From the NCBI RefSeq assembly GCF_017592395.1, contig NZ_JAGFOU010000001.1, forward strand, positions 124,001 to 188,000: a stretch of 64,000 bases of DNA, in the 5' to 3' direction. Positions 1 to 64,000 of this stretch are shown piece after piece (the first letter of the stretch is position 1; each line of letters starts with the position of its first letter). The position numbers and the translations under genes were made by a program. This DNA is from Actinomyces bowdenii. Lineage in GTDB: Bacteria; Actinomycetota; Actinomycetes; Actinomycetales; Actinomycetaceae. The notes under the pieces are model-generated. The model worked only from the letters and a program-made list of their open reading frames with translations. It did no database searches and was not told the DNA's origin.

Positions 1-1221
1 ATCGCCGAGCTCGACGGCCTCCTGGAGCACGGCCTGCGCATCCACGCCCTCGGCCAGCGGCTGGGCGCCCTCATCGCTGAGCGCGCGGATCCACCGCTGG
101 AAGGGCCGCTTGACCCGGTCCAGGTTGCTCACCACGGAGCGCAGGTCGGCATCCAGTCGCTCGGCCAGGTCGGCCGCCTTCTGGCAGGAGGGGATGAGGG
201 GCTCCAGGTCGGCCAGCAGGGCCTCGGCCAGGTCGCCGATGGCCTCGGAGGCCTCCTCCGTCTCCACCTCATCGAGCACCGCCGCGGCGAAGATGCCCAC
301 CATGAGCGTGTGCAGGCGCATCATCGAGGAGCGGAAGCGCACCTCGGAGGCGGTCTCGTAGAGGGCCACCAGGGAGGAGTTGAGCTGCTGGAGGACCTCG
401 ACCGCCTGGGCGCTGCGCTCCTTGACGCGCTCGCCGACGGTGGGGACCGAGGACTCCTCATCCGGGCTGGTGACCTCGCCCACGAGGGCGCCCACGCGGG
501 TGGCGCGCTCGATCACCGAGCGCACGCCCGAGGCCCACGAGCCCAGGCCGTTGATGAGGTCCTGGTACTCGCCGAGCTGGTAGACCAGCTCATCGGTGTC
601 GCGCTCGATGGCCGAGACGGCCGACAGGATGGAGGACATGGGGCTGTCGGTCTCGGCGCGGCGGGGGACCCGCACCCCCTCGACCACCAGCAGGGCCAGC
701 TCGCGGGGCAGGGCCGCACGGGCGAAGGAGTACAGGCCGCGGAACTGGATGGCGGCCAGCTCCTGGGCCAGCAGGTCCGCGCCATGCTCGGCGACCTCGC
801 GGCGGCCGTGGCCCTGCTCCGCGTACTCGCGCTCGGCGGCGCGCACCCGCTGGTAGACCTCCTTGACCGGGGTGAACAGGGCGTGGTTGTTGGGCCGCAC
901 GCGCACCGAGAGGTAGCCGTCGGCCAGCGGGGCGACGGTGGCGAAGACCCAGTAGTCCAGCCCGTCCTTCGCCCGGTTGAGGACGTAGACGCAGGCCGGC
1001 CTGCCCTGCGCCAGCTCATCCCACATGAGCTTGAAGGCGCCCGCGGGCATGTCGTCATGGCGGATGATGTTGTGGGGCGCCCCCACCAGCTCCTCAGCGC
1101 TGTAGCGGGACAGGGAGTCGAAGACCCGGTTCGTCCTGCGGATGACACCCTTGGCGTCAGTCGTCGAGAAGAACAGGTCCTCCGCGCCGAAGCGGCGCTC
1201 CTTGCCTTCGACGTATTCCAT
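1..1221 (-). CDS. PAS-domain sensor protein (Aer-like PAS), C-terminus cut by window start
   Basis: The reading frame is open for 407 codons from an ATG at 1221 to the window edge, so the C-terminus is missing. AGGAG lies 4 nt before the start. Residues about 10-110 form a PAS domain of the Aer/redox type: a TTDAKGVI strand, then HNIIRHDDMP, then a VLNRAKDG..YWVFATV..P stretch. That pattern is typical of Aer and of chemoreceptor PAS domains that bind flavin or haem. The remaining ~290 residues are helical and Ala/Glu-rich, without visible transmembrane segments and without the hallmark MCP tip sequence in the part seen. It probably senses an intracellular redox or oxygen signal. The output partner cannot be seen; the two-component pair to its right faces the other way. 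The PAS call is secure, the role is inferred. Confidence 0.75.
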   Translation of the reverse strand, partial: MEYVEGKERRFGAEDLFFSTTDAKGVIRRTNRVFDSLSRYSAEELVGAPHNIIRHDDMPAGAFKLMWDELAQGRPACVYVLNRAKDGLDYWVFATVAPLADGYLSVRVRPNNHALFTPVKEVYQRVRAAEREYAEQGHGRREVAEHGADLLAQELAAIQFRGLYSFARAALPRELALLVVEGVRVPRRAETDSPMSSILSAVSAIERDTDELVYQLGEYQDLINGLGSWASGVRSVIERATRVGALVGEVTSPDEESSVPTVGERVKERSAQAVEVLQQLNSSLVALYETASEVRFRSSMMRLHTLMVGIFAAAVLDEVETEEASEAIGDLAEALLADLEPLIPSCQKAADLAERLDADLRSVVSNLDRVKRPFQRWIRALSDEGAQPLAEGVDAQAVLQEAVELGD

Positions 1222-1628
1222 GACACTCCTGAGATGCGGGTAGGGGATGTGGCGGCGGCCCGATGACCGACGACGGTATCAGCGTGTCGCGTAGCGCAGA
1301 CAGCAATCAGATGGATACTGAGAGGCTACGCCAGGAGAGGCCTGCGGCACATGCGCGGTTCCGGCATCCGGGAGCCCGGCCCTGCGGGACCAGCCCCGAT
1401 ACCACCCACTGCGACCGTCGTCCTCTCCTGCGCCGCCTCTCGCATCCGGCCGAGCGGCCTGTCAGCACTCATCGGGGGTGGTGCCCAGGAGCAAACCCCC
1501 GATCTTGCGACGCAACCGCCCAAGCATGTCACACCGCCACGCGGGGCGGGCCCCCTCGGTGGTTTCAACCTGGTAACACAGCGTCAGCACAGGTCGCCCC
1601 CTGGTCACCTCCAGCCCGCTCATGTTGA
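1222..1628. other. Divergent intergenic region between the PAS gene and the response regulator
   Basis: About 400 bp with no convincing gene on either strand. It must hold the promoters of two divergent genes. The only specific element I can point to is a PhoP-box-like direct repeat at 1576-1593, about 35 bp before the response regulator start. No good -10/-35 pair stands out. Confidence 0.5.
1576..1593 (+). promoter_or_regulatory. PhoP-box-like direct repeat
   Basis: The sequence reads ACACAGC-GTCA-GCACAGG, two 7-mers separated by 4 nt. The M. tuberculosis PhoP box is known as two TCACAGC repeats with a 4-nt spacer, so the halves match 6/7 and 5/7. It lies just upstream of a response regulator whose DNA-binding domain closely resembles PhoP, so autoregulation is plausible. 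This is a match by eye to one consensus. Confidence 0.4.
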
Positions 1629-2384
1629 ATGGGCAACATGACTACTGCCCCAGAGACTCTGACCCGCCCGGACGGCTCCCCCGTCCGCGTCCTCGTCGTC
1701 GACGACGAGCAGATGCTGGCCGATCTCCTGGCCAGTGCACTGCGCTACGAGGGCTGGGAGGTCACCACCGCAGGCACGGGGATCTCCGCGGTCAAGGCCG
1801 CCCAGGAGATCGAGCCGGACGTCATCGTCCTGGACATCATGCTCCCCGACTTCGACGGCCTGGAGGTGATGCGCCGCATCCGCAGCCACAGCCCCACCGT
1901 GCCCGTCCTGTTCCTCACCGCCAAGGACGCCGTCGAGGACCGTGTCGCGGGACTGACCGCCGGAGGAGACGACTACGTGACCAAGCCCTTCTCCCTGGAG
2001 GAGGTCGTGGCCCGCCTGCGCGGCCTGCTGCGGCGCTCGGGCGCCAGTGAGCACAAGCCCGCCTCCCTGCTGGAGGTGGGGGACCTGCGCATGGACGAGG
2101 ACTCCCACGAGGTCTGGCGCGGCCAGGACGAGATCCGCCTGACCGCCACCGAGTTCGAGCTGCTGCGCTACCTCATGCGCAACCCCCGCCGCGTCCTGTC
2201 CAAGCCCCAGATCCTCGACCGGGTGTGGAACTACGACTTCGGCGGTCAGGCCAACATCGTCGAGCTCTACATCTCCTACCTGCGCCGCAAGATCGACAAG
2301 GGCCGCGAGCCCATGATCCACACCATGCGCGGCGTCGGCTACGTCCTCAAGCCCGCCCCCGGCGCCGAGACCGCCTCCCACTAG
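1629..2384 (+). CDS. OmpR/PhoB-family response regulator, PhoP-like
   Basis: DNA-binding response regulator of a two-component system. The receiver domain shows the acidic pair VVDDE, the phospho-acceptor Asp in VLDIMLPD (about residue 66-69), the conserved Thr (FLTAKD) and Lys (VTKPFS). The C-terminal winged helix includes LTATEFELLRYL, SKPQILDRVWNYDFGG and YISYLRRKID. The YDFGG stretch and the GGDDYVTKPFSLEEVVARLR junction are very close to mycobacterial PhoP. Length 251 aa is normal. ATG at 1629 or 1638 are both possible; neither has a strong Shine-Dalgarno. The cognate kinase starts 17 nt downstream. Target genes are unknown; the PhoP-box-like repeat upstream suggests autoregulation. Confidence 0.92.
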   Translation: MGNMTTAPETLTRPDGSPVRVLVVDDEQMLADLLASALRYEGWEVTTAGTGISAVKAAQEIEPDVIVLDIMLPDFDGLEVMRRIRSHSPTVPVLFLTAKDAVEDRVAGLTAGGDDYVTKPFSLEEVVARLRGLLRRSGASEHKPASLLEVGDLRMDEDSHEVWRGQDEIRLTATEFELLRYLMRNPRRVLSKPQILDRVWNYDFGGQANIVELYISYLRRKIDKGREPMIHTMRGVGYVLKPAPGAETASH

Positions 2385-2401
2385 CACCCACGGGCCCGGA
2401 C

Positions 2402-4132
2402 ATGGCCGACTCCCACCACCCCGCGCCCGCCCCCTCCCCGGGGCGCGGCTCCCGCCCCCGCAGCCTGCGCACCCGCCTGGTCGTGGGGGTGCTGGGCCTC
2501 GTCCTCATCACCGCGGCCGTCATGGGCGCCCTATCGACGCTGGCCCTGCGCCACACGCTCATGAACCGTCTCGACCAGCAGCTCATCGCGGCCTCCGAGC
2601 GCGCCGCGAATCGGCGGCACGGCGTCGAGCAGACCGGCGCGGACCCCCAGGCCGGGCCGCAGTCATCCACGCAGGGCGCGCAGGACCCGCAGGCGGAGCA
2701 CGAGGAGCAGGCCCCGCCCCCCGACTCCGCCAAGGACCAGGACGGCCCGCAGGACGGCGACGGCACGCTGACCAAGGAGGCCAAGGTGCCGCCGGGCCTG
2801 GACGCAGCCGGCCAATCCACCGGGACCCTGACGGTCATCGTCTCCGGGGAGCCCCAGGACTCCGGCGCCGCGCCCTCGATCCAGGCCGCCTACATCGACA
2901 CCCAGGGCCACTACACGGCCCTGGGCGAGCGCCACAGCCGGGTGCTGCTGGAGCTGACCGCCGATGGCAGGCCCGAGACGGTGCGCCTCGACTCCCTGGG
3001 CGATTACCGGGCCATGGCCTCCCGGGACCCGCGCAGTGGCGACACCGTCATCATCGGCCTGTCCATGGAGGGGGACAACGCCCTGATCCGCAGCCAACTG
3101 CTCATCGAGACGGTCGTCGCCCTGGCGGGCGCCGTCGTCATCGCCCTGGCGGGGCGGGCCATGGTGCGCTCCTCCCTGGCCCCTCTGGAGCGGGTGGCCC
3201 GCACCGCCCGGCGCGTGGCCTCCCAGCCGCTGGAGCGCGGGGAGGTCTCCATCGAGGAGCGCGTGCCCGTGGAGGACCTGGCCTCCTCCACGGAGGTCGG
3301 ACAGGTGGGGGGCGCCCTCAACACCCTGCTGGGGCATGTGGAGGGCGCTCTCGCGGCGCGTCAGCGCTCCGAGACCCAGGTGCGCCAGTTCGTCGCCGAT
3401 GCCTCTCACGAGCTGCGCACGCCCCTGGCCTCCATCCGCGGCTACACCGAGCTCATCCAGCGCGAGGGCGCACACACGGCGCTGCCGCCACAGGCCACCC
3501 ACGCCCTGGAGCGCGTCCACTCCGAGTCCCTGCGCATGACCGCGCTGGTCGAGGACCTGCTGCTCCTGGCCCGCCTGGACGCGGGTCGCGAGCTGCGCCG
3601 CGAGGAGGTCGACCTGGTGGGCCTGGTCGTCGACACGGTGGCCGACGCCCGGGCGGCCGGGCCCGAGCACCACTGGGAGCTCGGCCTGGAGGTCCTGGAG
3701 CCCCCGGCGGGTCATGCGGGCGGTGATGGCCTGGAGGCCCCTGAGGAGGAGTTCGTCCCCGAGCCGGCCCTGGTCATCGGCGATGAGGCGCGCCTGCACC
3801 AAGTACTGGTCAACCTGCTGGCCAATGCGCGCGTGCACACGCCCGCGGGCAGCCGGGTGGTCACCACGGTCTCGCGCCGCGGCCCCATGCTGCTGGTGAG
3901 GATCGCCGACGACGGGCCGGGCATCGACCCGGCGGTGCGCGACCGGCTCTTCGAGCGCTTCGCCCGCGCCGACTCCTCCCGGGAGCGCCGCACCGGCTCC
4001 ACCGGGCTGGGGATGTCCATCGCCCTGGCCATCGTGCAGTCCCACGGCGGGAGCCTGACCGTGGAGTCGAGCACGGGGATCGACCACGGCACCGCCTTCA
4101 CCATCGCCCTGCCCGCGGCCAGCCCAGACTGA
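2402..4132 (+). CDS. Membrane sensor histidine kinase, partner of the PhoP-like regulator
   Basis: 576 aa with ATG at 2402, 17 nt after the regulator stop. Residues ~22-48 form the first membrane helix, followed by an external sensor domain with a Gln/Glu/Pro-rich linker. A second helix (LLIETVVALAGAVVIALAG) leads to a HAMP domain. HisKA contains VADASHELRTPLASIRGY, with the phospho-accepting His at residue 336. The HATPase_c domain shows the N box (VNLLANARVHTP), G1 (DDGPGID), the F box and G2 (GSTGLGMSIA). All catalytic motifs are intact, so autophosphorylation and transfer to the upstream regulator are expected. The extracellular ligand cannot be deduced. Confidence 0.92.
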   Translation: MADSHHPAPAPSPGRGSRPRSLRTRLVVGVLGLVLITAAVMGALSTLALRHTLMNRLDQQLIAASERAANRRHGVEQTGADPQAGPQSSTQGAQDPQAEHEEQAPPPDSAKDQDGPQDGDGTLTKEAKVPPGLDAAGQSTGTLTVIVSGEPQDSGAAPSIQAAYIDTQGHYTALGERHSRVLLELTADGRPETVRLDSLGDYRAMASRDPRSGDTVIIGLSMEGDNALIRSQLLIETVVALAGAVVIALAGRAMVRSSLAPLERVARTARRVASQPLERGEVSIEERVPVEDLASSTEVGQVGGALNTLLGHVEGALAARQRSETQVRQFVADASHELRTPLASIRGYTELIQREGAHTALPPQATHALERVHSESLRMTALVEDLLLLARLDAGRELRREEVDLVGLVVDTVADARAAGPEHHWELGLEVLEPPAGHAGGDGLEAPEEEFVPEPALVIGDEARLHQVLVNLLANARVHTPAGSRVVTTVSRRGPMLLVRIADDGPGIDPAVRDRLFERFARADSSRERRTGSTGLGMSIALAIVQSHGGSLTVESSTGIDHGTAFTIALPAASPD

Positions 4133-4238
4133 CCCTGGACGGGATCCGCCGGCCCGGATGCGCCCAGAGGTCCCGGAGGCCCATCACCGGGCCCGACGCC
4201 GCCCGCCCCGGTGGCCCGACGGCACTGGTGGCAGGCCC

Positions 4239-5198
4239 CTACCGCGCGACCTGCTCCCGACCGGTCTCCCAGATCGTCAGGGAGACCAGGGCGGACAGGG
4301 CCAGGCAGGTCAGACCCGCCGTCGCCATGGCCCCCGTGGCGTAGGCGGCGAAGTAGTCCCAGCGGTAGAGCCCCTCGCTGGCCTCCTGGCACACCCGCAT
4401 CCCGGCAATGGCGGCGCCCGCGCAGCCGAGCCCCCCGGCCAGGGCCAGGAGCCGGTTCCAGGCCTGCTGGCGGCGCAGTCGGCCACGCGCCGCAGCCGAC
4501 CGCGGGGCGGGCCCGGCGCCGTCGTCCCTGCGCGGCCTGAGCGCCCGGGCGCGCGGGTCGGCGTCGTCGGCCCAGGCCCCCGCGGCCACGGCGATGGCGC
4601 CCCAGGCCACGGGCAGCAGGATCGCCGCCAGGACATCCGAGGGGCGATGCCACTGCATGACCAGCGTGGAGTAGCCCATGGCCGCCGTCCCCAGGGCGCC
4701 GAGCCACGCGGCGGCGGCCCGCCACCGCGGCCCGGCCAGCAGCACCAGCGCCACGGCCGCCGAGGCCGCCATGGTCGTGTGCCCCGAGGGCAGGGTGTTG
4801 GCATTGTCGAAGCGCTCGGTGATGCCGTAGTCCGGCCGCCACAGGATCCAGTGCTTGACCAGCTGGGTGCTGATATTGGCCCCGACCACGGCGACAACCG
4901 CCCACAGGGCCCGCCGGTGGCTTCGGCGCAGCAGGCCGATGATGAGGATGACCACCACCAGGGTCACCGCGGCGGGCATGGACACGACACTCAGCAGGGG
5001 CCGGGCGTGCGGCGAGACGTAGTGCGCCCCGATCTGGGAGCCCTCCAGCGCGGCCGCATCCAGGTACTGGCCGCTGTAGGTGAGCACGAACACGGCCCAC
5101 AGGGCGACGACCCCCGCCAGGCAGGCCAGGGCCAGCAGAATGGCGAGCCGCCACCTGCGCCTGGGGGCGCCTGAGCGCGAGGAGATCATCACCGCCAC
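4239..5198 (-). CDS. PAP2-superfamily membrane phosphatase
   Basis: Integral membrane phosphatase, probably acting on lipid phosphates (phosphatidic acid or undecaprenyl-pyrophosphate type). The three signature motifs are present: KHWILWRP (K115..RP121-122), PSGHT (137-141) and a third motif with catalytic His184 and Asp188 in QWHRPSD. Five or six hydrophobic helices surround them. After a cytoplasmic Arg/Asp-rich loop the C-terminus adds two further helices. The longest frame starts at GTG 5198; ATG at 5189 is an alternative and neither has a clear ribosome site. It converges with the kinase gene. Substrate is inferred only from the family. Confidence 0.88.
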   Translation of the reverse strand: MAVMISSRSGAPRRRWRLAILLALACLAGVVALWAVFVLTYSGQYLDAAALEGSQIGAHYVSPHARPLLSVVSMPAAVTLVVVILIIGLLRRSHRRALWAVVAVVGANISTQLVKHWILWRPDYGITERFDNANTLPSGHTTMAASAAVALVLLAGPRWRAAAAWLGALGTAAMGYSTLVMQWHRPSDVLAAILLPVAWGAIAVAAGAWADDADPRARALRPRRDDGAGPAPRSAAARGRLRRQQAWNRLLALAGGLGCAGAAIAGMRVCQEASEGLYRWDYFAAYATGAMATAGLTCLALSALVSLTIWETGREQVAR

Positions 5199-5308
5199 AT
5201 GCTAGGGGCACCGGGGGCCGATCGGGCAGGTGCCCGGCCGCGATTCCCGGTGGTCCGCGTCTCGGAATCCGGCCCCGCATCCGGGCCCGGCCGGCCGCCG
5301 CCCTCCCG

Positions 5309-5403
5309 CTGCACATCTTCGGCACCGGGTGCGGAGGTCAGGCTCACCCGAGCCGCATGATCCCGCGCCCCTGGCTCATCCGGGGCCTCTGAAGATGCGC
5401 GAC
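5309..5403 (-). repeat. 95-bp imperfect palindromic repeat, copy A
   Basis: The ends are near-inverted: CTGCACATCTTC at 5309-5320 and GAAGATGCGCGAC at 5391-5403, enclosing 70 bp. A second element at 31906-32000 has the same ends, the same 70-bp interior length and total length. Compared in the direction of the upstream gene, both also share a central GCGGGATNNTGCGG. This copy lies 6 bp after the methyltransferase stop. It looks like a REP or MITE-type palindromic repeat; a terminator role is possible but there is no T-run. Confidence 0.6.
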
Positions 5404-5409
5404 GGCCGC

Positions 5410-7026
5410 TCAGCGCAGGGTCAGGAAGCCCTTGCGGGCCAGGTCCCGCACGGCCTCGACCATCTCGGCCCGGACCTGGAGGGCCCCGTCACGGTCGAGG
5501 CCGCCCAGGGAGGCGACGGCCGCGGCGATCTGGGCCACGCTCAGCTCGCCGTCGGCCACGCCCGCGAGCGCGGCGGTCACGGTGCTCGCCCGGACCGCGC
5601 GGCCCAGCGCCCCGCCCTGGCGCAGGATGATGGCGGCGGGCTCGCTGCTGCCCGGCAGGTGGTGGCGCTCCTCGGTGACATCGGCGGACAGGACCGGGGC
5701 GAGGCCGGCCACGGCGTCGTCGTCGAGGCCGGCCAGGCGGTCCTGGAGGGCCAGGACCCGGGCGAGGTGGGGCCCCAGGGGCCCCTGCCCGCTGGTGGCG
5801 ACCTCCTCCAGGACGCGCCAGGGGGCGCGGCCCCCGTCGGCGGGCCGGGACAGGATGAGGTAGCCGAAGCCCACGGCCTCGATGCCCCGCTCCTCGAAGT
5901 CCCCGATCCAGGCCCCCAGGGCGGCCTCGAAGGCGCCGAGGTCGCGCTCGGGGGCCAGGCCGCCGTCGCGCAGCCACATGGTGGCGTACTCCACCGGGTC
6001 CTGGGCCTCCCGCTCCACGACCCAGGCATCGAGATCCCGGGGCAGCCAGGAGGCGACCTCATCGCGCCAGTCGCGCCTGCGCCGGTGCTCCCAGTTGCCC
6101 AGGGCCACCACCGTGCCGCCGGGCTCCAGGTGGTCGCCGATGCGGGCCATGAGGCCGGGCAGGACCGGGCCGCCGGCGTCGCGGTACTCCATGAGCGGCA
6201 GGCCGGCCCGCCGCACCGCCGGTGGGGTCAGGACGAAGGGCGGGTTGGTGGCGATGAGGTCGAAGCGCCGCTGATCCAGGGGATCGAGGAGGGAGCCCTC
6301 CAGCAGCTCGACGCGCTCCTGCTCCCCGGCCAGGGCGGTGTTGAAGGCGGTGAAGGCCAGAGCCCTTTGGGACACGTCGGTGGCGGTGACGCGCCCGGCG
6401 TGGCGCAGCAGGTAGAGGGTCTGGATGCCGCAGCCGCAGCCCAGGTCCAGGGCGGTGCGCACGGGGGTGCGGGGGGTCAGGGCCGCCAGGGTCAGGCCCG
6501 CGCCGCCGATGCCCAGCACATGGTCGGGGGCCAGGGCCCGGCCGGTGACCAGCTCTCCCAGATCGGAGGCCACCCACCACCGCACGGTACCGGCATCATC
6601 GTCGGCCTCGTGGGGGCGCAGGTCCACCTGGGCCCGGACCCGGCCGTCCTGGTCGGGGGGCGAGACCAGGCCGATGGCGGTGGCGCCGCGGGCGCGGGTG
6701 CGGGGCAGGACGGCGTCGAGCTCGGCGGCGGCCACGGGCTGGCCGAGCATGAACAGCGCGGTGAGGATCGCCGTCGGGGAGGGCGCGGCGCCCGCCTGGC
6801 GGTCCTCCTCCAGGGCGGCGCGCACGGCACGCAGGGCGGGCAGGCGCAGCTCGCGGCGCAGGGCCCCCTGGGCGGTGGGCCCCAGGAGGTGGGCGACGGC
6901 GTCCACGCCCCAGCCGGTGGCCTCCAGATCCTTGCGCAGCGCGGCCGCCTGCTCGGCGGTGGCGATGGGCGGCGGGGGTGGAGTGCGCGCGGCGGAGGGG
7001 GCGGCAGGGTCCTCACTCATGCTCAT
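5410..7026 (-). CDS. Class I SAM-dependent methyltransferase (HemK/PrmC-like core)
   Basis: 538 aa from ATG 7026 (a second ATG at 7020 follows; GGGGGT lies upstream). An N-terminal helical domain (~1-170) precedes the Rossmann methyltransferase core: motif I DLGCGCGIQTLYL at about residue 190, and NPPF at ~258-261, the amino-methylating signature seen in glutamine or adenine N-methyltransferases. The C-terminal ~200 residues are another helical/winged domain. This N-domain, NPPF methyltransferase and C-domain layout is recognised in actinobacterial proteins of unknown substrate. The gene starts 25 nt after a very long hairpin that may influence its expression. The methyltransferase activity is secure, the substrate is not. 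Confidence 0.85.
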   Translation of the reverse strand: MSMSEDPAAPSAARTPPPPPIATAEQAAALRKDLEATGWGVDAVAHLLGPTAQGALRRELRLPALRAVRAALEEDRQAGAAPSPTAILTALFMLGQPVAAAELDAVLPRTRARGATAIGLVSPPDQDGRVRAQVDLRPHEADDDAGTVRWWVASDLGELVTGRALAPDHVLGIGGAGLTLAALTPRTPVRTALDLGCGCGIQTLYLLRHAGRVTATDVSQRALAFTAFNTALAGEQERVELLEGSLLDPLDQRRFDLIATNPPFVLTPPAVRRAGLPLMEYRDAGGPVLPGLMARIGDHLEPGGTVVALGNWEHRRRRDWRDEVASWLPRDLDAWVVEREAQDPVEYATMWLRDGGLAPERDLGAFEAALGAWIGDFEERGIEAVGFGYLILSRPADGGRAPWRVLEEVATSGQGPLGPHLARVLALQDRLAGLDDDAVAGLAPVLSADVTEERHHLPGSSEPAAIILRQGGALGRAVRASTVTAALAGVADGELSVAQIAAAVASLGGLDRDGALQVRAEMVEAVRDLARKGFLTLR

Positions 7027-7050
7027 GACGCTACCCCCGCCCCCACAATC

Positions 7051-7118
7051 TTCGACGATTTGCATGAGATCGTACTTCTCCGGGCCTGGAGAAGTACGAT
7101 CTCATGCAAATTGTCGAA
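7051..7118. repeat. 31-bp near-perfect inverted repeat (hairpin) between two co-oriented genes
   Basis: Arms 7051-7081 and 7088-7118 pair over 31 bp with a single G-T wobble around a 6-nt loop (GGGCCT). The inner 23 bp (7059-7081 with 7088-7110) are perfect. The arms are markedly less GC-rich than the surroundings. It sits between the PH-domain gene and the methyltransferase gene, both on the minus strand, 25 nt before the latter's start codon. No U-run follows on either strand, so it is not a standard intrinsic terminator. It may be a mobile palindromic unit or an RNA processing site. Confidence 0.85.
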
Positions 7119-7131
7119 AGTCGGGATTGGG

Positions 7132-7644
7132 TTAACTGCGGGGGTCGGCGTCGATGGCGCCCTGGGGGTCGTTGAACAGGAGGTTGGAGATCTCCACCTG
7201 CACCATCTCCACCTGCGGGACGTCCTCCAGCAGCAGCGGATCATCGGAGGAGGTCTGGAGGGACAGGGTGCCGCAGCCGAAGAGGCGGTCGCCCAGGCTC
7301 TTGTCCTGCTGGACATCCGAGATGCGGCTCAGCGGGAGGTCGTGGCCGCTGCGCGACAGGATCCCGGAGCGGGTGATCACCCGCTTGGTGGTGATGGTGT
7401 AGGTCGTGCTCCACCAGGCCAACCAGGGCAGGATGAAGACCGGGATGCTCACCACGAGCGCCACGATCCAGATCGCCGGCACGCCCCAGGGGCCCCAGTT
7501 GTCGGGGATGAGGAACGAGGCTGCGGCCGCGGCCACCACGATGAGGATCTGCGCGAAGATGCGCCACAGGATGATCTTGATATGGGTGCGGGTATGGCGC
7601 ACCACGATCTCGTCTCGACTGAGCATGTCCCTCGGTGCAGGCAT
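7132..7644 (-). CDS. Bacterial PH-domain membrane protein (DUF304/YdbS-like)
   Basis: 170 aa from ATG 7644. Two hydrophobic helices (IILWRIFAQILIVVAAAAAS and AIWIVALVVSIPVFILPWL) are followed by a bacterial PH-like domain: STTYTITTKRVITRSGILSR, then LPLSRISDVQQ, and a strand FGCGTLSLQTS. This is the standard layout of the YdbS/YdbT family, small membrane-anchored proteins of unclear function. The final strands (VEISNLLFNDPQ) complete the domain. It may share a transcript with the methyltransferase 106 nt downstream, with the long hairpin between them. No partner gene of the YdbT type is adjacent. Confidence 0.85.
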   Translation of the reverse strand: MPAPRDMLSRDEIVVRHTRTHIKIILWRIFAQILIVVAAAAASFLIPDNWGPWGVPAIWIVALVVSIPVFILPWLAWWSTTYTITTKRVITRSGILSRSGHDLPLSRISDVQQDKSLGDRLFGCGTLSLQTSSDDPLLLEDVPQVEMVQVEISNLLFNDPQGAIDADPRS

Positions 7645-7684
7645 GCCCCCATGATGCCAGATGCTCCCGGAGGGCTGACCAGCG

Positions 7685-7706
7685 GCGCGGGGGCCGGTCC
7701 CCGCGC
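7685..7706 (-). terminator. GC-rich hairpin after the Tad motor genes
   Basis: GCGCGGGG at 7685-7692 pairs perfectly with CCCCGCGC at 7699-7706 around a 6-nt loop. It lies 15 bp past the stop codon of the fused tadB-tadC gene. No T-run is present, as is common in high-GC genomes, so termination is inferred from position and stem. Confidence 0.5.
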
Positions 7707-7720
7707 ATCGCCACCGGGGC

Positions 7721-8959
7721 TCAGGCGGTGAGCATCTCCAGGCCCACCGAGGCGATGACCGGGACGATCCCCAGGATGATGAAGGCCGGCAGGTAGCAGG
7801 CCCCCAGGGGCAGCACCAGCCGGACCGCGAGCCTCTGGGCGGCCTCCTCGTCCTGGGAGCGCCGGCCGGCCCGAAGCGACTGCGCAGTCGCGGCCAGGAG
7901 GCTGATCGGGGAGGCGCCGTCCTGCCACCCCGGGGCCAGGCATGCCTCCAGGCGCGAGCGCCGCCTGCGCCAGTCCGGATCATCCGGAGCCTGCCAGGCC
8001 TCCTCCCACCCGGCCCCCAGCAGCAGGGCCCGCCCCACCACGGCCAGCGGCTCCTCCTCCAGCGCCCGCCCCAGGGCCACCAGCAGTCCGGGCACGGAGG
8101 CGCCGGCCCGCAGTGAGGCAGCGGCCAGGTCCAGCACCAGCGCCTCATCGACGCGGTCCGCGGATGCGGTGGCTGCACGCACCAGGCGCGCCGTCACGCG
8201 GTGCCCGACAATCATGAGGACGACGCCCACCACCCCCAGGGCCGAGCCCCAGGCGCCGTCGAGAAGCAGATGGGCGGGATCGGCGCCCACCAGGGCCCCC
8301 AGGGCCAGTCCCACCGGGGGCAGGCCGGCCAGGAGGCGCGCAGTGGTGCGTGGGCCGGTGAGGGCTGCGGCGCGCGAGGACTCCGCGCGGCCCGATTCGG
8401 CCACCCCCTCGGCCACTGCCTCCAGGATCTCGGCCAGGGGCGCGCCCAGGGTGGCCGACAGGCGGCAGGAGGCCACCGCACCGGGGACCGCGGCCTGGGC
8501 GGCACGGAGTCTGAGCGCGCTCCGGCCTCGGGGCGGCGGGCGCCAGTGTGGCCGCCCCGAGGCCCACTGGGGCAGCCAGGACCCGTCCCCGCGGCCGCCC
8601 AGGGCGCGCAGGGCCGGGGGCACGCCGTCCTCATCGGGCTCCAGGCCCCAGGCCAGGCCCGCCCGCCCCAGGGCCCGCCCCCAGGCCTGGGCCGGCGCGG
8701 CCCCCGCGCGCAGGACGGCGGCGACCTCGATGAGAAGCAGGCCGATATCAACCTCCGGGAGGCCTCGGCCGGCCTGCGGCCCGCGCCGCGACGCTCCCCC
8801 GGCCGCCTCCTGCGGGGCTGCGGCCCGGCGCGCGGGCCCCAGGGACTGGGGCCGCCCCCTGCGCGCGGGCAGGGACAGGACCGCCCCGGCCAGCGCCACC
8901 AGGAGCGCGGCCGCCCATGCCCCGCCGCTCAGGGCAGGCGCAGGAGTCAGGGAGATCAT
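7721..8959 (-). CDS. Tad pilus inner-membrane platform protein, TadB-TadC fusion
   Basis: 412 aa from ATG 8959, overlapping the tadA stop by 4 nt (ATGA). It holds two T2SF/GspF-type halves. The first (residues ~55-270) has the cytoplasmic helical domain (RLSATLGAPLAEILEAVAEG) followed by two membrane helices (LLAGLPPVGLALGALVG and ALGVVGVVLMIVG). The second (~285-412) starts VDEALVLDLAAASLRAGASVPGLLVALG and ends in the hydrophobic segment VLPLGACYLPAFIILGIVPVIASVG. In most actinobacteria these halves are separate TadB and TadC proteins (Rv3658c and Rv3657c in M. tuberculosis). It should form the membrane platform on which TadA drives pilin assembly. Confidence 0.85.
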   Translation of the reverse strand: MISLTPAPALSGGAWAAALLVALAGAVLSLPARRGRPQSLGPARRAAAPQEAAGGASRRGPQAGRGLPEVDIGLLLIEVAAVLRAGAAPAQAWGRALGRAGLAWGLEPDEDGVPPALRALGGRGDGSWLPQWASGRPHWRPPPRGRSALRLRAAQAAVPGAVASCRLSATLGAPLAEILEAVAEGVAESGRAESSRAAALTGPRTTARLLAGLPPVGLALGALVGADPAHLLLDGAWGSALGVVGVVLMIVGHRVTARLVRAATASADRVDEALVLDLAAASLRAGASVPGLLVALGRALEEEPLAVVGRALLLGAGWEEAWQAPDDPDWRRRRSRLEACLAPGWQDGASPISLLAATAQSLRAGRRSQDEEAAQRLAVRLVLPLGACYLPAFIILGIVPVIASVGLEMLTA

Positions 8960-10335
8960 GGGAGCCCGCCTCCCAGGCCGCCCACACCATCGCATCCCTC
9001 TCCGCGCCCCTGACCACGGCCGCCCCCGGGATGCTGGGCCGAGCGCGCACCGGGGCCCGCGCCGCCGTCCGGGCCGGGGCCCGGGTCGAGTCGCGGGCCC
9101 GCGCCCAGGGGCCGCCCCAGTGCCGCCTCCACGGGCGGGCGCCCGATGCGCGCGGCCAGGGCCCCCACCCCGGGCCCGGCCTCCACCGTGCCGTCCTCAC
9201 CGACCCTCAGGGCCTCCTGGCACTCCAGGACCGGGCCCGCCTGCGACACCCGGCGCCTGAGAACCCCCAGGGAGTCCACTCGACGGCGCGCCCCGGCCGC
9301 CCCAGCACTGCTGCGGCGCAGGTGGACCACCACGTCCAGGGCGCTGGCGGCCTGGGCGGCCAGCGCCGCCTCATCCATGCCGGCCAAGGCCCCCAGAGCG
9401 GTCAGGCGGGCGGGGACATCGGCCGGGGAGTTGGCGTGCAGGGTGGCCCAGCCGCCCTCGTGGCCGGTGTTGAGGGCGGTGAGCACGTCGCGGACCTCCG
9501 GGCCCCGGCACTCCCCCAGGACGATGCGGTCGGGCCGCATCCGCAGGGCCGTGCGCACCAGGGAGGTCATCGTCACCTCCCCCACGCCCTGGACATTGGC
9601 GCCCCGCTCCTGGAGGTGGATGACATGGGGGTGGTCGGGCCGCAGCTCACTGGCCTCCTCGATGCAGATGATCCGCTCGGTGCCGGGCACCCGGGCGAGA
9701 AGGGCGGCCAGGAGCGTGGTCTTGCCCGTCCCGGTCGCACCGGTGATGAGGCAGCTGGCCCGCTGCTCCACCAGGGCGGCCAGGACCACGTCGATACCGG
9801 GGGCGAGTGTGCCGGCCCCCACCAGCTCCTCAAGGGTGTAGCCGCGGCGCCTCCTAGTGCGCAGGCTGATGAGCGTTCCCTCACTGCTCAGGGGCGGCAG
9901 GACCGCGTTGAGGCGGGTGCCGTCGGGCAGGGTGGCGTCGACGGTGGGACAGGCCTCGTCCAGGCGCCGCCCCGCGGAGGCCGCCATGCGCACCGCCAGG
10001 GCTCGCGCCTGGTCCTCGGGCATGGCGGCCCCGGCGTCCTCCAGCCCGCGTCCCCGGTCGATCCAGATGCGGCCCGCCCCCACCAGGACATCGGTGACGC
10101 CCTCGGTGTCGATGAGCGGCTGGAGGTCGGGCCCGGCCCCCTCCATATCCGCCCGCACGCGCCGGCTCAGACGGGCCAGGCCCGAGTGCCCGGTGGCCGG
10201 GGAGGCCCCGGCGTCGAGAGCCTGATCCATGCTCCTGCCGTGCGCCAGGGCACTGCGCACGCGGGTCAGCTCAGAGCTCGCGACGCCCCGAGCCTCGCTG
10301 CGCAGGCCCATCGCCCCGATGCCCTCACCGGCCAT
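8956..10335 (-). CDS. tadA: Tad/Flp pilus assembly ATPase TadA (CpaF family)
   Basis: Secretion ATPase that powers Flp pilus assembly. 459 aa; visible motifs are Walker A GATGTGKT (199-206), the Asp box (CIEEASELRP, ~224-233), Walker B IVLGECRG (271-278) and the His box GHEGGWATLHAN (291-302). The N-terminal domain carries TDVLVGAGRIWIDRGRGLE and LPDGTRLNAVLPP, diagnostic of the CpaF group. The last ~80 residues are low-complexity Gly/Pro/Arg. ATG 10335 lies 11 bp inside the end of the TadZ gene, and the stop overlaps the TadB-C start, so the three genes are translationally coupled. Orthologue of Rv3659c by gene order. Confidence 0.93.
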   Translation of the reverse strand: MAGEGIGAMGLRSEARGVASSELTRVRSALAHGRSMDQALDAGASPATGHSGLARLSRRVRADMEGAGPDLQPLIDTEGVTDVLVGAGRIWIDRGRGLEDAGAAMPEDQARALAVRMAASAGRRLDEACPTVDATLPDGTRLNAVLPPLSSEGTLISLRTRRRRGYTLEELVGAGTLAPGIDVVLAALVEQRASCLITGATGTGKTTLLAALLARVPGTERIICIEEASELRPDHPHVIHLQERGANVQGVGEVTMTSLVRTALRMRPDRIVLGECRGPEVRDVLTALNTGHEGGWATLHANSPADVPARLTALGALAGMDEAALAAQAASALDVVVHLRRSSAGAAGARRRVDSLGVLRRRVSQAGPVLECQEALRVGEDGTVEAGPGVGALAARIGRPPVEAALGRPLGAGPRLDPGPGPDGGAGPGARSAQHPGGGRGQGRGEGCDGVGGLGGGLP

Positions 10336-11440
10336 GGGGGCTCACCACTGCGCCTGCGGGCTCCCCCACCGGGTCGCGGGCGATGGTGGGGCGGTCCTCC
10401 GCCTCCCCGCCGGCACCGCTGGCAGGCCGCCCCGCCCCCGGACTCCTCACACCGGCCTGCGGAGCAGCACCCGGCCCGCCCCCGACGACGCCCTGAGCCG
10501 CGTCCCCGACGGCGCACGGCGGCCCGCCACCCCCCGGCTCGTCCAGCTCCAGTCGGCGGACCACGGCGCCCACGGCGCGGCGCAGCGCTGAGCGGGAGCG
10601 CACCGGGTCCTCCCCGCGGATGATGCGCTGGCGCACGGCGCGGTCGGTGGGGATGGCGGCGAGCACCGGGCAGCCGGCGACGAGCTCCAGGTCGGGCACC
10701 GAGATGTCCTCGCCGACCTGGCGCACCAGGAGGCCCACTCCCGGCCCCTGCCGCGCCCCGCCGATCCCGGTCCCGGCCTGCAATCGGGGCACCAGCGCCT
10801 GGCAGGCCACCGCTGAGCGCAGGTCGAGGCCGCTGAGGAGCAGGACATCCGATCCCGGGGGAGGCGGGCATCCCCGCGGCAGGTCGAGCAGGACGACGTC
10901 GTGCTCGCACAGGAGCGCCTCCAGGACCGCGGGAAGGCAGGACCCGGCCGGCGGCGCGGCACCGTCCACGGGTGCGGGCGGGGCCGGTCCGCCCCGGCCA
11001 TCGCCGGTGAGGAAGGGGATGGCGTGCCAGGCCGGCAGGGCGCCGATGAGCCTTCCCGGGCGGAAGGCCGACTCCTCGTCGGGCAGGTCCGCCCAGCGCA
11101 GCCCCGGCAGCGCCTCATCGCCCAGGAGCAGGCCCAGGCCCCCGGCGGGATCGAGATCCACCATGGCCACGCGCCTGCCCTCACGGCGCAGCGCCCAGGC
11201 CAGGTGGATGAGCAGGGTGCTCACGCCCAGGCCCCCCAGCGCCCCGGTGAGCGCCAGGAGGCGGGTCCCCGCCGGTGCGGGACGCATGGCCGCCGCCCCC
11301 TGCGCCCCCGGCCAGGGGTCTTCGCGGTCCGCGTGCCCGGTCGCGCCGGCACAGCCGGTGAGCGCGCCGGCGGGCCCCCTGACGGCGGGCTCATGACCGC
11401 CGCCGGGGACCTGCGGTGTCGGGGCCTCAGGCATCCACAT
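10325..11440 (-). CDS. tadZ: Tad locus MinD-like protein (TadZ/CpaE, Ssd-like)
   Basis: 371 aa; GAGGAGG stands 5 nt before ATG 11440. The core is a SIMIBI/MinD fold: LALTGALGGLGVSTLLIHLAW, then AMVDLDPAGGLGLLLG, LLDLPRG and a PVLAAIPTDRAVRQRI strand. Family knowledge places such proteins at the head of Tad operons, where they localise the pilus machine at the pole or septum (Ssd, Rv3660c). The deviant Walker A lacks the usual lysines (GGLGVST instead of KGGxGKT), so ATP hydrolysis is doubtful. Residues ~1-50 and the last ~60 are low-complexity. It is the first gene of the leftward tadZ-tadA-tadBC operon. Confidence 0.85.
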   Translation of the reverse strand: MWMPEAPTPQVPGGGHEPAVRGPAGALTGCAGATGHADREDPWPGAQGAAAMRPAPAGTRLLALTGALGGLGVSTLLIHLAWALRREGRRVAMVDLDPAGGLGLLLGDEALPGLRWADLPDEESAFRPGRLIGALPAWHAIPFLTGDGRGGPAPPAPVDGAAPPAGSCLPAVLEALLCEHDVVLLDLPRGCPPPPGSDVLLLSGLDLRSAVACQALVPRLQAGTGIGGARQGPGVGLLVRQVGEDISVPDLELVAGCPVLAAIPTDRAVRQRIIRGEDPVRSRSALRRAVGAVVRRLELDEPGGGGPPCAVGDAAQGVVGGGPGAAPQAGVRSPGAGRPASGAGGEAEDRPTIARDPVGEPAGAVVSPHGR

Positions 11441-11563
11441 CACGACCTCCTCGGACCGGTGCCGGCCAGCACTGACGGCATTGCGGGTGGGCGGTGGCCT
11501 GCGCCCTGCCGCCCACCGCCACTGTGCCGCGGCGGTCGGGGATGCGCCCCCGGAAGGGCCCGG

Positions 11564-11607
11564 CCCTGTGGATGGAGCCCGCAGAATGGGCCCCTGTGGA
11601 GCACGGC
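11564..11607 (-). promoter_or_regulatory. Shared Tad upstream element, copy at tadZ
   Basis: A ~44-bp block, read on the minus strand, beginning GCCGTGCTCCACA and ending CTCC-A-TCCACAGGG. Nearly the same block occurs upstream of the flp-type pilin gene at 37411-37453, with two small indels. The downstream edge is 123 bp from the tadZ start here and 110 bp from the pilin start there. Both copies contain two TCCACA repeats about 20 bp apart. It is a candidate operator or promoter that coordinates the two separated halves of the Tad system. It also lies between tadZ and the divergent HAD gene. Confidence 0.6.
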
Positions 11608-11764
11608 TCGGCCCGCGGTGACGGGGAAGCTCCAGCCGGGCCATGTCAGACGGGCCCCGCCAGGCGCCCACCAGGCGCCCGCCGGGCGCCCACCAGGCAC
11701 CGCTGACGGCGCCCCGGGGAGAGGCGGAGTGGCCCCGGACACCGAACCGTGATGTGATGAGCCC

Positions 11765-12709
11765 ATGTCCCCCGCGTCCCCCGCCCCCGCCTCCTCCAGC
11801 GGGGCCCAGGTCCCGCGCCCGGCCGGGGCGCCCCAGGACGCCCCGGCGCCCACCGCGCCCTGCGGCCCGCCGCATCGCACCGCCGCCTACTTCGACCTGG
11901 ACAAGACGATCCTGGCGACCTCGGCGGCACTGGCCCTGGGCGAGCCGATGCGCCGCTCGGGCCTCATCTCCCGCACCGCTGTGGCCCGGGGCGTGGTCGT
12001 CCAGCTGCCCTACCTGCTCGTCGGCGTGGACACCCCGCAGGCCAACCGGATCATGGAGCGCCTGGCCCGGATGCTGGCGGGGATCTCGCGCCGCGAGCTG
12101 CGCCAGGTGGTGGAGGACGCCCTGGGGAGCGCCATCGAGCCGGCCTGCTACGCCGAGGCGCTCCAGCTCATCGCCGCCCACCAGCAGGCGGGGCACGATG
12201 TCGTCGTCGTCTCGGCCTCCACCAGTGAGATCGTGGAGCCGGTGGCGCGCATGGTGGGCGCCGGGCGGGCGGTGGCCACCCGCCTGGAGGTCGATGACGA
12301 GGGCCGCTTCACCGGCCGCATCGAGCGCTCCCTGCTCCATGCGCAGAAGGTGGTGGCCCTCCAGGAGGACGCCGCCGCCCATGGCATCGACCTGCAGCGC
12401 TCCTGGGCCTACTCCGACTCGGTCTCCGATGAGCCCATGCTGCGGGCCGTGGGGCATCCGGTGGCCGCCAATCCCGACCGGGAGCTGCGCCGCCTGGCCG
12501 CCCGGGAGGGATGGCCGGTGCGCGACTTCGTCCGGCCCGTGCGCCTGCGCTCCTGGGCCCCGCCACAGCCCGCCTCCGGAGTGCTGCAGGCGGCTCTGCT
12601 GCTGGCCGTGGCCACTGCCACGGGTTGGGCCGTGGCCCGGTTCCCCCGGCGTCGAGCCGCCGCAGCGCCGCTGGGCCGGCGCCTGGCCCGCAGGACCGGC
12701 CGCAGCTGA
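11765..12709 (+). CDS. HAD-IB family phosphatase (SerB/Rv3661-like)
   Basis: 314 aa. After a Pro/Ala-rich N-terminus come HAD motif I AAYFDLDKTIL (DxDxT, residues ~44-48), motif II VVVVSASTSEI and motif III with K (LLHAQKVVAL) and the acidic motif YSDSVSDEPML. These define an HAD-IB phosphatase of the phosphoserine phosphatase or lipid phosphatase group. The C-terminus has a hydrophobic segment (LQAALLLAVATATGWAVA), possibly a membrane anchor. It is divergent from tadZ, as Rv3661 is from Rv3660c in mycobacteria. The link to pilus function is positional only; the substrate is unknown. Confidence 0.87.
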   Translation: MSPASPAPASSSGAQVPRPAGAPQDAPAPTAPCGPPHRTAAYFDLDKTILATSAALALGEPMRRSGLISRTAVARGVVVQLPYLLVGVDTPQANRIMERLARMLAGISRRELRQVVEDALGSAIEPACYAEALQLIAAHQQAGHDVVVVSASTSEIVEPVARMVGAGRAVATRLEVDDEGRFTGRIERSLLHAQKVVALQEDAAAHGIDLQRSWAYSDSVSDEPMLRAVGHPVAANPDRELRRLAAREGWPVRDFVRPVRLRSWAPPQPASGVLQAALLLAVATATGWAVARFPRRRAAAAPLGRRLARRTGRS

Positions 12710-12785
12710 TCAGCGCCCCGCGGGCAGCGCCGGGGGAGCCCCTTGGGCCCCGTCACCATCATTCCCACTCCCGGTCACGCGGCGC

Positions 12786-13850
12786 TCATCCCGCCCGCCA
12801 GGTGCCCGCCTGCACCGCGCGGCACAACCGGCCGGCCTCCTCGATCCCCACGAGGATCGCCTCCGCCTGCCACACCACCCAGTCCACCACTCCTTCCATG
12901 GTCCCCGTGGCGTAGGCGGCGGCCGCCTCGGCGTAGGCCCCGGGGGCCTGCGCCGCGTACAGCTCGGTGACGGCGGTGCCCGTGGGCTCCAGCGCGTCGG
13001 CGGTGATGAGGTGGCGCACCAGGAGCCTGCCCACGGCGGCGTTGCCCGAGCTGAAGGGCCGCAGCGCGACCATCTCGGCATGGACGACGGCGGCCCGCAC
13101 CAGGGCGGGGGCATGGCGGGCCTCGATGAGGGCGAGCAGCCCTTCCAGACGCGCGCGCAGCCGCCCTCCCGCGGGGGCCGGTGCGGGCCCGCCCTCCCGG
13201 GGCGCGGAGTCGGTGCGCGGGGCGGCAACCTCGGCCATCCCGATCAGCCCAGCCGCCGCCAGGGGGCCGGTGACATCGCGGTGCAGCGCGCTGAGCAGGC
13301 CCCGCGCACCGGGGGCCGCCGGCCGGCCGCGCCCCACCAGGTCGGGCATCCAGCCGACCACCTGCACGCCCGCCCGCCACAGGCCCGCAGCCGCGTCCAG
13401 TCCCGGATCGCCGGTGAGGGCCTCGTCCAGGCCTGAGACCACCACATGGTCCCTCAGCACCTCCACGGGCATGACGACGCCCTCCGCCCCCGCGCTGGCC
13501 ACCGCGGCACGGATCGAGGCCTCCGCCCGGGCCTCGCGCCACCGCCGCCGCAGGGCCCCGTGCCAGCGCAGCTCGGCCGAGGCCTGCCGGACCGCCTCCT
13601 CCGCCCGGAGCACGCGCTGGTCCTGGGAGATCGCCCGAAGGGCGCTGAGCATCGCATCCCCGGGCTCCTGCGCCCCCGCCGCGGGCATCGCCGCGCCCCG
13701 GGAGCCCGACGCCAGCGCGGCATCGGCGCCCGTCCCCCGCGCACCGGGGCCACCGCCGTCATCGCCCGGGCGCGCGGCTACCCGCCGCCTGCGCGCGGGC
13801 ATCCCCGGGCCGGGCCCGGCAGAGCCGATCCCCACTGACATCCTGACCAT
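12786..13850 (-). CDS. Fic-domain protein with a degenerate active-site motif
   Basis: 354 aa if started at ATG 13850; ATG 13841 also possible. The C-terminal half resembles a Fic fold: a helix LVRAAVVHAEMVALRPFSSGNAAVGRLLVRHLI occupies the place of the Fic motif at about residues 260-275. The canonical HPFxxGNGRxxR is changed: the catalytic His is Arg, and the GR after GN is AA. AMPylation is therefore unlikely, unless another nucleophile serves. The N-terminus (1-70) is low-complexity. Proteins of this kind are found next to actinobacterial Tad/ssd loci. It converges with the HAD gene 76 bp away. Confidence 0.65.
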   Translation of the reverse strand: MVRMSVGIGSAGPGPGMPARRRRVAARPGDDGGGPGARGTGADAALASGSRGAAMPAAGAQEPGDAMLSALRAISQDQRVLRAEEAVRQASAELRWHGALRRRWREARAEASIRAAVASAGAEGVVMPVEVLRDHVVVSGLDEALTGDPGLDAAAGLWRAGVQVVGWMPDLVGRGRPAAPGARGLLSALHRDVTGPLAAAGLIGMAEVAAPRTDSAPREGGPAPAPAGGRLRARLEGLLALIEARHAPALVRAAVVHAEMVALRPFSSGNAAVGRLLVRHLITADALEPTGTAVTELYAAQAPGAYAEAAAAYATGTMEGVVDWVVWQAEAILVGIEEAGRLCRAVQAGTWRAG

Positions 13851-13989
13851 GGGCACACTGTCGCACACCCCAGCAGCGGGCGCGCAGCGCGCCGGCGGGG
13901 GCCGGATTCGGCCGCGCCGCCGCCCCTGCCGGGATGCGGGCGCCGCCCCGGGAGGGAAGCGGCATCCGTCTCCCACTAGACTCGGGCGG

Positions 13990-15003
13990 GTGAGTTCCTC
14001 CCCTCTCCCACGCGCCTCGTCCCCGGACCCGGCGGCCACTCCCGCCTCGGGAGTGGGCCTCGTCCCCCGAGGGCGCCGCTGGGACCACATCCTGACCGCC
14101 CTGGCCGGTGTCGCGCTATGCCCAGCGGCCCTGGCCCTCATCGGCATGTCCGCCTCCGCCCTGGCGCAGGGCCGCCCGGTGCATGCGGCCCTGCTGCTCC
14201 TGGCCCTCCTGGCCCTGTGCCTGCCGGCCTGCCTGTTCTTCGCGGCCCGCTCCTCGGTGGGCCTGCTGGCGGCGGGGCTGAGCGCGCTGGCGGCCCAGAT
14301 CGCCATCCTGCTGGCGCCGGGACATGCGGCCACCCTCCCCGCCGCCTGGGCCCGCGCCCTGGTCTCCTGCGGCGCCGCTCTGCTGGCTGCCGGGCTGTGG
14401 CTGGGCGCGGCCTGGGGGATGCGCCTGGCCCGCCGTGGCGGGCACCTCCAGGGCCGCTCGTCCTTCCGCCTGACGCGGGCCGACAGGCAGATCGGCACGA
14501 CGCCCGTGCCGCCACCGTCCCGACGGCGCGACCACCTGCTGTCCCTCCCCTGGGTGCTGGTGCCCCTGGGTGCGGCGGTCCCGCTCCTGTACCGCTCCTA
14601 TGCCACCGTCAGCAGCCCGGGCGTCCCGACCGGCCCGGGCGCCTACGCCCTGGTGCTGGCGGCCCTGGTGCTGCTCATCATCGCCGCCGCCTCCACCGGC
14701 CGCTCCTCCCTGGGGGCGCGGGCGGGCGGAGCGGCCATCATCGTCCTGGCCCTTCCCGCCCTGGTGGATCCCACTCTCACCTGGTACCGCCCGCTGGCCC
14801 GGCTCGTGCCCCACGGCCCGGGGCCGGTGGTGGCCATCGCCGTCGGGCTGATGCTCCTGACGGCGGGGTGGGGCGCCCATATGGCCCGTCGTCAGGGCCG
14901 CTCCCACGAGCTCGCCGACCTGCGCTCGGGCCCGGCCCGCCTTCCGGGGCGGCCGGGCAGCCACTACGGTGAGCACACACAAGGAGGAACCCGTGAGCAC
15001 TGA
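13990..15003 (+). CDS. Polytopic membrane protein with two copies of a 4-helix module
   Basis: 337 aa from GTG 13990. I do not recognise a named family. The sequence splits into two similar halves. Each begins RR-x-DH followed by a hydrophobic stretch, has the turn (A)RSSxG in the middle, a P-x-(L/V) loop, and ends AGxxxGAxMxxARRxG. Each half carries about four membrane helices. The next gene carries a third copy at its C-terminus. The product is probably an inner-membrane protein of unknown function, co-translated with the next gene: their frames overlap by 11 bp and the ribosome site of the next gene lies inside this one. Confidence 0.8.
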   Translation: MSSSPLPRASSPDPAATPASGVGLVPRGRRWDHILTALAGVALCPAALALIGMSASALAQGRPVHAALLLLALLALCLPACLFFAARSSVGLLAAGLSALAAQIAILLAPGHAATLPAAWARALVSCGAALLAAGLWLGAAWGMRLARRGGHLQGRSSFRLTRADRQIGTTPVPPPSRRRDHLLSLPWVLVPLGAAVPLLYRSYATVSSPGVPTGPGAYALVLAALVLLIIAAASTGRSSLGARAGGAAIIVLALPALVDPTLTWYRPLARLVPHGPGPVVAIAVGLMLLTAGWGAHMARRQGRSHELADLRSGPARLPGRPGSHYGEHTQGGTREH

Positions 15004-17542
15004 CCACCCCCGCGGACAGGATGACACCCCGACGCCGACCACCCCTCTGACCGCTGTGGCGCCGCAGGAGAGCGGCAGCCCGGCGGGCTCGGCCCCCGCC
15101 ATGCCCCAGATGCCCCAGATGCGGGGCACCGGCGACGGTGCGCCCGAGGGCGGCGCGCGGCCCGAGCCCGTGCCGCTGCCGGGGGCGCCGGTGGAGGCAC
15201 GGGCCGGTGACCCCTCGGCACCGGTGGCGCGGGGGGCCGGGGATCCGGCCGGGGACGGCGGGCGCCCGGAGGCGGGAGCCCGGCCCGCGGCCGCTGCCGG
15301 TTCCCCTCCTGCCGCCCCGACGGGTGCCGGCGCGGGTCATAGGAGCGCTGATGGCGGAGCAGCGGCGCCGTCGGCTCGCGGCTGGTCAGCCGACCATGGC
15401 CATGACCATGGGCACACCGCCTCCAGGCACCTGCCCGGCGAGGAGCTCGGCATCGCGCAGCCCCTGGCCAAGTCCGACGCCCTCCTGGACCACAACCGCA
15501 GGGGCAGGGCCCATCCTCCCTACGCCCTGCGGATGCCCGAGGCCCGGGCAGCATCCCCGCTGGCCCGCAGCGAGTCCCCGCATCAGGCTCCCGGTGTGCC
15601 CGAGACCCCCAGCGTCCCGCGGGCCGCTGATGTCCCGGAGGTGCCCAGCCTGCCCGAGCCCTCCACTGTCCCCCAGGCGCCCGAGGTTCCGCAGACCCCG
15701 ACTCTGGACGACTCCTCCAGGGAGGATGCGGCCCCTGCGACCCCCGAGGCATCCGCGGCCCCGCCGGCCTCCCCGCAGCCGCAGGAGGCCGGCCATGCCC
15801 CGGCCGGGCCCAGCGGGGCTCCCGCGCAGGCCCCGGAGCCTGCGGGGCCGCGCCCGGCGCCGTCCACTCAGCGTCGCGTCATCGTTGACGATATGCCCGA
15901 GGCCGAGCCGATCATGATGGATGCGGCCACGCCCGAGGAGCCCCTCGACGAGGAGGCGGCCGCGGCGGCGGAGCCCGGCCCCGGCCAGGCAGCGGCCGGC
16001 CAGCAGACGGCGAGCGGACCGGGCGCCTCAGCGCTCCCGCTGTCCGGCGCCGCCCCGGGAGCAGCCGGCAGCCGGGAGTCAGCGGGCGAGCCGGCCTCGC
16101 ACCAGGCGCGGCCCGAGACTGAGCCTGCCGGTTCCCAGGAGCCCTCGGCGCCCGGCGCCGCAGCGCGCCCTGCCGGCGCGGTGGCCGCTCAGCCGCCCGT
16201 CGCGGGCCCTGGCGCCGGGTCTGCCCCGGATGCCGATTCGCCGGCGCCTCTCTCGCCGGGTGCGGGCTCGACGGCGGAGGCCTCCGAGGCCGGGCCGGCC
16301 GTGGAGCCGGCTGAGACGCCCGTCGTCGACCCGGTGGTGGGGGCCGAGGAGGCCGTGGCCGCCGAGCCCGTCTCCCCCCGCGCGGGCGCGGCAGGCCCCG
16401 AGGCTCCCCTGGAGCCCCTGGCCCCCGCCGCCGAGCCATCCGCGGCCCGGGCCTCCTCCGCTTCGTCGATGGAGCCGGCCTCAGGCCCGGTCACCGCATC
16501 AGCCACCGCATCAGCACCAGCCACTGCACCCGAGCCGCTCACCCGGGCTCCCGGTGCCCGGGCGGGCGAGGGACCGCTGGCTCCTGAGGCGCCAGCGGCT
16601 CAGGCCGACCCCGATCAGCCGGCGCAGCCGCTTCCCACCCCTGCGGCGCAGGCGGTGCGGCGCGAGCCCTCGCAGGCCGCTGAGCCCGCAGCGCCCATTG
16701 AGCCCATTGACCCCATTGAGCCCGCAGCGCCCATCGAGCCCATTGAGCCCGCTGCGGCGCCGCTGCGCCACCCCCGGGAGGAGGCCCCCTTGGACGACGG
16801 GGAGGGCATCGTGCCCGCCTCGCCCCCCGAGGCCCCAGCCGCCCTCCAGGAGGTGCAGGCCCCCTCCGAGCCCGAGGAGGCCTCCCCCGAGGTGCGGCCG
16901 GGGGCCCAGCAGGGGCGTGGCTCGGATCCCGAGCCGATGACCGCCTCCCCCCGGAGTGCCGATGAGCGGGACATCCTCCTGGAGGGGGCCACCTCCTCCC
17001 TCTCGCGGCCTCAGAGGCGCACGGCCTCCCACTGGGCGGGGGTGCTGCTGGCTCTCGTCCTGCTCCCGGTGGCCTGGTTCCTGGTCAACGACGGCGCAGC
17101 CGCCCTGACCGGTGGGGATGCCACGGCATGGCCCGCCACGGCCTCGCCGCGAGGGGCCCTGGAGCTGGGGGCGGGCGCGCTGCTCCTGTGCCTGGCGCTG
17201 CTCATGGCGCGCCGCTCCTCCCTGGGCACCCTCGTCCTGGGCGGGATCAGCCTGCTCATCGGCCTGCCCTTCATCGTGGCGCCCGGGTCCGTGGCATCCC
17301 TGCTCGGTCCCACGGTGGAGCGCCTCCAGGCGCACTCCGAGCTGGGCGAGGCGCTGGCCACGTACGCCATGGCCGATGGGCTGACGGGGCGCTTGGCCCT
17401 CATGGGCCTGCTGATCATCATGGTGGGCCTGGTCGCGCACACCTCCCGCCGGGCCGGGCGTCAGGAGCAGGCGGCGCAGGACCGGCACGAGGGCGATGGG
17501 GACCCGGCGGGCCCCCGCCGCCCCCTCGACCGCAGATCATGA
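14993..17542 (+). CDS. Large Pro/Ala/Glu-rich protein with C-terminal 4-helix membrane module
   Basis: 849 aa from GTG 14993, chosen because AAGGAGG stands 5 nt upstream. Residues 1 to ~680 are disordered and rich in Pro, Ala, Glu and Ser, including short repeats such as IEPI-DPIEP and AAPIEPIEP near residues 570-590. The last ~160 residues form about four membrane helices: HWAGVLLALVLLPVAWFLV, LELGAGALLLCLALLMARRSSLG, LVLGGISLLIGLPFIVAPG and LALMGLLIIMVGLVAH. This end resembles each half of the preceding protein. With no N-terminal signal, the long N-terminal region is likely cytoplasmic. Function unknown; possibly a scaffold or division/wall-related membrane protein. Confidence 0.8.
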   Translation: MSTDHPRGQDDTPTPTTPLTAVAPQESGSPAGSAPAMPQMPQMRGTGDGAPEGGARPEPVPLPGAPVEARAGDPSAPVARGAGDPAGDGGRPEAGARPAAAAGSPPAAPTGAGAGHRSADGGAAAPSARGWSADHGHDHGHTASRHLPGEELGIAQPLAKSDALLDHNRRGRAHPPYALRMPEARAASPLARSESPHQAPGVPETPSVPRAADVPEVPSLPEPSTVPQAPEVPQTPTLDDSSREDAAPATPEASAAPPASPQPQEAGHAPAGPSGAPAQAPEPAGPRPAPSTQRRVIVDDMPEAEPIMMDAATPEEPLDEEAAAAAEPGPGQAAAGQQTASGPGASALPLSGAAPGAAGSRESAGEPASHQARPETEPAGSQEPSAPGAAARPAGAVAAQPPVAGPGAGSAPDADSPAPLSPGAGSTAEASEAGPAVEPAETPVVDPVVGAEEAVAAEPVSPRAGAAGPEAPLEPLAPAAEPSAARASSASSMEPASGPVTASATASAPATAPEPLTRAPGARAGEGPLAPEAPAAQADPDQPAQPLPTPAAQAVRREPSQAAEPAAPIEPIDPIEPAAPIEPIEPAAAPLRHPREEAPLDDGEGIVPASPPEAPAALQEVQAPSEPEEASPEVRPGAQQGRGSDPEPMTASPRSADERDILLEGATSSLSRPQRRTASHWAGVLLALVLLPVAWFLVNDGAAALTGGDATAWPATASPRGALELGAGALLLCLALLMARRSSLGTLVLGGISLLIGLPFIVAPGSVASLLGPTVERLQAHSELGEALATYAMADGLTGRLALMGLLIIMVGLVAHTSRRAGRQEQAAQDRHEGDGDPAGPRRPLDRRS

Positions 17543-17590
17543 GCAGCGCCTCACCCCCGGCAGCGGGCCGGAGGCGGGAGGGGCGATGAG

Positions 17591-18313
17591 ATGCGCATGA
17601 GCACCGTCGGCGACGCCGCCCGCGACGCCGTTCCGATCATCATCGGCTACATCACCCTGGGGCTGGCAGCGGGCATGCTGCTGGCGGCCGCCGGCCTGTC
17701 CTGGTGGTGGGCGCCGATCTGGAGCCTGCTCATCTACTCGGGCACCATGCAGATGCTCCTGGTCCCCCTGGCGGCGGCGGGGCAGCCGCTGGCCGCGATC
17801 GCGCTGTCCACGTGCTTCGTCTCGGGCCGCCATGTCTTCTACGGCCTGGGCTTCCCCCTGGAGCGGCTGCGCGGCGGCCCGCTGCGGCGGCTCTACGGCG
17901 TCCATGCGATCACCGACGAGGTCTACGCGCTGCTGGCGGCCAGGGACCGCCGGGTCATGAGCGGGCGCTACCTGCTGTCGGTGGAGGCCATCAGCCATGC
18001 CTCCTGGGTGGTGGGCACGACGGCGGGGGCGCTGGCGGGCACGGGGCTGGCGGCCCTGCTGGGTGAGCGCGTCGAGCTGCTCGGCTTCGTCCTGACCTCC
18101 CTGTTCGTGGTGCTGGCCATCGAGAACTGGCGGCACCACCCCGATGCCGCCGTCGTCTGCCTGGCCCTGGTCGCCAGCGCGACCGGGCTGGCGGTGGGCG
18201 GCTCGGCGATCCTCCTCACCGCTCTGCTGGCCCTGGCGCTGGGCCTGGTAGGGCTCTTCGCCCTGCGCTCCAGGCACCGGTTGCAGGAGGAGCCTGAGGA
18301 GGGGGCATGCTGA
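17591..18313 (+). CDS. azlC: AzlC-family branched-chain amino acid exporter, large subunit
   Basis: 240 aa from ATG 17591 preceded by GGAGGGG. It has seven to eight membrane helices with the family signatures PIIIGYITLGLAAGML near the N-terminus, a GTMQMLLVPLAAAGQPL segment and LSTCFVSGRHVFYGLGFP. AzlC and AzlD together export branched-chain amino acids or their analogues (BrnFE of Corynebacterium exports Leu, Ile, Val and Met). The gene overlaps azlD by 7 bp, which fits an obligatory two-subunit transporter. No Lrp-type regulator is adjacent, so control is unknown. Confidence 0.92.
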   Translation: MRMSTVGDAARDAVPIIIGYITLGLAAGMLLAAAGLSWWWAPIWSLLIYSGTMQMLLVPLAAAGQPLAAIALSTCFVSGRHVFYGLGFPLERLRGGPLRRLYGVHAITDEVYALLAARDRRVMSGRYLLSVEAISHASWVVGTTAGALAGTGLAALLGERVELLGFVLTSLFVVLAIENWRHHPDAAVVCLALVASATGLAVGGSAILLTALLALALGLVGLFALRSRHRLQEEPEEGAC

Positions 18314-18630
18314 GCGACCCGCAGATCGCCGTGGCGGTGGCCGTCGTCGCCCTCATCACCTTCGCCTGCCGCATCCTGCCCTTCGCGCTGCTGCGCGGCC
18401 GTCGGCGCAGCCCCTTGCTGGAGTTCCTGTCCCACGCCATGCCCCTGGGGGTCATGGTCGTGCTGGTGGCCTACACCCTGAGCGGGGTGAGCGCCGCGCC
18501 GGCCAGCTGGGCTCCCGCCGTCTGCGGCATTGGGGCGACGGCGGGCCTGCACCTGTGGCGGGGCTCGATCGCCCTATCGCTCATCGGCGGCACCGGGGCC
18601 TATGTGGCTCTCAGCCTCCTGCTGGCCTGA
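18307..18630 (+). CDS. azlD: AzlD-family branched-chain amino acid exporter, small subunit
   Basis: 107 aa with four hydrophobic helices; start ATG 18307 with GGAGGGGGC immediately upstream, inside the end of azlC. FACRILPFALLRGR and LEFLSHAMPLGVMVVLVAYTL are typical of AzlD/BrnE. It forms the small membrane subunit of the exporter with the upstream AzlC. Length is normal for the family. Confidence 0.9.
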   Translation: MLSDPQIAVAVAVVALITFACRILPFALLRGRRRSPLLEFLSHAMPLGVMVVLVAYTLSGVSAAPASWAPAVCGIGATAGLHLWRGSIALSLIGGTGAYVALSLLLA

Positions 18631-18733
18631 GCCGGGGCGCTCGATGCGACCTCCCGCCCCAGGCGCGCCGCCGGTGGCGGGAGGCGATGGGACCGCGCCC
18701 ACCGCCTCCGAGGGCCGGCGGTAGACTGCGCCG

Positions 18734-19639
18734 ATGCCTGTCACTGCCAACCGCCCGGGCCCCTGGGCCCACCGCGATCTGACCGCCGGGGGGACCCGGT
18801 TCCATGTCGCCCTGGCGGGCGCGGAACCGGCCCTGGACGACGGAGCTGCCCTGATCCTGCTCATCCACGGCTTCCCCGAGTGCTGGTGGACCTGGCGCAG
18901 CGTCATCCCGGCGCTCTCCCAGGCGGGGCACCGGGTGGTGGCCCTGGACCTGCGGGGGTTCGGCGGCTCGGACCGCCCGCCCTCGGGCTACGACCTGGCC
19001 TCACTGGCGCACGACGCCGCGGGGGTCGTGCGCTCCCTGGGCGGGGAGCGGGCCGTCGTGGTGGGGGCGGGGCTGGGAGGCCAGGTGGCCTGGGCGCTGC
19101 CGGGGGTCGCCCCGCATCTGGTCTCGGCCATCGTCCCGGTGGGGGCGCCCCACCCGCTGGCCATGCGCTCCCTGCGGGGCCGGCTGCTCTCGGGGTCAGC
19201 GATGCAGTACCTCGGGCTCCAGATCCCCGGGATCGCGGAGAAGCGCCTGCGCCATCGCGGCAGTCTGGACAGGCTCCTGCGCGCCTGGGCGGGCCCCCAC
19301 ACGCGCGAGGTCCTGGCCCAGCCCGCCGCCTACTACGCCGACCTCCTGGCGCGCCCCGGTGCTGCGCGCTCAGCCCTGGAGCCGCTGCGCCGTCCGCGCC
19401 TGTCCCGGGCCGAGGCCGCCGCCCTGGCCAGGCCAGTGGGGGTCCCGGTGCTCTCGGTGCAGGGAGAGCTCGATCCCGTCCAGCCCGCCCAGGCCTACGC
19501 GCGCGACACCCACCGGGTCAAGGAGCGCCTGCACCAGGTGACGATCCGGGGCGTGGGCCACTTCCCCCAGGAGGAGGCCCCCGCCGACCTGGTCTCGGCG
19601 CTCCTGCCCTTCCTGGAGGAGCACGCCCGCCCCCGGTAG
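18734..19639 (+). CDS. Alpha/beta hydrolase, epoxide-hydrolase (EphE)-like, atypical nucleophile site
   Basis: 301 aa. The oxyanion region HGFPECWWTW and the strand VVALDLRGFGGSDRPP are those of epoxide hydrolase and haloalkane dehalogenase relatives. The acid (GELDPVQP) and the catalytic His (GVGHFPQEE) are visible. At the nucleophile elbow, where GxDxGG or GxSxGG is expected, the sequence is VGAGLGG, so the nucleophile position is Gly. The enzyme may be inactive or use another residue. By gene order it corresponds to Rv3670 (EphE), which also lies near nth and crp. Its substrate is unknown. It converges with nth. Confidence 0.82.
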   Translation: MPVTANRPGPWAHRDLTAGGTRFHVALAGAEPALDDGAALILLIHGFPECWWTWRSVIPALSQAGHRVVALDLRGFGGSDRPPSGYDLASLAHDAAGVVRSLGGERAVVVGAGLGGQVAWALPGVAPHLVSAIVPVGAPHPLAMRSLRGRLLSGSAMQYLGLQIPGIAEKRLRHRGSLDRLLRAWAGPHTREVLAQPAAYYADLLARPGAARSALEPLRRPRLSRAEAAALARPVGVPVLSVQGELDPVQPAQAYARDTHRVKERLHQVTIRGVGHFPQEEAPADLVSALLPFLEEHARPR

Positions 19640-19664
19640 GGGCGCGCGTGCCGGGCCGCTCCTG

Positions 19665-20414
19665 TCAGAGGCCCGCCTGCGGGCAGAGCCCCGCGGTGAG
19701 CAGGGAGCACTCCCCGCAGCGCGGGGCCCGGGCGGTGCACACCGCCCGGCCGTGCTCGATGAGCCGGTGGCAGCCGTCGGTCCACCGCTGGGGCTCCCAC
19801 AGGGCCGCGATGTCCCTCTCCACGCGCAGCGGGTCCTTCGCAGTGGTCCACCCCAGGCGCCGCGAGAGCCGCCCCACATGGGTGTCCACGGTGATGGCCG
19901 GCACGCCGAAGGCGTTGCCCAGCACCACATTGGCGGTCTTGCGCCCCACCCCGGGCAGGGCCACCAGCTCCTCGCGCGAGCGGGGCACCTCGCCCCCGAA
20001 GCGCTCGGTCAGCGCCGCGCCGATCCCCAGCAGGTGCCCGGTCTTGGCGCGCTGGAAGCCCAGGGGGCGCAGGATCTCCTCCAGGTCCTCGCGCCGGGCG
20101 CCTGCGAGCGCGGCGGCGTCGGGGTAGCGGGCGAAGAGGGCGGGCGTGACAGTGTTGACCCGGGCATCAGTCGTCTGGGCGGAGAGCACGGTGGCGATGA
20201 GCAGCTGGAAGGGGCTGCTGTGGATGAGCGCGCAGTGGGCGTCGGGGTGGAGCAGGGCGAGCTCGTCGTCCACGGCGGCCGCGCGCTGCGGTCCGCTCAT
20301 GGCGCGGGCCGCGGGTGCCGGCGCCTCCGCCAGCGCCTCGACGACCGGCACGGCACCGTCGGCACCGTCGGCACCTGCGCGCCCGGCGGCGCCCGCCGGC
20401 TTCTTGGGGCTCAC
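19665..20414 (-). CDS. nth: Endonuclease III (base-excision repair glycosylase/AP lyase)
   Basis: Removes oxidised pyrimidines from DNA and nicks the abasic site. The longest frame starts at GTG 20414 (249 aa). Compared with E. coli Nth it has a ~40-residue low-complexity extension, and Met39 (20300) is a possible true start. The helix-hairpin-helix is LPGVGRKTANVVL with catalytic Lys159; catalytic Asp177 is in TVDTHVGRL. Four cysteines, 226, 233, 236 and 244, should hold a 4Fe-4S cluster, but the last spacing is 7 residues rather than the usual 5. Gene order next to crp matches Rv3674c-Rv3676. Confidence 0.93.
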   Translation of the reverse strand: MSPKKPAGAAGRAGADGADGAVPVVEALAEAPAPAARAMSGPQRAAAVDDELALLHPDAHCALIHSSPFQLLIATVLSAQTTDARVNTVTPALFARYPDAAALAGARREDLEEILRPLGFQRAKTGHLLGIGAALTERFGGEVPRSREELVALPGVGRKTANVVLGNAFGVPAITVDTHVGRLSRRLGWTTAKDPLRVERDIAALWEPQRWTDGCHRLIEHGRAVCTARAPRCGECSLLTAGLCPQAGL

Positions 20415-20574
20415 CCGAACGCCTCCCTCGCAGCATGCTCACACCCGGCCCCAGCCACCTGCCCGTGCGGCCCGGTTCGGGCCTCGGCGGGCAGTGGGGA
20501 CCGGCTGGTCCCGGCCGTCGTCGACCGAGGACATGCTCTGGGATCACACGTCGGATAACAAGCCCTTCGAGCCT

Positions 20575-20602
20575 TTGACACGCGACACAGGAGGGTTACA
20601 AT
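20575..20602 (+). promoter_or_regulatory. Sigma-70-type promoter of crp
   Basis: TTGACA at 20575-20580 and TACAAT at 20597-20602 are separated by 16 bp, a near-consensus housekeeping promoter. It lies about 100 bp before the crp start codon, in a locally AT-richer stretch. This is the best promoter match I see in the window. Confidence 0.75.
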
Positions 20603-20702
20603 GCACGACGGCGTGCCTTGGGTCACAAGACCGTGGCAGGATAGACGTTGAGGGCTCCCGCACGCGGGACGCCAGCCCTACCAGAACACCAGGAGGACCT
20701 CC

Positions 20703-21380
20703 GTGGAAGACACCATCATCTCCAGGATCCCGCTCTTCGAGGGCTTGAACCCGGAGGAGCAGGAGGAACTGCGCGCCATGATGACGCAGACGACGCTGCG
20801 CCGTGGCGAGACTCTTTTCAATGAGGGCGACCCGGGCGACCGGCTCTACATCCTGCTCTCGGGCAAGGTCAAGCTGGGCCACGCCAGCCCCGACGGCCGG
20901 GAGAACCTGCTGGCCGTCCTGGGCCCCGGCGAGATCGTCGGCGAGCTGACCCTGTTCGACCCGGGCCCGCGCTCCACCACCGCCACCGCCGTGGCCCCCA
21001 CCGAGATGCTCACCCTGGACCACAACCAGCTCATGGCCTACGTGGAGTCCCACCCCCAGCTGGCCAAGGACATGCTGCGCGCCCTGGCACAGCGCCTGCG
21101 CCGCACCAACACCGCCCTGGCCGACCTGGTCTTCTCCGACGTCCCGGGCCGCGTGGCCAAGGCGCTGCTCGACCTGGCCGACCGCTTCGGCTCGCCCACC
21201 GAGGACGGCGTCCACGTGCCCCACGACCTCACCCAGGAGGAGCTCGCCCAGCTGGTGGGCGCCTCCCGTGAGACGGTGAACAAGTCGCTGGCCGAGTTCG
21301 TCTCCCGCGGCTGGATCCGCCTGGAGGGGCGCGCCGTCACCCTGCTCGACGTCGACCGCCTGCGCCGCCGGGCCCGCTGA
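20703..21380 (+). CDS. crp: Crp/Fnr-family cyclic nucleotide regulator (GlxR/Crp)
   Basis: 225 aa from GTG 20703 with AGGAGG 6 nt upstream. The N-terminal cyclic-nucleotide-binding beta-roll includes GEIVGELTLFDPGPRSTTATA, the phosphate-binding cassette with Glu and Arg in their cAMP-binding places. A dimerisation helix (LAKDMLRALAQRLRRTN) follows. The C-terminal winged HTH contains LTQEELAQLVGASRETVNKSLAEF. The sequence closely resembles GlxR of corynebacteria and Crp (Rv3676) of M. tuberculosis, global regulators of carbon and energy metabolism. It lacks the cysteines of Fnr. It is transcribed alone from a strong promoter and followed by two hairpins. Confidence 0.94.
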   Translation: MEDTIISRIPLFEGLNPEEQEELRAMMTQTTLRRGETLFNEGDPGDRLYILLSGKVKLGHASPDGRENLLAVLGPGEIVGELTLFDPGPRSTTATAVAPTEMLTLDHNQLMAYVESHPQLAKDMLRALAQRLRRTNTALADLVFSDVPGRVAKALLDLADRFGSPTEDGVHVPHDLTQEELAQLVGASRETVNKSLAEFVSRGWIRLEGRAVTLLDVDRLRRRAR

Positions 21381-21534
21381 GCGGGCCGGCGCCAAGGGGC
21401 CCGGCCCCAGGGCCGCGCCCCGGGTCCCGCCGCAGGCGCCCCTGCGCCCATGCGGCATCGTCACGACGTCGGGCGGGCGGTCTGCGCGCTCGGCGCACCC
21501 CGGCGACGGCGGCCCCGCGGCACGCCGTCCCCCT

Positions 21535-21561
21535 GGGGCGGGGCGGGAGGCGCCCCGCCCC
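21535..21561. terminator. Perfect 11-bp GC hairpin after crp
   Basis: GGGGCGGGGCG at 21535-21545 pairs perfectly with CGCCCCGCCCC at 21551-21561 around GGAGG. It is the first of two tandem hairpins in the 216-bp gap between crp and the convergent small gene. Confidence 0.6.
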
Positions 21562-21565
21562 GGGA

Positions 21566-21593
21566 CGCCCCTGAGGGGCACTCCTCAGGGGCG
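21566..21593. terminator. Perfect 11-bp hairpin between convergent genes
   Basis: CGCCCCTGAGG (21566-21576) pairs with CCTCAGGGGCG (21583-21593) around a 6-nt loop. It ends 4 bp before the stop codon of the small minus-strand gene, so it can act as a two-way terminator for crp and that gene. Confidence 0.65.
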
Positions 21594-21596
21594 CTG

Positions 21597-21761
21597 TCAG
21601 GACAGGGGGCGCTTGAGGTAGGCCACCAGGTTCTCCGAGCCGGTGGGGCCGGGAACGACCTGGACGAGCTCCCAGCCCTCAGCGCCCCATTGGTCGAGGA
21701 TCTGCTTCGTGGCGTGGGTGAGGAGGGGGACGGTGACGTATTCCCATGTCGTGGCTGCCAT
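21597..21761 (-). CDS. Small conserved protein (DUF4177-like, 54 aa)
   Basis: ATG 21761 to TGA 21597. The product begins MAATTWEYVTVPLLTHATKQ, continues with DQWGAEGWELV and ends AYLKRPLS. The pattern W-E-Y..V-P....TK-x-ILDxWG..GWELV is the small beta-alpha domain seen in DUF4177-type proteins, and a protein of this kind is conserved between crp and whiB in actinobacteria. No catalytic residues are evident and the function is unknown. The next gene on the same strand, whiB, starts 455 bp upstream, so this one probably has its own promoter or is read through from whiB. Confidence 0.85.
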   Translation of the reverse strand: MAATTWEYVTVPLLTHATKQILDQWGAEGWELVQVVPGPTGSENLVAYLKRPLS

Positions 21762-21880
21762 GGCCCCAGCCTAGGGTCGCCCGCCCGCGGCCGGAAGCCC
21801 GCACCCGGCGCATGAGACGCGCTCCGCACGGCCGCCGACACCGCGCAGCGGCGCCCGCCGCCCGAACCGGGAGCCGGGGC

Positions 21881-22216
21881 TCAGGAGGCGCAGCGCACCC
21901 GCGCCAGGATGCGGGGGGCCCGGCGGGCGTGGATCTCCGCCACGAGCTCATCGTCCTCCCGCTCCAGCCACACGCCCCAGTCCTCGACCTCGGGGAAGCG
22001 GCGCAGCAGGGCGCGGCGCTCGCGCTCGGTCAGCCCGCCCCAGACGCCGAAGCTCGACTCCGAGTTGAGCGCCTCGGCCAGGCACTCCATGCGCACCGGA
22101 CAGGCGAAGCACACCGAGCGCGCGTCGCGCTGCTCGGCGCCCTTCCCGAAGAGGTAGTCCGGCTGGACAGTCGCGCAAGCGGCCTGTGCTGCCCAGGTCT
22201 GGTCGTTTGCTGCCAT
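21881..22216 (-). CDS. WhiB-family iron-sulfur transcription factor (WhiB4-like by position)
   Basis: 111 aa. Four cysteines, C14, C36, C39 and C45 (the last three in CFACPVRMEC), hold the 4Fe-4S cluster typical of Wbl proteins. The G[V/I]WGG turn (FGVWGG, 56-61) is followed by LTERERRALLRR. These define a WhiB protein, which senses redox state or nitric oxide and regulates genes together with the primary sigma factor. The place next to a ponA2-type gene matches whiB4 (Rv3681c). Family membership is secure, the paralogue assignment rests on gene order. It is divergent from the penicillin-binding protein gene. Confidence 0.92.
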   Translation of the reverse strand: MAANDQTWAAQAACATVQPDYLFGKGAEQRDARSVCFACPVRMECLAEALNSESSFGVWGGLTERERRALLRRFPEVEDWGVWLEREDDELVAEIHARRAPRILARVRCAS

Positions 22217-22572
22217 GAGTCTCTCCCCTAAGACGAACGACAGGTGCCGATGTCGGCCGCGTCACAGCCGTTACCGTATGGCAACCGAACGTCACATGCC
22301 AAATCCCTGGCGAATTCCTGTCATGCATCAGACATCTCACCTCTGGGACCCTGCGGCACCTGCGCTCATGCACCCTGCGTGCCCGCACATCCGACCACAC
22401 CCACCGGCATTCCCCGCATGGGGAGCCCTCTCCGGCCGTTCTCTGTCAGCGAGCCCGACGGCGCGCGGCCACCGCCTTCCCGCCCCGCACCCCACGCTCC
22501 TCCTAGGCTCTTCTCAGCCCATGGGAGGGACTCGCCACACCACCGCCTGGGGATTCCACGTAGTCTGGGGGC
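22217..22572. other. Divergent promoter region between whiB and the penicillin-binding protein gene
   Basis: About 355 bp without a convincing gene. The whiB-proximal ~120 bp are relatively AT-rich and contain the candidate whiB promoter. The half nearer the penicillin-binding protein gene is C-rich and shows no clear -10/-35 pair. Confidence 0.5.
22273..22302 (-). promoter_or_regulatory. Candidate whiB promoter
   Basis: On the minus strand TTGGCA (22297-22302) and TACGGT (22273-22278) are spaced by 18 bp, about 55 bp before the whiB start codon. The hexamers match the consensus only moderately. Confidence 0.35.
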
Positions 22573-24693
22573 ATGTCGACATCCTCCGCCCGCGGGCGCT
22601 CCCTGAGCCCGGCCCAGGTCGTCTCGATGCTCCTGGTCTTCCTCCTGCTCTCCACGGCCGGGGGCATCCTCTCCGCTGGCTTCGCGGCGCCCTTCGTGGG
22701 GGTCACCACCGCCCTGACCAACGCCTCCACCCAGCTCTTCGAGGAGCTGCCCAGCGACTTCAACATCCAGGAGCCCAGCGAGGTCTCCGTCATCAAGGCG
22801 GCGGACGGCACCGACATCGCCGAGTTCTACGCGGAGAACCGGATCGTGGTGCCCCTGGACCAGATCTCCATCAACATGCAGAACGCGATCGTGGCGGTGG
22901 AGGACCAGCGCTTCTACCAGCACAAGGGCGTCGACCCCACCGGCATGGTGCGGGCCCTGGTCTCCAACACCCAGTCCGACAGCCGTCAGGGGGGCTCGAC
23001 CCTCACCCAGCAGTACGTGCGCAACGTGCTGGTGGAGGCCGGGCTCCAGGAGGACGACCCCGCCGCCATCCAGGCGGCCACGGAGAGCACGATCCCCCGC
23101 AAGCTGCGCGAGGTGAAGTACTCCCTGACCCTGGAGCAGAAGTACTCCAAGCAGCAGATCCTGGAGGGCTACCTCAACATCGCGCCCTTCAGCCCCTCCA
23201 CCTACGGGGTGGAGGCCTCCGCCCAGCACTACTTCTCCCACTCCGCCGCGGAGATGACGGTGGCGGAGGCCGCTCTCATGGCGGGGGTGACCAACGCCCC
23301 CAGCGCCTTCGACCCGGTGGCCTACCCGGAGTACGCCAAGAACCGGATGGACTGGGTGCTGTCCAAGATGCTGGAGGAGAAGTTCATCACCCAGGAGCAG
23401 TACGACGAGGGCGTGGCCACGCAGATCGCCGACATGCTCAACGTCAAGCCCGAGGAGGAGGCCGGCTGTGGCGCCGCGGGCAATGCCGCCTACTTCTGCA
23501 CCTATGTGGTCAACGAGATCCTGGGCTCCGAGCTCTACGGCGAGGACATCGCCGAGCGCCGCCAGCTGCTGGTGCGCGGGGGCCTGACCATCACCACCAC
23601 CCTGGACCTGTACAAGCAGAACAAGGCCCAGGAGGCCATCGAGAGCGTCGTGCCCACCGGGGACCCCTCGGGGGCCAACACCGCGGTGGTCTCGGTGGAG
23701 CCGGGCACCGGCAAGATCATCGCCATGGCGCAGAACACGAAGTACGCCGCGGTCGAGAGCGTCGATGGCACCGAGGTGGTCCTGGCCGCCGATGCCAGGC
23801 ACGGCGGCGCGGAGTCGGAGTCCGGGACCAGCGGCTTCCAGCCCGGCTCGACCTTCAAGGCCTTCATCCTGGCCCAGTGGTTCCAGGAGGGCCGCTCCGC
23901 CAGCCAGTCCCTCAACACCCGGCCGCGCACCTTCCCCGCCGGCTCCTGGAATATCTCCTGCGCCCCCGAGCTGGCCGACAGCTGGGCGCCGCAGAACGTG
24001 GACAAGAGCCTGGACGGCACCCACACCGTCACCGACTCCACGAAGCAGTCCATCAACGTGGGCTACGCCCAGATGCTCAACGAGATGGACATCTGCAAGG
24101 TGACGGACCTCGCGGCTTCCATGGGAGTGGCCAAGAATGATGGCAGCCCGCTGGAGCCCCGCCCCTCCATCGTGCTGGGCTCCCAGGAGGTGCCTCCGCT
24201 GAACATGGCCAACGCCTTCGCCACCTTCGCCGCCCACGGCGTGTACTGCAAGCCGGTGGCCATCAACTCGGTGACCGACACCAATGGCACGGAGATGGCC
24301 GTGCCCAGCGCGGACTGCAAGGAGGTGATGAGTCCCGCGGCCGCCGACCAGACGGCCCAGACCCTGACCTCCACCACCCAATCGGGCGGAACGGCCAAGG
24401 ACGCCCAGATCGGGAGGCCTGTGGCCGGCAAGACCGGCACCACGGATGACAACGACAATGTGTGGTTCGTGGGCTTCACCCCGCAGCTGTCCACCGCCAC
24501 CTGGGTGGGGCACGCCAACGGCTACCGCTCGCTGAACAACCAGGTCATCGGCGGCCAGTTCTACGGCACGATCTACGGCTCCCACCTGGCGGTGCCGATC
24601 TGGAGGAACTACATGGGCCCGGCACTGGAGGGCGAGCCCGTGGAGAGCTTCACCCCCGCGGGCTCGGGCGGCGGCGGCCGCAGCGGCAACTGA
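22573..24693 (+). CDS. Class A penicillin-binding protein (PonA2-like)
   Basis: Bifunctional peptidoglycan glycosyltransferase/transpeptidase. 706 aa: one N-terminal membrane helix (VSMLLVFLLLSTAGGILSAGF), a GT51 domain with IVAVEDQRFYQHKGVD (catalytic Glu110) and GGSTLTQQYVRN, then a transpeptidase domain. In the latter PGSTFKAF holds the nucleophile Ser (about residue 426), SIN the second motif and KTGT (about 619) the third. All are intact. A short Gly-rich tail ends the protein; no PASTA domain is visible. Position beside whiB and a metallophosphoesterase matches ponA2 (Rv3682). It acts in septal or polar wall synthesis. Confidence 0.94.
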   Translation: MSTSSARGRSLSPAQVVSMLLVFLLLSTAGGILSAGFAAPFVGVTTALTNASTQLFEELPSDFNIQEPSEVSVIKAADGTDIAEFYAENRIVVPLDQISINMQNAIVAVEDQRFYQHKGVDPTGMVRALVSNTQSDSRQGGSTLTQQYVRNVLVEAGLQEDDPAAIQAATESTIPRKLREVKYSLTLEQKYSKQQILEGYLNIAPFSPSTYGVEASAQHYFSHSAAEMTVAEAALMAGVTNAPSAFDPVAYPEYAKNRMDWVLSKMLEEKFITQEQYDEGVATQIADMLNVKPEEEAGCGAAGNAAYFCTYVVNEILGSELYGEDIAERRQLLVRGGLTITTTLDLYKQNKAQEAIESVVPTGDPSGANTAVVSVEPGTGKIIAMAQNTKYAAVESVDGTEVVLAADARHGGAESESGTSGFQPGSTFKAFILAQWFQEGRSASQSLNTRPRTFPAGSWNISCAPELADSWAPQNVDKSLDGTHTVTDSTKQSINVGYAQMLNEMDICKVTDLAASMGVAKNDGSPLEPRPSIVLGSQEVPPLNMANAFATFAAHGVYCKPVAINSVTDTNGTEMAVPSADCKEVMSPAAADQTAQTLTSTTQSGGTAKDAQIGRPVAGKTGTTDDNDNVWFVGFTPQLSTATWVGHANGYRSLNNQVIGGQFYGTIYGSHLAVPIWRNYMGPALEGEPVESFTPAGSGGGGRSGN

Positions 24694-24703
24694 GCGGGCC
24701 GCC

Positions 24704-25732
24704 ATGCCTCGCTCCCTGGCCAGGGCCGCTCTGGGCGCCCTGGGTACGACTGCCGCCCTGGGCTCGGCCGTGCTGGCCTACAGCCTCATCGAGGCCCGCC
24801 GCCCCGTGCTGCGCCGGATCGACGTCCCGGTCCTGGCGAGCGGGGAGGAGCCCCTGACCATCCTGCACCTGTCCGACCTGCACCTGACCGACCGCACCGA
24901 GTGGCTGGTGGAGTGGGTCCGCGACCTGGCGGGGCAGCGCCCCGACGTCGTGATCAACACCGGCGACAACCTCTCCCTGGCCTCGGGCCTGGAGCCGCTG
25001 CGCCGCGCGCTGGAGCCCTTCCTGGATCTTCCGGGCGCCTTCGTCATGGGGGACCACGACTACCGCTCCACGGTGTTCAAGCTGCCCTCGCGCTACCTGC
25101 TGCGAGACCCGCGCACGGCGAACGATCCCGATCGGGAGGCGCGCATCGAGGCGCTGCCCTGGGAGGAGGTGCGCGACCTGCAGGCCTGCGGCGGGTGGGC
25201 GGACCTGACGAACAGGCGGGACTTCCTGGCGGTGCGAGGCCGGCGCATCGAGCTGGTGGGGGTCGATGATCCCCATGCAGACCGGGATCGGTTCCCCGAT
25301 GCCCAGCCCGTGCAGGCCGGCTCCCTGGCCGCGGCGCTGCCCTCGGTGCGGGATGCCTCGGAGCGCACGCTGCGCCTGGGCCTGCTGCACGCCCCCTACC
25401 GGCGGGTGCTGGATGCGATGGTGGTCGACGGCGTCGACCTCGCCCTGGCGGGGCACACCCACGGGGGGCAGCTATGCGTTCCGGGCTATGGGGCGCTGGT
25501 GACCAACTGCGATCTGGACACCGGGCGCGCCTCCGGCCTGTCCCGGTGGCCCGATGGCGCTGGGGCGCCCGGCAGCGGACGGGCTCCCGCCGGGATGGCG
25601 GACGACGGCGCGGCGGCCGGGCAGCCGGGAATGTTCCTGCACGTCTCGGCGGGCCTGGGCACGAGCCCCTTCACGCCGGTGCGCATCGCCTGCCCGCCCC
25701 AGGCGGCGCTGCTGACCCTGCGCCCGGCCTGA
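24704..25732 (+). CDS. Calcineurin-like metallophosphoesterase (YkuE/Rv3683-like)
   Basis: 342 aa, beginning 10 nt after the penicillin-binding protein stop, so probably co-transcribed. An N-terminal hydrophobic segment (LGALGTTAALGSAVLAYSL) may anchor it. Metal-binding motifs follow in order: SDLHL, NTGDN, GDHDY (in place of the usual GNHD) and AGHTHGGQ. These are the binuclear metal ligands of the calcineurin-like family. A 30-residue Gly/Ala/Pro insert precedes the last strand. The linkage to ponA2 is conserved in actinobacteria, suggesting a cell-envelope role, but the substrate is unknown. Confidence 0.9.
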   Translation: MPRSLARAALGALGTTAALGSAVLAYSLIEARRPVLRRIDVPVLASGEEPLTILHLSDLHLTDRTEWLVEWVRDLAGQRPDVVINTGDNLSLASGLEPLRRALEPFLDLPGAFVMGDHDYRSTVFKLPSRYLLRDPRTANDPDREARIEALPWEEVRDLQACGGWADLTNRRDFLAVRGRRIELVGVDDPHADRDRFPDAQPVQAGSLAAALPSVRDASERTLRLGLLHAPYRRVLDAMVVDGVDLALAGHTHGGQLCVPGYGALVTNCDLDTGRASGLSRWPDGAGAPGSGRAPAGMADDGAAAGQPGMFLHVSAGLGTSPFTPVRIACPPQAALLTLRPA

Positions 25733-26069
25733 GCCCGGGATCCCGAGCGGTCGTGCCGAGGAGCCGGGCAATGGGCGGAGGCTCTCGGGGTCACCGGGCC
25801 CGGTCCCCTGGGCACTTCGCTCCGTCTCGTGCGTGACCTGGTCCGCGGCATGCCAGTGGTGGCCGTCCTCCTAGGAGGGGCGTCCCACACCAGTCCCACT
25901 GCGCGGTCCTCGTCGTCGAGGCCGGGTTCGTGGTCCTCCGCCCGCTCGGCTCGGGGGCGCGCGCACGAGTCCCGAGGCCGGCGCATCACCGGCGCCTGGC
26001 GTGGTAGAACACTGCCACCCCCCGGACCGCCGCGCCCAAGCGGTCGCATCCCATGACCAGGAGGTCGCC
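25733..26069. other. Intergenic region at the start of the accessory island
   Basis: About 335 bp with no gene I can support. It contains a perfect 12-bp palindrome CCTCCTAGGAGG at 25867-25878 and, at 26059-26064, an AGGAGG ribosome site 5 nt before an ATA codon that opens the next frame. Confidence 0.5.
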
Positions 26070-26387
26070 ATACCGCCGACTGCCGCTACTGACCCATCCC
26101 CTGAGCATGCGGACCTGCTCCTGGAGCCTATTCCGCCTAAGCGGGCGACCGCGCTGACGCACAAGCGCATGCTGCGCCTGACAGCGAAGGAGCTACCGAC
26201 GATGGGCCTCAGCCTGGCCGCACTCCTGGAGCTCGCGCGCCCACCAGCCGGAGGGCAGGGCGTCTACCGCGTCGTCTTCCCGCAGGGCGTCTCCGGCAGC
26301 CTGGCCGCCGCGAAGGACAGGAGCGGCTTTCTCGGCACTATTCTGGGGGCACTGGAATCTCTGGGCAGGCCCGTCTGCTTCCCGTGA
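26070..26387 (+). pseudogene. N-terminal half of a frameshifted protein of unknown function
   Basis: An open frame of 105 codons that starts, after a perfect AGGAGG with 5-nt spacing, at ATA rather than ATG. It includes PIPPKRATALTHKRMLRL, VYRVVFPQGVSGSLAAAKDRSGFLG and ends LGRPVCFP. A family known to me from Gram-positive bacteria has the run YxVxFPxGVSG-x-L, followed without a break by VNPxMLxxAxxLxxIxxxLxxIxExQxxIlxFLxxDKES. Here that continuation lies in the next frame, starting at 26384. The likely reading is one gene broken by a single-base change of frame, with a lost start codon as well. A coupled two-gene arrangement is the alternative, since GTGA overlaps the stop. Confidence 0.6.
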
Positions 26388-27238
26388 GAGTCAATCCGAT
26401 GATGCTCGCAGTCACGCTCTCGCTCGCCGCCGTCACCCAACAGCTCAACAGGATCGAGCAGACCCAGGAGAGCATTCTCTCCTTCCTCCAGCAGGACAAG
26501 GAGTCTCAGGCACGTGGCGACCTGTATCTGCTGGGCGATCTCACCCGCGGCCTTGCCCACGAGCTCGGCAACACGGAGTACCGGATAGCAGCCTTGACCC
26601 AGACCCTGCAGATCAAGAGGCGCGCCGTTGGGAATACCCATCTCTACCGCAAGCGGATCGTCGCCTCGATGGACAAGCACGCGCGGGCCAGAACCGGGTG
26701 GGGCGTGGCGGAGACGCTGAAGGCGATCGAGCCCGAGTTCACCAGTTACCGCCTCGCCCTTCAGCTCTATACGCACGCGACGTTCCTCGAAGCGGTCCTG
26801 GGCAGCACTCACGACCCTGCCTACCTGGAGGAGAAGAAGAAGGACATCAGGGAGCGGGACTTCTATTACCGCGACCTGTACACGCAGTGCTCGGAGGAGC
26901 TCGAGAGGAATAAGGCCCGCACGATTGATGCGCACCTCAGACGAGGCGCCGCCAAGGCGAGCACGAAGATCGGGAGCGCTACCGGAAAGGCACCGATTCT
27001 ATCGCGAGGCCCCGCAGATGAGGCACTCATCGAAGTGGGCCGACGGCTGGACCGCAGCGATGAGGCCTCCCGGATCAGAACTGTTCAGCGCTTCGCCGAG
27101 CACAAGGAGGCGCAGATCAAGCCGTTCGTCGATGGCATCGACTCCGTCCGCCGGTTCACGAACGAGCCCGTCGCCCTCCTGGTCAGCGGCAAGGGCGTCT
27201 TCCTGGACACGCGCGACGACGAGGACACCAAGATCTGA
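26384..27238 (+). CDS. C-terminal half of the same protein, or a coupled separate gene
   Basis: 284 codons from GTG 26384, overlapping the previous stop by GTGA. It begins RVNPMMLAVTLSLAAVTQQL, then NRIEQTQESILSFLQQDKES, an amphipathic coiled-coil-like segment, and continues with helical sequence including HLYRKRIVASMDKHARAR and EEKKKDIRERDFYYRDLYTQ. The product is strongly charged, without signal or membrane helices beyond the first hydrophobic stretch. I recognise the family as a large unnamed group in Firmicutes and Actinobacteria. The base composition is lower in GC than the neighbours. Function unknown. Confidence 0.65.
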   Translation: MRVNPMMLAVTLSLAAVTQQLNRIEQTQESILSFLQQDKESQARGDLYLLGDLTRGLAHELGNTEYRIAALTQTLQIKRRAVGNTHLYRKRIVASMDKHARARTGWGVAETLKAIEPEFTSYRLALQLYTHATFLEAVLGSTHDPAYLEEKKKDIRERDFYYRDLYTQCSEELERNKARTIDAHLRRGAAKASTKIGSATGKAPILSRGPADEALIEVGRRLDRSDEASRIRTVQRFAEHKEAQIKPFVDGIDSVRRFTNEPVALLVSGKGVFLDTRDDEDTKI

Positions 27239-27312
27239 GACCACGTCTTCAACCGTCACGGACGCCGGCCACCTCGCCCCGGTCAACACCACCAGGGATC
27301 CGCATGTCACCC

Positions 27313-27339
27313 GGCCACCTGCGATCCACGGAGGTGGCC
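27313..27339. terminator. Short hairpin after the frameshifted gene
   Basis: GGCCACCT (27313-27320) pairs with AGGTGGCC (27332-27339) around an 11-nt loop, 75 bp past the stop at 27238. No T-run, so a terminator role is tentative. Confidence 0.35.
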
Positions 27340-27489
27340 GGGACGGTGATGACCAGGGCGGTCACCGCCTCGTGGTAGCCGGCCTTGGGACGACCAGTGC
27401 TGGGCGCCGCCCGGCCCGCCCACCTCCGATGGCCGGTCGGGCGCAGCCCTCCCTATCCCACCGGTCCGCGGGGTAGGCCGCCAGGGCGC

Positions 27490-27696
27490 TCAACTCCACG
27501 CCTGCGACTCCCAGTCCGCGAGCTCGGCGCGGTAGGACTCATCCAATGGGTTCGCAGCCATCGCAACCTTGAGGTCGACGAAGCGCAGCTCACGCTCAGC
27601 CAAGGCTCGCGCGCCATCCCCGGTACTGGCCTGCACCTTGATCGTCGTCGCGCCAGGCGCAGCAGCAGCGTGTCCAGCGGGGGCACTGATCGCCAT
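27490..27696 (-). CDS. Small hypothetical protein (68 aa)
   Basis: ATG 27696, with GAGGAGG ending one base before it, which is closer than usual. The product is MAISAPAGH..., then a strand TTIKVQASTG, followed by helices ALAERELRFVDLKVAMAAN and DESYRAELADWESQAW. It looks like a real small soluble protein, with a hydrophilic helical second half. I recognise no family. The region lies in the accessory island between unknown genes and no partner is evident. Confidence 0.45.
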   Translation of the reverse strand: MAISAPAGHAAAAPGATTIKVQASTGDGARALAERELRFVDLKVAMAANPLDESYRAELADWESQAWS

Positions 27697-27786
27697 ACCT
27701 CCTCGGCTGCACTTCCCTACCGAGTCAGGACGGCCCCAACATGGTGGCCCGACGGTCCCGCCCCTACGACGCGCGGGCCCGAGGGC

Positions 27787-28341
27787 TCAACGAGCCAGGG
27801 CCACGCGCCAGATATGCCTGATCACGACGAACACCAGTGCTGGCAGTCCGACGATCAGCGCGGCATAGACCTTGAGGATGAAGAGGAAGATCGGAATGAG
27901 CCAGATGAAAAGCACCAGGACAAGATTCGACCCCCATGCCGTATGGAGGGTGGAGAAAGGCCGGAAAAAGCGCAGCGCCCGCCAGCCGAAGGGGAAGCCG
28001 GCCCCCAGGCAGGCGAAGATCAGGTAGAACTGGGGCTCCGCGAAGGACCTGGTGAGAGCGTAGAAGCAGGCCGCCCCCGCCACGGCGCCCAGAAGCAGCA
28101 GCCCCACATCGATGGCGATCCTCTCAGTGATCTCCGAGGGCAGCACCCGCTGGCCGGGAGCCTCGATGATCGGCGCTGACTGCTGGATGAATACCACTGG
28201 TTGTGAATCCGGGACCGGTGGCTGATGGACCTGGGATCCCGGCGGCAGGTTGGGATCGAAATGTGCGGGGTCGGGAGCGGGGCCGCTAAGGAAAGTCATG
28301 GTGCGCAGTATAGACATGGATTCGGCAGGTGGAGTGGGCAT
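27787..28341 (-). CDS. Small membrane protein of unknown function
   Basis: Longest frame 184 aa from ATG 28341; ATG 28299 is preferred by promoter position (see the -10 element at 28307-28312) and would give 170 aa. The first ~60 residues after that ATG are Pro-rich (FDPNLPPGSQVHQPPVPDSQ) and cytoplasmic. Then come four hydrophobic helices, including IDVGLLLLGAVAGAACFYAL, FYLIFACLGAGFPFG and LVLVLFIWLIPIFLFILKVYAALIVGLPALVFVV. No family recognised. It is isolated in the accessory island. Confidence 0.7.
   Translation of the reverse strand: MPTPPAESMSILRTMTFLSGPAPDPAHFDPNLPPGSQVHQPPVPDSQPVVFIQQSAPIIEAPGQRVLPSEITERIAIDVGLLLLGAVAGAACFYALTRSFAEPQFYLIFACLGAGFPFGWRALRFFRPFSTLHTAWGSNLVLVLFIWLIPIFLFILKVYAALIVGLPALVFVVIRHIWRVALAR
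28307..28312 (-). promoter_or_regulatory. -10 element placing a leaderless start at 28299
   Basis: TATACT on the minus strand ends 7 nt before the ATG at 28299, so transcription would begin at or next to the A of that ATG. Leaderless messages are common in actinobacteria. No good -35 is seen. Confidence 0.4.
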
Positions 28342-28510
28342 TTCGACCTGTCAACGCAGCGCAGCATGGGTAGTTCAGCCCATGGCCACAGCTCCAGCGG
28401 TGCACAAGCCGCTTCAGGCCGACCCCGCAGGGCCGAAGCCCCGGTAGACGGCCGCGAAGGCCTGGCGCAGCTTCGTCGGCGAGAGGCCGAAACTATTTTT
28501 CCGGGCCAGG

Positions 28511-29020
28511 TCAGTAGCGGCTGAGCCAGTGCGGAGGCCCATCGCGAGCCTCATGCCCTGTTGGTGGCGTGACCGTCCGTCCGGATGCCCGCAGCGTATC
28601 CGCGGCGATCTCCTCCATTGAGGAGACCATGGAGCGTGCCTGCCCCTCACGCCATTGAGCCCGCTGGTCCTGGAGGATATCGAGCGCATCCTCACCATGG
28701 GCGATACCAAGATCACAGATGAGCATCTGGAGGAATTCCTCCAATGCAGGGCGGAGCCTCGGGCCACCAGCCGGGATATGCAGGTCGGAGAGCTGCGGGA
28801 CACGACCCTCCTCCCTGTGCACAACCATCCGACGCGGACTGTCGGCATCATCCCGGGTCATGGCGTCAGTCCAGGCATCACGATGGTCGTGGATATGAAG
28901 GTGCGCACTCGGGGTTCCCGATCGAGGGTGGCGGTTGCACTCCAGTCTCATGAGCGGCTCGTTACCCTGCACTGGAAGCAGTGCGAGCTCTCGATCATCA
29001 TGAGTTCGCGGCCCATCCAT
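28511..29020 (-). CDS. Hypothetical protein, downstream member of an unknown pair
   Basis: 169 aa; its ATG at 29020 shares one base with the stop of the preceding gene (TGATG). The middle has RLECNRHPRSGTPSAHLHIHDHRD and LSDLHIPAGGPRLRPALEEFLQMLI, which look like a conserved alpha/beta domain with His residues. The C-terminus is helical. I recall similar text in unnamed actinobacterial proteins, but as part of longer single chains, so this gene and the next one upstream may be a split form of one protein. No enzyme motif is clear enough to name. Confidence 0.6.
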   Translation of the reverse strand: MDGPRTHDDRELALLPVQGNEPLMRLECNRHPRSGTPSAHLHIHDHRDAWTDAMTRDDADSPRRMVVHREEGRVPQLSDLHIPAGGPRLRPALEEFLQMLICDLGIAHGEDALDILQDQRAQWREGQARSMVSSMEEIAADTLRASGRTVTPPTGHEARDGPPHWLSRY

Positions 29021-29289
29021 CAGTCGTCGCGGAGGAATCTCACCGCATGAGACTCTGAGAGAAGAACAGACTCCTCATCGGCATAGTTCCAGTCCTTCTC
29101 CCGGTCACACGCCCAATCGAGGCTTCTGAAACGCCGCGAGAGCTTCTCAGTGACCTCCTGGAGGCGCTGGCGAGGCCCGTCGTCTGTGAGAACCCGGACT
29201 CTTGCCCTCCCGGTCGGGACGTAGCGGTCATGGAGCCCGCCTCCTTCTGCTGAGCCGATCAGCACTACCGCACCCGGCCCCACCGACAC
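29020..29289 (-). CDS. Hypothetical protein, upstream member of an unknown pair
   Basis: 89 aa from GTG 29289. The product begins with a strand GAVVLIGSAEGGG, continues HDRYVPTGRARVRVLTDDG and a charged helix QRLQEVTEKLSRRF, and ends LSESHAVRFLRDD. It is coupled to the following gene through TGATG. Only 14 bp separate its start from the start of the divergent helicase gene, which leaves almost no room for promoters. Either gene may therefore start differently, or this one has lost its 5-prime end. Confidence 0.5.
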   Translation of the reverse strand: MSVGPGAVVLIGSAEGGGLHDRYVPTGRARVRVLTDDGPRQRLQEVTEKLSRRFRSLDWACDREKDWNYADEESVLLSESHAVRFLRDD

Positions 29290-29303
29290 GCATCCGCCGC
29301 CTC

Positions 29304-31880
29304 ATGGACCCCACACCCCTGCGGCACACTGGGCCGGTGCCCCACGCGCCCCGACCCGACCTCGCCGAGCTCCTGACCTCCATCGGGGGCCGCGACGGGC
29401 GCCTGGTCCACCTGGAGCACGCCCCGGCCCGTCCGGGCCTCCAGGCCGACTGGCCCGCCTGGGCCGACCCCCGCCTCATCGCCGCCTACAAGCGCCAGCG
29501 CATCAAGCGCCCCTGGACCCACCAGGCCCGCGCCGCCCAGGCCCTCCACACCGGGCACCACACGGTCCTGGCCACCGGCACCGGCTCGGGCAAGTCCCTG
29601 GCCGCGTGGCTGCCGATCGTCTCCGACATCCTCGCCGCCCAGGACCGGGACGTGGCCCGATCCGTCGCCCCACAGCAGTCCTCCCCCGGTCCGCGAGCGC
29701 GCCCGACCGGCCCCGGGCTCGGCACCCACCGACCCACCACCCTCTACCTGGCACCCACCAAGGCCCTGGCAGCCGACCAGGATGCCGCGCTGTCCCGCCT
29801 GGTCGCCGAGCTGGAGGCGGTCCAGCGCGAGGCCGGTATCCCCGCGGGCTCCCTGCGCACGGTGCGCCCCGGCACCTGCGACGGGGACACTCCCCTGCCC
29901 GAGCGGGACTGGGCGCGCGCGCACGCCGATATCGTGCTGACCAACCCCGACTTCCTCCATTTCTCCCTGCTGCCGGGCCACGAGCGGTGGACCCGCCTGC
30001 TGCGCGGCCTGCGCTACGTGGTGGTCGATGAGTGCCACGCCTACCGGGGCGTGCTCGGCGCCCACGTCGCCCTGGTACTGCGCCGCCTCCTGCGCCTGGC
30101 CCGCCGCCTGCAGCGCGGCCCGGGCCCAACGGTGCTGTGCGCCTCCGCGACAGCAGCCGAGCCGGCCCTGACCGCGGCCCGTCTCATCGGCGTGGAGCCC
30201 GGGGCCGTCACCGCGGTCACTGAGGACGGCGCCCCCGCCGGGGAGCGGACCCTGGCCCTGTGGCAGCCCGCGCTGCGCGACCCCTGGCTGATCCAGGAGC
30301 CCTCCCCTGAGGGCGCCCCCGGGCCCAACCCCGAGGAGGATCCCTCGGCCCGCCGCTCGGCGGTCATCGAGGCCTCCGAGCTGCTCGTGGACATGCTGGC
30401 CGCAGGGGCGCGCAGCCTGGTCTTCGTGCGGTCCCGGCGCAGCGCCGAGGCGGTCGCCGAACACGCGCGCAGGGTGCTGGGGCGCTCCCTCCCCGAGCTG
30501 GCCGACACCGTGGCCGCCTACCGGGGCGGCTACCTGCCCGAGGAGCGCCGCGCCCTGGAGGCCTCGCTGCGCGCCGGGCGCCTGCGCGGCCTGGCCACCA
30601 CCAATGCCCTGGAGATGGGCATCGACGTGGCCGGGCTGGACGCCGTGCTCATCGCGGGCTGGCCCGGCACGCGCGCCTCACTCAACCAGCAGGCGGGCCG
30701 GGCGGGGCGCGCCGGGGGCCGCGGCCTGGCCGTGCTCATCGCCTCGGACAACCCCCTGGACGCCTACCTGGTGCGCCATCCCGAGGCGGTCATGGCCGCC
30801 CCGGAGGCCACGGTCTTCGATCCCTCCAACCCCTATTTGCTGGCCCCGCACCTGTGCTCCGCTGCCTCCGAGTCGCCCCTGCGCCAGGAGGACCTGGCCC
30901 TGTTCGGCCTGCCGGACGACTCCCTGCTGGTCGAGCTGGAGCAGCGCGGCGCCCTGCGGCACCGCCCAAGCGGCTGGTTCTGGAACACCCACCTGCCCGG
31001 CCGCCCCCAGGACCTGACCTCCCTGCGCGGGGAGGGTCCGGGGCCGGTGGCGGTCGTCGAGGCCGGCACCGGCGCCGTCGTGGGCACGGTCGACGGGGCG
31101 GCGGCGGAGTCCACGGTCCACCCCGGCGCGGTCTACATCCACCAGGGGAGGGTCTTCGTCGTCGAGGAGCTGACCGAGGAGGCGGCCCTCGTGCGCGCTC
31201 GAGCCGCCGTGGACTACCGCACGCGGGCCCGCTCCCACTCCAGCGTGCGCATCCTGGCCGAGCGCCAGCACCAGGACTGGGGCGCGGGGGTGGGCTGGTC
31301 CTTCGGCTCGGTGGAGGTCACCAGTCAGGTCACGGGCTACACGCGCATGGCCCTGCCGGGGATGGAGGTGGTCTCCTCCCACACCCTGGACCTGCCCGAG
31401 CATGTCCTGCCCACCGCCGCCGTGTGGTGGACCATCCCCCTGGAGGCCTGCCGTGAGGCCGGCCTGGAGCCATCGGCACTGCCGGGGGCGCTGCACGCCG
31501 CCGAGCACGCCTCGATCGGCCTGCTGCCCCTCCTGGCCACCTGCGACCGGTGGGACCTTGGCGGGCTGTCCACCCAGACGCACCCCCAGACCGGCGAGCC
31601 CACCGTGTTCATCCACGACGGCCACGCCGGCGGTGCGGGCTTCGCCGAGCGGGGCTTCCGGGCGGGGCGGCAGTGGCTGGCGGCGACCCTGGCCGCCATT
31701 GAGGATTGCGGCTGCGCCTCGGGCTGCCCCGGCTGCGTGCAGTCCCCCAAATGCGGCAACAACAACGAGCCCCTGGACAAGGCCGGGGCGGCGGCCCTCC
31801 TGCGCCTCCTGCTGGCCGCCGCCCCCCGCGGAGCCGGGGCGCCGCCCCAGCCCGGGCAGAGCGGGGAGCCCGCTCAGTGA
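29304..31880 (+). CDS. DEAD/DEAH-box helicase with DUF1998-type Zn-binding C-terminus (Rv3649/MrfA-like)
   Basis: 858 aa from ATG 29304. Helicase motifs in order: Q-motif region RPWTHQARAAQ, Walker A ATGTGSGKS, motif Ia YLAPTKALAADQ, DECHAYRG (DExH), ASATAAEP (SAT), and the second RecA domain with EERRALEASLRAGRLRGLATTNALEMGIDVAGLD and NQQAGRAGRAGGRG. The C-terminus carries CGCASGCPGCVQSPKCG, the four-cysteine site found in MrfA, a DNA repair helicase of Bacillus, and its relatives. It is the helicase of the conserved helicase/secretion neighbourhood seen beside Tad genes in mycobacteria (Rv3649). Probable role: repair of crosslink-type DNA damage. Confidence 0.9.
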   Translation: MDPTPLRHTGPVPHAPRPDLAELLTSIGGRDGRLVHLEHAPARPGLQADWPAWADPRLIAAYKRQRIKRPWTHQARAAQALHTGHHTVLATGTGSGKSLAAWLPIVSDILAAQDRDVARSVAPQQSSPGPRARPTGPGLGTHRPTTLYLAPTKALAADQDAALSRLVAELEAVQREAGIPAGSLRTVRPGTCDGDTPLPERDWARAHADIVLTNPDFLHFSLLPGHERWTRLLRGLRYVVVDECHAYRGVLGAHVALVLRRLLRLARRLQRGPGPTVLCASATAAEPALTAARLIGVEPGAVTAVTEDGAPAGERTLALWQPALRDPWLIQEPSPEGAPGPNPEEDPSARRSAVIEASELLVDMLAAGARSLVFVRSRRSAEAVAEHARRVLGRSLPELADTVAAYRGGYLPEERRALEASLRAGRLRGLATTNALEMGIDVAGLDAVLIAGWPGTRASLNQQAGRAGRAGGRGLAVLIASDNPLDAYLVRHPEAVMAAPEATVFDPSNPYLLAPHLCSAASESPLRQEDLALFGLPDDSLLVELEQRGALRHRPSGWFWNTHLPGRPQDLTSLRGEGPGPVAVVEAGTGAVVGTVDGAAAESTVHPGAVYIHQGRVFVVEELTEEAALVRARAAVDYRTRARSHSSVRILAERQHQDWGAGVGWSFGSVEVTSQVTGYTRMALPGMEVVSSHTLDLPEHVLPTAAVWWTIPLEACREAGLEPSALPGALHAAEHASIGLLPLLATCDRWDLGGLSTQTHPQTGEPTVFIHDGHAGGAGFAERGFRAGRQWLAATLAAIEDCGCASGCPGCVQSPKCGNNNEPLDKAGAAALLRLLLAAAPRGAGAPPQPGQSGEPAQ

Positions 31881-31905
31881 CCACCCAGCGCCGTCGCCCC
31901 TGGTG

Positions 31906-32000
31906 CTGCACATCTTCAGCCCGGCCCGGGTCTCATCACTGGCGGGATTCTGCGGAAAGGGCGGGACCGGTGGGTGGATCGGGGCGTGAAGATGTGCAAC
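31906..32000 (+). repeat. 95-bp imperfect palindromic repeat, copy B
   Basis: Ends CTGCACATCTTC (31906-31917) and GAAGATGTGCAAC (31988-32000) are inverted over 11-12 bp and enclose 70 bp. Size and ends match copy A at 5309-5403. It begins 25 bp after the helicase stop, so both copies follow the 3-prime end of a gene in the same relative orientation. Confidence 0.6.
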
Positions 32001-32277
32001 GGGGGATGCGCGGCCGCGCCGGTCTGCTCCTTACCCCGGCCCCAGGCCGATCCACCGCAGAGGCCGGCCTGCTCCCACTGGAGGCCCCATCGCCCGCGGT
32101 GGTCGACAAGGCCGGTGCAGGGCTCAGCCGGTCGAGGCCGTGGTGGTCACCATAACGGCTGTCGTCGTCACTTCGATCACAGCGCAGAGCTCGCGCACGG
32201 TCGTTGGCAGGAGCCGCCCCCCGCAGGAGGAGCACTGCATGATGCCGCCCCGTTGCCCTCACACGACGTCATGCTGC

Positions 32278-32283
32278 TAGGTT
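32278..32283 (+). promoter_or_regulatory. Extended -10 element of the ABC exporter, leaderless start
   Basis: TGCTAGGTT contains an extended -10 (TGC then TAGGTT at 32278-32283), ending 7 nt before the GTG start at 32291. A TTGCCC at 32253-32258 could serve as a weak -35 with a 19-bp spacer. There is no Shine-Dalgarno site, which fits a leaderless message. Confidence 0.45.
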
Positions 32284-32290
32284 CGCGCTC

Positions 32291-34024
32291 GTGCTCATAC
32301 CACTGCTGCGCACCCATCTGCGCCCCTACACCGGCATCCTCCTGGGCGTCCTGGTCCTCCAGTTCACCCAGGTGATGGCCTCCCTCTACCTACCCACCCT
32401 CAATGCGGACATCATCGACAAGGGCGTGGCCACCGGGGACACCGCCTACATCTGGCGCACCGGCGGGCTCATGCTGGCGGTCAGCCTCGCCCAGGGCGTC
32501 TTCACCGTGCTGGCCACCTGGCTGGCGGCACGCGCCGCCATGGGCGTGGGCCGGGACCTGCGCGCCGAGGTCTTCGACCGGGTGAGCTCCTTCTCGGAGC
32601 GGGAGATCTCCGCCTTCGGCGCGGGCTCCCTCATCACCCGCAACACCAATGACGTCCAGCAGGTCCAGATGCTGGTGATGATGAGCTGCACCATGCTGGT
32701 GACCGCCCCGGTCATGGCCGTGGGCGGGATCATCATGGCGGTGACCCGGGCCCCCAGCCTGTCCTGGCTCATCGCCGTCTCGGTGCCCACGCTGCTGATC
32801 GCCGTGGGCCTCATCGTGCGCCGCATGGTGCCCCTGTTCCGCTCCTACCAGGACCGGCTCGACGCCATCAACCGGGTCCTGCGCGAGCAGCTGACCGGCA
32901 TCCGCGTGGTGCGCGCCTTCGTGCGCGAGCAGGCCGAGGCCGAGCGCTTCGGGGGAGCCAACCACGGCATCGCCTGGGTGGGCGAGCGCGTGGGCCGCCT
33001 CTTCGTGCTGCTCTTCCCACTGGTGCTGCTCATCCTGGATGTCACGATCGTGGGGGTCATCTGGTTCGGCGGCCACCAGGTGGGCGACGGCACCGTGGAG
33101 GTGGGGGTGCTCATCGCCTTCATGACCTACCTCATGCAGATCCTCATGGGCATCCTCATGGCCAGCTTCATGACCATCCTCATCCCGCGCGCCTCGGTGT
33201 GCGCCGAGCGCATCAGCGAGGTCCTGGCCACCGACCCGTCCCTGACGGTGGCCGACCGGCCCGTCACCGATTTCCCCGACCCCGGGGCTGTGGAGCTGCG
33301 CGGGGTCTCCTTCTCCTACCCCGACGCCGAGGCGAGCGTCCTGGAGGACCTCAGCTTCACCATCCCGCGCGGCTCGACGACGGCGATCGTGGGCTCGACC
33401 GGCTCGGGCAAGTCCACGGTGGTCACCCTGCTGGCCCGGCTGCTCGACGCCACCGAGGGCCAGGTGCTCATCGGGGGCACCGACGTGCGCTCCGCAGAGC
33501 CCGAGGCCCTGTGGGCCCAGCTGGGCCTGGTGCCCCAGAAGCCCTTCCTCTTCGCCGGGACCGTGGCCTCCAACCTGCGCCTGGGGCGCGAGGAGGCCAC
33601 CGATGCCGAGCTGTGGGCGGCCCTGGAGGTCGCCCAGGCCAAGGACTTCGTATCCGCCATGGACGCAGGCCTGGAGGCGCCCATCACCCAGGGCGGCACG
33701 AATGTCTCCGGGGGGCAGCGCCAGCGCCTGGCCATCGCCCGGGCCCTGGTGCGCCGGCCCGATATCCTCATCTTCGATGACTCCTTCTCGGCCCTGGACG
33801 TGGCCACTGACGCCCGCCTGCGCGCGGCCCTGGGGCCGGCCACCGAGGGAGTGACCAAGGTGGTGGTGGCCCAGCGCATCTCCACCATCACCCAGGCCGA
33901 CCAGATCCTCGTCCTGGACGCCGGGCGCCTGGTGGGCCGCGGCACGCACAGCGAGCTGCTGGCCTCCTCCCCGGTCTACCGCGAGATCGTCACCTCCCAG
34001 CTCGGAGCGGAGGCCGCAGCATGA
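32291..34024 (+). CDS. Heterodimeric ABC exporter, subunit with degenerate catalytic site
   Basis: 577 aa half-transporter: six membrane helices followed by a nucleotide-binding domain with Walker A VGSTGSGKST, Q-loop VPQKPFLFAG, signature VSGGQRQRL, Walker B ILIFDDS and the H-loop position in VVVAQRIST. In Walker B the catalytic Glu is Asp, and the switch His is Gln. These changes mark the degenerate subunit of a heterodimeric exporter such as TM287/288. Its start GTG 32291 follows a -10 element by 7 nt. It overlaps the next gene by ATGA. The substrate (drug, lipid or peptide) cannot be told. Confidence 0.92.
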   Translation: MLIPLLRTHLRPYTGILLGVLVLQFTQVMASLYLPTLNADIIDKGVATGDTAYIWRTGGLMLAVSLAQGVFTVLATWLAARAAMGVGRDLRAEVFDRVSSFSEREISAFGAGSLITRNTNDVQQVQMLVMMSCTMLVTAPVMAVGGIIMAVTRAPSLSWLIAVSVPTLLIAVGLIVRRMVPLFRSYQDRLDAINRVLREQLTGIRVVRAFVREQAEAERFGGANHGIAWVGERVGRLFVLLFPLVLLILDVTIVGVIWFGGHQVGDGTVEVGVLIAFMTYLMQILMGILMASFMTILIPRASVCAERISEVLATDPSLTVADRPVTDFPDPGAVELRGVSFSYPDAEASVLEDLSFTIPRGSTTAIVGSTGSGKSTVVTLLARLLDATEGQVLIGGTDVRSAEPEALWAQLGLVPQKPFLFAGTVASNLRLGREEATDAELWAALEVAQAKDFVSAMDAGLEAPITQGGTNVSGGQRQRLAIARALVRRPDILIFDDSFSALDVATDARLRAALGPATEGVTKVVVAQRISTITQADQILVLDAGRLVGRGTHSELLASSPVYREIVTSQLGAEAAA

Positions 34025-36087
34025 GCGCCGTCGAGAGGAAGAACCGCGACGGGGCCACCGGAGCACCCGCCGGGAAGCCGGGCCGGGGCGCTCCCCGGGA
34101 CCCCGGCCTGAGCGAGGAGGACCTCAGGCTCGCCGCCGAGGCGCAGGCCGCCTCCGATGACTGGACCTCCGGCCCGCCCCCGGGGAGGGCCACCGCCTTC
34201 TGGCCCTCCTTCACCCGCATGGTGGGGCTCCTGGGCGCCTACCGGGGGACCCTGGCCGTCATCGCGGCGGCCTCCGTGCTCGGCGTCGTGCTGTCCGTGG
34301 CCGCCCCCAAGGTGCTGGGCAGCGCCACGAACCTCATCTTCGAGGGCGTCATCTCCTCCATGCTACCCGAGGGCACCACCAAGGAGCAGGCCGTCGAGGG
34401 CCTGCGGGCACGGGGCATGGACGACTTCGCCGCCATGCTCGAGGCCATGGAGCTCACCCCCGGGGCGGGCATCGACTTCACCCGCCTGGGCCAGACCCTC
34501 GGGCTCGTGCTGGCCCTCTACCTGGTCTCCGCCCTCCTGATGTGGCTCCAGGGATTCCTGCTCAACCGCATCACCATGAAGGCGGTCTACCGGCTGCGCA
34601 CCGCCGTGGAGGACAAGATCCACCGCCTGCCGCTGAGCTACTTCGACCAGATGCAGCGCGGCGAGCTGCTCAGCCGGGTGACCAACGACGTCGACAACAT
34701 CACCAACACCCTCCAGCAGTCCCTGTCCGGCGCGCTGACCTCCATCCTGACGGTGGTGGGCGTGCTGGGCATGATGTTCTCCATCTCCTGGAGGCTGGCG
34801 CTGGTGGCCCTCATCATCATCCCCTTGACCGGGATCGTCTTCGGGTTCATCGGCCCGCGCTCGCAGAGGGCCTTCACCCGCCAGTGGGCCCGCACCGGGC
34901 GGATCAACGCGCGCGTGGAGGAGTCCTTCTCCGGTCATGCCCTGGTGCGCGTCTACGGGCGTACCGCCTCGATGCGCGAGGCCTTCGCCCAGGAGAACGA
35001 GGAGCTCTACCGCGCGGCCCTGAGGGCCCAGTTCCTCTCGGGCATGATGATGCCGATCATGCTGGTCATCGGGAACCTGTCCTATGTGGCCATCGCCGTG
35101 GTCGGCGGGGCGATGGTGGCCTCGGGCTCCCTGCGCCTGGGGGATGTGCAGGCCTTCATCCAGTACTCCCAGCAGTTCTCCCAGCCCCTGGGCGAGCTGG
35201 GGGGCATGGCCACGGCCGTCCAGTCGGGCACCGCCAGCGCCGAGCGGGTCTTCGAGCTGCTCGACGCCGAGGAGGAGTCCCCCGACGAGCATCCCACCGA
35301 TGAGCCGGCCGGGCAGTCCGCCGGGACTGCGACCGCCGGGCCCGGCGTCATCGAGCTGGAGCATGTGCGCTTCTCCTACTCCCCGGGCACCGAGCTCATC
35401 CGCGACCTGTCCCTGCGGGTGGAGCCGGGGCAGAGCGTGGCGATCGTGGGCCCCACCGGGGCGGGCAAGACCACCCTGGTCAACCTGCTCATGCGCTTCT
35501 ACGAGATCGACGGCGGGCGCATCCTGCTCGATGGGCGGGACACGGCGCTCATGCCCCGCCAGGAGGTGCGCCGCCGCACCGGCATGGTGCTCCAGGACCC
35601 CTGGCTCTTCGAGGGCACGATCCGGGAGAACATCCGCTACGGGCGCCCGGGGGCCAGCGATGAGGAGGTCGAGGCCGCGGCGCGCGCCTGCTTCGTCGAC
35701 CACATCATCCGGGCCCTGCCCCAGGCCTATGACACGGTCCTGGATGAGGATGCGGCGAACATCTCCGCCGGCGAGCGCCAGCTGCTGACCATCGCCCGGG
35801 CCTTCGTGGCCGACCCCGCCGTGCTCATCCTCGATGAGGCGACCAGCTCGGTGGACACCCGCACCGAGCTGCTGGTCCAGCAGGCGATGAACGCGCTGCG
35901 CCGGGGCCGCACGAGCTTCATCATCGCCCACCGCCTGTCCACCATCCGCGATGCCGACCTCATCCTGGTCATGGAGCACGGGGACATCGTGGAGCAGGGC
36001 AGCCATGCCGAGCTGCTGGAGCGCGACGGGGCCTACGCCCGCCTCCATGCCAGCCAGTTCGCTGAGGGCGCCGCGCCCGAGGGCTGA
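34021..36087 (+). CDS. Heterodimeric ABC exporter, catalytically complete subunit
   Basis: 688 aa half-transporter with a ~60-residue charged N-terminal extension and an extra ~40-residue loop between the first two membrane helices (LPEGTTKEQAVEGLRARGMDD). The nucleotide-binding domain has Walker A VGPTGAGKTT, signature ISAGERQLL, Walker B VLILDEATSSVD with the catalytic Glu and the switch His in IIAHRLST. Its signature is SAGE rather than SGGQ. Paired with the upstream subunit this gives one complete site (this Walker A/B with the partner SGGQ) and one degenerate site. Translationally coupled to the upstream gene. Confidence 0.92.
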   Translation: MSAVERKNRDGATGAPAGKPGRGAPRDPGLSEEDLRLAAEAQAASDDWTSGPPPGRATAFWPSFTRMVGLLGAYRGTLAVIAAASVLGVVLSVAAPKVLGSATNLIFEGVISSMLPEGTTKEQAVEGLRARGMDDFAAMLEAMELTPGAGIDFTRLGQTLGLVLALYLVSALLMWLQGFLLNRITMKAVYRLRTAVEDKIHRLPLSYFDQMQRGELLSRVTNDVDNITNTLQQSLSGALTSILTVVGVLGMMFSISWRLALVALIIIPLTGIVFGFIGPRSQRAFTRQWARTGRINARVEESFSGHALVRVYGRTASMREAFAQENEELYRAALRAQFLSGMMMPIMLVIGNLSYVAIAVVGGAMVASGSLRLGDVQAFIQYSQQFSQPLGELGGMATAVQSGTASAERVFELLDAEEESPDEHPTDEPAGQSAGTATAGPGVIELEHVRFSYSPGTELIRDLSLRVEPGQSVAIVGPTGAGKTTLVNLLMRFYEIDGGRILLDGRDTALMPRQEVRRRTGMVLQDPWLFEGTIRENIRYGRPGASDEEVEAAARACFVDHIIRALPQAYDTVLDEDAANISAGERQLLTIARAFVADPAVLILDEATSSVDTRTELLVQQAMNALRRGRTSFIIAHRLSTIRDADLILVMEHGDIVEQGSHAELLERDGAYARLHASQFAEGAAPEG

Positions 36088-36131
36088 GGGGCGCCGGCCC
36101 CTCCCGGCGCGATCCTGCGGCCCGAGGCATC

Positions 36132-36170
36132 GGGGCGCCTTCCGCGAATGCGGCTGGCGGGAGGCGCCCC
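36132..36170. terminator. Hairpin between the convergent ABC exporter and Tad pilin genes
   Basis: GGGGCGCCT (36132-36140) pairs with AGGCGCCCC (36162-36170), with an inner CCGC-GAAT-GCGG stem. It lies in the 102-bp gap between convergent genes and can serve both. Confidence 0.55.
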
Positions 36171-36189
36171 GCACGCCTGGTGCGCCCCG

Positions 36190-36684
36190 TCAGGGCAGGG
36201 GATTGACCGGGCCGGCCCGGGCACTGGCCCCCGCCTGCCGGGCCAGCCCCAGGATCCTGACCGGGACGACGACGTCGACGCTCACGTCCTCGCCGCTGAT
36301 CCGGCAGGAGGTGAGGCGGGCGCCATTGGCCCGGGCGACGCGCTCAGCGGTGGCGCAGGGATCCCCCGGTGCGAGCACGGAGCTCAGCGCCGTGGCTCCC
36401 GCCAGGGCCGCGAGGTCGGCGGCCGAGCGCGCCCGCCCGGAGGCGCCCTGGGCCTGGATGAGGCCGATGGCGCCCAGGCCCAGGCTGAGCGCCACGGCGA
36501 TGATGGCCAGGGCCATGACCGTGCCCGCGCCCGTCTCATCCCCGTCCGGGCGCCGGGTCAGGCACCGGATCGGGCGCCCCCGCGGCTGGACCGGGCGCTC
36601 GGCGCCCTGCCCTGCCGGATCCGGTCCGGCCGGGTCATTCGCGGCCAGGCGGGGATGGGGCGCGCGGGAGCGTGCCGCACTCAT
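36190..36684 (-). CDS. TadE-like minor pilin/secretion protein (helicase/secretion-neighbourhood type, Rv3654c-like)
   Basis: 164 aa from ATG 36684, overlapping the previous stop by ATGA. An Arg/Pro-rich N-terminus is followed by GDETGAGTVMALAIIAVALSLGLGAIGL, a single membrane helix preceded by the GAGT signature, then QAQGASGRARSAADLAALAGATAL, typical of Tad-associated pseudopilins. The C-terminal ~70 residues are a small domain with a Cys pair (GDPCATAER, RLTSCRIS). It matches the TadE-like protein of the helicase/secretion neighbourhood in mycobacteria. Last gene of the flp-TadE-TadE operon; likely a minor subunit of the pilus. Confidence 0.85.
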   Translation of the reverse strand: MSAARSRAPHPRLAANDPAGPDPAGQGAERPVQPRGRPIRCLTRRPDGDETGAGTVMALAIIAVALSLGLGAIGLIQAQGASGRARSAADLAALAGATALSSVLAPGDPCATAERVARANGARLTSCRISGEDVSVDVVVPVRILGLARQAGASARAGPVNPLP

Positions 36685-37094
36685 GGGGAGCTCGGCTCGG
36701 TGTAGGCGCAGGCCCGTGCCCGGGCGTGCAGGCCCAGGCCGCCCAGGGGCCCGGGCACGGGGCGTGAGACGCTCACGCAGGTCAGCTCCCCGGCCTCCAC
36801 CCCCACGCTCACGGGCCCGGCGATCCGGCTGGCGGCGCCGGCGTAGTCCTGGTCGCCGATGGCGGCCTGGCGGGCGGCCGCCCGGGCGGCATCGGCCACC
36901 CGCAGCTGGGTCAGGCCCGCGCTGATGGCGGCCAGCACCAGCAGCAGGACGAGGACGACTGCGGGCAGGCAGACGGCGATCTCGGCGGTGACCATCCCCG
37001 CCTCGCCCGAGCCTCTGCGGGAACGGGCGGGACGGGGCCTGGCGGGCCCAGGGCGGGGGACTGCGCACCCGCCTGGTGCGGGGCGGCCGCACAT
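36681..37094 (-). CDS. TadE-family pilus protein (Rv3655c-like)
   Basis: 137 aa from ATG 37094, which shares one base with the pilin stop (TGATG). EAGMVTAEIAVCLPAVVLVLLLVLAAI is a classic TadE N-terminal segment: charged residues, MVTAE with the Glu at +5 that pilin helices need, then a membrane helix. The rest is a short external domain with Cys in ELTCVSVSRPV and ARACAYTE. TadE proteins are minor pilins processed by the prepilin peptidase; none is encoded in this window. It lies between the flp and the second TadE-like gene, in tight overlap. Confidence 0.87.
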   Translation of the reverse strand: MCGRPAPGGCAVPRPGPARPRPARSRRGSGEAGMVTAEIAVCLPAVVLVLLLVLAAISAGLTQLRVADAARAAARQAAIGDQDYAGAASRIAGPVSVGVEAGELTCVSVSRPVPGPLGGLGLHARARACAYTEPSSP

Positions 37095-37300
37095 CACACC
37101 GACAGCGCGGACTCGATGATGGACTGGAGCATGCCGGTCAGGCTGCCGGACCTGATGAGTGCCAGCAGCAGGCCCGCGAAGGCGGCCGCCGCCAGGGTGC
37201 CGATGGCGTACTCGGCTGTGGCCATGCCCTCCTCGGCCGACAGGTCCGTGCTGCGGCCCAGGATCATGCAGGTGCGCAGGGAGCGCAGGGTGTTCCTCAT
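37094..37300 (-). CDS. Flp-type major pilin (DUF4244, Rv3656c-like)
   Basis: 68 aa from ATG 37300, with GGAGGAG 6 nt upstream. After a basic N-terminus (MRNTLRSLRTCMILGRSTDL) comes SAEEG-MATAEYAIGTLAAAAFAGLLLALIRSG. Cleavage by the prepilin peptidase after Gly would give MATAEYA with Glu at +5, as in Flp pilins. The mature helix is short. It is the first gene of the pilin operon, the expected most highly expressed one, with the shared Tad upstream element 110 bp before it. Confidence 0.88.
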   Translation of the reverse strand: MRNTLRSLRTCMILGRSTDLSAEEGMATAEYAIGTLAAAAFAGLLLALIRSGSLTGMLQSIIESALSV

Positions 37301-37733
37301 GGGGGTCTCCTCCCCGATCATGGGGCCCGCTGCTGCCGGGCCCCAGCGGGCGCCCTGCCCGCAGGCCCAGGCTCGCCCAGGCGGGTCCTCCCCGCTGAGC
37401 GGCCGCTCGGCCCTGTGGAGGAGCCCTGCAATCGGCCGCTTGTGGAGCACGGCGCTCCAACACGCCTTCGACCGCCCCGGCGACCGCCCGGCCGATGGCG
37501 CCGTCGGCCGCCCTATCGATCCGCCGTCAGCCCTCCCCGGCTGCGGGCCTCAGCGCCGGCCCACCGCGCCTTCCCGGCAGGCCGGGCCATCAGATCGCCG
37601 GCCCTGGCCCGCCATCCCGGGGCACTGCGCCTCCCCCGGGCACAGGCTCAGCCCAACCGGCCCAGCCGCTCCGTGGGCCCGTGATGCGGCGCCACCATCG
37701 CGGGCAGCATGCCGGCGCAGTGGTGGCGGCTGC
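37301..37733. other. Upstream region of the pilin operon
   Basis: About 430 bp between the DUF1501 stop and the pilin start. It contains the shared Tad element at 37411-37453. The remainder (37460-37730) shows no supported gene and no obvious structure. Confidence 0.5.
37411..37453 (-). promoter_or_regulatory. Shared Tad upstream element, copy at the flp pilin gene
   Basis: A 43-bp block reading on the minus strand GCCGTGCTCCACA, then about 20 bp, then GGCTCCTCCACAGGG. It aligns with 11564-11607 upstream of tadZ with a few substitutions and single-base indels. The 13-bp upstream half is identical in both copies. It stands 110 bp before the pilin start codon. Confidence 0.6.
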
Positions 37734-39191
37734 TCAGACGATGCCCAGGGGCTCCCCGGGGGTGAAGCCGGGGAAGACCTCGGCCATGGAGGCCCCGTTG
37801 CCCAGCTTGGTCGAGACGATCTCCGAGAGCGCCTGGCGGTAGTCCAGGGTGATGGGCACGTCCCCCAGGGACAGGTTGGCCTCCTCCAGGCTCGGCACCG
37901 TGCCCAGCACGCGCCCGCCCTTGACCCCGCCGCCCATGACGAACATGGTGTTGCCCTGCCCGTGGTCCAGGCCCCCGCTGCCGTTCTCGGCCACGCGCCG
38001 CCCGAACTCGCTCATCGTCACCACCGTGGTCCGCGCCCAGTGCTCCCCCAGGTCCTCGCGGAAGGCCGCCAGGCCCTCGGCGAAGTCCCGCGCCCGGCGG
38101 GAGAACCAGGCCTGCTCATCGGCGGCCGTGCCCAGGGAGGCGTGCATGTCCCACTCGCCGATGTCGATGCAGGCCACCTCGATGCCCACATTGGCCTTGG
38201 CGAGCTTGGCGATCTCGGCCAGGCCCCTGCCCCAGGTGGAGTCGGGGTATCCGCCGGGGGCCTGGGAGGGCTGGGCGGCGCGCAGGTCGCGCAGGGTGGA
38301 GGCGGCGGCGAAGGTCGCCGCCGCGGTCTCCTGCGCCTGGCCCCCGGCGCCGCCGTACATCTCCTCCAGGGCCGAGGAGACCCGCGACTTGACCTTCTCA
38401 GCGCTCCAGGCCTCCAGCTCGAAGGAGTCGATGCGGGAGACCGCCAGGGTGTCCAGGGCGTTGGTGGTCAGGGAGAAGACCGTGGAGGTCCCGATGCTCA
38501 CGCCGCGGAAAGTGCCGGTCTGCGAGGAGGCGGTCTGCAGGTGGCGCCCCAGCCACCCGCTGCGCACCGAGGCGGGGGCGGCCCGCTCCACGGTGACCTG
38601 GTCCTGGAAGTGGGAGCGGGAGACATCCGGGGAGCCCGATCCCTGGATGATAGCCATCTGGCCGGCATCCCACAGGGGCTTGAGCGCCTTCATATGCGTG
38701 TTCAGGCCCCAGGTGGAGTCCAGGCCCAGGGTCTGCTCGGGCCGCACCGCGATGGAGGGGCGCGCCGCGTAGTAGGCGGGGTCGCCCACAGGCACCACGG
38801 CCGAGAGCCCGTCGAAGCCGCCGCGCATGAACACGCACACGAGCAGCTCCTGGGGGCCGGTCGAGCCGGTGGAGGGGGCGGCGAAGGAGTAGCGGGGCAT
38901 CGCCGTCGTGGTCAGCAGGGCCCCGAAGCCCGCCGCTGCACCGGCCAGGATGTGGCGGCGCTTGACATTGCGGGGCCCGCCCTCGACGTGCTCGACCTCG
39001 GTGAGCTCGGGCAGGCCGTGCTTCTCGGTGATGTAGCCGTCGGCCTGGCAGCCGGTCATATGGCGGGTGACGCCGTCGACCTCCACCAGGAGCGCGTCCT
39101 GCGACTCATCGTGGTGGTGCATGGGGGTGACGATGTCCTCGCGCATGAGGGCCGAGCCCTGCGTGAAGCGCGTCTTGCGTGAACGATCCAT
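37734..39191 (-). CDS. DUF1501 secreted protein (Tat-type signal)
   Basis: 485 aa. After ~75 residues comes NVKRRHILAGAAAGFGALLTTTAMPRYSFAAP, a twin-arginine-like signal. The DUF1501 core follows: VCVFMRGGFDGLSAVVPVGDPAYY, then LDSTWGLNTHMKALKPLWDAGQMAIIQGSG, SHFQDQ, a metal-type motif GEWDMHASLG, and VVTMSEFGRRVAENGSGGLDHGQGNTMFVMGGGV. It is an alkaline-phosphatase-like/sulfatase-like fold by family knowledge. The gene lies 16 nt downstream of a DUF1800 gene, the usual partner. The pair is exported and of unknown function. Confidence 0.88.
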   Translation of the reverse strand: MDRSRKTRFTQGSALMREDIVTPMHHHDESQDALLVEVDGVTRHMTGCQADGYITEKHGLPELTEVEHVEGGPRNVKRRHILAGAAAGFGALLTTTAMPRYSFAAPSTGSTGPQELLVCVFMRGGFDGLSAVVPVGDPAYYAARPSIAVRPEQTLGLDSTWGLNTHMKALKPLWDAGQMAIIQGSGSPDVSRSHFQDQVTVERAAPASVRSGWLGRHLQTASSQTGTFRGVSIGTSTVFSLTTNALDTLAVSRIDSFELEAWSAEKVKSRVSSALEEMYGGAGGQAQETAAATFAAASTLRDLRAAQPSQAPGGYPDSTWGRGLAEIAKLAKANVGIEVACIDIGEWDMHASLGTAADEQAWFSRRARDFAEGLAAFREDLGEHWARTTVVTMSEFGRRVAENGSGGLDHGQGNTMFVMGGGVKGGRVLGTVPSLEEANLSLGDVPITLDYRQALSEIVSTKLGNGASMAEVFPGFTPGEPLGIV

Positions 39192-39207
39192 CGGTGGTCC
39201 TTAGTGG

Positions 39208-41397
39208 TCAGCGGAGGAAGCCGTAGGGGCTGGCGAAGCACAGGCGGACCGCCTGCTCGGCGTTGTCGATGAGGGCGGCCTCGGCCACGGTCCACTCCTC
39301 GATGCCGCCGGAGTCGGGGACGCCGGCGAGCAGGGCCGCCACGGGCTCCAGGTGGTTGTCGGGCCAGGCGTAGCCGGTCAGGTGCCAGGCGATGCGCGCG
39401 GCGGTGTCCTTGGCCCTGGCGCCGGGGGTGATCTGGAGGACCCGGGACCAGTCGGTGCGACCGGACTCCTCCACGTCCCCGCGCACGGCGGTCTGGGTGG
39501 CGTTCCACAGGTTCATCAGGAGGCTGGAGGACATCCAGTGCTCCGCGGTGTCCGGGTAGCCGTCGACGGTGGCATGCATGCGGGGCTCGTGGCCGGCGTT
39601 GACCAGCAGCCAGCCGTAGAGGCCCAGGTTGCCCGCATCATCGCCGTCCACGCGCCCGCGGGGGTTGATGGCCTCCACGTGGGCGGCGCGGGCGATGGTC
39701 ATGAGCAGCTCCATGGGGCGGCGCCACTTCTTGCCCACGGACTCGGCGAACTCGGGGTGGGTCAGGGCGGCGCGCACTGCCGGGGCGATCCGGGTGTCGT
39801 TGTCCAGGTAGGCCTTGGCGATGTGGTCGACGACGGCCTGGCTGGGCTCGTCGGCGATGAAGCGCCGGGCGATGCGCAGGGCCAGGCGCTTGGCGGTCTC
39901 CTCGCGGGCGCACAGGTGCTCCACGTACCGCTTGAGCAGGTCCGGGCCGGCGGCCGGGTCGGCATTGGGATCCTCGAAGCCCAGGACCCTCACCGCCCCG
40001 GTGGCATGCTGCTCAGGCCGGTAGACGTAGGAGTAGGGGGCGGCATTGGAGGCGCCGAGGTCCTCCCAGGTCATGCCGTGCCCGGTGAGCACGATGGTGG
40101 AGCTCTTGACATCCTCCTCGGTGTAGGCGTCGCGCCCCACCGTGTAGAGCTCGAGGAGCTCGCGTCCCAGGTTCTCATTGGGGCTGTCCTTGGTGGAGGC
40201 GGCGTTGTCGAGCTCCAGCAGGAGGGCCGGGTGGGTCAGGGCGGCCAGGAGGAGGTCGGCGTAGCGGCCCAGGCAGCGGGTGCGCAGGATCTGGTCGAAC
40301 TCGGTGATGAAGGACTGGGCCTTATTGCGCATGGGCACGTAGACGTGGTCGCCGATGAGCTCGACGACGGACTCCTGGAGCACCCGGTTGCCGAAGCGCA
40401 GGCGGGTGAGCACCGCCAGGGTGGCGGCGTTGGAGCCCTTGTGGATCTCCCCGCCGGTGGGGCCCACGAGCTCGGCGGTCGTGAGATTGGCCCACGGGAA
40501 GTAGGCGCTGATGTAGCCCTCCGCCCGGGAGTCCTCGATCCCCTCGGGGGCCAGCTGGGCATCGATCCAGGCCTCGGCCCCCATGGACTCGATCTGGGCG
40601 GCGATCTCCGCGGTGGCCGAGCAGGCGGCGGCCCGCCGGGCCAGGTGCCAGGCCGGTGAGGTGCGCAGGGTGATCTGCGGGGCGAGCTCGGTGCTCCTGT
40701 CGATACTGGCCGACGGCGGTGTCCTGCCGTAGACGTCCGGCTGGCCGGAGGCCCCGGGCTGCTGGGAGCCGTCCGCGCCGGCGCCCCCCTCGCCAGCACC
40801 GCCGTCACCAGCGCCCCCCTGATCGGCACTGCCGCCGCCGGCACCGTCCTGGCCGGTGCCGCCCTGGGGCGCGCCGCCGTCGGGCCGGCCGCCCCCGGAG
40901 GACTGCTCCGCCGACTGCTGGGCCACGGAGTCTGCGGCCTGCTGCTTGCCGGAGAAGGGGTCGGGATCCATGTCGGAGGGGTCGTCCTCGGCGGCCCCCG
41001 CCTTGGGCTGGCTGAGGCTGCCGGTCACCGTTCCGCTGCCGGGGGTCGGAGCCGCCCCCGGCGACGGCGCGGCGCCCCCGGCCCCGGGGCCGCCGGTGGG
41101 CCCTGCGGAACCGGTCGAGCCGCCCGATCCCGCCGAGCCGCTGCCGCCGGCGCCCTGGGTGGAGCCGGCGCCGGAGCCCCCGGAGATGGTGCAGCCAGCG
41201 GCTCCCAGCATTCCCAGGCCGACCGCCCACAGGGCGGCGCGCCGCGAGCCGGGGGAGGGGGCGCGGCGAGCATCCCGGGCGGTCTCGGCGGCCGGGGAGG
41301 GGTGCGGCACTGGGCCCTCGGGGCCCGCCGGGCGCTGCGGCGCACGACCGGCGCTCGGGTCATGACCGGTCAGGGGGTCCGGGTCGAGTTCAGGCAT
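39208..41397 (-). CDS. DUF1800 protein, probable lipoprotein
   Basis: 729 aa. A ~50-residue Pro-rich N-terminus precedes SRRAALWAVGLGMLGAAGC, a Tat-like signal with a lipobox at Cys69. Then a Gly/Ser-rich low-complexity linker (~70-210) leads to the DUF1800 domain: HLARRAAACSATAEIAAQIESMG, ELVGDHVYVPM-type helix, the signature NAASTKDSPNENLGRELLELYTVGRDAYTEEDV and FEDPNADPAAGPDLLKRYVEHLC. DUF1800 and DUF1501 genes form a conserved pair. The start ATG 41397 has GAGAG upstream and an 18-bp palindrome further up. Confidence 0.88.
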   Translation of the reverse strand: MPELDPDPLTGHDPSAGRAPQRPAGPEGPVPHPSPAAETARDARRAPSPGSRRAALWAVGLGMLGAAGCTISGGSGAGSTQGAGGSGSAGSGGSTGSAGPTGGPGAGGAAPSPGAAPTPGSGTVTGSLSQPKAGAAEDDPSDMDPDPFSGKQQAADSVAQQSAEQSSGGGRPDGGAPQGGTGQDGAGGGSADQGGAGDGGAGEGGAGADGSQQPGASGQPDVYGRTPPSASIDRSTELAPQITLRTSPAWHLARRAAACSATAEIAAQIESMGAEAWIDAQLAPEGIEDSRAEGYISAYFPWANLTTAELVGPTGGEIHKGSNAATLAVLTRLRFGNRVLQESVVELIGDHVYVPMRNKAQSFITEFDQILRTRCLGRYADLLLAALTHPALLLELDNAASTKDSPNENLGRELLELYTVGRDAYTEEDVKSSTIVLTGHGMTWEDLGASNAAPYSYVYRPEQHATGAVRVLGFEDPNADPAAGPDLLKRYVEHLCAREETAKRLALRIARRFIADEPSQAVVDHIAKAYLDNDTRIAPAVRAALTHPEFAESVGKKWRRPMELLMTIARAAHVEAINPRGRVDGDDAGNLGLYGWLLVNAGHEPRMHATVDGYPDTAEHWMSSSLLMNLWNATQTAVRGDVEESGRTDWSRVLQITPGARAKDTAARIAWHLTGYAWPDNHLEPVAALLAGVPDSGGIEEWTVAEAALIDNAEQAVRLCFASPYGFLR

Positions 41398-41418
41398 GGC
41401 AGTCTCTCAGATATCTCA

Positions 41419-41436
41419 GAGAAGACGGGTCTTCTC
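41419..41436. promoter_or_regulatory. 18-bp palindrome upstream of the DUF1800-DUF1501 operon
   Basis: GAGAAGAC-GG-GTCTTCTC is a perfect dyad 22 bp before the DUF1800 start codon, in an AT-richer stretch that also contains a partial AGATATCT-centred dyad. It could be a repressor operator or a 5-prime leader hairpin. Confidence 0.45.
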
Positions 41437-41548
41437 CTGTGGTTTTTCACTGCCTTCGACCCTACTGTAACGAAATCACCACAGCATGTGCTCAGGATTT
41501 AGTCAGCGATCTTGGATTGTCCGATGACGCCGCAGGAAGGCCCCGATG

Positions 41549-41785
41549 TCACGCTTTCTCGCAGGTCCTACAACGAGGAAAATGTGATCTTGTTCGCTTC
41601 GTCAAGAGCGTTGTCATGGCGCGGCCCTGGGCCTGCCGGTGGCGCGGGTCGAGCTCCACGCTCAGGACCTGCTCGGTCCTGGCGGGCAGCTCGGCGGCCA
41701 CCTGCTCCTCGGCGCGCCGCAGCAGGAAGGGCCGCATCCGGCTCCGCAGGCGGGCCAGGGCCGACAGCCTCCCAGGGGAGTGCCG
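41549..41785 (-). pseudogene. SNF2-family helicase remnant
   Basis: Translation directly after the big helicase stop, in the same frame, gives RLSALARLRSRM, RPFLLRRAEEQVAAELPART and EQVLSVELDPRHRQ. The run RPFLLRRTKEQVAxELPxKTEQVLxVELxPRHR is a well-known segment of SNF2/Swi2 ATPases (the end of the first helicase lobe). After RHRQ the frame runs into unrelated sequence and stops at 41549. Neither end of an SNF2 gene is present, so it is a small gene fragment. It suggests that an SNF2 gene, often carried in defence islands, was once here. Confidence 0.75.
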
Positions 41786-44700
41786 CTAGAGCGCCTCCTG
41801 ACTCCCCCCGGCGTCGTCGGCCAGGGCGAGCGCCCGGTTGAGGGCCTCCCAGACGCGCGGGGTCAGGCGGTGCTGCGTGGTGCTCAGGTGCGTGAGCACC
41901 TGGCGGAAGAGGTCCTCGCGCGAGGTCCAGGCGCTGGAGGAGACGCGCACGGCCTCGATGGCCCCGGCCAGCTCGCGCGGGTGGATCTCCTCGATGCCCA
42001 CGTAGTCCATGGCCCGGCGCCGGTAGGGCGGGGCGGTGTGCACCTGGTCCCTGCGCAGCCACACGAAATCGTGCTCGTCGATATGGGCGAAGGCCTCCCC
42101 CAGGATCCGGCGCACGGAGTCCTCGCGCGAGGCGGGGACCTGGGACAGGCCGAAGGCCCGGCACACCTGGACCACGAGGCGGTGGCGGCTCAGGGGCGCC
42201 TCGACCTCGCAGATCCTGCGGGCCAGGCGCCGCACCTCATTGCGGGAGGCCGAGTCCGCCTCGGCCTCGTCCAGCACCGACTGGGGCCGGACCTGATCGG
42301 GCACCCACTCGCGGTACTCGGGGATCGCCTGGCGCCCCGGGGCACCGGGGGCCGTGCCGTCGGGCGTCCCCTGGCCCGTCGCGGCACCCTGGGCCGGTGC
42401 CTCCTGGGCGGCCTCGGCGCGGCTGAGCCCGCAGGCCTCGACCAGGCGGGTGATGACGGCCTCCTTGTCGGCGGCCCACTGCGGGGCCCAGACGCGCTCG
42501 ACCCGGGGCCAGCCCATGGCGCCGAGGACATCGGCCGGCATGATGTCGCGATCGGCGGCGGTCTCGCGCCGGTTCCACTGCCTGCCGTCGAGCATGACGG
42601 CGACCCTCGGCTCCTCGGGCCGGCCGGCCGGCGCCAGCACGAGGTCGACCGTGAAGCTCGACTGGCCCACTGCCTCGCGGACGTCCAGGCCGGCGGCGCG
42701 CAGCTGCTCGGCGATGGCGTGGCGGTACCAGTCAGGGGCCGGGCCCGCCGGGGCCAGGGCCGCCGGGGCGCCGGCCTCCCGGGCCTGCTCCAGGTAGTCG
42801 CGCAGGTCCTTGACGCCCTGGTGGCTGGAGCGGTCGGCCCGGAGCTGCTCGGGGTCGAAGCTGGAGAAGACGATGATCTGCCTGCGGGCGCGGGTGATGG
42901 CCACATTGAGCCGCCGCTGGCCGCCCTCGCAGCTCAGGGGCCCGAAGGTCAGGGGCAGGTCGCCCCGGGAGTTGGGGGAGAAGGTCACCGAGAACAGGAT
43001 GGTGTCGCGCTCCTCGCCCTGGACGTTCTCCAGGTTCTTGATCAGCAGGCCGTCGTCCTCCTCCAGGGCTGCCTGGATGCGCGGGGATCCCGTGTCCCGC
43101 AGCAGCTCCTCGATGAGATCGCGCTGCTTGTCGTTGAAGGTGATGACGCCCAGGGAGGGGGTGGCGTGGGGGGAGGCCTCGAAGTGGCGCAGGACCTCGG
43201 CCACCACCTGCTCGGCCTCATGGGGGTTGGTCCGAGGCCGGGCCTTGCCGCGGCCCTGGGCATCGGCGGGCCGGAAGTAGTGGCCCTGGACGCGGCGCAG
43301 GATGATGCCGTGCCCTCCCGGGGAGTCATCAGGGCCGGCGGCCATGGCCAGCGGGCTGGGGAAGGATCGCAGTGCGCCGTCGTAGTAGCGCTGGTTGGAG
43401 AAGGTGATGAGCGACTCCACCCGGCTGCGGTAGTGCCAGGGCAGGCGGTAGTGGCGCATCCGCGCGCTCAGGCACTGGGTGAGGATGGAGGCCTCCTCCT
43501 GGGTCTCCACGCCGACGAGGTCGTCATGGGTGACGGCCTGGATGCCCAGGGAAGCGGCGATGCTCGTGGGCGGCATCTGCTTGGGGTCCCCGGCGATGAC
43601 CACGGAGCGGCCGCGGCCGATGGCGCCCACCGCATCGGGCACGGGGATCTGGGAGGCCTCATCGAAGATGACGATGTCGACGTACCTGCGCCCGGCGGGG
43701 AAGAAGCGGGCCACCGAGTCGGGGGAGACCAGGATGCAGGGCGTGATGGCGGTGATGAGGTCGGGGTAGCTCGTCAGCATCTGGCGGATGCTCATGGAGC
43801 CCTTGCGGCGGCTGATCTCCCGGTGCAGGGCCAGGGTCCGCTCGGTGTCCCGGGTCAGGACCTGGTCGCGGTGGGACAGCACTGCGCACAGCAGCTCGGC
43901 GGGCAGCAGCTGGCGCAGCCGCGCCACCGCCCGGCGGTAGTCCTCCACCAGCTGGTCGTGGCGCGCGGCGTCGAAGGGCTCGCCCGGCTCCCCCGGCTCG
44001 CCGGCGGTGACAGCCGCCTCGTAATCCTCGTAGCGGGAGCGCCCGGAGTCGGCGGGCCCGTGGAGGCCGCGGCGGTAGTCCTCCAGCCGGGCGCGCAGCT
44101 CGCGCACCGTGCGGCGCCGCTCCTCCAGGTCGCCCAGGTCGATGCTCTCGGTCCGCAACTCCAGGGCCCGGCGCAGGGACTGGCTCATCTGGGCCGGCTT
44201 CATGCCGTTGTCATGGAGGTTGAGCAGGAGGTCGCCGATGCCGGCCTCGGAGCGCAGGCGGCGGGCGACGACGTCGAGGGCGGTCTGCTTCCCGGCGACG
44301 AACATGACGGTGCGGCCGGTGGCCAGGGCCCGGAAGATGAGGTTGGCGACCGTCTGGGACTTGCCGGTGCCGGGCGGCCCCTCGACGACGAGGCTGCGCC
44401 CGGCCACGGCGTCGGCCACGACCCGGGCCTGGGTGGCGTCGGCCGTCAGCGGCAGGTTCTCCACCACCTCGTCGATGCCGGCCGGCTCGGGGCCCTCGGG
44501 ATCCTCGGCGCCGTCGGGCTGCACGGGGTCGATGAAGGGCCGGCCGGCGGGGTCGGGGATCTCGATGAGGTAGCGCACCAGGGGGTTGTCGGCGATGGGC
44601 CGCCAGGAGTCCTCCAGGTCCTTCCACATGCGGTAGGTGGAGAACTGGAAGAGGCCGAGGTGGACGGTGGGGGAGACCTCCTCGGGCCGGCCCGCCTGGG

Positions 44701-46951
44701 ACAGGCGCTGGCGGATCTCCTCCAGGGCCGCCAGGAAGTCCTCCTCGCGCTCGGGGCGCAGCCGCTCGACCGGTTCGGACAGGTCGATGCCGGTGTCGGC
44801 GGCGAAGCGGGCCAGGAAGGAGTGGTTGGGGGTGGACTCCCCCGCCTCGTCCAGGACCAGGCCGTAGTGCTCGCCGGAGGGGTGGAGGGTCACGGGGATG
44901 AGGACCAGGGGGGACAGGGCCCGGCGCCCGCCGATCTGCCACTCCATGGTCCCGAAGGCCAGGTAGAGGTTGTTGGCCCCGGTGTCCTCCACGATGACGC
45001 GGGCCTTGGTGGCCAGGGCGCGCAGGCGGGAGCCGTAGTCCTCGGCGCTGAGGTCGACCTCGACGGCGCGCTCCTGGGCCAGCAGTCGGGCGGCCCGCTC
45101 CTGGGGATCCTCGCCCCCTGCCTCCCGCCCGGCGTCCGGGCGCAGGACCACCAGGTCCTTGGCGAGCACCATCCGCTCGATGCCGCTGATGAGGCCGGGG
45201 GGCAGTGCCAGGGGGATGGCCTGCTGCCGGCTGCGGTCGATGAGGGGGTTGTGGGCAGTGAGGTCCAGGAGGCGCTGCTTCCACTCGCGCACGAGCGCGG
45301 GGACCTCCTGGTCGGCGCCACCGGCCTGGGCGGCGGGCGGTTGGGCGGCGGGCGGAGCCTCGGCCGCCGGGGCCAGAGGCCCGGCCAGGGCCTCGGGACC
45401 AGTCTCGTGGACGACGCCGTCCGCGTCGCGCTCCAGGAGGGGCTGGGGGGCGGCGCCCTGGGCGCGGGCCTGCCCGAGCCACAGGACCAGGGCCGCGTCC
45501 CCCAGGGCGGAGGCGGTCTGGAGGCGGGCGGCCTCGGGCAGGAGGTGGAGGACGGGCCGCTCCGAGGACATCACCAGGCCGGGGTCGACGATGCCCAGCA
45601 GGTCCTGGGCCACCAGATCGGCGATCGCCTCGGGGTCCTGGGGCGGGGCCTCGGGCGCCGGCCCGCCCCGCCAGTAGCCGACCAGGGCGCAGCCGGGGGT
45701 GAGCAGGAGGAGCGCCGGGATCTCCAGGCGCTCCAGGAGCCCGGCCAGTGCGATGGCGAGGTCCAGGGTGGTGCCCCGGCGGGTGTCCATGAGGGCCTCG
45801 GCGGAGCGGATCGACTGGGGAGCGCCGGCCCAGGGCCCCTCAGGGGCGTGGATGCCCAGGCCCTGGATGCGCAGGGCGGCGCAGGCGGCGCCGACCAGGG
45901 CGTCTGCCGGTGCGGGGCCCCAGGCCCCGGCCTCGGGGGCCTCGGGGCGGTCCTGGCGGCGCGCCGCGGCCTCCAGCGCCGCGAGCGCGGGCTGGGCGGG
46001 CTGGACGAAGGTGGCCAGGGAGGCCCCGGACCACTGCGCCGGGCCCGCCAGGGTCCACTGCCTCACGGGCAGGACGGTGGGGCCGGGCAGGGTGCGCACC
46101 TGGGTGGCGCCGTCGGGCAGGCGCAGCTCGACGCGGATGTGGGAGGGGCAGGGCTGGGAGATGTGGAGCAGCCGGTCGCGCTGGAGGGGCAGGTCGATGG
46201 TGGCGCTCAGCTCCTGGGAGCCGTCCTCCCACTGCCACTGCGGCGCCGGGTCGAGCCCGGTGGGACCCGCGACCTCGTTGCCCTCGCCCTCCTCGATGAT
46301 GCTCACGGTGATGGTGGGGGCGGCTCCCTGGGGCTCGGGATCCTCGTCCAGGAGGCTGTGGAGGGTCAGGCGGAGGCGGACGCGGGGCACGAGGCGGGCC
46401 ACGGCGTGGGCGTAGCTGATGACGGGTGCGGTCTCGGCCCGGGCGATGATGATGGGACTGCTGCCGCTGCCAGCCCCGGGGCCCGCCTGCGCGCGGGTCT
46501 CCGGGGCGGAGGCCGGATCGGGGCCCGGGCCCTGCTGGCCGTCGTCGATGGCGGCGATGAGGGTGCGCAGCTCGGCCACGCCGTCGTCCGCGCCGATGCG
46601 CCGCAGCACCTCGCCGACGGCGACCAGGGCGGCCAGGGCGGCCTCGGGGTCGAAGGACCGGCCGTGGGCGGCGGCGTCGTGGAGGCGGCGGACCTCCTGC
46701 AGCCCGCTGCCCAGGCCCGGGGGCAGCGGGAGCAGGTAGTGACCGTCGTCATCGCGGGCAGTGAGGACGCGGATCTGGGTGGTCACGTCTCCGATGTCCA
46801 CATGGGGGGAGGTGATGTGGACGGCCTCGATGAGGCGGCGCTGCTCCTGGGGCGCCAGGCCCCTGACGGTGGAACGGACGTAGGGCTCCAGGTGGGCCGG
46901 CAGGATGCTCAGGGCAGCCCGGATCACCAGGTCGCGGTTGTCTCGTCTCAT
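41786..46951 (-). CDS. Large DUF4011-helicase-Vsr-DUF3320 protein (defence-type, Hhe-like)
   Basis: 1721 aa from ATG 46951. The N-terminus (RDLVIRAALSILPAHLEPYVRS) resembles an Swt1-type HEPN helix; a beta-rich region follows. A DUF4011 part (WKQRLLDLTAHNPLIDRSRQQ, ~residue 555) precedes a superfamily 1 helicase: Walker A EGPPGTGKSQT near 857, Walker B VIFDEASQIP near 1093, GDPKQMPPTS, HYRSR and NVAITRARRQIIVFSS. Near 1450 is a Vsr/DUF559-like nuclease: VDLVLAP, VAVMLDGRQWNRRETAADRD. The C-terminus (1550-1670) is DUF3320. This order is that of single-gene anti-phage helicase-nuclease proteins. It stands alone, with no methylase nearby. Confidence 0.85.
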   Translation of the reverse strand: MRRDNRDLVIRAALSILPAHLEPYVRSTVRGLAPQEQRRLIEAVHITSPHVDIGDVTTQIRVLTARDDDGHYLLPLPPGLGSGLQEVRRLHDAAAHGRSFDPEAALAALVAVGEVLRRIGADDGVAELRTLIAAIDDGQQGPGPDPASAPETRAQAGPGAGSGSSPIIIARAETAPVISYAHAVARLVPRVRLRLTLHSLLDEDPEPQGAAPTITVSIIEEGEGNEVAGPTGLDPAPQWQWEDGSQELSATIDLPLQRDRLLHISQPCPSHIRVELRLPDGATQVRTLPGPTVLPVRQWTLAGPAQWSGASLATFVQPAQPALAALEAAARRQDRPEAPEAGAWGPAPADALVGAACAALRIQGLGIHAPEGPWAGAPQSIRSAEALMDTRRGTTLDLAIALAGLLERLEIPALLLLTPGCALVGYWRGGPAPEAPPQDPEAIADLVAQDLLGIVDPGLVMSSERPVLHLLPEAARLQTASALGDAALVLWLGQARAQGAAPQPLLERDADGVVHETGPEALAGPLAPAAEAPPAAQPPAAQAGGADQEVPALVREWKQRLLDLTAHNPLIDRSRQQAIPLALPPGLISGIERMVLAKDLVVLRPDAGREAGGEDPQERAARLLAQERAVEVDLSAEDYGSRLRALATKARVIVEDTGANNLYLAFGTMEWQIGGRRALSPLVLIPVTLHPSGEHYGLVLDEAGESTPNHSFLARFAADTGIDLSEPVERLRPEREEDFLAALEEIRQRLSQAGRPEEVSPTVHLGLFQFSTYRMWKDLEDSWRPIADNPLVRYLIEIPDPAGRPFIDPVQPDGAEDPEGPEPAGIDEVVENLPLTADATQARVVADAVAGRSLVVEGPPGTGKSQTVANLIFRALATGRTVMFVAGKQTALDVVARRLRSEAGIGDLLLNLHDNGMKPAQMSQSLRRALELRTESIDLGDLEERRRTVRELRARLEDYRRGLHGPADSGRSRYEDYEAAVTAGEPGEPGEPFDAARHDQLVEDYRRAVARLRQLLPAELLCAVLSHRDQVLTRDTERTLALHREISRRKGSMSIRQMLTSYPDLITAITPCILVSPDSVARFFPAGRRYVDIVIFDEASQIPVPDAVGAIGRGRSVVIAGDPKQMPPTSIAASLGIQAVTHDDLVGVETQEEASILTQCLSARMRHYRLPWHYRSRVESLITFSNQRYYDGALRSFPSPLAMAAGPDDSPGGHGIILRRVQGHYFRPADAQGRGKARPRTNPHEAEQVVAEVLRHFEASPHATPSLGVITFNDKQRDLIEELLRDTGSPRIQAALEEDDGLLIKNLENVQGEERDTILFSVTFSPNSRGDLPLTFGPLSCEGGQRRLNVAITRARRQIIVFSSFDPEQLRADRSSHQGVKDLRDYLEQAREAGAPAALAPAGPAPDWYRHAIAEQLRAAGLDVREAVGQSSFTVDLVLAPAGRPEEPRVAVMLDGRQWNRRETAADRDIMPADVLGAMGWPRVERVWAPQWAADKEAVITRLVEACGLSRAEAAQEAPAQGAATGQGTPDGTAPGAPGRQAIPEYREWVPDQVRPQSVLDEAEADSASRNEVRRLARRICEVEAPLSRHRLVVQVCRAFGLSQVPASREDSVRRILGEAFAHIDEHDFVWLRRDQVHTAPPYRRRAMDYVGIEEIHPRELAGAIEAVRVSSSAWTSREDLFRQVLTHLSTTQHRLTPRVWEALNRALALADDAGGSQEAL

Positions 46952-47517
46952 AGGTTTTTCTTCACTCGCTGAGGTCCTGCACCAAGCTGCCGAACGTAGG
47001 GCCTCCCGGCCGTGCCGGGTCTCTGCGCGAGATTACCCTGAGGTATCGCACCGCGCTCTATTCCGGGCCCTCGACCTCCGCCGGGCTCGAACCGCGGCAT
47101 CCCCGGCCTCCCCGGGCCAGCAGGAGCAGGGCCCTATCGGCCTGCCCGAGCAGGTCCTCGGGCGGCCGGGCCGCGGCGCCCGCCGTCGGCGGTGCCTCCC
47201 CCGCCATCGGTGGGGACCGGGCCACGTCGCCGGGGTTATCTGCAGATTGCCGGGGTTGTCTGCAAACCGCAGGTCCTGTCAGTGCTCCGCACCCCTGGGA
47301 CCCCTCCGCTCTGCTGACTTCCCCGGCAATCTGCAGACAACCCGGGAATCCCCGCCCTCCTCCCCACCACCCGCCAGCCAGGACTCGCCCAGGAGTGGCC
47401 GCCACGCTCAGGGACGCCGGCGGGTAGCCCAGACCAGCAGGGGCTCGGCCCGGGCCTCACCCCCGCATAGGCGCGATCGACTCGTCGGCCGCCTCGCCCC
47501 ATCTGGAAGCGGTGGCG
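46952..47517. other. Intergenic region upstream of the large helicase
   Basis: About 565 bp. It holds the 116-bp inverted-repeat structure at 47230-47345. The remainder is Pro/Arg-codon-like GC-rich sequence without a supported gene. Confidence 0.5.
47230..47345. repeat. Long inverted repeat with internal direct repeats
   Basis: The left arm 47230-47255 (CCGGGGTTATCTGCAGATTGCCGGGG-type) and right arm 47321-47345 are inverted over ~25 bp with about one mismatch and one indel, with ~65 bp between them. Within the left side the unit GCCGGGGTT(A/G)TCTGCA occurs twice in tandem with a 20-bp period. It could be a set of binding sites, the ends of a small non-autonomous element, or a cruciform-forming repeat. 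It sits about 280 bp before the large helicase gene. Confidence 0.65.
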
Positions 47518-47949
47518 TCAGGACAGTCGATCGATGGGGCGCTCGCCGATCTCCACCTGCGGGCGGAGCAGATAACCGTCGGGATCCATCACCACCAGCT
47601 GCCGCACCCCGATGAGCCTGTCACCCGCGGCATACCATCGCTGCTCGGGATCGACGACACAGGCCCAGCCAGCCTCCTCAAGGCGCTTGCTGATGGCATC
47701 GAGGTCTGGCACCTGGATCTCGAGGTTGATGCCCCGCCCCAGGGGCGGCTCCAACTCAGCCGTCTGCCACGTGCGGCCGCACGAGATCTGGTCGAGCATC
47801 ACGTGTGAACGCCCCAGGGTGACATACGCGAAGCGCTCCTGCGGACGGGCGTACCTCACCGAGAAGCCAATGAGACCGCACCAGAAGTCCAGGGAGGCGT
47901 CCAGGTCACGAACGGCCAACTCAGGGACCAGGTCCGGCTGATGCCTCAT
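47518..47949 (-). CDS. VOC/glyoxalase-fold protein (bleomycin-resistance-like)
   Basis: 143 aa. It has the two beta-alpha-beta-beta-beta modules of the vicinal oxygen chelate fold: VPELAVRDLDASLDFWCGLIGFSV, then ERFAYVTLGRSHVMLDQ, and INLEIQVPDLDAISKRLEEAGW ending LVVMDPDGYLLRPQVEIGERP. The closest family by reading is the bleomycin-binding or fosfomycin-type group, where drug sequestration or metal-dependent transfer is known, but housekeeping homologues are common. The metal-ligand pattern (H/E/E) is not clearly complete. It is a monocistronic gene next to a GC-rich gap. Confidence 0.85.
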   Translation of the reverse strand: MRHQPDLVPELAVRDLDASLDFWCGLIGFSVRYARPQERFAYVTLGRSHVMLDQISCGRTWQTAELEPPLGRGINLEIQVPDLDAISKRLEEAGWACVVDPEQRWYAAGDRLIGVRQLVVMDPDGYLLRPQVEIGERPIDRLS

Positions 47950-48067
47950 TGCCCCACCTAAGCGCGCTCACCAGCGGCCCGTCAAGCGGCCCGCACGCGG
48001 CGCCGCGGCCCGGCTGCTGGCGGTGGTCTTGCGGCGAGCACCGATGACGGGGCCTTCCCGCACTTAC

Positions 48068-48088
48068 GAAACTATTTGACTTCGTTTC
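48068..48088. promoter_or_regulatory. Dyad upstream of the reductase gene
   Basis: GAAAC and GTTTC at 48068-48072 and 48084-48088 are inverted around 11 bp, in an AT-rich stretch that also contains TTGACT (48076-48081). The dyad may be an operator overlapping the promoter of the gene starting at 48111. Confidence 0.35.
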
Positions 48089-48110
48089 TGCGGCCGGCGA
48101 GGCTGCCGCC

Positions 48111-49322
48111 ATGCCCTCCCCCTCAGAGCCCGCCGCCCCGGCCTCCGCTGCGACCAGCCCAGCCAGCACGGGCAACCGGCCCGCGCCGGCCCCCACGGGC
48201 CCCGGGTACGGCACTCCCCTGCTGACCCACGGCGGCATCGACCTGCGCGGCATCCCCGTGGATGCCTCCGCCCCGGTCATGGTCACCGGGGCCAGCGGCT
48301 ACCTGGGCAGCTGGGTGGTCAGGGGCCTGCTGGAGGTGGGGGTGAGCGTGCATGCGGCGGTGCGCGATCCGCAGGACGCCGCGAGGACGGCCCACCTGCG
48401 GGCCGCCGAGGAGCGCGGCCCGGGGCGCCTGCGGCTCTTCACCGCAGACCTGCTCCAGGAGGGCTCCTACGGCGAGGCGATGGAGGGCTGCGCCGTCGTC
48501 ATCCACACCGCCTCGCCCTTCATCCGCTCCGTGGCCGACCCCCATCGCGACCTCATCGCCCCGGCCCTGGAGGGCACGCGCAATGTGCTGGCGGCCGTGG
48601 ATGGCACGCCCTCGGTGCGGCGGGTGGTGCTCACCAGCTCGATCGCGGCCATGTACGGGGATGCCGCGGACCTGGAGCACTACCCGGGCCGGATCGTGGG
48701 CGAGGGGTCGTGGAACACCACCTCCTCCCCGGAGCACGAGCCCTACGCCTACTCCAAGACGGTGGCGGAGGAGGAGGCCTGGCGGATCGCCGGGGCCCAG
48801 GAGCGCTGGCAGCTGGTGACGATCCACCCCTCCCTCATCCTGGGGCCCGCGCTCAATGCGGCCCCGACCTCGGAGAGCTTCTCCATCGTGGGGCGCATCC
48901 TCGCGGGGGAGCTGCGCGCGGGAGCCCCGGATATCGGCATCAGCGCCGTGGATGTGCGGGAGGTGGCGCAGGCGCATATCGCGGCGGCCTTCCTGCCCCG
49001 GGCCCATGGGAGGTACATCGTCTCGGCGCAGGACACGGACCTCCTGGGGCTGGCCCACTGCCTGCGGCCGCGCTTCGGCCGCGGCCTGCGCCTGCCCCGC
49101 CACTGCGCCCCTCGCGGCCTCGTGCTGGCCCTGGCGCCCCGGCTCGGACTGACCCGCCAGTACGTGCGGCGCAATGTCGGATATGCGCTGAGGGTGGACG
49201 CCTCCCGCAGCCGCCGGGAGCTGGGGATCCGCTACCGCCCGGTGCAGGAGTCGGTGGAGGCGATGGCCGTCCAGATACTGGCCCACGCCTCCCGCCGCCG
49301 GGGTGCGGGCCACCGCTCCTGA
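48111..49322 (+). CDS. NAD(P)-dependent epimerase/reductase (dihydroflavonol-4-reductase-like SDR)
   Basis: 403 aa. After a Pro/Ala-rich start comes VMVTGASGYLGSWVVRGLLEVG, the GxxGxxG Rossmann signature of extended short-chain dehydrogenases. The substrate-binding/catalytic pattern continues with HTASPF, VVLTSSIAAMYGD and YAYSKTVAE, in which Tyr and Lys are the catalytic YxxxK. The following IHPSLILGPALN is typical of cinnamoyl-CoA or dihydroflavonol reductase relatives. A ~50-residue Arg-rich C-terminal region follows. It probably reduces a small carbonyl substrate; the exact one is unknown. Upstream there is a dyad that may bind a repressor. Confidence 0.87.
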   Translation: MPSPSEPAAPASAATSPASTGNRPAPAPTGPGYGTPLLTHGGIDLRGIPVDASAPVMVTGASGYLGSWVVRGLLEVGVSVHAAVRDPQDAARTAHLRAAEERGPGRLRLFTADLLQEGSYGEAMEGCAVVIHTASPFIRSVADPHRDLIAPALEGTRNVLAAVDGTPSVRRVVLTSSIAAMYGDAADLEHYPGRIVGEGSWNTTSSPEHEPYAYSKTVAEEEAWRIAGAQERWQLVTIHPSLILGPALNAAPTSESFSIVGRILAGELRAGAPDIGISAVDVREVAQAHIAAAFLPRAHGRYIVSAQDTDLLGLAHCLRPRFGRGLRLPRHCAPRGLVLALAPRLGLTRQYVRRNVGYALRVDASRSRRELGIRYRPVQESVEAMAVQILAHASRRRGAGHRS

Positions 49323-49482
49323 GGCCCAGCGCCCTGCCGGCCGACCCCGCCCCCTGCTCCTTGGGCCCGGAGGGCTCCGACCTCCATCGGAAACGGCCCT
49401 GCCACCATCCGTGGCCTGCGGCGCCGCTGCGAGGCGCCGCGTTGGGCTGCGCGGCGGGCTGGTGAGGGTGAAGAATGGGGGC

Positions 49483-49530
49483 ATGCTCATGCCCTATGCC
49501 CCCGCGGCTGAGCCGCTGATCTCCCGATGA
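49483..49530 (+). pseudogene. Truncated duplicate of the DUF4921 gene start (15 codons)
   Basis: MLMPYAPAAEPLISR followed by TGA. The 48 bp at 49474-49521 match 50215-50262, the start of the DUF4921 gene, at 43 positions, with the first 26 identical, including the upstream AATGGGGGC. It is the remnant of a duplication or the scar of an insertion, with the flavin reductase gene lying between the two copies. Confidence 0.8.
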
Positions 49531-49576
49531 GCGAGCCCGATCGCCTCCTGCCGAGACCGATCGCCCACCGGCATCA

Positions 49577-50182
49577 TCATCCCCCGGGGCCCGGGAGCGC
49601 CGGCTCGGCGTCGAGTGCCGAGCGCGGTGGCCCCATGGGCGCGTAATGCCCCTCCTGGAGGTAGAACAGCGGGGTGCGCAGCGCGGCGTAGCGCTCGGAC
49701 AGGCCGCCGGCCGTGCAGCGCTCGTCGACGGCGACCCGTGTGACTGTCCCCAGGATGAGGATCTCCCCGGCCTTGATGTCCAGGATGCGGTCCAGTCGGC
49801 ACTCCAAGTGGGCGGGGCACTCGCGCAGGTGGGGCACGCCGACCGTCACGCCCTCCTCCACAGTCAAGCCGGAGGAGCGCAGCCTCTCACCGTGCCCCTG
49901 CTCCGGCATCCTCCAGATTGCCGGCGCCATCTCCTCTCCCGGGACGTTGACGACGAACTCCCCGCGGGCCTCGATGTTGCGGCAGGTCGCGTGCTCGCGG
50001 TTGCAGCCGAAGCCGAAGGTGGGGCCGGAGAAGGATGCCATGACCCCGCAGCTCTTGGGGGCGATCCCCACCCGCCCTTGATCATCCAGGGTGGTGATCA
50101 GCAGGACCTGGCTGGGCAAGGGCGAGGGGGACCAGTGGAGCTTGTGCAGGGGCATGTCCACGAAGGCGCTCATGCCAGGCAT
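49577..50182 (-). CDS. Flavin reductase-like FMN-binding split-barrel protein
   Basis: 201 aa from ATG 50182 (ATG 50173 also possible). The split-barrel signature of the flavin-reductase/DIM6-NTAB family is visible: PLPSQVLLITTLDDQGRVGIAPKSCGVMASFSGPTFGFGCN, then EFVVNVPGEEMAPAIW and HLECRLDRILDIKAGEILILGTVTRVAVDE. Members bind FMN and reduce or transfer flavins, often supplying FMNH2 to a partner oxygenase, but no partner is visible here. It lies between the two direct repeats at 49474 and 50215 and is oriented against the neighbouring gene, consistent with having been inserted. Confidence 0.85.
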   Translation of the reverse strand: MPGMSAFVDMPLHKLHWSPSPLPSQVLLITTLDDQGRVGIAPKSCGVMASFSGPTFGFGCNREHATCRNIEARGEFVVNVPGEEMAPAIWRMPEQGHGERLRSSGLTVEEGVTVGVPHLRECPAHLECRLDRILDIKAGEILILGTVTRVAVDERCTAGGLSERYAALRTPLFYLQEGHYAPMGPPRSALDAEPALPGPGG

Positions 50183-50223
50183 GCTACTGGCGCGCCGACC
50201 CTGGGGGGCGCGACAATGGGGGC

Positions 50224-51582
50224 ATGCTCATGCCCTATGCTCCCGTGGCCGAGCCGTTGACCCGCATGGCCGATGGGACTGTCAAGCAGATCAGCCCCTT
50301 CACCGGCACGGAGGTGTGGACGGTGCCGGGGCGCGGCAACCGCCCGATCGCCCACCAGGCGGCCGAGGCGCGCCCCTTGACGGCGCGGGATCGCGCGCAT
50401 GCCTGCGCCTTCTGCCCGGGCCGCTACCTGGAGACGCCGCCGGAGAAGTCGCGCGTGGTGCGCTCGGCCGACGGCGGGTTCGCGCGCCTGGATGCCCTGC
50501 CCGCCACGGAGCTGGAGGCGACGACGGCGGAGTTCCGGCGGATCCCCAACCTCTTCGAGATCCTGTCCTTCGAGTACTGGAGCGCCAATCACGGCTACGA
50601 GGTGCCCGATGCGGCCCGTGAGCGCATGGAGGCCTACCTGGCCGATCCCGCGGGCGAGGCCCACCTGACGGCGGTGGCCACCGCCAAGCTGCGGGCCTCG
50701 GGGGCTGAGCCCTCGGCGTGGGCGCTCATGGACGAGGCCTCGCGGCGCCGCTACCTGGCCGCCTTCTTCGCCGGCGGGCACGACGTCATCGTGGCACGGC
50801 GGCATTTCACCGACGACGCGGTGGACTCCTCGGGCCTGGCGGGCTCGGGGACGCTGAGCGTGGCCGAGCACCGGGCCTACACGCGCCTGGCGGTCGATGC
50901 CATGGCGGACCTGTATGCCGCGAACCGCTGGGTGCGCTATGTGGCGGTGTTCCAGAACTGGCTGCGCCCGGCGGGGGCGAGCTTCGACCACCTGCACAAG
51001 CAACTGGTGGCCATTGATGAGCGGGGGGTGACCAGCGAGCTGGAGCTGGCTCGGGTGCGGGCCAACCCGAACCTGTACAACGAGATGGCGGTGGACTATG
51101 CGGCCTACCGGGGGCTGCTGGTGGCCAGCAATGAGCACGCGGTGGCCTTCGCGGGCTTCGGGCACCGCTACCCCACCTTGGAGGTCTACTCCACCTCCGC
51201 GACGCCTGAGCCGTGGCTGATGCGGGCCGAGGAGGTGGAGGCGGTCTCGGACCTGGTGCATGCGCTGCATGCGGCCACGGGCGTGGAGGTGCCGTGCAAT
51301 GAGGAGTGGCATCACAAGCCGATGGATGTCGACCAGCCGATGCCCTGGCATGTGACGCTCAAGTGGCGGGTCTCGACGCTGGCGGGCTTCGAGGGGGGCA
51401 CGAAGATCTACCTCAACACCATCGACCCGTGGTCGCTGCGGGACCGGGTGGTGGCGCGCCTGGAGGATCTGCGGGCGGACCGCCTCATCGCCCCGATGGC
51501 GGTGGGCGAGGAGTGCCCGACGACGCCCAACCGGCTGCTGTACAACCCGGTCCTGGCCGCCCGCGCGGCCCAGGATGTGTAG
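50224..51582 (+). CDS. DUF4921-family protein, galactose-1-phosphate uridylyltransferase/HIT-like
   Basis: 452 aa. A zinc-site-like CAFCPG (after ARDRAHA) sits near residue 60. Near residue 258 is FDHLHKQLVAID, the H-x-H-x-Q catalytic pattern of the HIT/GalT superfamily, and further conserved segments are FQNWLRPAGASF, NPNLYNEMAVDYAAYRGLLVASNEH and VPCNEEWHHKPMDVDQPMPWHVTLKWRV. Thus it is a nucleotidyl transferase-like enzyme of the GalT fold whose substrate has not been worked out, as for DUF4921 in general. Start ATG 50224; the preceding AATGGGGGC gives a weak ribosome site. It is isolated from any galactose operon. Confidence 0.85.
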   Translation: MLMPYAPVAEPLTRMADGTVKQISPFTGTEVWTVPGRGNRPIAHQAAEARPLTARDRAHACAFCPGRYLETPPEKSRVVRSADGGFARLDALPATELEATTAEFRRIPNLFEILSFEYWSANHGYEVPDAARERMEAYLADPAGEAHLTAVATAKLRASGAEPSAWALMDEASRRRYLAAFFAGGHDVIVARRHFTDDAVDSSGLAGSGTLSVAEHRAYTRLAVDAMADLYAANRWVRYVAVFQNWLRPAGASFDHLHKQLVAIDERGVTSELELARVRANPNLYNEMAVDYAAYRGLLVASNEHAVAFAGFGHRYPTLEVYSTSATPEPWLMRAEEVEAVSDLVHALHAATGVEVPCNEEWHHKPMDVDQPMPWHVTLKWRVSTLAGFEGGTKIYLNTIDPWSLRDRVVARLEDLRADRLIAPMAVGEECPTTPNRLLYNPVLAARAAQDV

Positions 51583-51699
51583 GGCCTGGACCTCTTCTCA
51601 TCGCGGGCCGCACCCGCGCCCTGGCCCGATTGGACCCGGCCACTGCGAGCAGGACGCCGGCACCCGACACGGGTCAGCAGGCGGATAGCGCTCAGGAGG

Positions 51700-53247
51700 T
51701 CAGACGGGCCGTCGGGTTCGGGGCCCCACCCGGGACCGCTCGTGCCACAGCTTGTTGGTGTCATTGATGGACAGCTCGGTCTCGGTGAGCTGGACATCCA
51801 CCGGGATGCCCGGGCGCCCGCCGACCTTGACCAGGAACTTCCCACGCCCCGGGGGCTCGGCCTCCCGCCCGGTCGAGGGATCCCAGGCGGGAGGGTCCTG
51901 CCACCCGATGAGCAGCTCCTGCTCGGCCCCCGAGAAGGGCACGGCCGCGGTGAGCTGCGGCATCTCCGCCGAGGGCAGGCCGCCGCAGATGACCATGCCG
52001 GAGCGCTCCACGAAGCCCCGGGCCTTCATCCGGTCCTCCTGGCCGGCCAGGGCCAGCAGGTCGCTCATCGTGTGCGAGATCATCGCCATGCCCACGCCCC
52101 GCTGCCGGTTGAGGCGCGTCAGGGCATCCACCCGATCGACCATCCCCCGCCCGGCGCGCAGCGCCCGCCACAGCTCGTCGAGGATGACGAAGTAGTGGCG
52201 CCGGGGCTCCAGCCCCGCATCGGCCAGGGCATGGGCGACATTGACGGTGCTGAAGCCGGCCGACCAGCACGCCAGCAGCGTGGCGGCCTGAAGGTCCATC
52301 TCGGAGTCGTCGATCGCGGAGACGTCGTAGGCCACCGGGGCGTCGCGGCGCATCGGATTGGTGGTCTGGCGCGAGAACGCCTCCCCCAGCCTCCCGCCGC
52401 CCACCAGGCCGATGAGCGAGGCCTCCAGGCCCTCGGTGATCTCCCTGTAGCGGGCCTCGTCGCCGCGGTCCAGGGCGACCGCGCGCACCTGAGGCGGCCC
52501 CTCCTGGATGACGCGAAGAAGATCGCCCAGGACGGGAACGCCCTCGTGGTGCTCATCGAGATGCTTCAGGGCCCGGTCCAGGATCGTCTCCTCACGATCC
52601 GTGGGCGGGGCCTGGCGCAGGATCGTCAGCAGCGCGGAGACCATCGTGTGCCGGCGCCCATGGGCATCGGCCAGGACCTGCGCGGCCTCCTTGCCCAGCC
52701 CCGCCTCCCGCAGCCTGGCCGCTGCCCGCACGGCCTCGCCGGGGTCGAGGATGTTGAGGTAGCCGCGCCCGCGGCCCAGGGTGATGACCTGCCCGCCCAG
52801 GGCCTCGATGAGATCGACGTAATCGGGCTTGAGGTCGCCCAGGACGATGGGCATGACGCCGTAGCCGGCCAGCCCCGTGGCCATGCGGCGAACGATCGTC
52901 GACTTGCCCAGGCCCGGCTTGCCCAGCACGAAGGCGCTGGGGTTGGAGATGAGCTTGGCCCGCTGGAACCAGGAGATCGGGTCGCAGCACAGGGTGGCGC
53001 CGGTGTGGGCGTGCCGGCCCAGGGGCACGCCCACCATCGGGGTGCCCGTCCCGACGGCGAAGGGCCACAGGCCGCAGACCTGCACGGTGGTGCCGCGCCA
53101 CTCATCGGCCTGCTGCACGTAGGCCGAGGCTCCCCGGCCGCGCCCCAGCCACCCCCGCATCGGCGGGCGCAGGGGGCGCGCCTCGCGCTGCTGGGCCCGC
53201 TCCCTCCCGTCCTGTCGGTGCTTCCTCCGATCCGCCCGCCTGCTCAC
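51700..53247 (-). CDS. VirB4/TraC-like conjugation ATPase
   Basis: 515 aa from GTG 53247, overlapping the previous stop as GTGA. Walker A is GKPGLGKST (109-117), with AFVL before it; Walker B is HYFVILDELWRALR near 350, followed by RQRGVGMAMISHTMSDLLAL, the sensor region of VirB4-type ATPases. The chain has only the C-terminal ATPase half of VirB4; the SCO6880-family product may replace the N-terminal part, as in other actinobacterial conjugative elements. It energises substrate passage through a type IV channel. Last gene of a six-gene leftward operon. Confidence 0.87.
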   Translation of the reverse strand: MSRRADRRKHRQDGRERAQQREARPLRPPMRGWLGRGRGASAYVQQADEWRGTTVQVCGLWPFAVGTGTPMVGVPLGRHAHTGATLCCDPISWFQRAKLISNPSAFVLGKPGLGKSTIVRRMATGLAGYGVMPIVLGDLKPDYVDLIEALGGQVITLGRGRGYLNILDPGEAVRAAARLREAGLGKEAAQVLADAHGRRHTMVSALLTILRQAPPTDREETILDRALKHLDEHHEGVPVLGDLLRVIQEGPPQVRAVALDRGDEARYREITEGLEASLIGLVGGGRLGEAFSRQTTNPMRRDAPVAYDVSAIDDSEMDLQAATLLACWSAGFSTVNVAHALADAGLEPRRHYFVILDELWRALRAGRGMVDRVDALTRLNRQRGVGMAMISHTMSDLLALAGQEDRMKARGFVERSGMVICGGLPSAEMPQLTAAVPFSGAEQELLIGWQDPPAWDPSTGREAEPPGRGKFLVKVGGRPGIPVDVQLTETELSINDTNKLWHERSRVGPRTRRPV

Positions 53248-54752
53248 AGCTTCTCCCTCAGCTCCGTGGGCACCCTGATGTGCTTGGGCAGCACCAGCCC
53301 CAGGGGCAGCGCCGCTGCGAAGGCCGAGTCCTGGGAGCCGTAGACGGGCCGCAGCCGCAGCCGCGCGGTGGCCGCGAGATTGTCGATCGCCGCGCGGGCA
53401 TCGGCCTGCCTGGACAGGTCCGCGACGGTGGCGGTCACCAGCATGCCGAACTGGACCAGGCCCGCGCCGGAGGCCTCCTCCTGCGCGGTCGCCGCCGCGG
53501 CCCGGACCGCGAGGCTGTCGCGCGCAGCGGGCTTGCTCGTCGAGGTCACCCGGAACTCGGCCGCCCGCAGATCGGCCTCCACGATCGCTGCGGCCCTGGC
53601 GGCGTCGATCGGCCGGTACAGCAGGGTCACGCGCTTGCGGGTGATATCGCGGTGCGGGGCCAGCAGGCGCGCCAGCACCCCGGACTGCACGGTGCCGCGC
53701 GGGGCCTGGGTCATCGCCCAGGTGCACGAGTAGGCCGAGTCGTGGCGGTAGCCGCCCCATGAGGCCTGCGCCGCGCTGGGCCCCACCTCCGGCCAGGTCA
53801 GCTCCACCCTCTGGCCCGCGGCGCGGGCCTCGTCGATGAGCACCGCCGCGGCCGGGTCGTAGGCGATCCGCACCGCCTCGCACAGCTCCTGCGCCGTCAG
53901 CGGGTGGGCGGCGCCCGCGCCCGTGGCCTGGAGGCCGGCGGTCAGGCCGGGCAGCCGCGCCGCCAACTCGCGGCCCATCTCCTCGGCCTGGCGCCTCTTG
54001 CCGCCCGGCCGCTGCGCGGCGCTGAAGGTGATGGCCACGAAGGCCTTCACCGTGGAGGATCCCTCCGGGTAGCGGCCCACCACCTCCCTGAGCATCTCGC
54101 GGGCGAAGGCCGGCGCATCGGGGTCGATGTTGATCTCCACCTCGCGGCGCAGGCGCGTGCCCGAGTCCGGCGCCGTCTCGATCGTCACCGAGGCGGCCTC
54201 GATCCCGGGCTCATCCCCGAGATTGGCCAGCCAGTGGCCCCAGTCGGCCACCCACACATCGACCTGCTCGCAGTCCACCAGGGCGGCGCCGTCGGGCTCG
54301 GTGCCGATGACCACCGAGTAGGAGCCGGTGGCGGGCGTGTGCAGCAGCGCGAAGGGCCGCCCGTAGGAGTCCGTGTGCTCGCTCAGCCGTGTGGCCGCCG
54401 CCAGGCCGGGGAGCTGGTGGGTGCCCCACAGGGCGCGCCCCAGGGGCCCGGAGCGGTAGAGGTTCGAGCCGCGCGAGCGCGCCGCCCACCACCCCAGGCG
54501 CGCTCCCCCACGGGTGAGCAGGTTGCGGCCGTGGGCGTCCCTGGTGAGGACCGCCAGCATGACGGCGCCGAGCACTGCCGCCACGATGACGGCCCGCAGG
54601 AGGTCGGCCACCATCACCGTGATGACCACGACGATGAGTCCTGCCAGCAGCAGGCCCGTGCCCACCGACCCCAGCCCGAGGATCCCCGGCGACGTCGGCC
54701 GGCGCCAGTTCCCATAGGTCCGCGGAGTCCTGCTCGTGTCAACGGCTGCCAC
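53244..54752 (-). CDS. SCO6880-family conjugation protein
   Basis: 502 aa from GTG 54752, beginning 14 bp inside the end of the preceding gene. Two membrane helices lie near the N-terminus (GTGLLLAGLIVVVITVMVADLL and VIVAAVLGAVMLAV). The rest is a soluble domain: SYSVVIGTEPDGAALVDCEQVDVWVADWGHWLANLGDEP, TIETAPDSGTRLRREV and SWGGYRHDSAYSCTWAMTQAPRG, the last being characteristic of the SCO6880 group found beside VirB4-like ATPases in actinobacterial integrative elements. It is thought to be the membrane partner of the VirB4 ATPase. Substrate unknown. Confidence 0.85.
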   Translation of the reverse strand: MAAVDTSRTPRTYGNWRRPTSPGILGLGSVGTGLLLAGLIVVVITVMVADLLRAVIVAAVLGAVMLAVLTRDAHGRNLLTRGGARLGWWAARSRGSNLYRSGPLGRALWGTHQLPGLAAATRLSEHTDSYGRPFALLHTPATGSYSVVIGTEPDGAALVDCEQVDVWVADWGHWLANLGDEPGIEAASVTIETAPDSGTRLRREVEINIDPDAPAFAREMLREVVGRYPEGSSTVKAFVAITFSAAQRPGGKRRQAEEMGRELAARLPGLTAGLQATGAGAAHPLTAQELCEAVRIAYDPAAAVLIDEARAAGQRVELTWPEVGPSAAQASWGGYRHDSAYSCTWAMTQAPRGTVQSGVLARLLAPHRDITRKRVTLLYRPIDAARAAAIVEADLRAAEFRVTSTSKPAARDSLAVRAAAATAQEEASGAGLVQFGMLVTATVADLSRQADARAAIDNLAATARLRLRPVYGSQDSAFAAALPLGLVLPKHIRVPTELREKL

Positions 54753-56358
54753 TGGGACCGCCCTCCCCCTCACTGCTCGACTGCCGGCCCCGGCTCCTGA
54801 CCGCTGCCGGGAGCACGTGGCGGGCCTTCCTGTCCGCCTCCTGCGCGGGGCCGGCGGCTGAGCCGGCAGCCGCGCCGCCACCGGGGCCACCCGTCCGGGC
54901 GCTGCCGGCCGATGCCGCCACCGTTCCCCTGCCTGTGCTCCGCCCCGCTCCACCACCGGTGCCGCCCGGCCCGGCTCCGCCCGCCCGGCCCGCCTGCCGG
55001 GCGCCGGGGGACGGCGCCGGAGCCGGGGTCCCCCCGCCGCTCCGGCCGCTGCCCGAGGGGGCCCACGAGCCCGACCGCCCCTGCGGGCCGGAGAGTCCCG
55101 GGCCTCCCGCGCCGACCGAGCCGCTGCCCGATGCCAGGCGCCCGATCGTGGCCGCACCCGTGGGAAGGCCTGCCAGGGCGCTCACGGCGGCACCACTGCC
55201 CCCGTGGGCCGCCACCCCCACCACGGGTGCCACGAAGCTCATCAAGGCCGGCATCGCCAGCAGGGCGAGGATCATGAGCATGAGGCCGGTGAGAACCGTG
55301 AGCAGCCCGCTGCCATCATCGGAGAAGGCCTCCGTGCCGGAGATCTGGAAGGCGGCCGCGTACACGATGGCCGCAGCCGGCTTGTAGGCGATGAGCGCCA
55401 CCAGCCAGGACACGCATCTCCTGAACCATGCCTGACCCGTCTGCGTATTGGTGAGGGCGGCTGACAGGGGCAGAGTGCCGGCGAGGATGACCAGCATCCC
55501 TCCCCGGGCCACCATGAGCATGACCTGCGCGATCGCGGCCAGGACCGCGATGAGGCCCAGGATGATGATGAGCAGGTAGCCCAGCCCGCCCGCCTCATCG
55601 CTGGTCGTCAGGGCGAGGAGCGTCAGCATGCTCCTGGCGAAGCAGGTCGAGTCCGAGGCGATATCGCAGCCCAGGGAGCCGTTGAGGAGCCAGACCGAGA
55701 AGGAGTCCGCCGCCGCCACCAGGAGCCCGGCGATCGTCACCCCGGACCCGGCGACGACCACCAGGGTGAGCAGGCCCTTGACGGTCTGGCGCCCGGGCTC
55801 CGCCCGCTGCTCCCAGGCCATGCGCGCCCCGCCGATGATCACCGACAGGACGGCCGCCGCTCCCGTGTACCACCACAGCCCGGACTGCAGGAGCAGCACG
55901 GCGCCCCCGGCCCGGCTCGGCCCGGCCGGCATGAGCGCGGAGACGATCGCGCTCGACGCCGAGATGAGGACCACCGCGGCGAGCACGAGACCGACCCTGC
56001 CGATGGCCAGGACGCCATCGCCCGATCTCATCCGCACCGCCATCATGCCTCCCAGCGCGAGCAGGGACAGGACCGCCAGAGCCAGGCTCACCCACATGAC
56101 GTGGCCCAGGACGGTCGCGATCCCCTCCGCGTCCGGGGCGGAGGATCCGGCCTGGAGCGCCGAGCCGCCGCCCGCACCGGTCAGGCCGGGTGTGCCGATA
56201 TGCACCCAGACCGCCCCCAAGGACGCCACGCTCTTGCCGTAGGCCTCCATGACGGCATTGGCCAGGTTCCTGATCGGGTCCCCGAACGCCTCATCAGCCG
56301 CCTGGGCCTGGGCGCAGCGCTCGGGAGAGGCCGCCCAGGAGATCGGATCGCATGCCAT
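54739..56358 (-). CDS. Polytopic T4SS channel protein (TrbL/VirB6-like)
   Basis: 539 aa. About eight hydrophobic helices, with CFARSMLTLLALTTSDEAGGLGYLLIIILGLIAVLAAIAQVMLMVARGGMLVILAG as the central family-like stretch and a cysteine-bearing loop before it. The final ~130 residues are a Gly/Ser/Pro-rich disordered tail. This layout is that of TrbL/VirB6 inner-membrane channel proteins. It lies between the VirB8-like gene (3-nt gap) and the SCO6880 gene, and the tail overlaps the latter start. It should form the inner-membrane pore. Confidence 0.83.
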   Translation of the reverse strand: MACDPISWAASPERCAQAQAADEAFGDPIRNLANAVMEAYGKSVASLGAVWVHIGTPGLTGAGGGSALQAGSSAPDAEGIATVLGHVMWVSLALAVLSLLALGGMMAVRMRSGDGVLAIGRVGLVLAAVVLISASSAIVSALMPAGPSRAGGAVLLLQSGLWWYTGAAAVLSVIIGGARMAWEQRAEPGRQTVKGLLTLVVVAGSGVTIAGLLVAAADSFSVWLLNGSLGCDIASDSTCFARSMLTLLALTTSDEAGGLGYLLIIILGLIAVLAAIAQVMLMVARGGMLVILAGTLPLSAALTNTQTGQAWFRRCVSWLVALIAYKPAAAIVYAAAFQISGTEAFSDDGSGLLTVLTGLMLMILALLAMPALMSFVAPVVGVAAHGGSGAAVSALAGLPTGAATIGRLASGSGSVGAGGPGLSGPQGRSGSWAPSGSGRSGGGTPAPAPSPGARQAGRAGGAGPGGTGGGAGRSTGRGTVAASAGSARTGGPGGGAAAGSAAGPAQEADRKARHVLPAAVRSRGRQSSSEGEGGPSGSR

Positions 56359-56361
56359 GGC

Positions 56362-57132
56362 TCAGGACCCCCAGCTCACGTAGCCGGCGGCATCAGGGAT
56401 CGTCACGACGTCGAGCGGCGCCGGTGAGGCGGAGCTGAGCCTCCAATCCCCATCGGACCACTGGAGGTGGTAGACCATCGAGAGGGTGATCTCACGCCCC
56501 TGCGTCGATGCCCGCACCGCCAGGTCCACACTCGCCCGGTCGCCCGTGTAGGACAGGAGGCGGAAGCCGATGATCCTCAGCCTGGCCGAGCCCTCGGGCG
56601 CGGCTCCCGAGGCTCGGGCCGGCGCCTCGCCGAGGAGCTGCTCGCGGTACGGGCCGGGGGCGAGGAAGTACTCGATCCAGGTGCGGGCCAGCGCCTCATC
56701 CGTTCCTGTGGCCAAGGCGCCCGCCGCGGCCAGGAGGGCGCCCTCGGCAGAGCGCTGGAAGCAGTAGCGGTACCCCTCCGCACTGGTCGCAGCAGGCCCA
56801 TAGACCTGAGAGACGGGATAGGCGGTGGTGCCCTGGTAGTCCCACCGGTCCACCTGCGGGGCGGCATCCAGACGGGCCGGGCCCAGGGCCTCCCCGCCAA
56901 GGCCGCACACACTCGCCCCCGCCCCCTCGGGGCCGGGAGTGGAGGCCGTAGCGGCGGGGACCGGATCCCCCGTGGAGGCGCCAGCCGGTGGAGCGGCCTC
57001 CTCCCGGGCCGTCCGGAGGATCCCCAGGACGGCGCCCAGGACGAGGACCAGGGCCACGACGAGGGCCGAGGCGATGAACCCGGGACGGGTGACGGGGCCG
57101 GCCGGAGCGCCGCCCGCATCCGCGGTGGTCAT
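56362..57132 (-). CDS. Bitopic T4SS assembly protein, VirB8/TcpC-like (NTF2 fold)
   Basis: 256 aa. After a short cytoplasmic start, PGFIASALVVALVLVLGAVLGIL is one membrane helix. A Pro/Ala-rich linker follows, then SAEGYRYCFQRSAEGALLAAAGALATGTDEALARTWIEYFLAPGPYREQLL and a beta-rich end RLRIIGFRLLSYTGDRASVDLAV...MVYHLQWSDGDWRLS, ending VSWGS. Helix-then-sheet of this form is an NTF2-like domain, the fold of VirB8 and TcpC. It joins the inner-membrane channel to the outer assembly. The assignment is by fold pattern and position. Confidence 0.65.
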   Translation of the reverse strand: MTTADAGGAPAGPVTRPGFIASALVVALVLVLGAVLGILRTAREEAAPPAGASTGDPVPAATASTPGPEGAGASVCGLGGEALGPARLDAAPQVDRWDYQGTTAYPVSQVYGPAATSAEGYRYCFQRSAEGALLAAAGALATGTDEALARTWIEYFLAPGPYREQLLGEAPARASGAAPEGSARLRIIGFRLLSYTGDRASVDLAVRASTQGREITLSMVYHLQWSDGDWRLSSASPAPLDVVTIPDAAGYVSWGS

Positions 57133-57148
57133 GAGGGGGCTCCTCCTC

Positions 57149-57427
57149 TCAGCCGGCGAGGAACCCCACCAGGGCGGCCGCGGCCGAGATGACGACGACC
57201 CCGCCAAGAGCCATGGCGATCTTGCCGACGTGCTCACCGCCCTCACCGCGGCGCGACTGGACCGCCATGAGGGCTCCTGCGGCGAACAGGCCCAGGACGC
57301 ACACGGCCAGCGCCACCCACTTCGCCCAGCCCATGACGGCGGTGAAGCCCTCGGTCCCCGGGGGCTGGACGGGGTCCGGGTCGGGAATGGCCGCAACGGC
57401 CAGCAGCAGGGAATCAACGGTGCTCAC
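57149..57427 (-). CDS. Small two-helix membrane protein, VirB2/TrbC-like
   Basis: 92 aa from GTG 57427, chosen for AGGAG 8 nt upstream. A ~40-residue N-terminus (PDPDPVQPPGTEGFTAVMG) precedes two membrane helices, KWVALAVCVLGLFAAGALMAV and IAMALGGVVVISAAAALVGFL, separated by a short charged loop SRRGEGGEHVGK. Size and layout match VirB2/TrbC pilin-like subunits of type IV secretion systems. The first ~15 residues could be a signal. It overlaps the end of the DUF6668 gene. Confidence 0.7.
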   Translation of the reverse strand: MSTVDSLLLAVAAIPDPDPVQPPGTEGFTAVMGWAKWVALAVCVLGLFAAGALMAVQSRRGEGGEHVGKIAMALGGVVVISAAAALVGFLAG

Positions 57428-58040
57428 GGGCGCACTCCTCGGTGTGGTGGTGGGGGGTGGGTGTCCTATCGGACACCAGACTGGAGAGGTCATCGATCAT
57501 GCGGCGGGCCTGACGCGGGAGCCGGTCATGGGCGAGGCCCTGGCCCAGGCGCCATGCCTCCACCCACGGCACCTCCCATACCCGCGGGGCGCCGCCGCCG
57601 ACGATGCGCCCCAGGTCCCTCAGCGCCCTGGGGCGGCGCCCGGGGGCATCCGCCAGGAGGATCAGGCCCAGCAGGCGGGGATCGCCGACCGCCCCGCTGG
57701 CCCACTGCGTCAGCACCGCCTGAGCCCGCGTGAGGCCCTCGAAGCCGGTGCGGGCCGCCAGGACCACGGGCGCCGAGGAGTCCGCGGGCCAGGAGTGCCC
57801 GGCGGCCATCCAGCCCTCCTGGAGCGAGGACAGGAGCGACTCCCCCGAGCCCCCGTGCGCGCCCAGCACCCACAGGACCGGCCGCTCGGGCCTGGTGGCG
57901 ACGGGCAGGGCGCCCCTCGCCGGCTGGTCGATGCCGGGCTGAGGAGCGCCGGGCCCCGTCAGGGGGCACAGGGGAGGCTGCGAGGGAGGCGGGGTCGGGA
58001 GGGAGGCAGGCCGCCGGGTCACCCAGGGATTGGTGGTCAC
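57414..58040 (-). CDS. DUF6668-type P-loop-like protein, first gene of the T4SS operon
   Basis: 208 aa from GTG 58040, selected because AAGGAG lies 9 nt upstream; ATG 58058 is an alternative without a ribosome site. The core reads RPVLWVLGAHGGSGESLLSSLQEGW, a Walker A-like turn in which the Lys is Glu, then VVLAARTGFEGLTRAQAVLTQWASG, LLGLILLADAPGRRPRALRDLGRIV and VWEVPWVEAWRLG. This matches a family seen at the head of actinobacterial conjugation clusters. It resembles a degenerate MinD/ParA ATPase and may place the apparatus in the cell. Function inferred from position. Confidence 0.72.
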   Translation of the reverse strand: MTTNPWVTRRPASLPTPPPSQPPLCPLTGPGAPQPGIDQPARGALPVATRPERPVLWVLGAHGGSGESLLSSLQEGWMAAGHSWPADSSAPVVLAARTGFEGLTRAQAVLTQWASGAVGDPRLLGLILLADAPGRRPRALRDLGRIVGGGAPRVWEVPWVEAWRLGQGLAHDRLPRQARRMIDDLSSLVSDRTPTPHHHTEECAREHR

Positions 58041-58058
58041 GGGCACGGGCTCCTTCAT

Positions 58059-58297
58059 GGATGGTGGGCTCGTGAGGCTCTGGCCCCTGAAGTTTACTAC
58101 AATGTGACACTGAGAACGACATATGAACATGGTTGAGCATCTTCACCACTTGGAATATTTATATACGTTTTTTGTGCATGTAGAGTGCTGGGAGAGCATG
58201 CTGCCCCATGGTTGCCGACCTTCCCCGCGCACTCATCGCCGAGCGCTGTCGGGCCTGACCGGCGCCGCATCAACCCCCGGGGCGGGAAGGAGCCCCC
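58059..58297. other. AT-rich divergent control region of the T4SS-like cluster
   Basis: About 240 bp between the leftward operon and the rightward lipoprotein gene. The stretch 58090-58180 is strikingly AT-rich for this genome, with several TATA-like and T-rich runs. Besides the candidate promoter at 58133-58161 there may be one for the leftward operon, but no clear pair could be chosen. Confidence 0.55.
58133..58161 (+). promoter_or_regulatory. Candidate promoter for the lipoprotein-hydrolase genes
   Basis: TTGAGC (58133-58138) and TATTTA (58156-58161) are separated by 17 bp in the AT-rich stretch, about 135 bp before the lipoprotein start. Confidence 0.45.
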
Positions 58298-58855
58298 TTG
58301 CACCGCACCATCCCGGCACTCCTCCTGCTCGCCCTGGTCGCCACCGGCTGCTCGCCAGGAGACGGCCACGGCGAGGCGCCCTCCTCCCCAGCAGCGCCCC
58401 CCGTCGCGGCCGCCACCCCTGTCCAGCTGCTGACCGAGGACCCCATGGATGACCTCGGCGCCATCACCCCGAGCTGGTCGGGGACCTACCTCCCACCCAC
58501 CTGGGACCAGGCGGCCGAGGACGCCGCCGTCCAGCGCGCCTCGCAGACCATGACCGCCTACCTCGCGGGAACCGACCAGGAGACCTGGTGGCGGGAGCTC
58601 CTGCCCCACCTGACCCCGCAGGCCCGGGACGCCTACCGCCACACCGACGTCACCCGTGTGCCCCCGGCCGCCGTGGATGGGGCCCGGGCCTCCTTGATCT
58701 CACCCACCGACGAGGCCCACCTGCTCACCGCACTGGTCCAGGTCCCCACGGACAAGGGCGTCTTCGGCGTGGTCCTGACCCGTCACAGCGGCAACGACTG
58801 GCTGACCCAGCGCATCATCCTGCCGGGGGACGCCGTCCCGGAGGGAGTCCTATGA
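58298..58855 (+). CDS. Lipoprotein of the T4SS-like cluster
   Basis: 185 aa from TTG 58298, with GGAAGGAG 5 nt upstream. The signal ends in the lipobox LVATGC, so the chain is anchored to the membrane outer face through Cys18. A Pro/Ala-rich linker is followed by a domain with SWSGTYLPPTWDQAAEDAAVQRASQTMTAYLAG, WWRELLPHLTPQARDAYRHTDVTRVPPAAV and a beta-rich end LTALVQVPTDKGVFGVVLTRHSGNDWLTQRIILPG. I recognise no named family; the NTF2-like look resembles other conjugation accessory lipoproteins. It is coupled to the next gene by ATGA. Confidence 0.82.
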   Translation: MHRTIPALLLLALVATGCSPGDGHGEAPSSPAAPPVAAATPVQLLTEDPMDDLGAITPSWSGTYLPPTWDQAAEDAAVQRASQTMTAYLAGTDQETWWRELLPHLTPQARDAYRHTDVTRVPPAAVDGARASLISPTDEAHLLTALVQVPTDKGVFGVVLTRHSGNDWLTQRIILPGDAVPEGVL

Positions 58856-60324
58856 GGCCGGGGAGGCTGGTGGTCGGCCTCGCGCTGGTGCCGCTCCTGG
58901 CGCTCGTCCCCGCCCTCGCCCTCCTGCTGCTCCTGGGGGGCCAGGAGGATGACTGCACCGCGGCGGGCGAGGGCAGAGCGGTTCTCGTCGATGAGCGGGC
59001 CGCCGCAGGGATCTCCGTGCCCGGCTGGGATGCCTCCCAGCTGGCCCATGCGGCCACCATCATGAGGGCGGCGGCCGATAGGGGCCTGACCCGCCGGGAC
59101 CAGACCATCGCGGTCATGACCGCCATCGGGGAGTCCGGCCTGCGGAACCTGGATCACGGGGACACCGCGGGCCCGGACAGCCGCGGCCTGTTCCAGCAGC
59201 GGGCGAGCTGGGGCAGCCTGGAGCAGCGCATGGACCCCTACCAGTCCGCCTCGCTCTTCCTCCAGGAGCTGGAGAGGATCACGCAGCGCCACACCATGGA
59301 GCCGACCCTCGTCGCGCACCGGATACAGGCCAATGCCGACCCCTACCACTACGAGCCCTCCTGGCCCGCCGCCGAGGCCATCGTCGCGGCCCTCGACGGC
59401 GGAGCCGTCACCGCCCCCACCGCCTCGGCCTCCGAGACGACCGGCGCCGCCGACCTCGCCCGGGCCCAGGAGGGGGTCCCGTACCTCTGGGGAGGGGCGA
59501 GCCCGAGCGGATTCGACTGCTCCGGACTGGTCCACTACGTCTTCTCCCAGCTCGGGATCGAGCTCCAGCGCACCTCCGCCCAGCAGGGGGCGCAGGGCCG
59601 GGAGATCTACACCGGGCCGGGCACGGGCGCCCCCTGGGACGAGATGAGCCCCGGGGATGTCATCTTCTTCCCCGCCGGGACCGACTCCTATGACCACATC
59701 GGCATCTACTCGGGCCACCGGAGGATGATCCATGCGCCCACCACGGGCGAGGCGGTCACGGAGGTCGACCTGGACTCCTCCTGGCAGGAGCGGTCCTGGA
59801 GCGTGCGCCGGATGACCCAGGCCGCCCAGCCGCCCTCCAGCGCTGCTGCGCCGACGGGGCGATGCGCCTCCGGGGCGGCTGGCGGCGCCCCGGCCGCCGT
59901 CGGCCCGGGCGGGTGGGCCGCGCCGGCCGCGGGCCCCCGCACCAGCCCCTTCGGCATGCGGGTCAACCCGGTCACCGGCGTCAACCGGCTCCACGCCGGC
60001 ACGGACCTGGCCGGCGGTGGATGCGGCGGCCCCATCCATGCCGCGGCGGGGGGCACGGTGACCTTCGCCGGCCTGTACGAGGACGGGACCGGCGCCATCG
60101 AGATCGACCACGGCGGGGGCGTGACCACCGCCTACCTTCACATGGAGGCCTCAGGCATCACGGCGCGGGTCGGGCAGGGCGTCACGGCAGGGCAGCACAT
60201 CGCCGCAGTGGGCTCGACGGGGAACTCCACCGGCTGCCACCTCCACTTCGAGGTCCATCTCAATGGGCAGCCCACCGACCCCGAGCCCTTCATGAGCCAC
60301 CGGGGCGTGACCCTCGGCCAGTGA
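58852..60324 (+). CDS. Three-domain cell-wall hydrolase (lysozyme-like + NlpC/P60 + M23)
   Basis: 490 aa. An N-terminal membrane helix (ALVPLLALVPALALLLLLGG) is followed by three enzyme domains. Residues ~55-150 look like a lysozyme/SLT-type fold (TIMRAAADRGL..QTIAVMTAIGESGLRN, GLFQQR). Residues ~195-315 are NlpC/P60: YLWGGASPSGFDCSGLVHYVF with Cys223, and YDHIGIYSG with His282. Residues ~355-490 are M23/LytM: HAGTD with zinc ligand His381, and CHLHFE with His463 and His465. It acts as the VirB1-like protein that opens peptidoglycan for the secretion channel. Start ATG overlaps the lipoprotein stop. Confidence 0.9.
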   Translation: MRPGRLVVGLALVPLLALVPALALLLLLGGQEDDCTAAGEGRAVLVDERAAAGISVPGWDASQLAHAATIMRAAADRGLTRRDQTIAVMTAIGESGLRNLDHGDTAGPDSRGLFQQRASWGSLEQRMDPYQSASLFLQELERITQRHTMEPTLVAHRIQANADPYHYEPSWPAAEAIVAALDGGAVTAPTASASETTGAADLARAQEGVPYLWGGASPSGFDCSGLVHYVFSQLGIELQRTSAQQGAQGREIYTGPGTGAPWDEMSPGDVIFFPAGTDSYDHIGIYSGHRRMIHAPTTGEAVTEVDLDSSWQERSWSVRRMTQAAQPPSSAAAPTGRCASGAAGGAPAAVGPGGWAAPAAGPRTSPFGMRVNPVTGVNRLHAGTDLAGGGCGGPIHAAAGGTVTFAGLYEDGTGAIEIDHGGGVTTAYLHMEASGITARVGQGVTAGQHIAAVGSTGNSTGCHLHFEVHLNGQPTDPEPFMSHRGVTLGQ

Positions 60325-60443
60325 GCACGGCGGTGCAGCGCCGGATGAGTCATGACCACTGATCACTGGCCGCCGCGTGCCGGGACGGGCGATCAGGCCG
60401 GCCCGCCCCGGCCCGCAGCACGATGCCGGTGCCGCGGCCCCGC

Positions 60444-61307
60444 TCAGCAGCCCAGGGCGTTGCGGTCCTCCGGCCCCACCCAGCCCGAGCGGCCCTCCAG
60501 GGCGCGGAACCAGCGGGCCAGGGCGGGCCAGAAGGAGATCGGGGGGGCCTCGCCCCCGGGGTAGCGCTGCCGTCCCCCGTACTCGTAGTCCTGCACCGTG
60601 GTGAACAGGCGGATGTCGCTGCCCGTGGGCTGGTCCCCGCACAGGAACTGGCCGATGGACACCACGGAGGACAGCGGCGGGCCATCGAGGATCGTCAGCC
60701 CCGCCTCGCGGGAGGCCTCCATATGGGTGGCCCGGGCCAGCAGCGTGTCGATGACGTCGAAGCCCACCAGCACCCCGTTGGCGGCGGCGGCCGCCTCCTC
60801 GGGGTCCTTGCTGTGGGTGGCCACCGAGTGGCCCCGGTTGATCTGGGAGCCGATCCACTCATCCCACGCATCGGTGGAGTTGCGGCGGTTCAGGGGGTAG
60901 AGGTCGGGGGCGCCCTCGCGGTGCTCATCCCACCAGGCGGTGGCCAGGTCGAAGAGCATGCCGCCGGAGTCATCACTGACCACCTCGCCCGTGGTCATGT
61001 CCACCAGGGCCGGGACCGTCGGCGGGGGCTCATAGCCGGGCGTGCGCGCATAGACCTCCGCCAGGGAGCGGGCCCCCAGCGCGGGGTCCTCCCCCGGCTC
61101 GCCGCTGGGGCCCGTCAGCTCCCAGTAGCCGTCCTCCCCCCTGCCGTAGCTGGAGGACAGGGGGATGGCCTCCACCAGGCCCAGCAGACGGCGGGCGATG
61201 AGGACGCGGCGGGACCACGGACAGCTGGCGGCGGCGATGAGTCGGTAGCGCCCGGCCTCCACGGGCAGGTCGTCGGCGGAGAATCGGTGCGAGGTTGCGA
61301 TGGCCAT
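60444..61307 (-). CDS. Glutathionyl-hydroquinone reductase-like (Xi-class GST fold)
   Basis: 287 aa. The thioredoxin-like N-domain has RYRLIAAASCPWSRRVLIARRLLGL with the active cysteine C29 in CPWSRR, the signature of YqjG/ECM4 Xi-class enzymes, and TVPALVDMTTGEVVSDDSGGMLFDL, the equivalent of the TVPVL-D segment. The C-terminal helical domain has the family-type LYP...NRRNSTDAWDEWI. Such enzymes remove a thiol from hydroquinones; actinobacteria lack glutathione, so mycothiol is the likely partner (inference). It is monocistronic and upstream of nothing on the same strand that is clearly linked. Confidence 0.85.
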   Translation of the reverse strand: MAIATSHRFSADDLPVEAGRYRLIAAASCPWSRRVLIARRLLGLVEAIPLSSSYGRGEDGYWELTGPSGEPGEDPALGARSLAEVYARTPGYEPPPTVPALVDMTTGEVVSDDSGGMLFDLATAWWDEHREGAPDLYPLNRRNSTDAWDEWIGSQINRGHSVATHSKDPEEAAAAANGVLVGFDVIDTLLARATHMEASREAGLTILDGPPLSSVVSIGQFLCGDQPTGSDIRLFTTVQDYEYGGRQRYPGGEAPPISFWPALARWFRALEGRSGWVGPEDRNALGC

Positions 61308-61455
61308 GGGGAGCCTCCCGGGGGTCGGTCAGGAGCGTTGTCGTGCTCGCGGCCAATCATCCCCTCCCCCGGCCCGGCAGTCAGCAGATTCACAGGGGGC
61401 GAACCCCCGGATCCCGGGGCCGGGGGCCTCCCACGGCCCTCGGCCCCGACGCCGG

Positions 61456-64000
61456 TCAGGAGAAGCTCTCCTCGATGGAGGCCACGAAGGACAGGGCGTC
61501 GTGGTTCTGCCAGCGCGGGTGGGCCAGCAGCTCGCGCACCCGCGCGCAGGCGGCCAGCGCCTCGTCCCTCTCCTCGCGCTCGGCGTGCAGGCGTGCCAGC
61601 ATGCACAGCGACCGGGCGGCCGACTCGCGATCGTCCTTGCTCATGTAGCCCTCGTAGGCCGCCTCGCAGTGCTCAGCCGCCAGGGAGTTCTCATCGGTGC
61701 GCCACAGGATCCAGGACATGTCGTCATGCCAGTCCCCCATCTCCCAGGCGCTGGAGTAGTTCCCGCCGTCATCGACCTCGATGAAGGCCGCGCGGGACTC
61801 CTCCATGATCTCCACCGCGTCGTCCAGGCGCGAGCGGGCCATGGCCACCGTGAAGTCGTCCACCAGGGCCCGGGCCGCCCGGCGCAGCATGCGGCCCCGG
61901 TCGAGCCGGCCCTGATCGGTGCTGGTGTCCTCCAGCGCGGCAGCGCGGCGGAACAGCGCGGAGGACTGGACATTGTCATCCATATTGCCCGCCGCCATGG
62001 CGGCGTTGGTGTAGGCCTCCTTGGCCGCCCCCATGCGCCCCGCGGCCTCCAGGCCCTCGGCAGCCGCCAGGGAGTGCTCCAGGACCCCGGCGTGCTCCCC
62101 CAGCCCCATGTGCACCTGGGCCAGGAACTGGTGGATGAACAGGATCATGCCGGGCACCTGGAGCCTCTCGGCGCGCGAGAGCGCGGACTCCAGCACCTCG
62201 GCGCTCTCCAGGTAGCGCTCCCCCACCCCCAGGGCCTGGCCCAGGTTGAGCAGGGAGCCGATGCTCGTGAAGGGCAGGCCGGCGGCCATCATCATGTTGG
62301 CGTGCTCGCGGAACTGCTTGACCGCCTCCTCGAACTGCTCCACCTGCATGGAGGCCACGCCCAGCAGGCGGCGGCCGCGCCCGGCAACGAGCAGGGACAT
62401 CGGCTCGTGGCGGCGCATGACGTCCTCGGCCAGCTGGCAGCCCTCGAACACATCGCCGCACTCGGCCAGCACCTCGGCGCGCGCCATGTCGACGGCGTCG
62501 CGCATGTTCTCGGCATGCATCTCCATGGGGATGCGCGACCACACCCGCTCCATGAGGGCCACCGCCTCCAGGGCGCGGTCCTTGGCCTCCAGCTCGGTGA
62601 GCACGCTGATGATGTTGCCCAGGGCGTCGGCGGCCATCACGCAGGCCTCGGCGGAGGGGGACCCGGACTCCAGGGAGGCGCCGGGGGACCTCTCGGGGCC
62701 GATGAGCGCATCGATGCGCGAGGCCACGCTGCGCAGCATCTCCTCGGCCCGCTCCAGCCTCTCGGGCCGCTCCTGGGTGGCGTCACGGGCGGATTGGCGG
62801 TCGGCCGTCATCTCATCATCGAGGTTGGCGATGTCGATCTCGACGGCCCCCAGCACCCCCACCTGGCTCTCACGCATCGAGCGGATGCGCAGGCGCTCCT
62901 CGATGGCCCGGTCGTACTCGGTGCGCCGGGAGTAGGCGTTGGCGCGCAGCAGGGAGGCCTCGATCTCCAGGCCGTCGGGGGCGCGGCCGGGCTCGGGCAG
63001 CAGGCTGTGGGCGGCCGCCTGGTCCACGATGTAGAGGTGCTCGGTGTCCACGCCCACCCGGCGCAGGGTGCGGGCGTAGCGGCGCACGGCGTCGTCGGCG
63101 TCGGCCAGCGGGGCGGGGCGGGTGAGGTCCACCAGCGGGAAGGGCTCGTCGGCCTCCTCCAGCGGCCCGGGCCCCGGGGCCGCCCCGGGCTCCTCATCCC
63201 GGTCCAGGGAGACCACGCCCAGGGCGGAGGAGAAGCCGAACTCCTCCCCGGCGCCGGCCTCCACCGGCTGGCAGGTGGGGACGGCCTCGGGCAGCTCCTC
63301 GGGGGTCTCCAGCAACTCGACCCGGGTCCCGGCGTCGGCGTGCTCGGCGAAGGAGGCCCGCGCCAGGCTGCGCTCCAGGTGGTCGGAGATAGTGGTGTTG
63401 CCGTTGCGGGCGTCGAAGGAGGCGGCCAGGCGGCGCGCCCAGCCGGAGAACTCGGCGTAGGCCTGGGAGATCGTCGTCTGCGCGCCCAGGGTGGGCTGGG
63501 GGGCCCACAGGGTCTCGGCCGGCACGACGACGCCCAGCGCCTCCTCGCCGCGGCCGAAGCGCTCGGCCTCCCGCAGCACCAGGCTCATGCCCCGCAGGGC
63601 CCCCAGCAGGGCGTGGGCGGACTCGGCCTGATCCAGCCAGGACACGTGGCGCCGCAGGATGTCCAGGCCGCGGTCGATCTTGCCGACCAGGGCCAGGTAC
63701 TCCAGGTGGTAGCCGATGGAGACCAGGGCATTGGGGTGGCGGCGGATCTCGCGGTAGGAGCGCAGGTGGGCGTCCCAGGCGGCCTTGGGGCGCCCCGAGG
63801 CCAGCAGGGGCAGCAGCACCAGGGACTGCATCATCTGGGGCTGGACCCGGCACCCCACATCCTCGCGCAGGATCGGCACGGCCGTGCCCACGGCCAGCTC
63901 CCAGTCCTCGGTGCGGTAGGCGAAGGAGACCTGGCGCATGGGGTCGCAGCCCTCGCAGTCGGAGTTCTCATCACGGGGGGTGGCCCGCCAGGCGGCCAGC
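61456..64000 (-). CDS. Large tetratricopeptide-repeat protein, N-terminus cut by the window end
   Basis: The frame is open to the right edge: 848 codons are visible, upstream of the first internal Met (63939) comes TPRDENSDCEGCDPMRQ. The sequence is all-helical with TPR-like repeats of ~34-40 residues, for example GYHLEYLALVGKIDRGLDIL, LEAAGRMGAAKEAYTNAAMAAG and SAARSLCMLARLHAEREERDEALAACARVR. Charged, Glu/Ala-rich, with an acidic linker around residues 220-280 (GFSSALGVVSLDRDEE). No membrane helix or catalytic domain is visible in this part. TPR chains act as protein-protein scaffolds; the partner is unknown. Confidence 0.8.
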   Translation of the reverse strand, partial: LAAWRATPRDENSDCEGCDPMRQVSFAYRTEDWELAVGTAVPILREDVGCRVQPQMMQSLVLLPLLASGRPKAAWDAHLRSYREIRRHPNALVSIGYHLEYLALVGKIDRGLDILRRHVSWLDQAESAHALLGALRGMSLVLREAERFGRGEEALGVVVPAETLWAPQPTLGAQTTISQAYAEFSGWARRLAASFDARNGNTTISDHLERSLARASFAEHADAGTRVELLETPEELPEAVPTCQPVEAGAGEEFGFSSALGVVSLDRDEEPGAAPGPGPLEEADEPFPLVDLTRPAPLADADDAVRRYARTLRRVGVDTEHLYIVDQAAAHSLLPEPGRAPDGLEIEASLLRANAYSRRTEYDRAIEERLRIRSMRESQVGVLGAVEIDIANLDDEMTADRQSARDATQERPERLERAEEMLRSVASRIDALIGPERSPGASLESGSPSAEACVMAADALGNIISVLTELEAKDRALEAVALMERVWSRIPMEMHAENMRDAVDMARAEVLAECGDVFEGCQLAEDVMRRHEPMSLLVAGRGRRLLGVASMQVEQFEEAVKQFREHANMMMAAGLPFTSIGSLLNLGQALGVGERYLESAEVLESALSRAERLQVPGMILFIHQFLAQVHMGLGEHAGVLEHSLAAAEGLEAAGRMGAAKEAYTNAAMAAGNMDDNVQSSALFRRAAALEDTSTDQGRLDRGRMLRRAARALVDDFTVAMARSRLDDAVEIMEESRAAFIEVDDGGNYSSAWEMGDWHDDMSWILWRTDENSLAAEHCEAAYEGYMSKDDRESAARSLCMLARLHAEREERDEALAACARVRELLAHPRWQNHDALSFVASIEESFS

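Follow-up and report, generated by a model that had tools for sequence, protein, structure and literature searches.

The window, a 64-kb stretch of the Actinomyces bowdenii draft genome (G000), contains at 51700-60324 a cluster of eight genes, six leftward and two rightward. All eight are intact, as judged by an ORF check and family matches, and lie at the positions and in the orientations of the original prediction. The leftmost gene (51700..53247, minus strand) encodes the C-terminal ATPase half of VirB4 (515 aa), with intact Walker A (GKPGLGKST) and Walker B (VILDE) motifs. The label VirB4-like given to it earlier is right for this half, but not for a whole VirB4, the other half being assigned to the neighbouring SCO6880 gene. 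Matches of the ATPase to VirB4 models are weak (CD1110 family, E 4e-10, 38.5 bits versus a cut-off of 325), and 137 of the 138 conserved columns of its reference relatives are retained. The SCO6880 family protein (502 aa; 53244..54752, minus strand) consists of an N-terminal hydrophobic stretch and a VirB4 N-terminal domain. It scores 580 bits against NF042935, over the curated cut-off of 60, and retains all 113 conserved columns of its reference relatives. Sequence searches found no solved relatives of either protein. In structure comparison, the predicted model of the SCO6880 protein resembles TrwK/VirB4 over residues 15-381 (Z 20.8-21.5). According to this model, SCO6880 is the N-terminal half of VirB4, which is thus spread over two genes; more tentatively, this half may also be akin to a membrane part of type VII secretion.

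The other four leftward genes encode channel proteins and a DUF6668 protein. The TrbL/VirB6-like polytopic membrane protein (539 aa; 54739..56358, minus strand) gives no match in Pfam or NCBIfam; approximately its residues 8-431 align with two plasmid homologues at 64-68% identity. Its N-terminal part contains a VirB2-like hairpin, residues 75-142 aligning with the pilin at 44% and 63 bits (maximum 29 in 100 shuffles). The VirB8-like protein (256 aa; 56362..57132, minus strand) has one TM helix and an NTF2-like domain, as judged by alignment and a model with a mean pLDDT of 85 and an NTF2-like fold. This model matches TraM of pIP501 and Rickettsia VirB8 with Z 8.4-8.7, the same band as unrelated NTF2 proteins; Foldseek returned nothing at E 0.001, and sequence comparison with solved structures gave weak TM-helix matches only. 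The VirB2-like pilin (114 aa; 57149..57493, minus strand) matches PF18895 T4SS_pilin below the cut-off (E 0.005, 17.4 versus 26.6 bits) and is 59-85% identical to two plasmid proteins. The DUF6668 protein (238 aa as called; 57414..58130, minus strand) matches PF20373 above the cut-off (E 9e-8) and is 43-48% identical to plasmid homologues. Since these homologues align only from about residue 33, the true start may lie further in.

The rightward pair comprises a predicted lipoprotein with a TTG start (185 aa; 58298..58855, plus strand) and a wall hydrolase (490 aa; 58852..60324, plus strand). The former is a distant homologue (35%) of a pYJND-1 gene product, and its VATGC lipobox is visible by eye and missed by a strict pattern search. 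The hydrolase contains NlpC/P60 (PF00877, E 2e-26) and M23 (PF01551, E 4e-24) domains, and both of its ends match a plasmid M23 protein; its putative role is VirB1-like. The divergent intergenic region between the two gene groups (58131..58297) had been described as an AT-rich promoter; this applies to a part of 65 bases with 40% G+C, but the whole 167-base gap has 61% G+C. A promoter scan found no sigma-70 consensus site in the region, and an HTH regulator gene, which occupies this spot in two related plasmids, is absent from it. The proposed flanking genes were recovered as DUF4921 (E 6e-203) and as GST domains, but for the 827-aa neighbour, labelled TPR, the Pfam scores fell short of the cut-offs.

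Kinship with MOBP plasmids and missing transfer genes

The cluster is the mating-channel half of a conjugation module from a family of MOBP conjugative plasmids of Micrococcales. The SCO6880 protein is 84-86% and the ATPase 89-90% identical to the counterparts in pYJND-1, pS16-2 and pRE117-1. In pYJND-1 and pRE117-1, seen whole, the channel genes, their order and their divergent layout are the same as in the window, and the ATPase gene is directly followed by that of a VirD4-type coupling protein and then by DUF4913, the MOBP relaxase and MobC. The stretch of pS16-2 that was read begins at SCO6880, and VirD4, DUF4913, the MOBP relaxase and MobC follow there too. Of the plasmid genes, those for VirD4, DUF4913, relaxase, MobC, HTH regulator and AAA/FHA are absent from the window. 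The hydrolases differ as well, no NlpC/P60 domain being found in the pYJND-1 protein. SCO6880 matches occur in 446 plasmid records, mostly at less than 60% identity, with 178 typed by MOB-suite as non-mobilizable and 121 as mobilizable. pYJND-1 is typed as mobilizable only, despite its channel, VirD4 and relaxase genes, and the related pRE117-1 as conjugative. Such under-calling may be explained by the split VirB4, the N-terminal half of which is filed under the uninformative name 'SCO6880 family'. A phage origin was rejected, as no SCO6880 match was present among 50,697 phage records.

The original prediction that relaxase, VirD4/TcpA coupling protein, integrase and att-like repeats are missing agrees with the following results. 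By tblastn, plasmid-type VirD4, relaxase, MobC and recombinase are absent from the whole window, and no plasmid-type transfer genes were found within 60 kb beyond it on both sides (stretches L102-L107). A short ParA-like match of the plasmid gene set lies at window 11147-11263. In a profile search, the TraG-D_C (TraG/VirD4) domain was absent from both the G000 genome and that of the nearest relative, a separate species in one contig (G003), and present in G009, G014 and G031. Plasmid-type VirD4 was found in G009 and G014, and by the same search not in G000, G003 or G029. FtsK-type matches in G000 and G003 correspond to frames of FtsK size (963-966 aa) or to long ones (1349-1620 aa), with one additional match of 33 positions in G003.

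The hallmark of a standard integrative conjugative element, a relaxase, a coupling protein and an integrase immediately next to the cluster, was looked for and not found in these searches. Such an element with ends further out also appears unlikely: the window plus 60 kb on either side contains none of the plasmid-type transfer genes, Pfam gave no integrase among 20 flanking proteins, and none of the 18 listed direct-repeat families pairs the two ends of the cluster. A weak inverted pair (25 nt, 76%) lies near the ends at 51617/60501. Relaxase searches covered the plasmid-type and PF03432 families; they gave one PF03432 relaxase in G000, on contig 25, and none in G003. The lack of a plasmid-type relaxase alone is not special, as the stretches examined show such a gene at only 30 of the 76 loci with VirD4, and G009 and G014, which both carry VirD4, also have no PF03432 match.

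VirD4-less relatives and known systems

Of the 82 loci with SCO6880 plus ATPase in this family, 76 have VirD4 after the ATPase. VirD4-less clusters occur at three separate places in the tree: the Actinomyces pair, two Geodermatophilus species and one termite-gut MAG. Geodermatophilus ruber and G. sabuli have common flanking genes, and a TraG-D_C match is absent in both; the MAG (locus L170) has a single weak TraG-D_C match, on a different contig. L241 was rejected as a further case, because its genome has another SCO6880 gene and next to it, 276 bases past the limit of the stretch, a TraG-D_C match; L183 was left out, having only 2.1 kb after VirB4. A survey of the family of G094 gave a match in 4 of 5 genomes, no close Geodermatophilus relative among them, and the order of G237 a match in 113 of 345 genomes, the best at 62% identity and none close. 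VirD4 was matched within the stretch at 11 of 16 distant loci on chromosomes (at L272 only 4.7 kb away) and not at four; one (L279) shows neither VirD4 nor ATPase. The four (L269, L270, L271 and L273) are chromosomal clusters that all come from a single family, probably Streptomyces, without VirD4 in the stretch seen, and are only 28-31% identical to the Geodermatophilus SCO6880 protein.

The Streptomyces cmd operon is probably an older, fourth VirD4-less case. In the cmdABCDEF operon of Streptomyces coelicolor (SCO4126-4131), cmdB, cmdC and cmdD resemble SCO6878, SCO6880 and SCO6881 and affect sporulation and segregation, and three cmd genes are similar at 22-33% to transfer genes of plasmid SLP2 (PMC2782261). 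In cmd null mutants, transfer of an SLP2-derived plasmid is unchanged, and null mutants of SCO6878 and SCO6881 show no sporulation or pigment phenotype (PMC2782261). The operon shares with the window cluster its chromosomal location, an SCO6880-type protein, a VirB4-like ATPase and membrane proteins, the relation being drawn from the paper and the family name. Unlike the window cluster, it is present in several Streptomyces and linked to sporulation and antibiotic timing (PMC2782261).

The VirD4-less T4SSs named in the consulted parts of a recent review are Bordetella Ptl, Brucella VirB, Helicobacter ComB and Bartonella Trw, all Gram-negative (PMC12857230). Like the window cluster, these are channels without a coupling protein, theirs being in non-conjugative use according to the same parts (PMC12857230), but the window system, with its split VirB4, belongs to a Gram-positive genus. 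The T4SS of Patescibacteria, as presented in excerpts of another study, is of the monoderm type with VirB2-like pilins, mostly lacks a relaxase and is thought to be co-opted (PMC12102498). In contrast to the window, most of these genomes, which belong to another lineage, encode VirD4 homologues, usually apart from virB4, by the account in these excerpts (PMC12102498).

Conservation at the site and rival explanations

Comparison of the insertion point, originally proposed as the way to tell a fixed system from a patchy element, revealed the cluster in an equally reduced form at the DUF4921-GST site of G003 too, but only these two of 49 Actinomyces genomes, one genome per species, carry it there. 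This narrow distribution would fit a recent remnant of an integrated plasmid, functionless, decaying and intact merely through short time. The same applies to the dN/dS values of the lipoprotein (0.45), VirB8 (0.33) and TrbL (0.31) genes, which are looser than those of the flanking DUF4921, GST and TPR genes, and to the greater synonymous change in the cluster (dS 0.22-0.42) than in the flanks (0.12-0.20), which may also reflect recombination, or a related copy having replaced the original in one species. However, none of the eight reading frames is interrupted in either species, and dN/dS ranges over 0.11-0.45, with an upper bootstrap bound below 0.7 in each gene, the values averaging in any period before VirD4 loss. 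The energy genes (SCO6880 0.11, ATPase 0.12) resemble three of the four flanking genes measured; no counterpart of the flavin reductase gene (49577-50182) was found in the G003 stretch, and it has no value. All or nearly all conserved columns are retained, and the divergent intergenic region is partly conserved in G003. On these sequence comparisons, all eight cluster genes are under purifying selection between the two species, and a decaying remnant is improbable. Three proteins of the G003 island (697, 253 and 128 aa) match nothing in Pfam.

Less probable still is a helper channel acting in trans, borrowed by a mobilisable element elsewhere that supplies the coupling protein and the relaxase itself. 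The contig-25 relaxase of G000 would suit such an element, but 34 window and plasmid genes have no tblastn match in the 20 kb around it, G003 has no PF03432 match, and TraG-D_C is absent from both genomes. The lowest probability falls to a function in hyphal growth, septation or chromosome segregation like that of the cmd operon, as suggested by the gene resemblances and by mutants affected in sporulation and segregation with plasmid transfer unaffected (PMC2782261), as well as by the four VirD4-less, probably Streptomyces clusters. Against such a function, the SCO6880 protein of the window is 86% identical to plasmid proteins versus 28-31% for these four clusters compared with Geodermatophilus, so that the two appear to have been domesticated separately; the cmd phenotype, moreover, is absent from mutants of SCO6878 and SCO6881. 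Actinomyces is not known to sporulate.

Possible present function of the channel

The cluster rather probably represents a domesticated, coupling-protein-independent T4SS at the cell surface, which forms a pilus-like structure or exports Sec-delivered proteins. A domesticated machine and the core of an element with lost parts had been put forward as alternatives; the cluster fits both at once, as a MOBP channel half that is intact, selected and located at one site in two species. The common ancestor of A. bowdenii and its sister G003 would have gained the channel module of a MOBP plasmid at the variable DUF4921-GST site, the VirD4-relaxase half having been lost or never having come in. The remaining envelope kit would comprise a wall-opening hydrolase, a VirB8-like and a VirB6-like membrane protein, a VirB2-like pilin and a two-protein VirB4 motor. 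Without VirD4, DNA or cytoplasmic substrates should not load in the usual way. The most likely present role would be to build a VirB4-driven surface structure, such as a pilus-like fibre by which cells attach or make contact, or to export proteins that Sec has delivered to the outer face. We infer both the assembly of this machine in the host and its function there; the intact retention of the channel half in two species without the DNA-loading part indicates that it is probably now a surface or secretion device.

More tentatively, Gram-positives may repeatedly convert conjugation channels into surface machines that need no coupling protein, the split-VirB4 plasmid system having possibly been domesticated at least four times in Actinomycetes (Actinomyces, Geodermatophilus, the termite-gut lineage and Streptomyces cmd). 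This would point to a general VirD4-less monoderm class whose cargo is not DNA but pilins or Sec-delivered proteins, an idea we regard as possible rather than probable. The actinobacterial cases add to the VirD4-less T4SSs that are, in the consulted parts of the review, Gram-negative only (PMC12857230). A VirD4-less channel retained in three actinobacterial lineages represents a natural test of a channel and VirB4 motor minus DNA loading.

The cluster and its plasmid relatives

The eight genes of the cluster claimed at 51700-60324 are all present and intact in the host genome (window G000:C1:124001-188000; a draft of 3.10 Mb in 54 contigs). Six are read leftward, encoding a VirB4-like ATPase (51700-53247), SCO6880 (53244-54752), a TrbL/VirB6-like protein (54739-56358), a VirB8-like protein (56362-57132), a pilin (57149-57493) and DUF6668 (57414-58130), and two rightward, encoding a lipoprotein (58298-58855) and a wall hydrolase (58852-60324). 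The tight packing described in the original prediction was confirmed, as adjacent genes overlap or almost touch, with overlaps of 4 bases (ATPase/SCO6880), 14 (SCO6880/TrbL), 80 (pilin/DUF6668) and 4 (lipoprotein/hydrolase). Family scans identify SCO6880 (580 bits, cut-off 60) and confirm DUF6668, NLPC_P60 and M23, while the T4SS_pilin match of the pilin and the VirB4 match of the ATPase are weak. The VirB2-like pilin resembles part of the VirB6-like protein (residues 75-142) at 44% and 63 bits, where 100 shuffles gave at most 29 bits; a pilin-like hairpin lies within the VirB6-like protein, and the plasmid relatives show the same.

Among 72,556 plasmid records, 446 contain a match to the SCO6880 protein, and the top five are 84-86% identical. 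The whole cluster occurs in identical gene order in pYJND-1 and pRE117-1, both from this top group, where a lipoprotein (assigned by profile in pRE117-1) and an M23 hydrolase face DUF6668, pilin, VirB8-like, TrbL-like, SCO6880 and ATPase genes. In both, and in pS16-2, for which the stretch examined begins at SCO6880, the next gene after the ATPase encodes a VirD4-type protein, which in pYJND-1 carries PF12696 (TraG-D_C) and PF02534; DUF4913 comes after it, and then a MOBP relaxase and MobC. In contrast to these MOBP plasmids, the window contains no VirD4, DUF4913, MOBP relaxase or MobC after the ATPase gene, which ends 117 bases from the end of the DUF4921 gene, and it also lacks three kinds of gene found beside the plasmid module, namely the HTH regulator, AAA and FHA genes. 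Mobility typing labels 178 of the 446 plasmid records as non-mobilizable and 121 as only mobilizable, perhaps because a split VirB4 is missed by standard VirB4 models.

SCO6880 and VirB4

A structure model of SCO6880 (40 sequences, mean pLDDT 74.6) matched 14 entries at E ≤0.001, all of them containing R388 VirB4 (best 3.9e-10). Residues 103-489 align with residues 15-379 of 8rtd_P (Z 21.5, rmsd 4.2, 326 aligned), and residues 101-492 with residues 15-381 of 7o42_E, titled TrwK/VirB4 (Z 20.8, rmsd 4.0, 329 aligned). The region matched is the N-terminal part of VirB4, after which the ATPase part follows. Since SCO6880 fits this N-terminal part and the ATPase gene comes next, the model indicates that VirB4 of this system is split into two proteins, SCO6880 and the ATPase. 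Near its N terminus, SCO6880 has a hydrophobic stretch (residues 22-74) that could act as a VirB3 stand-in.

Residues 28-491 of the model also align with the ESX type VII chain 6umm_A (Z 15.9, rmsd 8.1, 272 aligned, 16% identity), and 6sgz_D and 7b9f_E are matched at Z of about 12, above a flavoenzyme background near Z 9. We take all three chains to be EccE. TIGR03923 (T7SS_EccE) gives weak matches in 4 of 40 SCO6880 family members (best E 5e-4). Kinship between this T4SS part and the T7SS part is possible; no statement of it was found in the available portions of the literature among the matches listed.

Coupling proteins, relaxases and the chromosomal site

In line with the claimed absence, no coupling protein was found in the draft genome G000 or in its nearest relative, G003. 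Neither the plasmid VirD4 protein as query nor PF12696 found a match in these genomes or in G029; the former matched in G009 and G014, the latter in G009, G014 and G031. PF01580 matches in G000 and G003 lie in FtsK-sized frames (963-966 aa) or in long frames (1349-1620 aa), read as type VII EccC-like from size alone, and G003 has one further match of 33 positions. Relaxase searches covered plasmid-type (MOBP) proteins and PF03432. No plasmid-type relaxase was found with the cluster, as claimed; elsewhere in G000, contig 25 encodes one PF03432 relaxase (G000:C25:29750-30076, 53 bits). The 20 kb around it (L262) contain no match to 34 genes tested, and it is perhaps a mobilisable remnant. No PF03432 relaxase was found in G003, G009 or G014.

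The flanking DUF4921 and GST-like reductase genes are present in all 49 Actinomyces genomes and share a contig in 48. By gene positions, the gap between them is ≤500 bases in 19 and >2 kb in 22, and the site is therefore variable. SCO6880 relatives occur in 15 of the 49 genomes, by position between DUF4921 and GST only in G000 and G003; the site was also read directly in 19 further genomes, with the cluster in G003 and absent in 18. Conservation at this insertion point, raised in the original prediction as the mark of a fixed system, extends to G000 and G003 and to no other genome of the genus set. G003 (one contig, 3.17 Mb) carries the same eight genes in unchanged order, with no VirD4 or plasmid-type relaxase found in its cluster. 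Between its ATPase and DUF4921 genes lie 4.3 kb (L083 9948-14210) holding a pair of similar lipoprotein-like genes and genes for proteins of 697 and 128 aa. They are related to island genes at the same site in G034 (L087), which has four copies of the lipoprotein-like gene, and in part to those of G029. By appearance, the island may encode type VII substrates together with partner lipoproteins; the three proteins scanned from G003 had no Pfam match. Fuller modules are present at other loci in other Actinomyces, with VirD4 after the ATPase in G009, G034, G014 and G031, while in G041 the contig stops within the ATPase gene. No MOBP-type relaxase was found in the stretches read of these five genomes, and its absence is therefore not special to the window.

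Profiles were used to scan 68 fetched genome loci and others. The VirD4 survey comprised 96 loci, of which 3 without an ATPase match and 11 with <2 kb after the ATPase (including the window's short stretch, L082) were set aside. VirD4 lies ≤4 kb after the ATPase in 76 of the remaining 82, which are not all independent because the set includes duplicate or near-duplicate records (L111/L128, L131/L234 and several near-identical plasmids); 30 of the 76 also have a plasmid-type relaxase in the stretch. The six loci without VirD4 were G003, L170, L179, L186, L183 and L241. L183 was dropped for having too little sequence past the ATPase, and L241 for a TraG-D_C match 276 bases beyond the stretch, beside a second SCO6880 gene. 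In L241 (G137, chromosomal), a 512-aa membrane protein (5675-7213) adjoins the ATPase where VirD4 would stand, and its C-terminal part looks by eye like a ricin-type lectin. L179 (Geodermatophilus ruber) and L186 (G. sabuli) have flanking genes in common; profile scans detected no VirB8-like or DUF6668 gene in either locus, and TraG-D_C had no match in either genome as available. L170, from a termite-gut actinobacterial MAG, has one weak TraG-D_C match on a different contig.

In a midpoint-rooted FastTree phylogeny (86 loci, 966 columns), the window with G003, the Geodermatophilus pair and L170 form three groups, all of which branch from within VirD4-bearing clusters. Both pairs have a local support of 1.0, and the nodes that most closely enclose the groups have 0.89-0.98; weakly supported nodes (0.0, 0.27) adjoin two of them. 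Outgroup distances indicate no speed-up in the window/G003 or Geodermatophilus lines, the two that were compared. Judged from these sequences, the VirD4-less state appears to have arisen more than once in this cluster family.

Selection, precedents and possible role

A comparison of G000 with G003 (Nei-Gojobori, 200 bootstraps) gives the ATPase a dN/dS of 0.12 and SCO6880 one of 0.11, similar to the flanking DUF4921 (0.13), GST (0.09) and TPR (0.12) genes. The other cluster genes are looser, although still below 1: TrbL 0.31, VirB8 0.33, pilin 0.29, DUF6668 0.26, hydrolase 0.27 and lipoprotein 0.45 (upper bound 0.66). A flanking epimerase-like gene (48111-49322) is equally loose at 0.46. Alignment columns with ≥97% conservation across 69 reference sequences are retained in the window at 113/113 positions of SCO6880 and 137/138 of the ATPase. 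Low dN/dS and these retained columns indicate that the cluster is still under selection. Its dS is 0.22-0.42, compared with 0.12-0.20 in the flanks, an excess that recombination or a difference in codon constraint could explain.

The VirD4-less systems listed in a review, Ptl, Brucella VirB, ComB and Bartonella Trw, all belong to Gram-negative species, with two-step export, DNA uptake and pili as proposed functions (PMC12857230, section 20). Patescibacteria T4SSs mostly lack relaxases and are reported to be co-opted (PMC12102498), and a survey of T4SS-type ICEs in Actinobacteria required a coupling protein, VirB4 and a relaxase (PMC3218068). No description of VirD4-less actinobacterial clusters was found in open-licence literature among the matches listed. 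The key precedent is the cmdABCDEF operon of S. coelicolor, three genes of which resemble transfer genes of plasmid SLP2, with cmdB-D similar to SCO6878, SCO6880 and SCO6881. Sporulation and chromosome segregation are normal only with this operon, although cmdA is dispensable for both; an SLP2-derived plasmid is transferred irrespective of the operon, and mutants in SCO6878 or SCO6881 lack a phenotype of this kind (PMC2782261). Among 16 distant chromosomal loci, four (L269, L270, L271 and L273; one family, taken as Streptomyces) match M23, TrbL, SCO6880 and the ATPase, with no VirD4 within the stretch examined; they are probable cmd relatives.

The retained parts are those for assembling and powering a channel or fibre in the envelope, and the missing part is the one that selects substrates and loads them. 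The simplest reading is that VirB4 drives a surface structure, or that the machine performs the second step of an export route fed by Sec. Contact with the outside would fit the faster change in TrbL, VirB8 and the lipoprotein. Confidence in domestication with a surface or export role is slightly reduced because of the dS excess and because absence of a relaxase is not distinctive. On balance we lean towards this reading of the cluster, any single function being less likely than this joint reading.
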